This document shows positions 1 to 64,000 of a stretch of DNA of 64,000 nucleotides, in pieces. Source of the stretch: Antedon mediterranea (Eukaryota > Echinodermata > Crinoidea > Comatulida > Antedonidae); contig NC_092670.1 of assembly GCF_964355755.1 (NCBI RefSeq), positions 19,467,201 to 19,531,200 on the forward strand. Direction: 5' to 3'. The notes under the pieces are model-generated. The model was given only the letters and a program-made list of their open reading frames with translations. It had not been told where the DNA came from and searched no databases. The position numbers and the translations under genes are program-made. The first letter of the stretch is position 1. Each line of letters begins with the position of its first letter.

Positions 1-338
1 TCTAATTCAAGATGTTGGAAATGGTTGGCTGTACTGTACAGCCAATACTACTAGCGGCATCAAGGTTTTAAGATCAAGATCGATTTATTTACCATTGAGA
101 ATGCTCAATAGAAATTGCAATTCAACAAAATTTTATAAGCCGAATTTCACTTTTGACCAATTGAATCGCATTTAGAGAATGGTTACACATTTTTTTCGAT
201 GATAATTCACACCCATGCTTGATAATATAATATTTCCTGCCCCGCCCCTTTACTGAACTATAAAATAATATTTTATTTATTTTAATATTTTCTATACAAA
301 CATATATATTATATATTAATATAACTCATAATGATTTA

Positions 339-513
339 CAGGGGCAGATCCAGCATTATAGATTAGGTGGGGGGGGGGGGGGGTCTAAATATTTCATAAA
401 TGATCCATCCATCAGGTTGCAGAAAAATAAAAATAGTTATTATTTCGGCTACTAAATCTGAGGTGTGGGGAGGGGATACTGGCTAAGGCCTAGCCCCACC
501 TAAATCCGCGCCT
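339..513. mobile_element. short hAT-like non-autonomous element
   Basis: The segment begins CAGGGGCAGATCC and ends with the imperfect inverse GGATTT-type end GGCGCGGAT/CCTG (plus strand ...aaatccgcgcctg), a terminus typical of hAT-type MITEs. ATTTA flanks both ends and may be part of a target-site duplication. A run of about 15 G lies inside. It carries no coding sequence. The assignment rests only on the termini. Confidence 0.45.
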
Positions 514-659
514 GATTTATGTTGTGTTGAAATTTTTCCAATACAAATTTCTCAAGTGCAATCAAGATTCAAATTAGGAAGTGCAAACATTGCAATTATG
601 AACACAATTCTCAATTTATTTATCCACCTCTATTCAAGCATGTTTGTGAGGCAGCTTAC

Positions 660-3600
660 CGACTTCAAATACTGGATGCTGTCGTAGATACTGCATTAAA
701 TGATCAATTCTTGAATTATTGAAAGAATATAACTCGAAACGATTTATGTTGTGTTGAAATTCCTCCCAAACCCGCATTCGATAACGTCTGAAAAAGAAAA
801 TCATGAAGGATAGTTATTTGTACAACAACAACATGGATTTTCTGGACAGAATTAAAAAGAGTTATATTGATAAGTGAGTGAGTAAATGTCTTAATATTAC
901 ACACTAAAACAACACACAAGGCCATCGTTTTAAAATATTAATCTCTCTGTTTCATATCAAATTGAAAATTGGTGTTAAAATAAGAATTAGGAATGGTGAA
1001 TAATTGTGTAGTAATAAGTCTTCAATAACAATTTCTACTTCTCGAGTTAATATATCTCGCTCTTTGAGGAGAAAGGACTATTGTTGGTTTATCCAGGTAA
1101 GTTAGGCATGAAATAGACTGTGTAATAATAATTGGCATGAAACATATTTACATATTTCAATTTAATAAAGAGTGAAATGAGGAATTAATATACTTGTTAT
1201 GCGCGATTTGAACGATTTGCGCAAAAAAATCCTTGCGCAATTTGAAATTGCGCAAAGAATTCTTGCACAATTTAAAATTGCGCAAGGATTTTTTTGCGCA
1301 ATTTCAAATTGCGCAATCAACTTGCGCAATTTCAAATTGCGCAAGAAAATCTTTGCGCAATTTTAAATTGCGCTGCACAATTTGTAAATTGCGCAAGATA
1401 GTTCTTGCGCAATATGACACCTTTGCGCAATTTGAAAACGAACTGTAAATTTTCAAATTGCGCAACAAAATTCTACCAGACAATCGGTATTATAATAATT
1501 TATTGGAAACTAAATAAATCAAAATAAAACATAATAAATGCGAAGATAACATGTGTATAATAAATACATAACATTTATTATTACAATTAAATAATATTAT
1601 CACTGTAACTTGAAATAAATCAAAATAAATGTAAAAATTAAGTTTTTAATATTAGTTTAAGCTAGGCCATGTAACCTAGTCAGTATCAGGAGTCCAGACC
1701 CTAGCTAGGCTAGAGTAGTATAGCCGGCCGCCCGCGCCGCGCCCGCCTGGTGGAACACCACCGCTTCGTTTTCCTTCGTCGGTTCTTCGACGGTGTGCTA
1801 ACTTATAACAATATTTGCACTACTAAAATAAGGAAATGCGATATTTATCTTTAATTTTGAATCATTCTTAGAAATTACTATAAAAATATGGGTGTGCATG
1901 ATTTCACAATCTGTCGAAAAACCTTGCGCAATTTGCAGATTACTGGCGCAATTTAATACGTTGCTTGCGCAATTTGAAACACATGTTTCAATTCAAATTG
2001 CGCAAGGATTTTTTTTGCGCAATTTCAAATTGCGCAAATCGTTCAAATCGCGCATAACATACTCAATAACTATTTGTGACTCAGTCTCTATATCTATGTT
2101 TTGAAGCAAGACTTGCAACATGTATAAGCGTTTAAAAGAGCTACTTAAATAAATCTTCTGAAAAGTGTCTGTCTTCTACAGTTAGCATTTGCATGCTGAA
2201 ACGAAATACTTAGATAATTGTATTTTACGTCACTTAATTGAAAAAGTGTGAACGAGAATAATTTAAACAACTTTAGGCATATATCGGAAAATCTGATGGT
2301 AGAATCAATCACAGTTTCCAAGATACTATGATAAAATTAATCTTAACTTTTCAATTCTCGGAGGACAATGCAACGTAATATGAAATGGCTTCTCAATTTA
2401 TGCAGTAAAGGAAGAGCTCAAATATAATATGAATATATTTTTGTAGAATATTAATTTACCAGGAAACTATAGTGTAAACAACAACAACTTATCTGATATA
2501 GAAAAATAATTAAATTCCTGCTAAACAATATAAATATAGATTAATCTTGGAAGAAGAGTTATAATTGGTATGTATGATTCTTGGTTTCTAATTGGAGTCA
2601 GTTTACCTATTAGGTCTGTATACATCTTCAGTGTGTACAAGAAAACAAATGTTCTTTATTAGAGTTTATATTTGGAAAGGTTTTTAATTAAACAGCGACC
2701 TGGGAGTTTAAAACTGAAAGAAACTACTGTAAAGATTTAACATTTTAAACAGACTATCAACAGCGTACTGTACTTTAGTAATTTGACTGGCTATTCATTA
2801 TTACAAGTCGATGTCAACTTCTTAAGATTTTAACTAGAAATGTTATTGTTCATCAGTAATGAAAGATCATTTATAGAATGCACAAGAGTTCACATAATCA
2901 TCATGCGTTATTATCAATTCTCCACGGCAATAATAATAATTATTCTCTACTTTTATAGATTTCATTTGACTGATGCCAGAGGGTGCAATAATCTAAAGGT
3001 TGTATGGAAGAGACCTTTAACAGTGTGACTAACGAATAACGTATCTGGTTCAAATCTCTTGTGGATTCAAGTTGACTTGTTTGACATGATGAGATAATTA
3101 TTTATAAGATATGATCAATTTATTCTTGCTTTTCTTTGAAATGGAAATAACTTTGATAATTTTACAGCAGTAATAATAATAAATATTTATAAGGTATCTA
3201 TTTGATACATAAATATACTGACAACCTTTTTTTGGTCTCAGTTTGAGAGGTATAGTGAGTTTCGAAGTTTCACCCATTTTATGGGAACCTGGGGAACTAT
3301 TTTCTGTAAAAAGGCACAAGTATATCCTTTTAATAGAAATACAGAATAACTTCTTCCGTTAGTTAGTACCATAAGTTAAAGCATGGAATAAACAGTTGTG
3401 TGTGGTATGAGTTGAGATTAGATTTTAATGAACACATTACATGGGAAATTTAAGATGGCTGAAAAGGTTCGAAAGTTGGAAGAAATCCAACATTATGAGA
3501 AGTAAAACATTGAAACCTGTTGGCCAAACTAATCACCTCATCGACTTGCAATAAGATCGAACATAATTAAAATTGATCATATGAGATAACGTGTTAAGTC

Positions 3601-6600
3601 TATCCGTTCTCTGGAGTTTTTTTGCAAATAAAATGTACTAACATTTCATGAAATAAGGAGGTTTTTTTCATTTTGTAGACGGAAAACATTGATATGCACG
3701 TTTTGTTTGTCTGCTTGAATCTAACACGATTATAAATATCAAGTAGGCCGTTAATTTCAGACTTCAGTTAAAAAATTACACGGATAAAACCTATATATAC
3801 AATATTTTGTTTTTGTCTTTTTGTGGGAAAAGCCCATCCCTATATATTGAACCATGTTTTTCTTTTCACGTGTTTTTACATTACTTTATATTTCATATTA
3901 TTTTATATTTATTGATTTCATTTTTTACACATACGATAGTAAAGGAAAAACCAAACATTATTATACATATTAAAGTATTGAATTAGAATGTTCTGATGGT
4001 ATTTCCACACAATTTTTTGTCTTAAACCATTTTTTTACTTCATGCTTAAATCATACTAATTTTCAGAATAAATAAATTAAATAATCTGTATTATATCCTT
4101 AAGTTTGGTGCCATTTCTGCATCAAAGAAAATTTAAATATTTCAAATCAAAGTACTTAACATGGCTTTCCTGTCTCAATGAATTTATTTCATTGCAATTG
4201 GCGTCTTACAGTTCGATATGTGAAATACAATAAGGTTAATCTCTACCATGGATAGCTCCACAGTTAATCAAACATAAGCATAAGCGCATATAAAGCTGTT
4301 GTGTAACAAAGTAGCATGTTGAGGATGTTGTGGTGACCACTGTTTAATGCCCATATGGCCTAATTTAAGCCATATATTTGGTTAATGAATTATACATAAA
4401 TTCACCTACTTTAGTATACAAGAGAGTACAATGCCAAAGGAAAAAAACATATAAAAAGGTAAATTCTTAATGATCTTTTAAATATATCACAGGAAATAGG
4501 TTGAATATATTGGAAACATGAAGGAAAACTGGATTATAGAAATGGAGCAAAGTAGAAGATAACAGTAAAGGGGTGACTGAGGAAACGTGACAAGCAGTAG
4601 TAATGGCAGAGATAGGACAAAAATAATACAAACAAAGGTAGTTAAAAAAAACCTTGATTTATCCATCAACATGGAGAAATTTCATATTGATGAAATCCAT
4701 ATAAAAGGTTGCTTCCATTATACTTTGCTATATGATTGTACCTCTTAGTTTCCAATGAAAACGCTGCAAAACATACATTATATTCTACTCAAAATACCAT
4801 TCATTTAATTTCTCTTTACGGAATTCCATACCTATTTGAAGCGAACTAAACCACTGAACTTGATGAGATGGAAGTGATTATGTAAACGACATGCAGAACA
4901 TAATTTAGAATTTCTGTGATAGAACCGCAGTCAGGATTGAAATACAGGTGTTCTAATTTTTAGCTTTTAACAAAATTGTATAAAAAATAAACAGCCCAGT
5001 TCCACTGTCTTGATTGTTTATTGTTTTAGAATACATGCTGCACAGAAGGAGTTTATATATACAGTACGGTACATACAGCATCTATAAATCTCTTTTGAAT
5101 TCTTTAGATGGACAAGTAAATGTTGGCAATGTATGTATTGGTATAAAACAGTGATGTGGCCCAAGAAATAAAGTTGTGCAGTTTTCACAAGAAAAAGAAA
5201 CAATCTCTTTTCAAGGCAATTGTTTGTCAAAGGCCTCTGAAAAAGTGGTCACGTTGAAACCTTACCAACAGTACTGGTGGCTACGACTCTGTAAAATGAT
5301 GTTCAAATATTCCATCAAGAATAAATTGTTTCAGAATGTGAATAATTGAAAACATATGGACAAACTTTAATAGCAAAGTCTAAAAGTTGACCGATTGATT
5401 GATGCGAAAATTATCTACAAGATAGGGCAAACTCATGATATTTATATATTATCAAAAAACATATGGATACCATATGGGCTGCTCATAAGAATCCAAACTC
5501 CAACGTAGGCTCAATTGATAATGAAATTCAATGGACGTTTAAATAATGAAATGATTAATTTTGAAACAAATTTGGTAGGGCATTTACATTTGCGTGTTGA
5601 GGGCGAGGGGGTGGAAGTAAAAATTAATTTTTGAATACATTGTTTAATACTGCACTCGTAGTAGTAATTATAAGGTGAACTGTAAGCCTAAAGTTTGTTT
5701 GGTTCTGGTTCGAATCTTATCATTGATCTCCTTGTCACTAATGTGTACCAATATAGTAGTATTAGTATCATCTTCTGGATGGAAAATGGTCCTGTACGTG
5801 TGATGTATACGGCAAAACTATAGTAAGATTTAAAGGAGTACAGGTACTGTAGTAGTAAGACTTTCGTAGGCTGATGTGGTAAATATTGAATAAATTAATG
5901 TAGCACCCACCAGCTGTGCAAACATGAGACAGGTTACGCGGACTGTACTGCAGACATTGATTAATTGAATCATAAATAATTTAATTAATAATAAAGTCAA
6001 CATATGGATCTTCAGACTGACAGTAAATTTACATTTTAAATGCTAAGTTCTGTAATAAAAGTATTTTACCGTAAGTCTAAATTAATGGAATTACGTGACC
6101 TTTGACATTTAAAAGCAATGTGTCATTTTCACACTATCATGGCATATTTTATCATTAAAAACATAAATTGAATACAAATTTAGTAACTCATCCCATCACC
6201 TTAAAAAAAGTAATCCAGGGCTCGAAATTCACGCTAGCAAACTAGCATTTTGCTAGTAGATTCTTGATAATTGCTAGTTGAAAATTTCATAACTAGCAAA
6301 TGTTTGCTAGTGTAATTTTTGAAAAAATACATACTTTTTAGCTTAGCCACGTTAGCCGCCAATCGCTATGTCGACAACGGCTAATAGGAACCAATTTGGT
6401 GAAAACAATTGTTTCATTTACACGCCGCCAATTTACGTCAAGGAAACGCGAATAGCACCGTGAATCATGTGGTAGCATAGTTGTTAACGATGTGCATTAT
6501 ATTAACAGCAAGCTTTTCCCCAACACAAAAGCATGTGCATTTAGTACGTCGCTAAGGATTACATCATCAGTCACCTGATTACAGAATACGCGATTATCAA

Positions 6601-9600
6601 TTTAGGGATTTAACGAAATAAATATTTTGCCTACACAGTGGTCGAAGCGCGTATTTAATAGATTCGTAAATAGTAAACACCCCCCCACTTAATGGACTCT
6701 TCCAATTTTGGAGAAGAACGTCTCCTCGGCACACCACGAGGTCCTGTTGTTTGTGCGATGGATTTTCTTACGCCTATATTGTTTACCTGTGGAATTAAAT
6801 TACACACACTTTCACATCACAACTTTAATTACTGATTTTACATAGCAATGAGCAAAGGATTCATCAAAGAAGAATACGTTGAATAAAAATTCACTTAAGA
6901 AATGCCGTAAGCTGTTTTCAAACTATTGATCAGCCCACTATTATTCCAACATCATGCCTCTCGTGCGATAGGGAATTTCCTGGATAGAGACGAGTGGAGC
7001 GCGAGAGATGGCGGAGTGAGGCGGGCGTAGCTTGGGACGGATTAGTTAGGGCCTACCAATTTCGCTCGGTGGCAATTAAATTTAATGTTTTAATTACGTC
7101 TGGATATAAACAATATAAAACTCAGTTTTGTCATCGGCAATAATATTTTATACATAGGCCTAGTCAATTTTGTTCCGCTTCAAATTTTAAAAGTTTCGAC
7201 CTAAAAAAAAGTGGGCCGAAACGTCTCGGGACGAATCGTCCATAGGCCGAAACGCCCTTGATTTGGCTAGCATGAAAGCATGTCTTGATCTTTTTTTAAT
7301 TTGGCTAAAAAGGGTACTACTACTACTACAGCTTTGCCTAGCTAGGTCTAGGTCTACACCTAAATAAATTCAGATTTGTGTAGAATTTAACTATTTTACC
7401 GAAAAAAAATTGTGATTGCTAGTTATGCTGCTGATTTTGCTAGTTAATTTTTTTACAACTAGCAAAGTTTGCTAGTCGAAAAAAAAGTAAATTTCGAGCC
7501 CTGATATATATATATATATATTTGCACTGAGAAAGATTTAGTATTAACCTTGAATAGCTCTGCAATGTCTTGGTCCATTGCTTGAGATCCAACCACTGTT
7601 ACTGAAAGATAGACAATGCTATGGTACTGGTTGGTATCATGATACTGGTTCCACAGCATTGTCTATTTTTCAGTAATGTATGCCTTTTGAATTTTATATA
7701 TACTATACAGTAAATATATATAAATTTGTAATAAAATAATTAAATAAATATGATTTTGCATACAAATTTTATTACGAATTTATCATTTTACTTGAAAATT
7801 ACTCCAAGAATACACATAATGACAGGTTTTATTAACTCATGTGCAACAAACACTTGTACTTTAAATATTCATGAACTTGCCAAAAGTAATTATTATCTGT
7901 CACTGTAAAATGTCACGATTCCATAATATATTAATTAAAACTCAAGTATTGAATGTCTTTTTGTTATGTAAATATTAAATCACTATTAATGATTTGAGTT
8001 TCAATTAATTACTAAATTGTTAATATAAATGAATTAATAACAGATGTATTGTTATATGTCAATGTACTCTAATATAATTTCATTATCACAGTTTTACAGA
8101 AACTGTATATGATTATAGAGAAAAACAAATGGAATAGGTCGTGATTGAACCTAGGTCCGTATGATTTGAAGCCAAGCAACAAGCTATAGCTCCACTAACT
8201 AATCGATAAACTACAATGACAAAAGTGTTATTCCATCACGTTTCATGGATAAAATGTAATTACTTAACGGCTAATTAAGCATGCTCATATCGTGTACACT
8301 TGACTTAACAAATACACACCATAGATGTGCTTTCTAAACACTTCAAGAAACAAATAGAATGATCCAAGCCAGAAGGCCTTTACTACAGTGTATATTTACA
8401 CCCTACATCCTTGCCTTGTAATTTACCCTTTCACACAGAGCTGTGAGATGGCAATATTTCAGTAAAAGTCAGAGACTACTGTACTTATTACAGTATCCAA
8501 CGTCTGGTAATTTTACCGTTTCTGTGTGAAATGGGGACCAATTTGGGAAAAATGATTATTCTTTAACCACTTTCACACCGGGAAACAGTAATATTACCTC
8601 CTGTGTAGTGAAAGAGTCTATGGTAGTTATTTAATCTGTGATAGAATTCAAATTTTAGGAGGACATTTTTCTCAGTATAAGTACTGTAGCATACAATATT
8701 ATGCCTTCAAAGTAACACAGAAAAAAGTTCCTAAAAACAGGCGATAAATGTGCAAAGGTTAAGTCAAGGAGCAGGAAGATAGGATACTGTAGGACTGTAA
8801 ATGATACTGTACATTCACATACACAAATCTTGTATCATTTAATATATAAAGCTCTGTCTATACTATCAAACATTATGTAACAAAAAATGTGATGTGCCCA
8901 TATATGGACATGATGATGTCATATCACTACCATATTTGGGCATATCACTTCTATATTTGGGCACATCAAATTTTGTTTGTAAAACTAATTTGATAATGTA
9001 GACAGAGATTTAAGGTACTGTATTTTTGTAATGTTAAAGAAATGAATGAAGGAAAAGGAAAATTAAAGTAGGCTTAAGAAACTCCCTGTTGATTAGAGAA
9101 GTATAAACCTTTGATTCAATAATATCAGGATGTCATATAGCTTTGGATGTCATATGGCTATTAATGCTTTAGTTGGCTGAATTTAACCTTGGTACAGGCT
9201 ACATTTTTAGCTATAGAATTTTGTTCTTACAAAGAAAAGAATAGCGAGTGACATACAGTATATTGACTTAGGTAGAAGTAAAACCAAGATTTTAAGTGCT
9301 GATTATAGGAAAAGTATATGTTTAGATTGTAATATTACTCGATTCATCCCTGGTTAATCTTTTAATTTTTAATATAAATAATGAATGTTCAAATTAATTA
9401 TAATAATTAATTATGTGAAAGACAGTTAAGGCTGCAGAATGATTTGTTAGGTCACTTGATGATGCCTAATAAATAAAATTCATGCTTACCCCTTTCTTGC
9501 TTTGCGAGGCTTTAATAAAGTAGCAAGTCCTTCTTTTGGTACCAAGTTCGAACTTGGGTAATCCCGGAATAACGCATTAAACTTGCCCTCTGTCTTTGGT

Positions 9601-9989
9601 AAAATTGCTGGATCAAAACGCGAAAATTTATGATAAATATTAAAAAAGTTCCCTTCATCTGGAAAGCCATGCGGTCTGGAACGATTTGACTGAGCCTGGT
9701 ACATTTGTTCTAATTTCGCTACATTTAAGGCATTGTCTTGATTTGGTTTGTTAGTGCTATTTTTTGTCGACCCTGATCGAGAGTCGCTTTTGTCTAGTTT
9801 TTTACGTATTTGAAAGCCAACTTGGTTTGGATCATAAACAGTTTGAGGGTGAATGTAGTCCTTTTCCTTGATTTTGTTTGACTTACTACCGCCATGTTCG
9901 ATATCATTTAGAGTTAAGTAGCATAGCGTGCCTAATAACACAAATGCTATGAGTGCAGAGAATACAGCGAATCTCTGTTTAAGCTTCAT
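660..9989 (-). CDS. FAM20: FAM20-family secretory-pathway kinase, N-terminal part (gene runs off the left edge)
   Basis: Two coding exons are visible, 9490-9989 and 660-787 (minus strand). The first follows an acceptor at 9995-9994, so a non-coding leader exon lies upstream. It ends AAG-GG before gtaagc (phase 2), and the second resumes in frame after ttttcag and ends before gtaagc. The protein opens MKLKQR followed by a single hydrophobic segment (about residues 8-28), as in a type II Golgi membrane protein. A polar, N-glycosylatable stem follows (KNST, SNRS). The stem ends with GKFNALFRDYPSSNLVP, which resembles the 'SKL-ALF-HPLY-V' segment of FAM20A/FAM20C. The next exon contains INRFELYS, matching the conserved INRYELYS block before the kinase domain. 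FAM20 proteins phosphorylate secreted proteins or proteoglycan xylose in the Golgi. The kinase-domain exons are not in the window. I cannot tell FAM20A-like from FAM20C-like. Confidence 0.72.
1195..2059. mobile_element. TTGCGCAA-rich palindromic MITE, copy 1
   Basis: The 865-bp element has terminal inverted repeats that start TGTTATGCGCGATTTGAACG. The 4-bp direct repeat TACT flanks it at 1191-1194 and 2060-2063. Both arms are filled with repeats of the palindrome TTGCGCAA joined by AATTT(C/G)AAATT. The centre has a GC-rich hairpin segment (about 1720-1795) with TGGTGGAACACCACC and CGTCGGTTCTTCGACGG. It encodes no transposase. A second copy at 29220-30050 is almost identical. The superfamily is unknown. 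Confidence 0.85.
6216..7503. mobile_element. non-autonomous DNA element with CAGGGCTCGAAATT ends
   Basis: The left end CAGGGCTCGAAATT and the right end AATTTCGAGCCCTG are inverted copies. Next to each lie repeated CTAGCAAA/TTTGCTAG subterminal motifs. The CAGGG...CCCTG ends suggest a hAT-like element. I see no transposase reading frame in the roughly 1.29 kb interior and no clear target-site duplication (the right flank is a TA microsatellite). A solitary piece of the same terminus occurs near 51348. Confidence 0.6.
7599..7676. repeat. 78-nt near-perfect hairpin
   Basis: The arm TTACTGAAAGATAGACAATGC at 7599 pairs with GCATTGTCTATTTTTCAGTAA ending at 7676. The loop contains the self-complementary GTATCATGATAC. 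The size fits a pre-miRNA-like stem or a very short inverted-repeat transposon. It lies in the FAM20-like intron. Confidence 0.55.
8849..9011. mobile_element. GCTCTGTCTACACTATC MITE, copy 1
   Basis: This copy of the abundant 130-190-bp family starts AAGCTCTGTCTACACTATCA and ends with its inverse. The centre carries CCATATATGG and repeats of CATATTTGGGCA. It is non-coding. Confidence 0.85.
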
Positions 9990-9993
9990 GCTT

Positions 9994-12900
9994 CTGGAAA
10001 TGCTTCAATTTTCTTTATAAACATAGACACCTCATTGTCTGCGGATTGCAAGTTTTTTAATCATCTCTCACAGAAAATGTCCGGAGGCCTACACACATCA
10101 AAGAGCTCAATTACATATATGTAACATCGTCACTTGGATGTTGATATGGCTATTACTAGAAGAAATAAAGAGAAAATATTGATTAAGAAAACAGTAATCA
10201 AAGGTTCAGATACAACTAGAACATTCTATACACTGGTTCCTTGTAGAATTGTCAGTCAGCTAAAATTATTTTAAAACCCAGGATGACTTAGTTCCCACTA
10301 TGCCAAAAGGTAAGGATGTAAGCACAACAAAGGTAAATTTGACCTATTCCAAGCAATGGATTATGCGAATTGTGATCACTTGCTTTGCACTTACATCCTT
10401 TTTTTGCATCCTAGTGGGAACCAAATCTAAGCTAAATTTTATATACCCACTAAAGAATGTGGTTTAATACTGTATTGAAAATGTTAAGGCTTGTCAACGA
10501 ATTAAGCTGTCTACAGTACACTATCAAACTTTATGTGACAAAAAAATGTGATATGCTCATATATGGAGATGATCACTACCATATTTAGGCATATCACTAC
10601 CATATTAGGCACATCACACTTTTTTTGTCAAGCTACAGTAGTTCGACAGTGTAGACAGAGCTTTAGACTTTGGACCTGTAGGCAATTAACACAAGTCTTA
10701 ACATATATCTCTGAATCAATACGCAATTGATAACTCTGCAAAAATCTTTTTCACAAAAAATTGAGTGGGCGACATAAATTGAGTGGGTTATAACATTTTG
10801 TAGGCCCTATACCGAAAGGTGGATGTTGTAAAAAATTAGGTTTAGTGGAAGGCTGTACAAAATAAATATGTGCCAGAAAAAAAACACACTGGCAAGCACC
10901 CGAACACTGCTGTAATTTCAATATTTAATGATAATGTACTGTTCATTTGAAAAGATTCTGAAAAGAAAAATGTACATCAACGTTAACATTACATTTATAA
11001 TATAGGGAAATATTGCATAATATGTTGATTTACATATCTAGGCAATTTACAAATAAAAAAAAAACACTTTTTCTTTAAATATCTGCATATTACAATACTA
11101 CCTGAATACTGTACATAGTTCATGTATTCTATATACTGTACAGTTCAATATGACAACCTTTAGTATTGTACTTTATTTGAACATTGTTTATAAAAACACT
11201 GTTTTTTTGTATTTAATATTCCCATATATGTAATTATGTATCCTATTTCTTTGCTAATGGTTTTGCATTTTATTAAGTGTCAAATTGGCAAATTTCATGA
11301 AGAACGATAAATGAGAGCGATTTAGTTATTATCTTATATCCTATTACATTTGGGTGTGTATGTTCCCAACTTTAACTATATAAATACTAATATGGTCATT
11401 TAGTGTATAGTTTAGGATGATATATTATTTAAAATCTATACACATTAAAGCTTGAAAATATAATAGTGTTTACAGACATTTTTTATTTTACATGAATGAC
11501 TGAGGTAATGACTTTTGCTATAAAACTTATTTATTTTTAAGCAGTAAAAACTGCATATAAATAGGCTTTTTCTCTTATAGTCTTGATATATACTCAATAG
11601 GTAGGTATTAACAATGTTTACAAATGTCGATCCAAAGGCAATGGGCCTTGTCATTTTAAAGTTTCTGTAAACGTCAGATTTGGAGACATCATTCACCCGT
11701 TCATAAGATGAGCATGCCATTGTTTTCTCTCTATTTTAGCACTTTTAAAAACTGGTTTAGTGAGCACTCAAACATCGCTCCTCTCTCATTTAATATATTT
11801 GGTAGAGGTACTTATTGAGGCCTTTGAATTCCTCCTGTTACAAAAATTCTGGATACTCCCAAAGATGATTTTCATACAAATTTAAGCATTTATACCAACC
11901 CCTCTCTATTTTCATACATACAGTATATTTTAGAATAGTCAAGTTCAATAGACATTTGAAATACAATATATTAATATTTATAGTTTTACTGTAGAGTTAT
12001 GCTATCAATATGAAATCTGGCCTAGTTACAATTATAAGCACAATAAAATAATGTACAAGATTGTATATTTTTATTGCTTTATAAAGTAGAATCTAAATTG
12101 AAAAAAGAAATGAATATTGTATGATTTTATTACTTTATGGCAACAAATACAATTTCTGGAAAAAAAAGTCAATATTTCTTAAATAAAAAACAACATTTCA
12201 AACAATTTATGAAAATTTTAATGTAAATAAGACAACATATTAAATTCAAAGAGACTGCTTTATTAAATTTAATAGGCTAGTAAATTGATATTACACAACA
12301 TAAATAGCAGCTAATCTTATGCAGTGAGAAACTGCAGTTTAGAATTACAGGCATGTGTTGTTATTTTGACCATTTTAAGAAAATTTAAATTACAGTATTA
12401 ATATATAACAATTAAACCGCTAGGATGCATATTCGTGATTTCATTGAGCCCATTCATAGCATTTGTTAGGCCGCACTGCACTACTTCATGCCGAGAGTCC
12501 GTACTTACCGTAAAGCACAATGACACGGTGGGCTACTTCAGACGATAGTCTGCTGCAGCCTATCATCGGCCTAGCTACAACAATAAACTTAAATCAATAT
12601 TCAGAAACCTGCTTAATATACCTTACATCTTCATTGTTACAAATTCATGTAAACAAAGCAATATCGCTTGAAATTCATAACAAACCTGATATATTACGGT
12701 GAGAGCGCCATGTCTAAAAACGAATGAGTAAGCGCTCACTTTGCAGTCACGATTTCCGCTAAGTTTCCCCGCACCACCGCAATTGGCTCGGGTTGAGAAA
12801 GTTCGCTCATACAATTCAACAGCGTGTGAAATGAAGAAGATGCATGTTCTTCAAACGCATTACGCATGCGTTACATTTTGTAACCATACAATTCCCCCCT

Positions 12901-14214
12901 TACAAAAAAACCATTTTCACATAAATAATAAGCTAAATCATTAAATCAATTTATACCTACAACGAGTTTTTTTTACTTCCGATGCTACATTTATATCGGC
13001 TTGCTGCAATGCCCCACGATTTGTTTGATTTTCCTGTTTTCGTGGACTAAAGCTGTTTTTAATCTAGTTTTCTATAGATAGGGAGAATATTTATTTTTAC
13101 ACGGTCACTTTTAAACATGTAAACAAAGCAGACTGTCTTAAGTTTCTTTATAATTTTTTACCCAGAATTTGGGGGTGGCCTGCGTGCATTTAGCAAAGTA
13201 GGACAGTGTGCTCACTTCTAAACCGCCTATGCGTCACCAAAAAGCATTAAATCATTATTTAATATGGAATTGCGGTAAATACGTAGTGGAAATGACGCGA
13301 TTGTCGTCATCATCAATGTCCTTAAAGTTTTTATAATAATATTTCGTTTCAGAATCATATGATACGTGGGCTATATTACTTGAAATATCAGACTGATATA
13401 GGCCTATAATTCATTTGATTAATAAGCCCTATTATTAATTCTCGTGACTCAGTAGGGACTAGCCTAATATAGCCATTTGTTGGTCGGTAACGGTAACGTT
13501 CGTTGACATTGTCCAATAATTTGTCGGCGTACAAAGAAAACATCAAACGCTCAATCTCGCTAACCGAACTTTGAATGCCTCATTCTTGAATTTTGTATTC
13601 ACAAATTTTGAAAATCAGTCTTTTATATAGCGCATAAGTAAATCATGTAAATAAAATTTCAAAACAAAACGGAGCGCCCACCTTTAATAATTCCGCATAC
13701 AACATCCGTTTTCTGCCATTTTCTTCAGAATGTTATTAGGCCTGTCAATTTCAAACTTACAGACAATATCAATTAAACTTACACTTCTTTACCGAATAAG
13801 TACAGATAGGCACTAAACGTCTGAAGTCACTATTTCTCCTTACAATCAAGTATGTCACTGCTAGCTATTTAAGTTCAGGATTGTGTACGCGCGGTAGCTG
13901 TAGCTACATAACAGATAAGCCCCGCCTACCCAATAAACAAACCAAAGTTTATGTGATAATCTATATCTGTGGGGAAATATTGAAAAAAATCTGTAGGCCG
14001 ATCACGCATTTCATGGTTTGAGTAAAATATGTTTTTATAACCTATGAACTGAACATGTTTGTCATCTCTAATCCTATAAGGCCAGTCATTTAACATGGTT
14101 AATTGCCATCGTTCATTAGGGACTTGTGGACAATTATCTTACCCATAGACATATATTATAGTGTAAATAAGTATATGTACTGTTGGTTGGTTCGATGATA
14201 TTTTTTTTAATTCA
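9994..14214. other. non-coding region upstream of the FAM20-like gene
   Basis: No coding exon is supported. The stretch from about 12450 to 13950 is less AT-rich and could hold the FAM20 promoter and leader exon, which must lie upstream of the acceptor at 9994. I could not fix it. One MITE sits at 10504-10663. The short reading frames at 11445-11720 and 12520-12944 show no family features. Confidence 0.4.
10504..10663. mobile_element. GCTCTGTCTACACTATC MITE, copy 2
   Basis: Slightly diverged copy of the family, with recognisable inverted ends (AAGCTGTCTACAG... and ...GTGTAGACAGAGCTTT) and the central CATATTTAGGCATATCAC repeats. Confidence 0.75.
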
Positions 14215-14500
14215 CATGGAAATTTCCGAAATGATGAAATGAAATGTATGTTCTCCATAAAAAGTGAAATATTATTTCACTTATAAAAAGACAAAAGAAA
14301 CAGTTAATTTTAACCAAAAACCATTGTCTGACAGATAGTTTAGTTATTTTTTGCTTAATCTTTTTCAGGAAGAATATTGTTTTTTTTCATCCAGTTTTTG
14401 GTCAAAGTGAATAACTATTACTGTATGTCCCATTAAAATGGCATATTCAACCAAATTGTAAAAAAATTATTTTTGTAGGGGGACAATATATCTTTAAACG
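14215..14500. mobile_element. partial MITE related to 51849-52206
   Basis: The segment shares order and wording with the complete element at 51849-52206: the ATTATTTCAC-type stretch, AAAGACAAAA, AACAGTTAA, the CATTGTCT stretch, GTGAA-AACTATTA, CATATTCAAC-AAA and the right terminus GGGGGACAATATATCTTTAAA (wording varies slightly). The left terminus is not clear. Confidence 0.55.
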
Positions 14501-14687
14501 TTCTAGCTGCTATATAGCCTCTAACGATATTCTTAAAATATTAAGGTAAATATCGCTTATTTTATAACCAGATACCTCATTAGTTTTTTTAATTTATCAA
14601 ATCCCTTGGAGCTTGATAACACATAAACATAATATACCACGATCGATGACACAATAGTAAATTAAAGATGCTTTATTTATGCAAAAT

Positions 14688-15205
14688 GATCAGCTCAGCT
14701 ACTGCTAAAACAGAAGCGATGTGCCTACAATGTAATCGAATAAATGATCAGCTTAGCTACTGCTAAAACAGAAGCGATGTGCCTACAATGTAATCGAATA
14801 AATGATCAGCTTAGCTACTGCTAAAACAGAAGCGATGTGCCTACAATGTAATCGAATAAATGATCAGCTTAGCTACTGCTAAAACAGAAGCGATGTGCCT
14901 ACAATGTAATCGAATAAATGATCAGCTTAGCTACTGCTAAAACAGAAGCGATGTGCCTACAATGTAATCGAATAAATGATCAGCTTAGCTACTGCTAAAA
15001 CAGAAGCGATGTGCCTACAATGTAATCTAATAAATGATCAGCTTAGCTACTGCTAAAACAGAAGCGATGTGCCTACAATGTAATCGAATAAATGATCAGC
15101 TTAGCTACTGCTAAAACAGAAGCGACGTGCCTACAATGTAATCGAATAAATGATCAGCTTAGCTACTGCTAAAACAGAAGCGATGTGCCTACAATGTAAT
15201 CGAAT
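14688..15205. repeat. 58-bp minisatellite, nine tandem copies
   Basis: About nine head-to-tail copies of a 58-bp unit beginning GATCAGCTTAGCTACTGC and ending ATCGAATAAAT. Only isolated changes are seen (CTCAGC in the first copy, AATCTAAT in one, GACGTG in another), so the array is young. There are no spacers of varying sequence, so this is not a CRISPR array. Confidence 0.95.
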
Positions 15206-16663
15206 ACATTTCAAATGTACATACATTATATTTCATTAATTATAATTTAAGAAATAACTAAATGCTAAAGGCATGTAAATAACAGCAAAACAGAAATAAA
15301 TCTCAGTCTTTGGTTTTATACAATTTCAAAATTATACACACAATTTGAAATTTATTATTGACAGATTGCACATCATAGATAAGGTATAGTGGATGGATCT
15401 AGGGGCAGACGACCACACCTTTCCCACCAGCTCTATAAAACGAAAAATACAGGTACCAATAACATCCGTGACTTGAAGATTTGCTCCTCTTCTAGTGATG
15501 GTCACAGTCACTGATAGATATAGGCAGAATAACTACTTAAAAGGAAAATATAAAATTATAAAACTGTTCGCATGACTATTCCATTTCTGGATAATAATGG
15601 CATCTGTTGACCAATAACACTAGATTGGTCCACGGTTAAATCATACTTATTTACTTATATATTTAAAAAAAAACTTCATTTAAACATTTAACAACTGCAA
15701 CAATAGTATGGTAATGGTGGTATACAATTTCAGTTTTTAATGATATAATGATGGTGGTAAACTTCCAAGGCTAATGTTACTTTTATATGTGCCTACTTAA
15801 CAAATAAGCAAATATGCCCAACAAATGTAGCTGTAACAAAAAAACAATATTCTTCTAAATGGTGAGTACAGGCAATGGTTAGTAAACCAGCTTAACTCTT
15901 GTACACAACATGATCGAGATGGTGGTGAATAGACACCAGGTCCTGTCTTTCATGTACAGTAACACTCCAAAGCATTGTTTCACAAGAACATCTTGGTGGT
16001 TTAACATGCTTGCCTTCCATTACCAAGGTCCACAGTTCAATCCTGACCTAGTGCCGGGGTTGTAACTCACAACTCTTTCAACTCCACTCTCTAAGCCTCA
16101 AATGAGACTTAGTTTATAAACATGATAAATTATAAAATATTTTATCCATCCTATAGTTGGTGAGTTACTCGCTGTTGGGTGTGTATATACAGAAGAAATT
16201 ATTCAGAAAAAGCTTAACTTAAAATTGTCATTATTATTACAATTAAGAATCGCCATACTTGCAAAATACAAACATAATTGTTTTAAAATATTTGAACTTT
16301 ATGAATACTGACACATTTGTATTAAATCAAATAGGGTTCATTGGGAAGTTGCTACACTTCAACTAATAAGTAGTTAGAAGAGAGGTTATTCAAATGGGGT
16401 GGAGAAATTAATAAGACATCTTGCAAATTATTCAGAAACAGCTTAGCTTGACATTTTCATTATTACAATCAAGAAACACCATTACTTGCAGAATACAAAC
16501 ATCATTTAGTATCCAACACGCCCAAGAAGATCTAAACGGAAGAAAAAACAAATGTATTCCTTATAAGGTAGTGTTAATCACATAAATTATCTAAAACTTC
16601 AGGTGAGATCCTATTTACTAAATATTACAGCTACTGGAAAAATGAATTCATTTTTTATGAAAA
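15206..16663. other. non-coding region 3' of TBCD
   Basis: No supported gene. The segment at about 15985-16160 has a tRNA-like stretch with the B-box-like word AGTTCAATCC and may be a decayed SINE. Nearby, 16330-16500 repeats words of 16190-16260, suggesting a small local duplication. Confidence 0.4.
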
Positions 16664-30858
<14,195 letters not shown>

Positions 30859-30905
30859 ATTCAATTTTCAGTGCAGTGCACGAATTTACACCTTAGTAAG
30901 TATAG

Positions 30906-30940
30906 AAACATGGCGGTTTACATGGGCGCAGCCATCTTTT
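30906..30940 (-). promoter_or_regulatory. putative YY1-like sites at the TBCD 5' end
   Basis: Two words close upstream of the TBCD start match the YY1 core on opposite strands: AAACATGGCGG on the plus strand (30906-30916) and AAAAGATGGC on the minus strand (30940-30931). No TATA box is visible. YY1-type motifs are common in TATA-less housekeeping promoters. Function here is inferred. Confidence 0.35.
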
Positions 30941-31559
30941 ATTATTCTAGAGGGCGCTGTAATAACATAAGCAAAATATTATATCTATGTTGACCTAAAT
31001 AAGAAAAAAAATGTTAAAATGCTTTGCTATAAAAAAAATGGTTTTATTTATATTTAATTATAATATATATAAATAAATACAATTTAATAAATGATGTATA
31101 ATGTATCATGAATTCTCACTGATTTTCTTCTTCAGGATTTGACAGTTCACTACTGGTTTTATTACTCCATTACTAGGCTCCTAATTGTTGGAAGAATTAC
31201 CATGTTAAATATTCTCAAATTTTTACCATTACCAAAATCATTGGAAAATCGGGAACCCCTGCTTAACTCTTACTGCTTTGATAAAATGCAGTAGAACCCT
31301 TATTATTCTACGAGACTCAACAATGTGTATGGCCATGGGGTTATACAATAGTCCTCCATGGAATGGCCGTAGTCGTGTTATTTTTTGCCTCTTTTAATTA
31401 AATAAATTATTTTTAAGGGAAAGTGGCAATCCCCAAGGAGTGGTTCTACTGTATATAATATTACATACGTTTTATTAGAAAGCTTATAATAGGATTTTGA
31501 TGGATTAAAAGTTATATTGACGTATTTGTCAACCTTGATTGTACAAGTTGGGTGCAGCT

Positions 31560-31693
31560 TGCTTTCCGTTCTGTGCCAGAAATAATGTGTCCGGGATACG
31601 CTCAGTCTCAGTTATTTTCAAATGAACGCTGAGAATTAGGCCAGCCGGACAAATCAATATTGAAATTGGAGGTTCAATAGCCTTATTGCTACG
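31560..31693 (+). other. putative 5' leader exon of GPCR gene 1
   Basis: The stretch ends TTGCTACG before gtaaga (donor 31694-31695). A matching acceptor, ATATTGTTAG, ends at 31922, 47 bases before the start codon. The 5' limit is not known. Confidence 0.45.
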
Positions 31694-31969
31694 GTAAGAA
31701 CTTTTTTTATAAAATAGTTTAATATACGTTTAAACTTTTTTAAATGTTCTCGAAGAAATTAAGGGGATCTCCCTAACGCAATTGTTTAGCCGCAGATTAC
31801 ATGACAGTTTGATAGCATTTTAGGCCTATATGTTTATTTAGTCTATATGGGTCTATATTATTTTCCAGAAATCAATTTATGTTTTATTGAATGATTGATT
31901 ATTTATATTTTCATATTGTTAGAATCGGTTTGGAACATCTTCTCGAAGATAATATAGGTATAATACACT

Positions 31970-32920
31970 ATGACGAATTCCACATTTGATTCGTCGCTAT
32001 GCACGCTACCCAGTATCACCGACACACCGATGGTACATCACAAACATTTGCTAAGGTTCTATATCATTAGCCTAATCTTACTATGCGTTCTCATTCTCAT
32101 TGGGAACTGTATCATCATCTGGAGTTTCATTCGCGTGAAGAAGTTACGCGACAGGAAATACGTCCTTATTGGAAGTCTGTGTCTTTCGGACTTTTGTGTC
32201 GGCATTCTACTCCCAATTCAAATATTAGCCCCTCCGTCTTTCATGGACGCTATTGGTCTTTCTCTATCTATAATTTCTGTTTTGACTAATTTGGCGATTG
32301 CGATTGAGCGCTTCTACATACTAGTCTTGATGAATATGGACATGAGTCGAACGGCTGCTACCGGGAAGCAACTGATTATAATCTGTGTTGTGATGTGGTT
32401 GACGGTATTAGTGGCAATCGTGCCATGGACGGCACAGCCATACGCATATATATTAATTCTGTACAGCTTCGCTCCATTGAGTGTTATCGTTGTCATGACC
32501 GGGGTTAGTGTTCTGTACGCTAGTATCTTCTACACGATGCATAAAATTGACAAAAAGAAACAGAGTAAGCTTGGCAAGAAAGACTTCCGTCGCACACGAC
32601 TTGTTGTAGAAGCGTATGCCGTCATCGTGATCATGTTTGCCGTCTGCTGGCTGCCATGGTGCGTGTCAGCTCTTTACACCGGGTTCACCACTTACTTCAG
32701 CCCTGACAAGTCAAAACGGGAAGTGTGTTACGTTGCATCAATAGCTTCCATTTTCCTGTTCAGCATTGGTCTTCTGAATTCGGCAATCAACCCATTAATT
32801 TATTGGCTAAAACTTCAAGATTTCAAACACGCCATTAACTCTCTGCCAGTCTTTAAGTACGTGAACTTTGCAGGTTGTCAAAATACATCTGAATCGGAAA
32901 AGGTTCCGTGCTCACAATAA
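31970..32920 (+). CDS. orphan rhodopsin-like (class A) GPCR 1
   Basis: Single-exon 316-residue receptor at the plasma membrane. An N-terminal glycosylation site (N3) precedes seven hydrophobic segments. Class A landmarks: GN at 45-46 in TM1, SLCLSD with D74 in TM2, ERF (113-115) in place of DRY at the end of TM3, W143 in TM4, CWLPW (226-230) in TM6 and NPLIY (274-278) in TM7. No cysteine is seen at the usual start of TM3, so the standard TM3-loop disulfide may be absent. The third loop is short and basic. The closest relatives are the two genes at 36586 and 38115. The ligand is unknown. AATAAA follows at 33107-33112. Confidence 0.9.
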   Translation: MTNSTFDSSLCTLPSITDTPMVHHKHLLRFYIISLILLCVLILIGNCIIIWSFIRVKKLRDRKYVLIGSLCLSDFCVGILLPIQILAPPSFMDAIGLSLSIISVLTNLAIAIERFYILVLMNMDMSRTAATGKQLIIICVVMWLTVLVAIVPWTAQPYAYILILYSFAPLSVIVVMTGVSVLYASIFYTMHKIDKKKQSKLGKKDFRRTRLVVEAYAVIVIMFAVCWLPWCVSALYTGFTTYFSPDKSKREVCYVASIASIFLFSIGLLNSAINPLIYWLKLQDFKHAINSLPVFKYVNFAGCQNTSESEKVPCSQ

Positions 32921-33205
32921 TAACACTTTTTATATACATATAAATATAATGTTGACATTTATTATACGTTCTTACTTTTTCGAATAATTTGATTAGAAAA
33001 AAAATAAAAATAATATTATTAACACTTATTAGTTTTTTTGTTTATTACTACTTAATAGGCCTAATGGTCACACACTTAAATTTTATTTTGTTTGTAATGA
33101 AATATAAATAAAGATATGTAAATGAATTGCATAACGATCAGATTATTAAAATATTCATTTTATGCTATACTATATTCGTACGTTGCTTTATAAAAAGAAA
33201 TTAAA

Positions 33206-33345
33206 CAATGATGACAATATTAATGGTCTTAGTGATGATGTTCATAGTTGCCATAAATGATGATGCAGATAACATGTATGATGATGATGATAATGATGAT
33301 GATAATGATGAAGATGTTGATGATGATGATAAGATGATTGACAAT
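33206..33345. repeat. GATGAT/GATAAT microsatellite
   Basis: Imperfect trinucleotide-rich tract. The reading frame across it encodes mostly Asp and has no domain features, so I do not treat it as a gene. Confidence 0.8.
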
Positions 33346-33547
33346 ATTGAAAACCTGAATGGTAGTTTTGAAAATATGCAGACGTGTATCTCAATGACTT
33401 GCGATAGTCAGTTAAGATGTACCTAATGCCAGCTGCATAAATGAATCCGATATGATAATGATATGATATGTGAATGATGTTGATAATGTGAATGGTAATG
33501 ATAAAAAGTTGTTCTTTTTAATGAATTTTAATATTACGATATTACCA

Positions 33548-33709
33548 AAGCTCTGTCTACACTATCAAATTTATATGTGACAGAAAATTGATGGCCCAAA
33601 TATGGCAGTGATATGCTTAAATATGGTATTGATATGACATCATCATGTCCATATATGGGAACAACAAACTTTTGTGTCACACACAAGTTTGGTAGTGTAG
33701 ATAGAGCTT
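33548..33709. mobile_element. GCTCTGTCTACACTATC MITE, copy 8
   Basis: Complete copy with both inverted ends (AAGCTCTGTCTACACTATCA ... GTGTAGATAGAGCTTT) and the central CCATATATGG. Confidence 0.8.
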
Positions 33710-35100
33710 TATGATGGCGCAAACAATCATCCCGTGGTGCAGCACTCACTGCTTCCGTGGACTCGAATCTGTTTTGGCGCCATCATCTGCGCAAGCTTGT
33801 GGTTTGAACGCAGCCTAATGATCTGGAGATTCCACCTGAAAATTACTTAGCACAACCTACAATTAGGTCAGAAGGCAAACATCTGACCAATTACTTAGGT
33901 CTCTGACGCAAAACTAGTTTACATTAATTACTACACCAATCATCGTTATCCTGATAACATTAAAACATGCAATGTCTGTCCTGATTTTAAGTTTATTGTA
34001 ACTGAATTATTAACCAAATTATTACTTTAAGTTGCGATGAATTATTCAAATAATAATGCAAATTCAATATCACCGAAAATTAATACCAGAAGTTCATTTA
34101 CTTTTCTTGTAGCAACAAATTGACTAATGTTTGATTTGATTCAAATATGCTTTTAATAACTAATACAACATTAGCCTCTGTTATCGGTCCTTTTTATCTC
34201 TCCCTCTCCACCCCACCCCCTCCCAACAAATGGACGAGACCCATAATATTTAGAAGCTACTAAATACATTTCTGCAGTAAATAAGTTTCGTTTCGTTTTT
34301 ATTTTCGTTTATTTCCCACTCTTCAAATGAATTTAAACAGTTTGAACATAAGCATACATTGTATATGGGTGGATGGAGGTCACAGTAAGTTATTGAACTT
34401 TAAGTTGTGGCCCCCGTATCAGTACAATAATAATATGAAATTTATGTTTAAAAATGAGGGTACATGAAATCAAGTAGGCCTACATATAAAATAAAATTGT
34501 AATTAATTAATTACGACAGTAAAAGTTAAGATGAACTGGACAGTTGTATGACGATATAATGATAAAACTAATAGGCCTAAGTCTCTACGGTAGGTTTATA
34601 ATATCCTCCTGGATAATAAGCAAAACTAAGTTAATTTTTAAATTTCTCGTTGTTTTTTTACTTGAAAAAATAGAAATAAATGTTTTTATTTTAAATGATG
34701 ACTATACAATATTATATATATATTTTTTTATTTTCTACGGATAAATTAGATAGTTTTTTTTTAGCTTATAATTTGCAAAATCACTGTTCGGAAGATTTTT
34801 TTTTTTTTCAAAAATCCAAAGTACACTAAACCACCTGACTAAACTATAATTTATAAACAAACGGAAAAATCAAACCAAAATGAATACAACGCACTTGACT
34901 ATCTCTTTGTTTTAATCGTTCACCACACCTGAAAAATTAATCTCTTTCAACAAAGCGGACTTCCTAACTAGCCCTCATACATTAAGTATATTCAATGGCA
35001 TGGTGTTGAATTAAAATTATTAAGACGAAATAGGTTATATGACTTCTTTTAAATGTATTGGCTGTCAGACAACGTTTACATTTTAATGTAGTTAAGATAT

Positions 35101-36119
35101 TCAGTCGCTCCGGTTGCACTTTACCTTACACAGTACAGCGGAACAGACAACGATTGCTGCTTTATCGTAAGTATTTTTTAAAAACATTAAAAATTACTTT
35201 TTATCAAAACTAAGTTGTAAAGTATCTTCTCGGTTTAAACAGATCTGTCATTTTAGAGCGTATATTAATACATTTTATTTTATTTCATTTATTTTAATTT
35301 TATTTCAATCACATCTAAGAGCCGTATTAGGTGTAAGGGGCTCTCTTTTCTTGACTTTGTTAAAGAATAATGTGCAAAATTCTCAACCCATGCGAATTGG
35401 TCTCCTTTCTCTTTTTTATATAACAAATACTAATAATAAATTTGTATATAATATTAAGCATATAATGAGTAAAGCTTTTTAATGCGCTTCACATTAAAAG
35501 TAACACATTTTCAATAAGATAAAATTAGATGGAAATGGAATTTAAAAGGGCACAAATGACATCCCTGGAAACTATTGATTATTGAGAATGTGAATGTTTG
35601 GTTATATTTTAATCTATAAATTAGTAGAGAAAGGGAGGCTAATGGATGACCAAATCCGTCTTTAGTTATGTTTCGAATGATCTTTCTAGGCCTATTTGGG
35701 CATAATGAATATGACTGTTGGTATTTATTTCTCTTCTCTTTCTCTTGTTTTCAATTATCCCAAAACAAAAACAATTATACAAATGAGATGCTGTATAATA
35801 TTCCTATGATACTGCTAATATTGTAGTATGTGAAGATACAATACTGCCAAATTAAAGTGTTTTTTAACCTAAGCCTATAAATTTATATTTGAAGAATAAA
35901 TAAAAATCGCGCTGTGGGAAAAAAATTGTAATAGATTTTAATTAAAATAACTCGATTATTTTAACAATATTATGTTAATCTCGACCTTCTGTCTTAAAAA
36001 CCGTCTTTCCTTAAGTCGGTAAAACTTTGAATTTAATCTTCTTTAATCTTACCTGCCTGCATTTTTGTATTATTCGTTTTAGTTTGCATTTCTCGTCACT
36101 AAACCACACTACACAGACG
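35101..36119 (+). other. putative spliced 5' leader of GPCR gene 2
   Basis: A donor follows TGCTTTATC at 35167-35168 (gtaagt). A 37-bp exon candidate lies at 36083-36119 between ATTCGTTTTAG and gtaagt. A third acceptor, ATATCGTAG, ends at 36561, 24 bases before the start codon. Together these suggest a multi-exon leader. Either early exon could also serve gene 3, whose own acceptor (ATTACCATAG) ends at 38099. Confidence 0.4.
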
Positions 36120-36585
36120 GTAAGTCTACTTGATTATTGTTTTTTGCCTTCGTTACTTGTTGTTTTATGCTAATTACTTCCTCATTTACATACAACCTAT
36201 CCTATTGGTATATACATACTCTATTCGTTGTTTTCTGTTCTGATGATGAGAATAGTTTCTCGAAACATCTCAAGACATTTTAAAGCAGTTTGCCTATTTA
36301 TCTAATGCCTCACAATCGTTATTTTAACTCGAAAGTTCGGTGGAATCATTCATAATTAATTACTTATATATTCCTTAATTGATATGTAGTATATTTTATT
36401 CAAGTAGTAGTAAATACTATTCAATTTATTTATGATTTATAATAACGTTTCTTGACAGTATGCCTAACGGCCGTATAAACACAAAATACTTTTTAACAAG
36501 TGTGTGGCTTTAGCTACCTACGTACCTGTAATACAATAAATATCTTTCTTAAATATCGTAGATTCAAATAAACCGATAAGCAGAT

Positions 36586-37602
36586 ATGAATTCTACGAAC
36601 ATGACATTCGATCCGTCAACATGCAAGATGCCAAGCATGGTAGAAACTCCTCTAGTCTACAACACAACCCTTCTTTCCTTTTACATTTTAACGCTGATCG
36701 TTCTTTGTACGTTGATAATTATCGGCAACAGCATCATAATGTGGTCGTTCATCAGGTTTAAGAAACTACGCGATAAAAAATACGTCCTAATCGGAAGTCT
36801 TTGTCTCACTGATTTCTTAACTGGAGTGATTCTACCGATCCAGATATTAGCTCCACCAAGTTTTATTGACGCTGTTAGTGTTTCTCTTTGTATAATATCG
36901 GTCTTCACCATCCTGGCGATCGCTGTTGAGAGGTTCTATATACTAGTTGTCATGAATGTGGATATGAGTCGTACTGCTGCTACAAGAAAACAGCTGTTTA
37001 TATTTTGCGTTGTAATGTGGGTGACGGTGTTTTTAGCTGTCGTGCCTTGGACTATGTATCCATACAAATACATCGTCCTTATTTACAGTTTTGCTCCGCT
37101 GAGTGTTATTGTGGTAATGATCGGAGTCTGCATTCTGTATACTTGTATTTTCTACACAATGAACAAATTAGACAAAGAGAAAGAAAGTAAACTTGGCAGT
37201 AGACGCATCAACCGAACAAAACTCGTCATCCAAGCTTACACCGTCATTGTCATTACATTTGCCGTCTGCTGGTTGCCATGGTGCATTGAAGCACTGAGAA
37301 TTGCGTCTAATACCTATTTAAGCAGTGATCCAAAAGATCGAGAGATTTGCTATACGGCTACAATTCCCGCCATTTTCTTCCTGAACATTGGACTTCTTAA
37401 TTCCGCCATTAACCCACTTATTTACTGGCTGAAGCTTCCTGATTTTCATGAAGCTATTAATAAGTTGCCGATATTCAAGTGTTGTACATGCAGTTTCTGT
37501 CAGAAAAGATCTCAACTCAACAGAAGCGATACCAACTCTTTCACCAGCGGCACTTACAGGCAGAACACTGTCGCTCTACAGATTAACGAAATAAAAAGTT
37601 AA
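36586..37602 (+). CDS. orphan rhodopsin-like (class A) GPCR 2
   Basis: Single coding exon, 338 residues. N-glycosylation sites at N2, N5 and N26. GN (47-48) in TM1, D76 in TM2, ERF (115-117) at the DRY position, W145 in TM4, CWLPW (228-232) in TM6 and NPLIY (276-280) in TM7. The cytoplasmic tail has clustered cysteines (KCCTCSFC) suited to palmitoylation and a Ser/Thr-rich end. It shares the whole architecture with gene 1 and is nearly identical to gene 3. Signalling partner and ligand cannot be inferred. The ERF variant and the lack of an obvious TM3 cysteine mark the subfamily. Confidence 0.92.
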   Translation: MNSTNMTFDPSTCKMPSMVETPLVYNTTLLSFYILTLIVLCTLIIIGNSIIMWSFIRFKKLRDKKYVLIGSLCLTDFLTGVILPIQILAPPSFIDAVSVSLCIISVFTILAIAVERFYILVVMNVDMSRTAATRKQLFIFCVVMWVTVFLAVVPWTMYPYKYIVLIYSFAPLSVIVVMIGVCILYTCIFYTMNKLDKEKESKLGSRRINRTKLVIQAYTVIVITFAVCWLPWCIEALRIASNTYLSSDPKDREICYTATIPAIFFLNIGLLNSAINPLIYWLKLPDFHEAINKLPIFKCCTCSFCQKRSQLNRSDTNSFTSGTYRQNTVALQINEIKS

Positions 37603-38114
37603 ATCAAACAATTATCAATCACTTCAACTAAAGCACTGTAATATCAAGAAGTTACTTTGTCAAAACTAACAATTAAAATTTTTTATTTAAAGTAATTAAC
37701 TTCAAGTTAACTAAGATAACAATAAGTAAAATGTTTATTTTTCGATCAATCAAAACTACTTCATTCTCTTGCTTCTTTCTTTCCTGAACATCCGTCAAGT
37801 TGTGTGAAAAGTACGTTGCATTTTCTAATTTGAATCTACGGTATAACTGGTACTTTATGCATAATGTCGTAATTGTTATTCCGGCCACCAAGTCTGTCCT
37901 TTTCCATCGATTCTGAAAAAGAGCTGATTTATAGTAACATAATCTTTTGGTTATGTTATGCCCCCATACCGGTACTGGTTTTCGTAAATCATTCTAGACT
38001 CGGCCAATTATTGCTTTTACTAATAGTGTATATTAAATAGGAGTAATCATACTAATTATGTAGGCATATTTATTGAATATCTTGTTTTAATTACCATAGA
38101 TCCTAGTAGCAGAT

Positions 38115-39134
38115 ATGAATTCTACGAACATCACAACATTCGATCCATCAACATGCAAGATGCCAAGCATCGTAGAAACTCCTCTAGTCTACAACACAAC
38201 CCTTCTTTCCTTTTACATCTTTACGCTGATCGTTCTTTGTACGTTGATCATTTTCGGCAACAGCATCATAATGTGGTCGTTCATCAGGTTTAAGAAACTA
38301 CGCGATAAAAAATACGTCCTAATTGGAAGTCTTTGTCTGACGGATTTCTTAACTGGAGTGATTCTACCGATCCAGATCTTAGCTCCACCAAGTTTTATTG
38401 ACGGTATTGGAGTTTCTCTTGCCATAATATCGGTCTTCACCATCTTGGCGATCGCTGTTGAGAGGTTCTATATACTAGTTGTCATGAATGTGGATATGAG
38501 TCGTACTGCTGCTACAAGAAAACAGCTGTTTATATTTTGCGTTGTAATGTGGGTGACGGTGTTTTTAGCTGTCGTGCCTTGGACTATGTATCCATACAAA
38601 TACATCGTCCTTATTTACAGTTTTGCTCCGCTGAGTGTTATTGTGGTAATGATCGGAGTCTGCATTCTGTATACTTGTATTTTCTACACAATGAACAAAA
38701 TAGACAAAGAGAAAGAAAATAGACTTGGTAGACGACGCATCAACCGAACAAAACTCGTCATCCAAGCTTACGCCGTTATCGTCGTCATGTTTGCCGTCTG
38801 CTGGTTGCCATGGTGCATCGAAGCACTGATAATTGCGTCTAAAACGTACCTAAGTAGGAATCCAAAAGATCGCGAAATTTGCTATACCGCTACAATTCCC
38901 GCCATTTTCTTCCTGAACATTGGACTTCTTAATTCCGCCATTAACCCACTTATTTACTGGCTGAAGCTTCCTGATTTTCACGAAGCTATTAATAGATTGC
39001 CGATATTTAAGTGTTGTGCGTGCGGTTTCTGTCAGAAAAAACCTGAACTAAACAGAAGCGATACCAACTCTTTCGCCAGCAGCAGTTTTATGAGTAAAAC
39101 TGTTGCTCTACAGATTAACGAAATCAAAAGCTAA
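38115..39134 (+). CDS. orphan rhodopsin-like (class A) GPCR 3
   Basis: Single coding exon, 339 residues, a tandem duplicate of gene 2 about 0.5 kb downstream and on the same strand. It has one extra Thr near the N-terminus. The same landmarks are present: GN in TM1, LTD in TM2, ERF, CWLPW and NPLIY. Differences from gene 2 concentrate in the N-terminus, the TM2-TM3 region, the third loop, TM6 and the tail. A 254-bp central stretch is identical at the DNA level (38446-38699 versus 36914-37167). The upstream context, ATAG followed by a short leader and GCAGATATGAATTCTACGAA, is shared with gene 2. Confidence 0.92.
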   Translation: MNSTNITTFDPSTCKMPSIVETPLVYNTTLLSFYIFTLIVLCTLIIFGNSIIMWSFIRFKKLRDKKYVLIGSLCLTDFLTGVILPIQILAPPSFIDGIGVSLAIISVFTILAIAVERFYILVVMNVDMSRTAATRKQLFIFCVVMWVTVFLAVVPWTMYPYKYIVLIYSFAPLSVIVVMIGVCILYTCIFYTMNKIDKEKENRLGRRRINRTKLVIQAYAVIVVMFAVCWLPWCIEALIIASKTYLSRNPKDREICYTATIPAIFFLNIGLLNSAINPLIYWLKLPDFHEAINRLPIFKCCACGFCQKKPELNRSDTNSFASSSFMSKTVALQINEIKS

Positions 39135-41607
39135 ACTGGTTTTCAATCAGTTTCACATTCCTTTTTTCCAAACTAACTTTTTTCAATAACTTCAATAATC
39201 AACCTTAACAAGTTTTTACCAATTACACCGTACGTACTAAAGCTTGGTTCTTCTCACTATGACGCACAACGCCCATCGCTTGCGATTGATGGAATTACTT
39301 GCGTTGTGCTTACGTCACCCTTGCGTGGCGCCACTGTGGGAAATAAACTTTAGGTCAAGCAAGTAATTACAAATTTCTCAATTATAAGATATCGATTTAG
39401 AGCATTGAATAGAACCAAAGTTCTATCATTAAATAATCTTAGAAGATAGGCGATATTTATCTATGAAATAATGAGTTTTTCTATGGAATAGTTGGTCTAA
39501 ATAGGTAGATACAATAGAATAAAATTATGCAAGCAGGATGGAGAAATATGACAAATAGAATATTATATGTTATAAATTAAGAAATAAGGAAGAAAAGAAT
39601 GAAATTATAAAAGAAAACGAAGATTACTATACGAAATAGAAGTTTGTTAATTAGACCCGAATGTTGGTTAAGTTATAAATTATTGCATTAATATGAAGAT
39701 AAAATTAATATTTTCACGATGAGGCACTGCTCAATCATAACATAAGGTACTTTCTTATGATAATTAACGGTTAGGAATATTGTTGTACGGAGGAAATATA
39801 TATTTCCGCCATGTGAAACCATAAAGGAATTTCATTTTCTTATTACATAAAAGTGAGAGAAACACTATATTATATTTTTGTACTTCATCATACCATTTAA
39901 AGATATTGTTCCCATGAAAAAACACATTTTTTAAAATGTTTTTGTTCAATATGTCTTTTAATGTCACATATAATTGACTGGAAGTCTGGGCTTTTGGTTT
40001 GGTATTTTGTCGTTTTACAAGCTAAAACGCAATTTTTTCCAAAGAAGTCATTAACTGCGAAATTCAAAGTATTGTTATTTTTATTAATCTTCATTTGTCA
40101 TGGGACAATACATCTTTAATTGGTAAAATATTTAACAATGCGGCACAGGCACGATTGCCTCCAATCAAAGACCAACTTTACGCATTCTCTCGCATTATAA
40201 TATAACCTAACCTGACAGTAACTAATAATGTGGTCTTCAATTGGAGGCATATCTGTATTATTTCAATATCATTTTTTATCTCATAAACTTAATAGTTAAG
40301 GAATATACTTAAATTAAGATTAAAATTACTAACTATATTACTCAGATAATGTCTGCTCAGAGGAGAAATATAACATTTGAGATCCTCTGAGGGAGTTATA
40401 TTTTTATAGATTAGAAGGATTATATTGTCCACTCAGAGAGAAAATATAATCTCAAATCTATATTACACTGATGTAAAAGGCAATATCTGTTATATTATAT
40501 AGCCAAAATTGATGCAAATAATTAGTTACAGCTATAGTAGTTACAATGTAAATACGGCAACTGCATAAGGGCTAATTATTCATTTCTGGTCACTCCATTG
40601 TACCAAATGTTTTGGTATACTTAACCTACACTCAAAATTTCAGTCAAATGTCATGTGTTTGTGACCAATAGTTATTTAAATACGATATAATACCCATGTC
40701 AATTTAATAAAGCCATTTATATTACCCAGTAGGGCAATATAACGTTTTTGATCAAGTAGTTAATTGATGGTATTTATAGGCTATTTAATACTGTATTTTC
40801 AATGTAATAAGATTTAATTGTAGATAAAGTAGTTTCAACTCATAAAAGATAAGTACTGGTATTTTTAGAAACCACTTTATGATATTACATTAACGGTTAG
40901 TAGTTTAAACTCGTTTGCTAAACAATTAGTAATAAAGAGACAATAAAAGACATAATAGACACTGGACAGTGCATTAGTCGTGATTGTTGTATAGGCAAAC
41001 AATTTATAACATCAGTTGATATTGAGTGGATGTTTTGTTTTCGATTGATGACAATAAAACCAGAACGTTTATTTCGTTTGTACACATTATTACGAATACT
41101 CTAAAACATTGAGAAAATTGCCTTTGTGTGTATAGGCACTGAGACTAAGCTGCTTTGAAACACAATGTAATTATAATGTACATACTTATTTTCATTAGGA
41201 CACAAAACGATAATCATTTCATCCAAAGGACAATAACAATTTGTTTTTATTTGTTTATAGTCATAATACTGACGATACTAATAAGTTAACACAAATAGAA
41301 CTCAATCGATAGACTTAAAGCTTGTTTTCCACCAGGAAAATTGCTCGCGTAAATTAAAAAGAGTTATTTAATATGCGCATGCGTATTGATGTTTTAATCT
41401 ACTTTTTGTGACGTGAAGAAATGCGCAGCCAATCATATTAACTCATGAATTTTCGATTCGCGCGAATATTCTCTAATGGAAAAGCGGCTTAAACACTACT
41501 TAGTAGCTGAATGGTTCGGTCGATTTTGTATTGCAAACATGTAATGAATTGGACAAGGTTAAAAGTATAGAGATAAAGTACAAGATAAAAACAACAAAAT
41601 ACTGTCT
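39135..41607. other. non-coding spacer downstream of the GPCR genes
   Basis: AT-rich. It holds a short inverted repeat at 40153-40251 and repeated AGAGGAGAAATATAA/AGAGAGAAAATATAAT words near 40359-40455. No supported gene. Confidence 0.45.
40153..40251. repeat. 99-bp inverted repeat (hairpin)
   Basis: ATTGCCTCCAATCAAAGACCA at the left pairs imperfectly with TGGTCTTCAATTGGAGGCAT at the right across a loop of about 50 bases. Confidence 0.6.
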
Positions 41608-41773
41608 AAAGGTCTGTCTACACTATCAAACTTTATTTGACAAAAAAATGCAATGTGCCTATACATAGACATGATGATGTCATATCACTACCATATTTGG
41701 GAATATCGCTACCATTATTTGGGCACATCACACTTATTTTGTCAAACTAGTTTGATAGTGTAGACAGAGCTTT
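41608..41773. mobile_element. GCTCTGTCTACACTATC MITE, copy 9
   Basis: Complete copy that ends 17 bp before the target-site duplication of the large transposon. Confidence 0.82.
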
Positions 41774-41790
41774 ATAATAATCAAACATAC

Positions 41791-41798
41791 ATATGACT
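41791..41798. repeat. left target-site duplication of the large transposon
   Basis: ATATGACT, repeated in direct orientation at 54509-54516, directly outside the terminal inverted repeats. Confidence 0.85.
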
Positions 41799-41839
41799 AC
41801 GAAAGCCTATTAGGGCCAACAAAAAAATAATATTGCTTT

Positions 41840-42300
41840 CACAAATTCGAAATAACGAATTATTAATTCGTTTTTTCGAATTATTAATTCGTTATTTCGA
41901 ATTTATTTAAGTAATTTGAAATTTCGAATTAATAATTCGAAATTTCGAATTATTAATTCGAAATTTCGAATTATTTATTTCGTTATTTCAAATTATTAAT
42001 TCGAAATTTCGAATTATTAATTCGAAATTTCGAATTATTAATTCGAAATTTCGAATTAGTAATTCGTTATTTCGAATTCATAATTCGAAATTTCGAATTA
42101 GTAATTCGTTATTTCGAATTAATAATTCGAAATTTCGAATTAGTAATTCGTTAAATTTCGAATTAATAATTCGAAATTTCGAATTAGTAATTCGTTATTT
42201 CGAATTAATAATTCGAAATTTCAAATTAGTAATTCGAAATTTCAAATTAGTAATTCGTTAATTCAAATTTTTAATTCGTTATTTCGAATTAATAATTCGA
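41840..42300. repeat. palindromic AATTCGAAATTTCG array, left arm
   Basis: More than a dozen units built from TTCGAAATTTCGAA, TTATTAAT/TTAATAA and CGTTATTTCG words. Almost every unit is self-complementary, so the array can fold on itself. It corresponds to 53944-54466 in the right arm. Confidence 0.9.
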
Positions 42301-42365
42301 CCTCTGCCCTTTCTAATGACATCCCAACCATCCCGGATGACTTTAGCTAATGCAATCTGGTCATC

Positions 42366-43028
42366 ATGCGTCCTGAAAACCATTGGATTAGATTATATTT
42401 CAATCGTAGCTTAAATTATCAAGAGATTATTGAAATGTTAGCAGAAGATCATGATATTTTGATAAGTAAACGGACATTAAAGCGAAGGCTGAAAAAAATG
42501 TGCCTTAGTCGAAGAAAATGGCATTCTGACGAACTGGAAGCCAATTACAGACGTCAAGGATGCTACATGGGTACAGGTGGATGCACATTCGTTGCACACA
42601 AAATGGGTTAAACATAGATAAAGAGACGGTCAGAATAATTTTAAACCTTCTTGACCCAGAGGGTGTCGAAGCAAGAAGGAGACGACGACTACACAGAAGA
42701 ATTTATCATGTACCTGGCCCAAACTATATCTGGAATATCGAGTCGTACGGCAAACTTAAGCCATACGGCATTTGTATAAATGACGGATTCTCTAGACACA
42801 TAATATGGCTAGTCCCAAAGTTATAGCCTGCTATTACGTAAATTTTGTTCGCCAAAAAATATGGGTTGTCCCGGGGGTTGTCCAAAGTCTATTAGAACAG
42901 ATTTCGGAACTGAAAATTCTATTGTTGGTCCAATGCAACAATTTCTTTGTAATGAGAACAGCAGTTTTATACAAGGAACAAGTCAGCATAATCAACGAAT
43001 TGAGAGTTGTTGGGGCATTCTCAGAAAA
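42366..43028 (+). pseudogene. decayed 5' copy of the transposon's transposase
   Basis: It starts with the same MRPENHWIRLYFNRSLNYQE opening as the intact gene at 53880. Relative to that copy it has a 19-bp deletion after 42540, a deletion of about 9 bp near 42783, a deletion of about 27 bp near 42812 and an insertion of about 14 bp near 42868. The frame is broken several times, and similarity ends at 43028 before the last third of the gene. It cannot make a full transposase. It is part of the left TIR. Confidence 0.9.
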
Positions 43029-45060
43029 TTATTATTAATATCGTATTTAACTAAAGTGTCCGCCAGAGTAAGATTAAGGGCGTCTTTACATACATTTGTT
43101 TTTAAATTTATATGGATCAATTTTAAATATAGTGTAATATAATTGGAGACGTTTTAGACTGATGAGCCCGGTATTGAGACTTTACTCGCTTGGTTGCAAT
43201 TGAGTTCGTATATTACGATACGATACGATAAATACTACTACAGGGTATCAGTCGATCGGTGATGATAGATGATGATGTTGTGAATGAGGTGTGTCAGCTC
43301 TGTAGGTGTGCCTATGATGAAGTGGCTCAGTGAGGTGTCTCTGGGCTCTGTTGAGACTGGGGGTATATCGGCTTCTGTTCATTGCATATGTCATCATTAT
43401 ATCGTCTTTGAGCTTAGATATAAAATTGGTCCTAGTTGATCCACGATCTAGGTACAGGCAAGACAAAGTAGTTTTTGTATATCTCAATGATGGATATCGT
43501 TGTCAATTCTCTACTTAAAAACTGTCATTCTTGAATTGTTTTACGATGGGAAAGTTCTCTAAGGTTAGATAAACTGTTACTTTAGAGAGCTAATTGGTTA
43601 CAAGTAGTATTCATGAAAAACATCTGGTCAGTTTCTTACTGGACTTTTGTGGGGCAAATTTTTGAACTCAGTTGGTGTGTGGTAACGTTAAATATTGGAA
43701 TTGTATATAACTCTGATACATTACAATAGCAACAAGTCGTTGCAGCTTAGCCGTTGATTTCATCGATCATAACGAGTTTATGGGATTACGATATTCTGTC
43801 AATGAAAATAATATGATACATTTAATATTTAAAATACTGCCATGGACTGACAGATTATGTCTTGCACCAGTTATTTAAAAATATTATAGAGGAATGCAAC
43901 TATAGCTCTATAACATGTTGATAACACAATATACGCATATGGCAATATTATCGCATAATAATTGTATTTTAAAAAAGGTGATATTTTGGCCATTTTCAAA
44001 AAAATTCCTGTAGGCCTACTATAGAACACGGATTCTTTTTTCAAACAAATGGTATACAAAACGTACAATACTCAGGGGCGGATTCAATTTACGTCCGAGA
44101 CGCTAAATGACAAATGTTGTTGGAAATTGAAATCTTATAGCCGGGAAATTTTACCTTCCTCTTTTTTGTTTGCTTCTCAGTTGAAATGAACATGTCATAT
44201 TGAGAAACATTACCTCTGCTCCCTCTCCCCTTCTATTTTAAATTCTTTGACCCGCCCCCTCATGGACTTGCCAAATGGCAGATGACAAGGTAGTAGACCC
44301 GCCCTTGATACTGTATTGATATTCGAATCAATATGACAATATTTTCTTAACTTTCAACTTTATTGTCAAACATAAGAGTGTAAACATTCTAAATTAATGA
44401 CAAGGGATGATAGATTAGCCAACAATGAATATAAAGAGGGGTGGGGGTGTCAACCTTAATGTGAGTTTGTGAAATTTTGATTCGCCGACCGTTTCAATTT
44501 CAATTTCAATTTCAATTTGTTTTATTGAAAAAAGAAGGGGGAACGACAGCATCCCCCCCCCCCCCCGCCACCCAACCCACCGGATACGCCCCTAGATGAT
44601 AAAGTACGGTATAGTTTAAACAAACAAAAACTAATCACAGACCATCTAAGTAAAAACAAAACAGTTTAAATCAAGAATTGTACAATAGTTGAAAATTGAA
44701 GATTTAGTATAGTAAAACGAACAATATACGTACTGATGTTATTTTATTATTATATAATTACAAATCGCATCTATTTCATTACAAGAAGTGATCAACTCAT
44801 AAGTTTAGAGTGATTCCATGAGTGTCATTTTTTGGAATGTAAACATAGGCATATGATGGATTAGAGCATGTGGAAAATGAAGACAAGGAAATAAGGGACA
44901 TGATATAAACCACGAGGAATGTAAATATGGAATGGAAGGGAAACCATGAATCATGCCCAAAAAAGTGCCGGGTTGATAAAAACCAATTCACTGTCTTATT
45001 TGATTGATGTTAGGTTTACATCATTTTCCGACAATTTGATTGGTTAAGCAATTACTTATT
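43029..45060. other. non-coding interior of the large transposon
   Basis: No supported gene. It includes a degenerate CAGGGGCGGAT-ended element (44073-44594) that contains a TTTCAA repeat and a C-homopolymer. The frame at 43248-43487 shows no recognisable domain. Confidence 0.45.
44073..44594. mobile_element. possible nested hAT-like non-autonomous element
   Basis: The left end CAGGGGCGGATTC and the right end GGATACGCCCCTAG are imperfect inverses, of the type seen at 339-513. The interior has a (TTTCAA)n stretch and no reading frame. No target-site duplication is evident. Confidence 0.35.
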
Positions 45061-45065
45061 AAAAC

Positions 45066-45073
45066 TATAAATA
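45066..45073 (+). promoter_or_regulatory. putative TATA box of the HECT gene
   Basis: TATAAATA is followed by a stretch that ends at a strong donor, TTTCA before gtaagtac (exon end 45179). This fits a non-coding first exon of roughly 80 bases spliced to an acceptor upstream of the start codon at 46604. The pairing is inferred. Confidence 0.4.
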
Positions 45074-45973
45074 CGTAAGATTAATTTCCATCACCATTGC
45101 TGCTTCATACAAACTTACAAAATAAATAGTTTGTTTTATCCTACGGTTCCAGTGAAATTCCAGCATATTTTATATTTCAGTAAGTACGTTTTATCTTTTG
45201 TTTTTGTTGAACTCAACTCAATCATCGAAAATGAATTAACATATTATTTTAGTTGAATGTTTAAAGTTTTAGGCTTCGCTGTAGGACTATGGCAAATAGT
45301 CAGCAATTAATAACTGTATGACCAGTTTTAACATTAACTTTAATAGAAAGAATATATGTATACATATTTATCCTTCAAAATAAATATTACTTTGATTAAT
45401 TTTACGTATTTAAATGAATTAGTCTTAATAATTTCATTCGATAATATCAATTCCAATACTATAATATTATTCGTAATTTAGCACAACTCAACGTCAACCA
45501 TGTGCGTGCATACCGATATTAAGTTAGGCCTATATTTCTTTTATCATAATAAAACTTAGTTAGTTAGTTATAGTATCGAAACCTTATGTAAGTTATGTCC
45601 CATTTCAATGAAGGATATTAAATGAGTGCAAATGGGGCACATATCAATTGTATTCCGTAAATAAGCGACACGCGCGTTGTGCATCCCGAAACGCGACCTT
45701 GTTTAAAATCACTGTTTTTAAACGGTTTTTTAAATTATCTCCACTAATAATTGTCGGATTATAAATAACTAGGCATGAAAGCTTCATATTATTTCATACA
45801 TCGCATCACGTAAATGTGTGTTATCTCGTCGGAAATCAAGTTTTTATTTGACAGATTTGCTACATTTGACAGTGTCATTTCATAACTGTTAGAAGTATAA
45901 GTAATTGGGAAACAATACATATAAAACAAAACGTGAATTTAATTGCAAAAACAATCAAGTGTTATGGTAAATT

Positions 45974-46220
45974 CAGGGTGTCTCGAAAACAGAGACCCCC
46001 CACTAAAACTTCTTGATATTACGTTATATAGGGGGGTATCTGTTTTAGAGATTTTCTCGATTGTTTTCGAAATTTTCTGGAAAACAGATACCCCTTAAAT
46101 AATGTAATATCGAGAAGTTTTTTTTTTTGGTGGGGGTGGGGGGTCTCTGTTTTTAAAATCTCCAAAACAGAGACCCGGGTTTCTGATCTTTGTTTTCGAG
46201 GTCTCTGTTTTGAGCACCCA
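45974..46220. mobile_element. nested MITE with CAGGGTGTCTC ends
   Basis: The left end GGGTGTCTCGAAAACAGAGA and the right end TCTCTGTTTTGAGCACCCA are imperfect inverses, and TAAATT flanks both sides. Internal inverted ACTTCT(T/C)GATATTAC words extend the hairpin. It lies in the leader intron of the HECT gene. Confidence 0.6.
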
Positions 46221-46603
46221 GTAAATTTCAATAGCGAAGGCACATCCCTGTGTATTCCGTTTTTTGACTGGAGAGTACACACATTACGGCTAGCTATTAA
46301 CATTAACACTTAATCATACCTTAATTTAATCTGAATAAGTTTTTAAAAAATAGAATACATTAATGTTATATTACTAACCAATAACTGTACTTTTATACTA
46401 GGCTAAAGTCGCTATAGCTATACACTTGAATTACCCCATGATAATATAGTGGGGAAGCCTCCAACTTTTACGCAAAAAAGTAGCCATTCGCTTACCAAAG
46501 TCTGTTTGTGCAATCATTAGGGCTTAATTCGGTTGGCGGTACAAGAAGCTCTACTGGGGAATAAAACCATAGGCCCTACATTAAATTCACGAAAGATACG
46601 GCG

Positions 46604-49600
46604 ATGGATAAGTTATATGAATACATGGAGGAACGAGGAATTGAAGAGGAGTACATACAGAGAATGAGGGATGAAAAGGTAAAAAAAAACAATGTCTATG
46701 ATGCTTAAATCATGGGAATACTAAATATTATACTGTAATTATATTTGTCATTAAATATTGTATCCTCTATAAGATTAATATAGGCCTATAGTCCTATTCT
46801 GCATCTTTGTTGTATGAGGTTGAAACGTTCACACGACGCCCAGTTGCGAATCCAGGGAGAGGGGGAATGTTTAGGGTTTTTGTGAACCCCCTAATAAGCG
46901 GCGTAAAAAGGGGGTTTGTACTGTGAAATCTGTAATTTTCCCAAATATTGAAGTTTTTCACCCAATAAAAGGCAAACGTACATCAAATTCAAATTTTGTT
47001 TCCATAAACTGTTTCCCTTATAGTTGTAGTGTTTATCTAATCAATATTAAAATTGATATAATATGTACATATACATGATTTATCCTAATCTGTTAAGAAA
47101 ATTCATAATTTAACGTAGCACATACGGGTCGCTTGCATGCCACGATGTTTTACACAGTACGCACACATTTTAAAAGGTTTAATGTTTAGATCAATCATTG
47201 GTATGCCTAATCAAATATATTGAAACGTTCACTCGACCCCTTAATGTGACTATGTAATGCATGATGTTAATCAACTTTTGTTTTTGCAGATTGATTCAGT
47301 AGTTATAGTAGCCATGACTGACGAAGACCTTTCGAAATTTATTCCTCTCCTTGGGGACAGAATTGCTGTACGCGAATTTTGCAAAGACAAAAGACGCAAA
47401 GGTAAAAGTAAAAAAGAAACAGTTCTACAAAAACTCAAACAAAAATTGAACAAGAGAAGGGACGATGAAGAGGACGTGGAAGAGGACGGAAATCTTTGGG
47501 ATACGCGCTCAAGCACGCTGTTAGGGAACAAAAATGCCCAAAAAACAAATCGGAAAATCGATATAGGGTGGTTGGACTACGACGCTGAATCAAAATGCTT
47601 CAAACAAGTTCGCAAACAAAAAGGAGGAGGAACAAGACAGCTAATAGTGCCAAAGTCCACAAATTATAATGAACTGTTAGAAATTGCCACTAACTTGTTT
47701 TTTAAGGATGGACTGTCATTTAAAGGAAAGCTAAGCGAATTCAACTGCAAGCTATGTGATTTTCGACAACATCCCTTGAAAAAAGACATGAGCGTTGGGG
47801 AGCTGTATGCTGAATGCAAAATGGCAGTTCTAAGGTTCTACCTTCAAACCACTCCAGTTGGCAGAAAAGATGAAGCCGTAAAACGAAAGAGAAGTGGCGA
47901 GTCATCTGATGACGACGACGGGGATAATGATGTACCGTTGGTAGAAATAGACCATCCAACACGCCCACTTGTACAGCCCGACACACCAACCGTATCGTTT
48001 AAGGTAGGTAATATTTAAAATTGTAATTGGAACCCATAAGTTATACATTGTATAATTGTGGTACAACTCAATGATATACTAGTGTGATTCATTTTTGTTA
48101 ATTAACAGAAGACCGAGTCCATCTTTTCTGGTAGTAAATAACCTTGTTCAGAAAGGTGAAATAACTCATCGTGCACTTATAATACAATATTCATAAAGTA
48201 AACTCCAGCATTATAATGAATTGCTCCATTTACAGGTACCTGATAGACCTACTGACTCAATGATGAATTTAGCCTCGACAAGTCAATCGCATATGCCTTC
48301 AACATCCAGTCAATCGAAAAATGAGTGAGTTAAACTTATTATTCGAAATATGCCACAATGCTGTGTAAGGTGTGATTGACGAACAACGATTAAAATTTTC
48401 CGAACATTACCCGTGATCGTTTGTATGAGAAGTATTCTGTTATGCATATAAACTTTCTTTTAAGGATTTTTAATTTTAATTTTATTTTTGTTTACAGGTC
48501 GGCATATACATCATATGTGAATTTATGTTCAGACTCTGACGATACAGACGATGAAGAAGACTTACAACTACAACAAGCTATTAAAAATAGTTTAGTGGAA
48601 TCCCAGGAAACAAGGTTTGTGTACCAAATGTTTCAGGAGACGCTTAAACAGGCCTGTAGCCAAGGGGGTTCATGGTTCGGTTTTGTGTCCAAACAACCCC
48701 CCCCCCCCCACACCTTCCACCACCCCACCCCCTGTTAAACCCTAAATTGGCTGAATGTTGTAGTCATTATACTACACCTACGTACGAGACTCGACTGATT
48801 AATTTGTGAATGATGGTAACTTGTCTGGTAACAAAACCCTACCCCCACCAAATGGTTTTAACAGTTCAAATAAGACATTAATGATTTATCGTCAACACTA
48901 ACGGTTGATAATATCATTTTAGGTGCGAAGATCAAGTAGATATAACAATTAAGGACATCCTCGCCAATTACCAGAGACATCATCAAGTTGATGAATATCA
49001 GAAGGTTATTTGCCACAGAAAACGGTTTTTACGTTCGATCCTATACGCGTACGGGCAAGATGGTTTTAACTGCCGAAAAAAGGTACAATGCGAATTTGTT
49101 GGAGAAGAAGCTATGGATACCGGAGGACCTACAAGAGAAATGTTCAGGTTTGGACCTTTATTGGACACATTACTGATATCTATGTGCATGCTCAACTAAA
49201 CATTGTCTTATATTGTTAGTACTTGGTGATTATTCTTGCAATGTACTATAGTGCTATTTGTATAATTTTTTTTATAAAACTCCCTATAATTAACACTATA
49301 TACAGTGGCGTAACAGGCGGGGGCGGGTTCCAGATACGGCGGGTTCTAGATACCCCCTGACGGATGTTGAACCGTGCGAAACAAGCCTTCGCACTTGGCT
49401 GGGGTACTGGCCAGAATGCAATTGTAGACAAAAAATCTAGTTAATGACAAAGGCGTATCCCTCATACTTTTTGGTTTGGACGTTGTTGGTTACTTTTTGT
49501 ATTTTTTTGTATCTTTGGTTTCGTATGCCCAGTGTATACGCACGTATGTATGTATGTGTGTATTTTATTGTTACAGTAACATTTTGAGCAATATTTATTT

Positions 49601-51853
49601 TAAACAATGTATACTGGTTGCGCTTTTCTGATAATTCTTATTGTGCACTTTGATTTATATAGACTACTAATGAAAGCAGTTTGCGAACAGTTGGGAGTGC
49701 TGGAAGGAGAAGTGGGGAAACAAAATTTTACCCATAACATAGAGCTATTAGAGCAACGCAAATATGCTATGGCTGGTAGTTTCGTTGCATGGAGTCTATT
49801 GCATGGAGGTCCGGGCTTACCAACTTTGCAACCAGAGCTTTTCAAGCTAATGTGTGGGTTAAAGTCAAATGGATTTTCGGACGTTAATAGTGTGTGTGAC
49901 ATAGATGTCCGAGGCAAGATAGCAAAGGCAAGTGATTTTCGTTTACCATTCTAACAACAAGGCATCAAATAACTTATGGGAATATGTGTTATGTTAAAAT
50001 ATTCTATACGTTACCTAACGGACTTTTTATTTATAACATTTTTAAATGGGACAAGAAATGTTATTAATTTAACTTTTACTATTAAAATAGCAAAAGTTAA
50101 ATTAATACAATTTTTTTTTTACATTTTTTTAAACATAAATTTTGTTATTTACGGTCTGATTATTTTTTAAAACACGTAGGCCTACAGTAACCACAATCAA
50201 CTTATTTAACCCAAACCTAATAGGCCTATAATGCACGCGGCAAAACGTGTAGACCTACATTGTCTTTTATCACACGTGTAGGCCTAATAGGCTTACGATG
50301 AATTTGTATTACATTTTTGTATATTTGTAAAGAATTTGATTACAGTATCTTTTTATCCAGATTGCAAATTGCCAAACGACGGATGAGTACCGTACTATTT
50401 CACATGAATTATCGGATTGGGCGGCAGATCAAGGAGTCATGACGTTGTATAACTCGGATTTCAATCAAAAACAACAAGTCGTGTCAAGTCTGTTAAAGCA
50501 TTTTTTGTTTTACAGGTAACGTAACAGGCCTAATAATGATAATATATTTTAAGCACATGGTTATTCAGTGTTAGACGCGGGTAAACTAGATATAGATATG
50601 TATGTATGTAAACAATTAGTTACTAGCCCTTTTTAATCCAAGAAATAGTACGGTATCATTATGCATATTTCCTTAAGGAAAATCACAAGGGGTTAAGTCT
50701 AGTTCAGGACAGGAGAAACATTTTGGCATTAGGATTTAAAAGCATCGTGAAGGAAAATCCATCGAAATCCATCCAAATGAAATTCTCCTTTGGTTTTTAT
50801 TTGTCGGTTGACGGCTGCTCTGGGTGATTCTTCTGTAAAATTGCTGAACTTTAAATCAAGGCTTGGAATTATTGTACAGTTCGTATGAATGTGAACACAT
50901 TTTATTTGCTAATTGTGATTATAATTTACATGGTGCATTCATTTTCTCCTAATCTAGAACACATAGTGAAATCCGACAGTTCACTGAAGGATTGGGAGTA
51001 CTTTGGGAAAACGTAAGAGATTACCCAAACCAATTTGTCCCACTTTTCACTCTGGAGGGGAAAAGACTGACACGGCAAGTACTAAAGACACTAATGACAG
51101 TTGAATATTCAGAGGCAGGCTCCAATTTACGAAGTCAAGAGGAGGACACAGTGTATTGTCTGGAGGTTTTCTTACAAGAGTCGGAAGGTATTGTATACAG
51201 TATTTATATCTTTATTTTAATGTAAACTAAAGTAAACTCTAGATGGGGCGTTACATGCAGGGGGGAGGGGAGGGGTGTTGAGATACCCCCCCCCCCCCCA
51301 ATCCTTCGGGCTGAGAATGAATATCCAAAGTAAAATTAGGTACCCCCAGGGCTCGAAACGAAACGATACAATACCGTATTTCCTTACAGTTATATAATAT
51401 AGCCCTTCGAGAGAGAAACAAGGTTGTGTGTATTCACGAACAAACTTTACCTTGAAGAACTATACCGCTATACCCTATTTGTAATTCCTTGTACCAAAAC
51501 GAAAGTATGCTAATAAGAGCGGTGAAAGGGTAAATGGTAGACGAAAAAAGTATACATTTTTTATTTCATAATGTTTAACATTTTTATTTTTATGCATTTT
51601 AGATAAAAAGACCAAGACATCCCTTGGAGACTTCCTAACATTTGTTACTGGTGCTGACTCAATTCCCCCTCTTGGTTTTAGCAACCAGATACATATAAAT
51701 TTTTTTAGTAAGGAGCGAAAGATGAGAGGTTACCCGACAGCCAGTACATGTGGGTTGGATTTACACCTCCCCCGTGGATATGACGATCCATTGGAATTCA
51801 CAACTCTAATGGAGGAAGCCATCATAAATGGCAAGGGTTTTGGAAAACTTTAA
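46604..51853 (+). CDS. HECT-type E3 ubiquitin ligase (G2E3-like, SAM-like/UIM/HECT) inside the transposon
   Basis: Nine coding exons: 46604-46678, 47290-48003, 48236-48324, 48498-48614, 48923-49147, 49663-49927, 50361-50515, 50958-51187, 51603-51853, in all 2121 nt (706 aa), phases consistent. Residues 1-60 (LYEYMEERGIEEEYIQ...MTDEDLSKFIPLLGDR) look like a SAM-type helical domain. Residues 312-327 (EEDLQLQQAIKNSLVE) fit a ubiquitin-interacting motif. From about 365 the sequence is a HECT domain: FVGEEAMDTGGPTREMF at its start and YPTASTCGLDLHLPRGY near the end, with the presumed catalytic Cys at about 673, 33 residues from the C-terminus. HECT ligases take ubiquitin onto this Cys and pass it to substrates. 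The intron after exon 6 has a GC donor (AAGgcaagt). The stop codon lies in the end of a MITE. The reading frame is intact. Confidence 0.9.
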
Positions 51854-52206
51854 AGATGTATTGTCCCCCAAAATCATGAAGAATAAAGATTTTTTAAATC
51901 TGACTTTGAATAGGCCATTTTGCAGTTTTAATGAAGTTGTTTCCATAAGAAAAAAAAACGAGAAAAAAAAATTATTTCACCTATAGAAAGACAAAACAGT
52001 TAAACAGTTAAATTACCCCAAAACTCATTGTCTTCCAGCCAATTTGACCATTTATTTGCTTTAAATTACAGTTTTCTTAGGTAAATAATTTTTTTTCAGA
52101 CCCATTTTTTTGTGAAAGTGAAAAACTATTATGTGACATTAAAATAACATATTCAACAAAACAATTAAAAAAAAATATTTTTTCAGGGGGACAATATATC
52201 TTTAAA
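51849..52206. mobile_element. nested MITE with TTTAAAGATGTATTGTCCCCC ends
   Basis: The left end TTTAAAGATGTATTGTCCCC and the right end GGGGACAATATATCTTTAAA are near-perfect inverses. It lies between the convergent HECT and transposase genes and overlaps the HECT stop codon (TAA, 51851-51853). A related partial copy is at 14215-14500. Confidence 0.8.
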
Positions 52207-52251
52207 TTATGATCAAATTTTAGTAGCCAACAGTTTTGTAATTGTTTCAGA

Positions 52252-52283
52252 AATAAAATACTGTTATCAAAGTTTCAATAAAC
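52252..52283 (+). terminator. poly(A) signals of the HECT gene
   Basis: Two AATAAA hexamers (52252-52257 and 52278-52283) lie 0.4 kb beyond the HECT stop codon and before the 3' end of the convergent transposase gene. Confidence 0.5.
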
Positions 52284-52525
52284 AAAATGTTGTTGTTAAA
52301 TTACATCTGTTTTACTGTATTGTACAGCTACATAACACAATTCTGTCTGATCATCACCAACTGAACATAATACTATAAATATAATTGTTTATATTGTATT
52401 CATTACATTGTGTTCGTTGCAATTCTAACTTTGTATTGGAAATAATATCACAGCGACAATTAATTAATAAAAAAACCGATTTATAACATGATAATGTGAT
52501 ATCACGTGCTTGCTGTGGCATTTGA

Positions 52526-53880
52526 TCAGATGACGTCAAGAAACATATTTCTAAGACTGCTGTATAACTGCAAACCTTCATCACATGTTTTCGGCATCGA
52601 TAGCTGCCTTTCTTCCAAGAATATGGAACATAAGTCGAACACCTCCTTATCGCATGGAATCTGGCTTTTGAAGATGGATTCACTTTCACAAACTTCAACT
52701 TTAGCCACATCAACGGGAATAATACACTCTTGTCCCCCGAATAAGTATGGTACATTGTACATCAATGTCGGGCGTCCAAACGGACCATGGCTATTTCTCG
52801 ATTTTGAGATGCGATGGGCATTCCACTCGTTTGCAACCGTGTCCAGTTCATCCTTTAAAAAAGGCAAATATATTGTAAAAACAAATAGTTTAATGACAGT
52901 TTAGACCGTGAAAAAAAAAACAATATCGTAAATAAAAGAGGAGTGATTTAATTCTAGGCTAATATTGTTTGCTTTTCAAATTGTTGCGAAAGCCCAAATT
53001 ATTATTATAATTGTCGTACTTGGGGACTATAATGCATAGCACACAATGTAATTGCTGTACTGCTTACCTGGATAATTTTCATAAAACAAAATTGTAATAA
53101 AGATTTGTCTATAAGACCTCCATCATATCTACCGTCATTCTTTTGTTGTTTAAAGGCGTCCATCCAAAACTGAGTAAAGTGTTTTCTGAGAATGCCCCAC
53201 CAACTCTCAATTCGTTGATTATGCTGACTTGTTCCTTGTATAAAACTGCTGTTCTCATTACAAAGAAATTGCTGCATTGGACCAACAATAGAATTTTCAG
53301 TTCCGAAATCTGTTCTAATAGACTTTGGACAACCCATTTTTTGGCGAACAGAATTTACGTAATAGCCGGCTATAACTTTTGGATTGCTGCTAGTAAAGTA
53401 AGCTTCTAGCCATATTATGTGTCTAGAGAATCCGTCTATACAGCCATTTATACAAATGCCGTATGGCTTAAGTTTGTCGTACGAGTCGATATGCCAGATA
53501 TAGTTTGGGCCAGGTACATGATAAATTCTTCTGTGTAGTCGTCGTCTTCTTCTTGCTTCGACACCCTCTGGGTCAAGAAGGTTTAAAATTATTCTGACCG
53601 TCTCTTTATCTATGTTTAACCCATTTTGTGTGCAACGAATGTGCATCCACCTGTACCCATGTAGCATCCCTGACGTCTGTAATTGACTTTCAATGAACGC
53701 AGCGACTTCCAGTTCGTCAGAATGCCGTTTTCTTCGACTAAGGCACATTTTTTTCAGCCTTCGCTTTAATGTTCGTTTACTTATCAAAATATCATGATCT
53801 TCTGCTAACATTTCAATAATCTCTTGATAATTTAAGCTACGATTGAAATATAATCTAATCCAATGGTTTTCAGGACGCAT
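52526..53880 (-). CDS. integrase-like DDE transposase of the large transposon
   Basis: Two exons, 53068-53880 and 52526-52852, joined in phase 0 at CAG-gtaagc and TTTTTAAAG-GATGAA, give 379 residues. Residues 1-50 are helix-rich and basic (SKRTLKRRLKKMCLSRRKR), suited to DNA binding. The core resembles retroviral-integrase/IS3-type catalytic domains: HID with D132, IRTDFGTEN with D191, and NQRIESWW with E225 (33 residues between the last two). The C-terminal exon contains HGPFGRPTLMYNVP, and the protein ends after the motif FLDVI. The frame is open throughout, unlike the left-arm copy. It should cut and join the TIR ends. It is convergent with the HECT gene. Its first two-thirds lie inside the right TIR. 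Confidence 0.88.
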
Positions 53881-54508
53881 GGTGACCAGATTGCATTAGC
53901 TAAAGTAATCCGGGATGGTTGGGATGTCATTAGAAAGGGCAGAGGTCGAATTATTAATTCGAAATTTCGAATTATTAATTCGAAATAACGAATTAAAAAT
54001 TTGAATTAACGAATTACTAATTTGAAATTTCGAATTATTAATTCGAAATAACGAATTACTAATTCGAAATTTCGAATTATTAATTCGAAATAACGAATTA
54101 CTAATTCGAAATTTCGAATTATTAATTCGAAATAACGAATTACTAATTCGAAATTTCGAATTATTAATTCGAAATAACGAATTACTAATTCGAAATTTCG
54201 AATTACTAATTCGAAATTTCGAATTATGAATTCGAAATAACGAATTACTAATTCGAAATTTCGAATTAATAATTCGAAATTTCGAATTAATAATTCGAAA
54301 TTTCGAATTAATAATTTGAAATAACGAAATAAATAATTCGAAATTTCGAATTAATAATTCGAAATTTCGAATTATTAATTCGAAATTTCAAATTACTTAA
54401 ATAAATTCGAAATAACGAATTAATAATTCGAAAAAACGAATTAATAATTCGTTATTTCGAATTTGTGAAAGCAATATTATTTTTTTGTTGGCCCTAATAG
54501 GCTTTCGT
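53182..54508. repeat. right terminal inverted repeat
   Basis: Inverted counterpart of 41799-43028. It contains the intact start and catalytic residues of the transposase and the palindromic array at 53944-54466. It is about 100 bp longer than the left arm because the left arm has net deletions. Confidence 0.88.
53944..54466. repeat. palindromic AATTCGAAATTTCG array, right arm
   Basis: Same kind of self-complementary units as 41840-42300, running from next to the transposase leader to within about 40 bp of the terminus. Confidence 0.9.
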
Positions 54509-54516
54509 ATATGACT
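54509..54516. repeat. right target-site duplication of the large transposon
   Basis: ATATGACT, identical to 41791-41798. Confidence 0.85.
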
Positions 54517-55099
54517 ATTTAGTGCGCTTTATCTTAAGAATAACAATGTATGAAAAACGAATACGAAAAGATTCATGGTTGTGTGGAGCATTACCAAGCA
54601 GTGGATTAGTAAGTATGGAGAAATAATATTGACACAACACAACACAATATTATCATCATAGCATTAATGGTATTAAGTTGAGGGGTTCACCAACAAATAT
54701 GTGAAACTTCAATGTGTTAATATATCAACATTGTACTAATCATTTATACAGTAATTAAAATAAAAAATAAAAAAAAATTATAGACTCTTTACTAATAAAT
54801 AAACACTTTACCTGGCAATTCTTAAGCTCCGTCTACTATACATTCATTTGGTGTAAAATAGAAAAATCACAATTTAAATATATATATATATCTATAAACA
54901 TTTATAATAAATTTATTACAATAAAATTAAGAATAAAATTAATTTTAAAGAACTATTTTAATAGTAATAATTAATACTGTTTAATCAAGATTTTAGGAGG
55001 ATTCATCACCATGACATCATGGTTATGGACATTTAACGGTAAGTTGTAAGGAATGTATCTAATCACAACGTTGACTGTATAAACTTCATAAATATTCTA

Positions 55100-55263
55100 A
55101 AACTCTGTCTACACTATCGAACTTTATGTGACAAAACATGTAATGTCCCCATATATGGACATGGTTATGTCATATCACTACCATATTCGGGTATATACCA
55201 TATTTGGGAACGTCACATCAAACATTTTTTTTCAAACTTGTTTGATAGTGTAGACAAAGCTTT
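55100..55263. mobile_element. GCTCTGTCTACACTATC MITE, copy 10
   Basis: Complete copy with the central CCATATATGG. Right end GTGTAGACAAAGCTTTAA. Confidence 0.82.
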
Positions 55264-55432
55264 AAATTCCCCTTTTTGGTCAAATTCTTTATTGAGGAGA
55301 AAGGTACTTTTTCAGTTAACATGGTGTTTTACTTGCTAGGCCGACTGGAGGTTGTATTAGGCCTACTCACTGGTTGTATGGGAGAGTGTGAACATGAGAA
55401 AGTGCTGTATGGACACTTGGCTGGAACTCGTA

Positions 55433-55588
55433 AAAGCTCTGTCTACACTTTCAAACTTTATACAACAAAAAATGTGATGTGCCATATATAGACATGATGA
55501 GGACTACTATATTTAAGCATATCACTACCATATTTGGGTACATCACACTTTTTTGTCACATAATGTTTGATAGTGTAGACAGAGCTTA
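55433..55588. mobile_element. GCTCTGTCTACACTATC MITE, copy 11
   Basis: Complete copy in the same orientation only about 170 bp after copy 10. TAA is present at both outer edges. Confidence 0.82.
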
Positions 55589-56701
55589 AGGAAGGCAGGC
55601 CTCACAAGTAACACAAGACTGTACTCAACTACTACTATAGTACTACTACTAATACTCATTACTCTTTCCGTTAATAATATTGGATAGGTATTACAAAGCA
55701 CTCCAATGCGTATATATCACATTTTTGTACTTAACATATATAAATGATATTTGTTTTATTGGTATCTACTGACTAAACTTCAGCTTTTTATCTTATATAC
55801 AGACAGAAATAATTACAACAAATATTAGACCAATCTATATAAATGGAATTGAAACTATATACGATGGTAATGCAACGTTTTACAAATACTGTATAAAGAC
55901 AAATATTATTAAGGATTTATGATGTGAGGTACAACTGCAGTAACAATTATAGGAAATGTTATACTTTAAACACATGCTTTATATCCCTTTACAGTAATAT
56001 GAATAAGTACACATTGAAGACCAAAGCAGTGCAGTTATTGCTGCAGTAAAACGAAGATAATCTTCACTGCTTGATAAATGCAGTCATTTAAAAATTGCAA
56101 TACAGTAACATCTCTCAAGTAAACAAATACAAATTCTGAGATTTAAATCAATCAATATATATCCTAACATAGAGGGTGGTAAAATATATGTTCAAACATT
56201 GTAAATTACATTGTAAAACATTATTCCCTTTTTTAGTACTGCAATCGGCCTAGTTTAGTCAGTCTAAATAGTAGATTTATGCAGGAGAGACCACTAAAAA
56301 TATAGTGAAACTCATGCATGGTTAATTCATTTAAAATGACTAACTGTACTGCAGGCCTAGTATGCTTTAATTTGTTTAGTAAACTATTTTACTCATGGTC
56401 TTGTATGGAATTGATAAAACAACCTTAGTTTTATCAGTGAATTTTATTGTGAATAAATAATTATTAAGAATATTTTGAATAATAATATTTTAATGGGAGA
56501 TGTTACTGCAATTGAAAATCATCAATTTCATATTTTCCATAAAAATGTTTCACCAACAATTAGTTACAACTCTCTTTATCAACTGACAAAGAAGAAATAT
56601 TCAAATATTATAAATACAATATTGCATATAAACTCTTAAAAACACAATTCTATTAATAGAATCTTAATAACATTAAATTTTAAATCTCCTTCAAGGCGTC
56701 T

Positions 56702-59700
56702 TCATTTCTTATTCGCAATCATTCGTTTATTATCAGGCTAAAAAACAAAATGATATTTTTCAAGATGGTGGAATGGTCAAGTAGTTACTGGACAAATGAA
56801 TTATTAATAAACAAAACTCTATACTTACTGGTAAAATAGAAAATGAACATGTTAAGTCATCCGTGACACAGAGAACAGCACCAGCATTGTCAAATTCCCC
56901 GCAATAATTGGGGGCACTGAATATCGTCACTAACTTACGCTTCTGGAAGAATTCATAACCATCTTCAACAACCTGGAAAAGAAACATGATAATTATAACA
57001 GGCTGAGGAACTCTTCCAATTTTGAACATCTTCAGCTGGGCTATTATTTCGGGTATTCTGTAAAGTCTGGTATATTCTGAATGTGTAATGGTAAATGAGA
57101 ATTTGGGGCTTTTTTGGACCTCAAGAAAAGTCAGACTTTCAGAGAGTCTGATTTTTGGAAAATTGACTACTACAAAATGTATTGAGAAAAGAATTAGAGA
57201 AGAAAGCTGTCGTGTCATGTTTGTATTTAAACAGTTATTTGAAACCATTGCACAGGTTTCTAAAACTTTAGTGCACAACATATTTGACAGCTGTGCTTTA
57301 TAGTATGATAGATTAAGTTAATAAGCCAGTACTGTATTAGACAAACCTGATGTGCTCTGACTATTAGACTTAAGTCATTATCTTTCAAAAAGTGACGAAC
57401 CACATCTCCGCCAAATGTGTATGACACGCCTCGATCATTCTCGCCAAAACCAGTGATATCCTAAAGAAAATAAAAAGAATTTAAATTATTCTGGAATCAA
57501 ACATAATTCAGAATAGTTTTTGTTTTGTTGAAGCACTGTGAGATCATTTTGGTATTAATTAATAATTCAGATTATACTGTAATTATAACTTGATATATTT
57601 AAATCAATCAGGTTTTTGTCCATCATAGTATCGAACAATCACAGCACTTGTCAATATTATTATTGGTAGTGATGTTGATGAGGGAAGTATGGTCAGACTA
57701 TGTATGCTTAACTTCATTTGATATGGTGAACCATCAAATAAAATAAAGTAAATAGAGATTATACGGACTCAGTAAATATACAATATTCAGTGGTTTAAAA
57801 ATAAAAGCTGTCTTTAATGAAAGATCCCAAATCATAAATGTTAATAATATTTCGTCAAAACATACAGTCATTGATAAGGATCAATTGCTGGCACTCTGTT
57901 AAAAGTTAAAATGTTAAAAGTTAATTAAATTTTAAATAAATAAAGAATTTGATCTGATTGATGTCATAAAGCATAAAAAAAAAACCATTAAATAATTTAT
58001 TAATGTAATCATATAAAAACACAACTAACAGACTGCGGTTGTAAATTTCAAGTGATTTACTGTACTTGTAAGATGTTTAGAGATATGTACACAGTCATTT
58101 TAGTTGCTGTTATTGTTCAACTAATAGTAATAGCAGAATCAAAATCAAGTAAGTGATTATTATTATTTCATTTGTACTATTATTAATAAGAATAAACAAA
58201 TGAAAATTGTACTCTAGGATAATAATAATAATAATATATACGAATTTGTAAAGTGCCAATTCCAGCAACAAGTGATCAAAGGCGCTGTGGACTTAGATGT
58301 TACACCTTCAAGAACAACATTCTTCTCCCTTAAGGGTCACATCGTGTCATTGGCAGCCAACTACGTCGCCATTACGTCTGTCCACGACAGTGTGTGTGTA
58401 TGAACATAGTACTACGGGGTAACCCCCTACTCGTCTCGAAAGATGTACTAGGTTCTTTAAAGTGCATATGAGCCAGATGTACACTGGGCCTACGGTTTAT
58501 AGTCCTTATCCGAGAAGACTTGTTCTACCACCAGAACCATGGAGCGAGTGAGCCTCGAACCCTTGCCGATGCCTAGTTTTATTGGAATTTGTATATATTT
58601 CAGGATACAACATGCATTTGATCATCTTACTGGAATTGCCACTATTTAAATGTTGGATTATTATTATTATTCTACTGGGCTTATACGACGCATGCACACA
58701 TAAATCTTTTGTATAAATTACCGCTCCAATTTTGTTTACTGTCCTGATGCAAAAGCTCACTATAAATGAGTAAGTACATTGGACCGACAGCCTGTTTTTT
58801 AAAATGTTGGCATAAATATTTCAAACTTAGAATCATTTTCATTTAACTGGATAATTACTTAATGCCTTCTTCTCTTTCAGCATGTAAACAAAATTGTGAA
58901 GAAAAATTTTCTTGTGCAAATTTATGTACAATGTACTGTGCATGCAGATCACCGAGGTCGGTGGTTGCCGGCGGACATGACAGCAAGTCGTTGACGTTGA
59001 AAAATGGTACACAAATATGTTGTTCAGATATAAATGAAATGGTATATAGGTGTAAAAGAACAGGTAGAAGAAGAAGAGGAGAAGGAGGAGGAGAAGCAGA
59101 AGAAGAAGCAGGAGGAAGAGTAGGAGCATGTAAGAAAAAAAAATAACATTACTGTCCCATGAGAGACTTGAGTACAATTCCTATATAACTTTGCTCCAGG
59201 ATTTTAAAATAGCCTAGTGGGGGGTTTTGGCAGATACAAGTAGTTGAGTAAATGGCACTAGTAAATTGGTTATTATCATGTGCACCATTAGCCTTAATTT
59301 TGACAATGTTGACAATAAAATGCGTAAAACCTGATGATATACTACTACTGTATTTATTGCTGTTTTCTAAAAAAAAGTGCCTTTCAAACATTATCCTTAA
59401 ATCGTGATTGATTACTTTATATTGACAGTAGGAAGGGTTTTGAATTAAATCAAGGCTAACAATAACTGTACAGATTATGGATGGTACCATTTGCTAAACA
59501 TTCAAGGAAGCCAATTGGCGAATTGAAAATCAGTCAAGCCAAGACTAATCGTGTCGCAACTAGGTGTAAAACTTGTAATCTGGTGAAGCTTAACATCCCA
59601 TTGTTTGATTGCCATGGTTTTATCAGAACATGGTTCAATATATAGCCTTCGGTGATCTAGGTACTTCTTGATATATAGTATAGGCATCACAATATTTGTA

Positions 59701-60913
59701 TATTGTTGGACATCCCCTTCCCAAGTGTACTAATAATCAACTGATCACATTATGATGGTAAATATAAAAGATGGGAAATTGATAAACAAATGAATATACT
59801 GTATACCTCATCTGGGTCAGACCATAAAAGGTCGCAAACCATCCCATGGTCAGGAACTTCTAGAGGTCGGTCAATGGACTGCAATTGATTAATGATCTTC
59901 AGGTCGGGTGACAAACCTCCGTGCATGCAAAAGATGGTGCCTTCTATTATGCCAGCTAAAATAAAAAGACATTTATGAAATATTTAGGAAGTGAAGCTGG
60001 TATGTTGAGAGAACACAGCATTATAAAACTAAATTTAAAAACAATCATAAACAACTAAAAACAAACTAAAAAACTAAATAAAAAAATCTAAATACTGAAA
60101 ACAAATTTGTATATTTTTTTTTAATGTCGCCCTCTACTGATGGGTGTTTCTAAAGCTAAGGAGAGAAGACCGCGTGCGCAAACAAGGAAGACACCCTACA
60201 AAATGGTAGTGTGCACAAAACAACTCATAATCTATAAACGTTTTAAGTCTTTCGATTTTAAAAAAACAAAGCATAATTTTACCTAAATACTGTACATTGA
60301 TTACGCGCTTTCGTCACTTGAGTGATCGTATGTTTTGTTATTAAGGATAAAAATCCACGCTGGTTTTACTAAATAGATTTTATTGTAGTTATTGTGAGTT
60401 TTAAGTATACTTTATAGTACAAATAGATTAAAATGCATTTTTCATACATAAAACAAAAGAAATTAAAGTTTTTGTCCTATAACTATAGGATAACCATCTA
60501 TGCTTTCTTTGATGAAAATGATATTTTCACACGTCCAATCAAATGACGTCATGATTGATAAGAGCAATAGTATCGTGACAATACAATAATGAATGTATTG
60601 TTTTTATTAATCATGACATCATTTGATTGGGTTTTTAAAAACATTTTTATAAAAGACAGCAGAAATGATTATCCTATAGTTATAGAACGAAAACCTTACT
60701 AATTTTCTTTTTTTTATTTAAGAAAAATGCATGCTTATCTATTTAATGTCGATCAGTATCGTCCTAGTGTAAATGGGCCTTAACTTCATTCCTTGTATCC
60801 CTGACTACCTGTCAGCAAGCTTACCAATTGGAAGGCAGTTAAAACAATCTGTGAAAGTCTTCCACAATTTAATGTTGTATCTTCGTTTACATTCATCATA
60901 GAACCCATATATT
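56702..60913 (-). CDS. ppp1c-like: divergent PP1-type Ser/Thr protein phosphatase catalytic subunit, 3' part
   Basis: Five exons: 60825-60913, 59807-59955, 57347-57460, 56829-56972, 56702-56737. The phases agree and the last exon ends NKK-TGA. The first visible exon ([20 protein letters not shown]) is identical to canonical PP1. Catalytic and metal-site residues are kept: HGGLSPD (His173 in PP1 numbering), GENDRGVS (Arg221), RAHQ (His248), NYCGEFDN (Tyr272/Cys273). The later exons are unusually diverged for PP1: CCHGG has become CMHGG, and by eye about 60-75% of positions match vertebrate PP1. The tail is only about a dozen residues. The 5' exons with GDxHG, GDYVDRG and GNHE were not found before the right edge. 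This may be a specialised, for example germline, PP1 paralogue. Cys-rich peptide gene nested in the 57461-59806 intron. Confidence 0.9.
58012..58018 (+). promoter_or_regulatory. TATA box of the nested secreted-peptide gene
   Basis: TATAAAA lies 55 bases before the start codon at 58073, so a start site near 58040 would leave a short leader. Confidence 0.55.
58073..59146 (+). CDS. secreted cysteine-rich peptide precursor nested in a PP1 intron
   Basis: Two exons, 58073-58148 and 58881-59146, split by a GT-AG intron in phase 1, encode 113 residues. Residues 1-22 form a clear signal peptide: a short basic start, then [14 protein letters not shown], then a small-residue cleavage region. The mature part opens with six cysteines in the order C-x3-C-x5-C-x3-C-x3-C-x-C, then 24 residues, CC, nine residues and C. 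After that comes a low-complexity Arg/Gly/Glu tail, one more Cys and four Lys. The tail is encoded by a purine-rich GAR repeat. I do not recognise the family; a defensive, signalling or matrix peptide are all possible. It lies antisense inside an intron of the PP1 gene, with its own TATA box and AATAAA (59314). Confidence 0.7.
58255..58573 (-). mobile_element. SINE copy (head truncated) in the intron of the nested peptide gene
   Basis: The segment from about 58400 to 58573 is nearly identical to 22375-22490, including GGTTTATAGTCCTTATCCG and CGAGCCTCGAACCC (plus strand). The tRNA-like head beyond the B box is missing here. Confidence 0.65.
59314..59319 (+). terminator. poly(A) signal of the nested peptide gene
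   Basis: AATAAA, 168 bases after the stop codon at 59144-59146. Confidence 0.5.
60466..60697. mobile_element. MITE with CCTATAACTATAGG ends in a PP1 intron
   Basis: The left end GTCCTATAACTATAGGATAA and the right end TTATCCTATAGTTATAGAAC are inverted copies. An inner pair, CCAATCAAATGACGTCATGA and TCATGACATCATTTGATTGG, extends the symmetry and contains the palindrome TGACGTCA (60544-60551). It is non-coding. Confidence 0.75.
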
Positions 60914-61167
60914 CTACAAAAGATAATAAAGAAGAAAATTATATAGGTACAGTACAGTAAAGCCTGTTTTGCTGTTAGACGTTATTCGACGGTAATCGTT
61001 AACAGTTCAACAACGATAGTTTGAAAACGATCAAGTTGAAATGATAACGATAGCGAGTACCTTTACCTGTAAATCGTTAACATTTCAATGATTACGTAGA
61101 AGATAGTGACAGGAAAACTGGCTTAATAGATCGAAAGGAAACAACGTACATGGCTTCTATTGTATTT

Positions 61168-61715
61168 GACCCGGTTCTAGCATGTGTGATGTATACGTTT
61201 GTTTTGTAAAATCTGGAATAAATTGAATTGACTGCCGCAGAGGCAGTAACCGTTCAAGTGACCGTTCAATCAAGACCATTCCTAATTAGCATACATATTT
61301 GCATGTGTGGCTAATAACTACAGGTGCTCTGACTACATTGCATTAACTTTATGAAAAACATAGCGTTTATTTATATAAAACACCTGGTAAGTGTTAAGTA
61401 TCTTTAATATATTATGAATACTATGTTATATAAACATTAGACCCGGTCCTAGCATGTGTAATGTATGTGTTTATTTTGTAAAATCCGGAATAAATTGAAT
61501 TGAATTGACTGCCGCAGAGGCAGTAACTGTCGGGTTTATTCAATCAAGACCATTCCTAATTAGCATACATATTTGCATGTGTGGCTAATAACTACAGGTA
61601 CTCTGACTACATCGTATTGCATTAATTTGTTTATGAAAAACATAGCATTTATTTATATACACCTGGTGAATGTTAAGTATCTTTAATATATTATGAATAC
61701 TATCTTATGTAAACA
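61168..61715. repeat. two tandem copies of a roughly 272-bp unit
   Basis: GACCCGGTTCTAGCATGTG at 61168 recurs as GACCCGGTCCTAGCATGTG at 61440. The following GGAATAAATTGAATTGA, CTGCCGCAGAGGCAGTAAC and CCATTCCTAATTAGCATACA blocks keep the same order. The GGAATAAATTGAATTG stretch resembles the 3' end of a LINE. Confidence 0.85.
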
Positions 61716-61864
61716 CTATGTGTTATTGCAATACAGCATGAAATAATAATGTATCCTTGTCACTGAACTCACAGTCTAAATTATGTTTTATGGTTAAGTA
61801 CATGCGTTGGTGTATTTGTAATATGATATTACATAGCACATAATTTAAAAAAGATTCCTATTCT

Positions 61865-62007
61865 AAAGCTCAGTTTACACTACCAAACTAGTTTGACAAA
61901 AGTGTCATGTGCCCAAATATGGTAGAGATACAGTACGTTCAGATATGGTAGTGACATCATCAAATATGGGCATTTTTTTGTCACATAAAATGTGTAGACA
62001 GAGCTTT
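61865..62007. mobile_element. GCTCTGTCTACACTATC MITE, copy 12
   Basis: Shorter, diverged copy in inverted internal orientation (CCCAAATATGGTAGAGATAC), with ends AAAGCTCAGTTTACACTACC and GTGTAGACAGAGCTTTT. Confidence 0.75.
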
Positions 62008-62559
62008 TTAGTATTAAATACAAAAAAAGCACATGTACCTGTACATCATATATTTATATCCATAATTTTAATTATTATTCTTTGTATAATGACTTGAGTG
62101 AGTGAATGTTATTGTTATCCCTCGGCCTGGCTAAATAGTCCGTCTTTCAACTCATGAAAATACTATATTCTTTCCGTGAACTTTACCAAAACAAGAATTT
62201 GTGGAAAAGCAGCTATTGTGAGCCTGGACAATGCTATCTGATATTTGCACAGTTAATAATACTACCATGTGTTTGTAATTTTATAAAGCTAGAAAGAAAC
62301 AAAAGAAGGAGAAAGTTATGTTTTCCATCTAACATTTACAGTACATGTCTGCACCTAATTGTAATATTATAATGTTCTTATGAACGATATAATAAGATGA
62401 TAAATATTTAATAACCACTTAAATCAATTTCCTTCATATTATAAATTATGATACCTTTGAAATGACACTGGTAAATTGTATTATCAATGTTATGATATAA
62501 TACTGTAATTATAAAATTGTAAAACTATTATTCAGTACATTAAACTGTGGTACTATAGT

Positions 62560-63240
62560 ACCTTGAGAAACATATGCTTTAGTGTGCACTTTAATGATAT
62601 GCAAGCTTCGCTGATTTAAATAATAAATGTGAAAATGTACATTGTTTAATCAGTGTTATAACATATATTCCAATTATAAAATTATTTATTCATTTGAAAT
62701 ACTGAATATCAAGAATCATGGAATTGCCCAATAGTGCTTGAGAAACATAACACTTAACAGTTTCCATTTCTATGTAATGTCTGTAAGTATAACTGTAATT
62801 TTTGTAATGATATGAAATTATTACAAGCATTTCTATACAGTAGTAGTATGGAGGAAATTACAAATTGAGTCTTATTTCCAATAACATTTCAACTGTATTT
62901 CTATTAAAGTACCAAATATTGATCACTGATGAAAAACTCCAATAGTCTGAGAAACATAACAGTACATTTCCGTTTCTACGTAACTGCTATATTGTAATTT
63001 CTATAATGATATTATGAAATTATTACAAGCATTTCTATACAGTAGTAGTATGGAGGAAATTACAAATTGAGTCTTATTTCTAATGAAACATTTCAACTGT
63101 ATTCCTATTGAAGTACCAAATATTGAGTATGATAAAGAATAGTACCTGAGAAACATAACAGTAAATTTCCGTTTCTACCTAACTACTGTATTGTAATTAT
63201 ATGACAATATTACAAGCATTTCAATTCAAAACAGGAAATT
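62560..63240. repeat. about four degenerate tandem copies of a 175-208-bp unit
   Basis: GAGAAACATA recurs near 62566, 62741, 62949 and 63147. The second and third units share ATTACAAGCATTTCTATACA, GTAGTATGGAGGAAATTACA and AATTGAGTCTTATTTC in the same order. Confidence 0.75.
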
Positions 63241-63302
63241 GCAAATTAAAGTCCAATAACATTTCAATTTCTTATTGTAAACATTTACATTTCAATAAAT
63301 AT

Positions 63303-63403
63303 ATGATGGAAGGATTTGGGAGCAAATGTCATTACGCGTACGTACATGATTTGTTGTTTGTATATACGCACTGTGATGTTTGCTCCAAACCCCTTCCCAT
63401 CAT
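63303..63403. repeat. 101-bp imperfect inverted repeat
   Basis: ATGATGGAAGGATTTGGGAG followed by CAAATGTCA pairs with TGATGTTTGCTCCAAACCCC followed by TTCCCATCAT across a loop of about 42 bases. Confidence 0.55.
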
Positions 63404-64000
63404 GCATTGTGCAATGACGTTACTCGCGAAATCAAGCTATTTGTGATAAACCTCATTACTATACTAATGATTGATTTACACAGTAGTCCGTTTCATTTTG
63501 AACATGTACTTGAAATAAAACATAATGTAAAAATGACTAATTTAATATTATAGTTAGATAGCATAAATATTTAAAAAAGAAATTGAACAATAAAAAGAAA
63601 TTGCTTGCTTGTACAGTACATGTACAAATTACACTATACCTACTCATACTACTGTACAGTGAAATGATGTTTCTATGCAAATAAATCACCATAACATATT
63701 ACCGACATCATTAAATATGAATTTAAACAAGTAGTTATTACATACAGTAGTATGAATCATAGAGTATACTTTTCTTTTTTTATGTTTCTACTTCTGGGAT
63801 GGACAAGCAGTTATTTTAAAAACCAGAAACTCTCCAAAAAACAGACCTTTGATGATGTTGATTTTACCGCTTTAAAGTTTGTAATAATGTTTGATTTTAA
63901 GCCTATGTTTTTATAGGAAATGATGTTGCATGTGATACAAATTTACGGGGAATTCATTAAGTCTGGTGGGAACTGAACTTTTTATCAAATTCTTTAAAGT

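Follow-up and report, generated by a model that had tools for sequence, protein, structure and literature searches.

The window, the 64,000-nucleotide stretch of DNA that was analysed (C1:19467201-19531200 of an Antedon mediterranea genome searched over 354 Mb in 11 large contigs), contains a 12,712-bp transposon at positions 41798-54509, with ends TACGAAAG...CTTTCGTA and boundaries set by comparison of copies. Between its terminal inverted repeats (TIRs) lie two complete genes in tail-to-tail (convergent) orientation: a plus-strand gene of nine exons, modeled as a HECT E3 ligase of 706 amino acids, and a two-exon transposase gene on the minus strand, encoding 379 amino acids. The features of the element are listed below by window position, strand, and identity.

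41792..41797, no strand: left target-site duplication (TSD) TATGAC, identical to 54510-54515; length from copy comparison
41798..54509, no strand: whole IS3EU-type transposon, ends TACGAAAG...CTTTCGTA
41798..43028, plus: left arm of the long TIR, 89% identical to 54509-53182
41844..42300, no strand: left-arm array in which a 21-bp palindrome (AATTCGAAATTTCGAATTATT) is repeated about 21 times
42366..43028, plus: degenerate second transposase exon 1, frameshifted, with HID of the first catalytic region changed to NIE
46604..46678, plus: HECT exon 1, with ATG (gene model)
47290..48003, plus: HECT exon 2, N-terminal region (gene model)
48236..48324, plus: HECT exon 3 (gene model)
48498..48614, plus: HECT exon 4, with UIM-like stretch DEEDLQLQQAIKNSL noted by eye (gene model)
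48923..49147, plus: HECT exon 5 (gene model)
49663..49927, plus: HECT exon 6, GC donor (gene model)
50361..50515, plus: HECT exon 7 (gene model)
50958..51187, plus: HECT exon 8 (gene model)
51603..51853, plus: HECT exon 9, with C-lobe, catalytic Cys (PTASTC), and stop (gene model)
52526..52852, minus: transposase exon 2, stop included (gene model)
53068..53880, minus: transposase exon 1, with HTH-like N terminus and rva_4 integrase core (gene model, Pfam)
53182..54509, minus: right arm of the long TIR, 89% identical to the left arm
53946..54463, no strand: right-arm array with about 24 repeats of the same 21-bp palindrome
54510..54515, no strand: right target-site duplication TATGAC, identical to 41792-41797

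Both genes had been called intact, at these same lengths, in an earlier sequence-only reading of this DNA, and splice-consistent gene models bear this out; all introns of the HECT gene are GT-AG except one GC-AG. The best Pfam match of the transposase was rva_4 (3.3e-35), with rve at merely 0.17, and the catalytic D, D, and E positions are retained across the window family (A) and the related families A2 and E, the first D also in family F; a search of the PDB by sequence returned no relative of the transposase. The HECT domain (Pfam HECT, 4.3e-13) occupies residues 429 to 704, the C-terminal part of the 706-residue protein, and the catalytic Cys lies in a PTASTC motif that aligned with PTAHTC of AREL1 by PDB similarity; the UIM-like stretch, recognized by eye, is positioned ahead of this domain. 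Structure prediction without an alignment gave no usable model (pLDDT 35 and 38). The protein is a predicted HECT E3 ubiquitin ligase, for which ubiquitin transfer activity is predicted from sequence. The right arm of the element leads into the intact transposase gene; the left arm holds a second, broken transposase copy without exon 2, which had gone unmentioned in the sequence-only reading.

The 19-bp end ACGAAAGCCTATTAGGGCC occurs once at 41799 and once at 54490-54508 in exactly inverted form, in agreement with the exact inverted ends described earlier, and the long TIRs of the same description correspond to the two arms, each approximately 1.2 to 1.3 kb (41798-43028 against 54509-53182, 89% identical). 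Across the genome, the end motif gave 49 matches at two or fewer mismatches, against 0 for a reversed control. Since ATATGACT is found flanking both 19-bp ends of the window element, an 8-bp direct duplication had been proposed, but copy comparison revises this: in every copy compared, a T precedes the left 19-bp end and an A follows the right end, so the TIR starts TACGAAAG, leaving a 6-bp duplication (TATGAC); the two extra bases are one TIR base and one chance base. Among copies with both ends read, eight, including that in the window, have exact and differing 6-bp duplications (CATTTT, ATACTT, CCTTTA, GGAAAC, GAAAAT, GTTTCT, and GACCGC in the others), and one further copy matches at five of six bases; the copy on contig C11, with a damaged right end, showed no matching duplication. 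An 8-bp TSD type (hAT, Merlin, MuDR, or P) was rejected, because 8 bp is only apparent in the window copy and the other copies fit 6 bp. The left flank of the insertion (window 41604-41780) is itself a palindromic repeat, some 170 bp in length, with about 40 genome copies among the matches listed, and a search of this assembly for an empty site, with both flanks joined, returned only the two halves of the locus itself and copies of this short left-flank repeat.

The revised duplication length alters the superfamily call. IS3EU/GingerRoot transposons are recognized by termini of the TA..TA type and by TSDs that usually measure 6 bp (PMC10045372). TA..TA termini were found in family A (TACGAAAG..CTTTCGTA) and in families E and F (TACGGTGGC), the TSDs are the eight exact and one near-exact 6-bp duplications given above, and the transposase has the IS3-like DDE domain (rva_4, 3.3e-35). 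These ends, the TSD, and the rva_4 (IS3-like integrase) domain of the transposase together place the window element in the IS3EU/GingerRoot superfamily. Ginger-type transposons have a TSD of 4 bp and a Gypsy-like HHCC integrase. Ginger1 and Ginger2 were rejected on the basis of the 6-bp TSD and the Pfam ranking, with rva_4 as the best match and rve at only 0.17. With the IS3EU/GingerRoot elements of Repbase (PMC10045372), the window element shares TA..TA ends, 6-bp TSDs, and a DDE transposase of the IS3/IS481-like integrase group; it differs from them in having a HECT ligase as a recurrent second gene and also in its long arms, its 21-bp palindrome arrays, and its second transposase exon 1. 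A full-text search for HECT together with IS3EU found no paper in the literature covered; an annotation that is unpublished, or present only in a database such as Repbase, is possible.

Other copies of the sequence give good support to the suggestion, made from the window alone, that the ligase travels within the mobile unit. The sequence-only reading proposed a search of related genomes for independent insertions carrying both genes, and in this genome such an insertion is found at C1:5572635-5585349, a collinear 12.7-kb copy with HECT inside matching ends, different flanks, and its own TSD (CATTTT); since flanks and TSD both differ, the HECT gene has moved as part of the unit, whose insertions number at least two and differ in their 6-bp duplications. 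Over most of its length this copy differs from that of the window by less than 1%: substitutions amount to 0.2% in HECT exons and 0.6% in HECT introns, and reach 1.6% at most in the arms and spacer. A copy at C8:19.94 Mb has the same layout, interrupted at HECT exon 5 by a nested insertion of 3.9 kb; a 22-kb copy at C3:19226669-19248705 (TSD GACCGC) has HECT exons inside, and a copy at C9:15.66 Mb is without HECT exons 5 and 6 and without one end. Among the four long copies read, both genes are intact only in that of the window, and all copy counts are lower bounds for the one genome covered. Three comparisons between young copies yielded 3 synonymous and 8 nonsynonymous changes in HECT, numbers too small to reveal selection. 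The insertion at C8:19.94 Mb (L077:5692-9602) has 1.5-kb inverted arms and is another long-arm transposon, nested in HECT exon 5.

These copies also bear on the suggestion that HECT was a gene already resident in the host, which became enclosed by TIRs or by two separate insertions. The presence of transposase exon 1 sequence in both arms does resemble a pair of inverted elements; the TIR motif, though, is present in the window at the two outer ends only, so that neither arm is a unit by itself. The same 12.7-kb unit also stands at C1:5.57 Mb, where flanks and TSD differ, and HECT recurs in other families. We give this explanation next to no weight. A composite transposon of the bacterial style was likewise rejected, given that the motif lies at the outer ends only and that the left transposase copy is broken and without exon 2.

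A shorter form of the element has spread as well. Four elements of 5.6 to 5.9 kb (L069, L070, L071, and L072) share one rearrangement at separate insertion sites, placing this derivative at four sites or more; it is HECT-less in that it retains HECT exon 9 only, together with one complete transposase gene, both of its arms are copies of the transposase end, and its 1.26-kb middle is absent from the window element. Since this derivative also moved, the ligase is not needed in cis. Its spread, and the loss or breakage of HECT in many copies, would fit a passenger host gene that was caught once and has hitchhiked without any role for the transposon. We consider such a passenger quite improbable, because the pairing of the two genes spans transposases with only 30 to 49% identity in the same convergent order, and because long open frames (452 and 685 amino acids) and retained catalytic residues would be hard to explain without selection.

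The pairing was assessed by grouping matches genome-wide, those to rva_4 into 55 clusters and those to HECT into 49. Of the 55 rva_4 clusters, 24 have a HECT no more than 15 kb away, where 0.26 would be expected and the maximum in 2000 shuffles was 3. With a family-B HECT as query (L080, its open reading frame read over 419 amino acids, with 24% identity to the window HECT by alignment), HECT genes or remnants were found to adjoin all ten family-B transposases, and HECT was also found beside the transposases at C2:4.39, C1:32.77, and C7:11.63. HECT genes or remnants thus adjoin rva_4 transposases with only 30 to 75% identity to that of the window, and 34 of 37 transposase-HECT pairs are convergent across about ten lineages, assigned by transposase identity rather than by a tree. 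In the divergent families, which were located by coordinates and read in part, HECT frames of 452 and 685 amino acids remain open, and facing TIRs enclose both genes in family F (ends TACGGTGGCCTATAAGTG; C2:4389848-4396512 and C7:11619081-11639958) and family E (ends TACGGTGGCTGATTTCCGCC; C10:11652102-11668453), the TIR sequence of these three elements differing from that of the window element. The catalytic Cys is retained in the HECT proteins of families A and B and apparently F, in which the C-terminal tail with the Cys apparently occupies the last bases of L035. A codon pattern for LLHGGP gave 19 matches against 4 for the control, 8 of the 19 in or beside rva_4 loci, which is suggestive. 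Approximately one-third of rva_4 clusters had no HECT found nearby; some of these are fragments, and others may truly lack HECT. Viral contigs were searched for relatives, and none was found.

Because the pairing recurs in divergent families, the ligase is a long-standing second gene and not a lone capture, and it appears from these sequences to be an old standard component of the transposons in this genome. The recurrence of HECT genes next to divergent rva_4 transposases also supports the earlier claim that the ligase belongs to the mobile unit. An alternative would be that different IS3EU families captured HECT independently and repeatedly, in line with the high divergence of the transposon HECT proteins (21 to 24% identity between window and family B by alignment) and with regions N-terminal to the HECT domain that by eye seem unlike each other, resembling a UIM in A and a CUE in B. 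Against this, the convergent order is constant, and transposase and HECT diverge together in a graded way: identities to the window proteins in five families are 75/49, 49/33, 41/30, 39/32, and 32/21% (transposase/HECT; Spearman 0.9, n = 5, a rough value since the HECT figures come from different segments). Nor would repeated capture lead one to expect the similarity in exon 2, outside the HECT domain, of 30 to 49% in families A2, E, F, and G, and we judge it improbable. Divergent families also keep 21-bp palindromic arrays at their ends (L018:1-396 and L026:3325-3670) with an entirely different unit sequence; the 21-bp period seems to be conserved across IS3EU families. The family-E copy at C10:11.66 Mb is interrupted (L027:3210-3816) by a sequence that by eye resembles a non-LTR-retrotransposon endonuclease (LNETRLDN...GYDIYRNDR).

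Taken together, the window element is probably an autonomous cut-and-paste DNA transposon of the IS3EU/GingerRoot superfamily, whose standard gene set in this genome consists of a DDE transposase and a HECT ligase arranged tail to tail. In the mechanism we propose, the transposase would bind the 21-bp palindrome arrays of the long arms, which are plausibly its binding sites, cut at the TA..TA ends, and insert with a 6-bp stagger. The ligase might then, with less certainty, act in trans by ubiquitinating a protein that keeps transposition in check, such as a host silencing or repair factor; action in trans is proposed because the derivative that lacks HECT but has a complete transposase gene spread as well. 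The main alternative target would be the level of the transposase itself. In one such scheme, HECT is a self-limiter that ubiquitinates its own transposase and keeps transposition low, as repressors do in other elements. The two genes are kept together in convergent orientation, where overlapping antisense transcription could tune both, and HECT divergence tracks transposase divergence as it would for an enzyme and its substrate, although mere linkage predicts the same codivergence. Selection for self-restraint of a transposon in trans is weak in outcrossing genomes, which we count against this scheme, and we regard it as unlikely, if far from negligible.

A host factor that restrains transposition, the target we favor with less certainty, is suggested by analogy with related systems. 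Fungal IS3EU elements have TAYGG..CCRTA ends and carry TET/JBP and alpha-kinase genes, the latter oriented opposite to the transposase, and their TET/JBP is thought to serve in evading methylation (PMC12730594). An accessory gene is thus common to these elements and to that of the window, which carries a HECT E3 ligase instead. The sequence-only reading had held that cut-and-paste transposons usually carry only a transposase; as a general background this is too simple, given the TET/JBP and alpha-kinase genes of fungal IS3EU (PMC12730594). Ginger1 transposons carry OTU or Ulp1 domains, for which a role of the ubiquitin/SUMO pathway in transposition has been proposed (PMC2836005); both they and the window element are integrase-like DNA transposons tied to this pathway, but the ubiquitin- or SUMO-removing enzymes of Ginger1 are fused to the transposase, whereas the ubiquitin-adding ligase of the window element is a separate gene. 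The composite-like KolobokP transposons (PMC9587614) likewise combine unusual long terminal repeats with an extra enzyme beside the transposase, with direct repeats and a homing endonuclease in place of the inverted arms and HECT ligase found here.

A transposon with its own ubiquitin ligase, paired with the transposase over deep divergence, makes a role of ubiquitin in transposition testable. More broadly, HECT might be an ancestral, selected second component of an entire lineage of IS3EU transposons in animals that degrades or modifies, in trans, host factors restraining transposition, and multi-copy orphan HECT genes of animals may derive from it; we put this forward tentatively, as a real possibility short of probable. 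A caution also follows for genome annotation, in that HECT genes annotated in multiple copies in animals may belong to transposons.

Elsewhere in the window, two near-identical elements of approximately 840 to 860 bp (1200-2060 and 29220-30050), with inverted ends (GTTATGCGCGATTTGAACG...) and TTGCGCAATTT palindrome arrays, resemble small nonautonomous transposons with the same style of array as the main element. A minus-strand frame at 56760-57317 resembles by eye an exon of a PP1-type protein phosphatase; the frame as cut gave no Pfam match. Just upstream of the transposon, at 31964-39134 on the plus strand, lie three tandem rhodopsin-type GPCR genes, each a single open frame, with Pfam 7tm_1 confirmed for the first and third.
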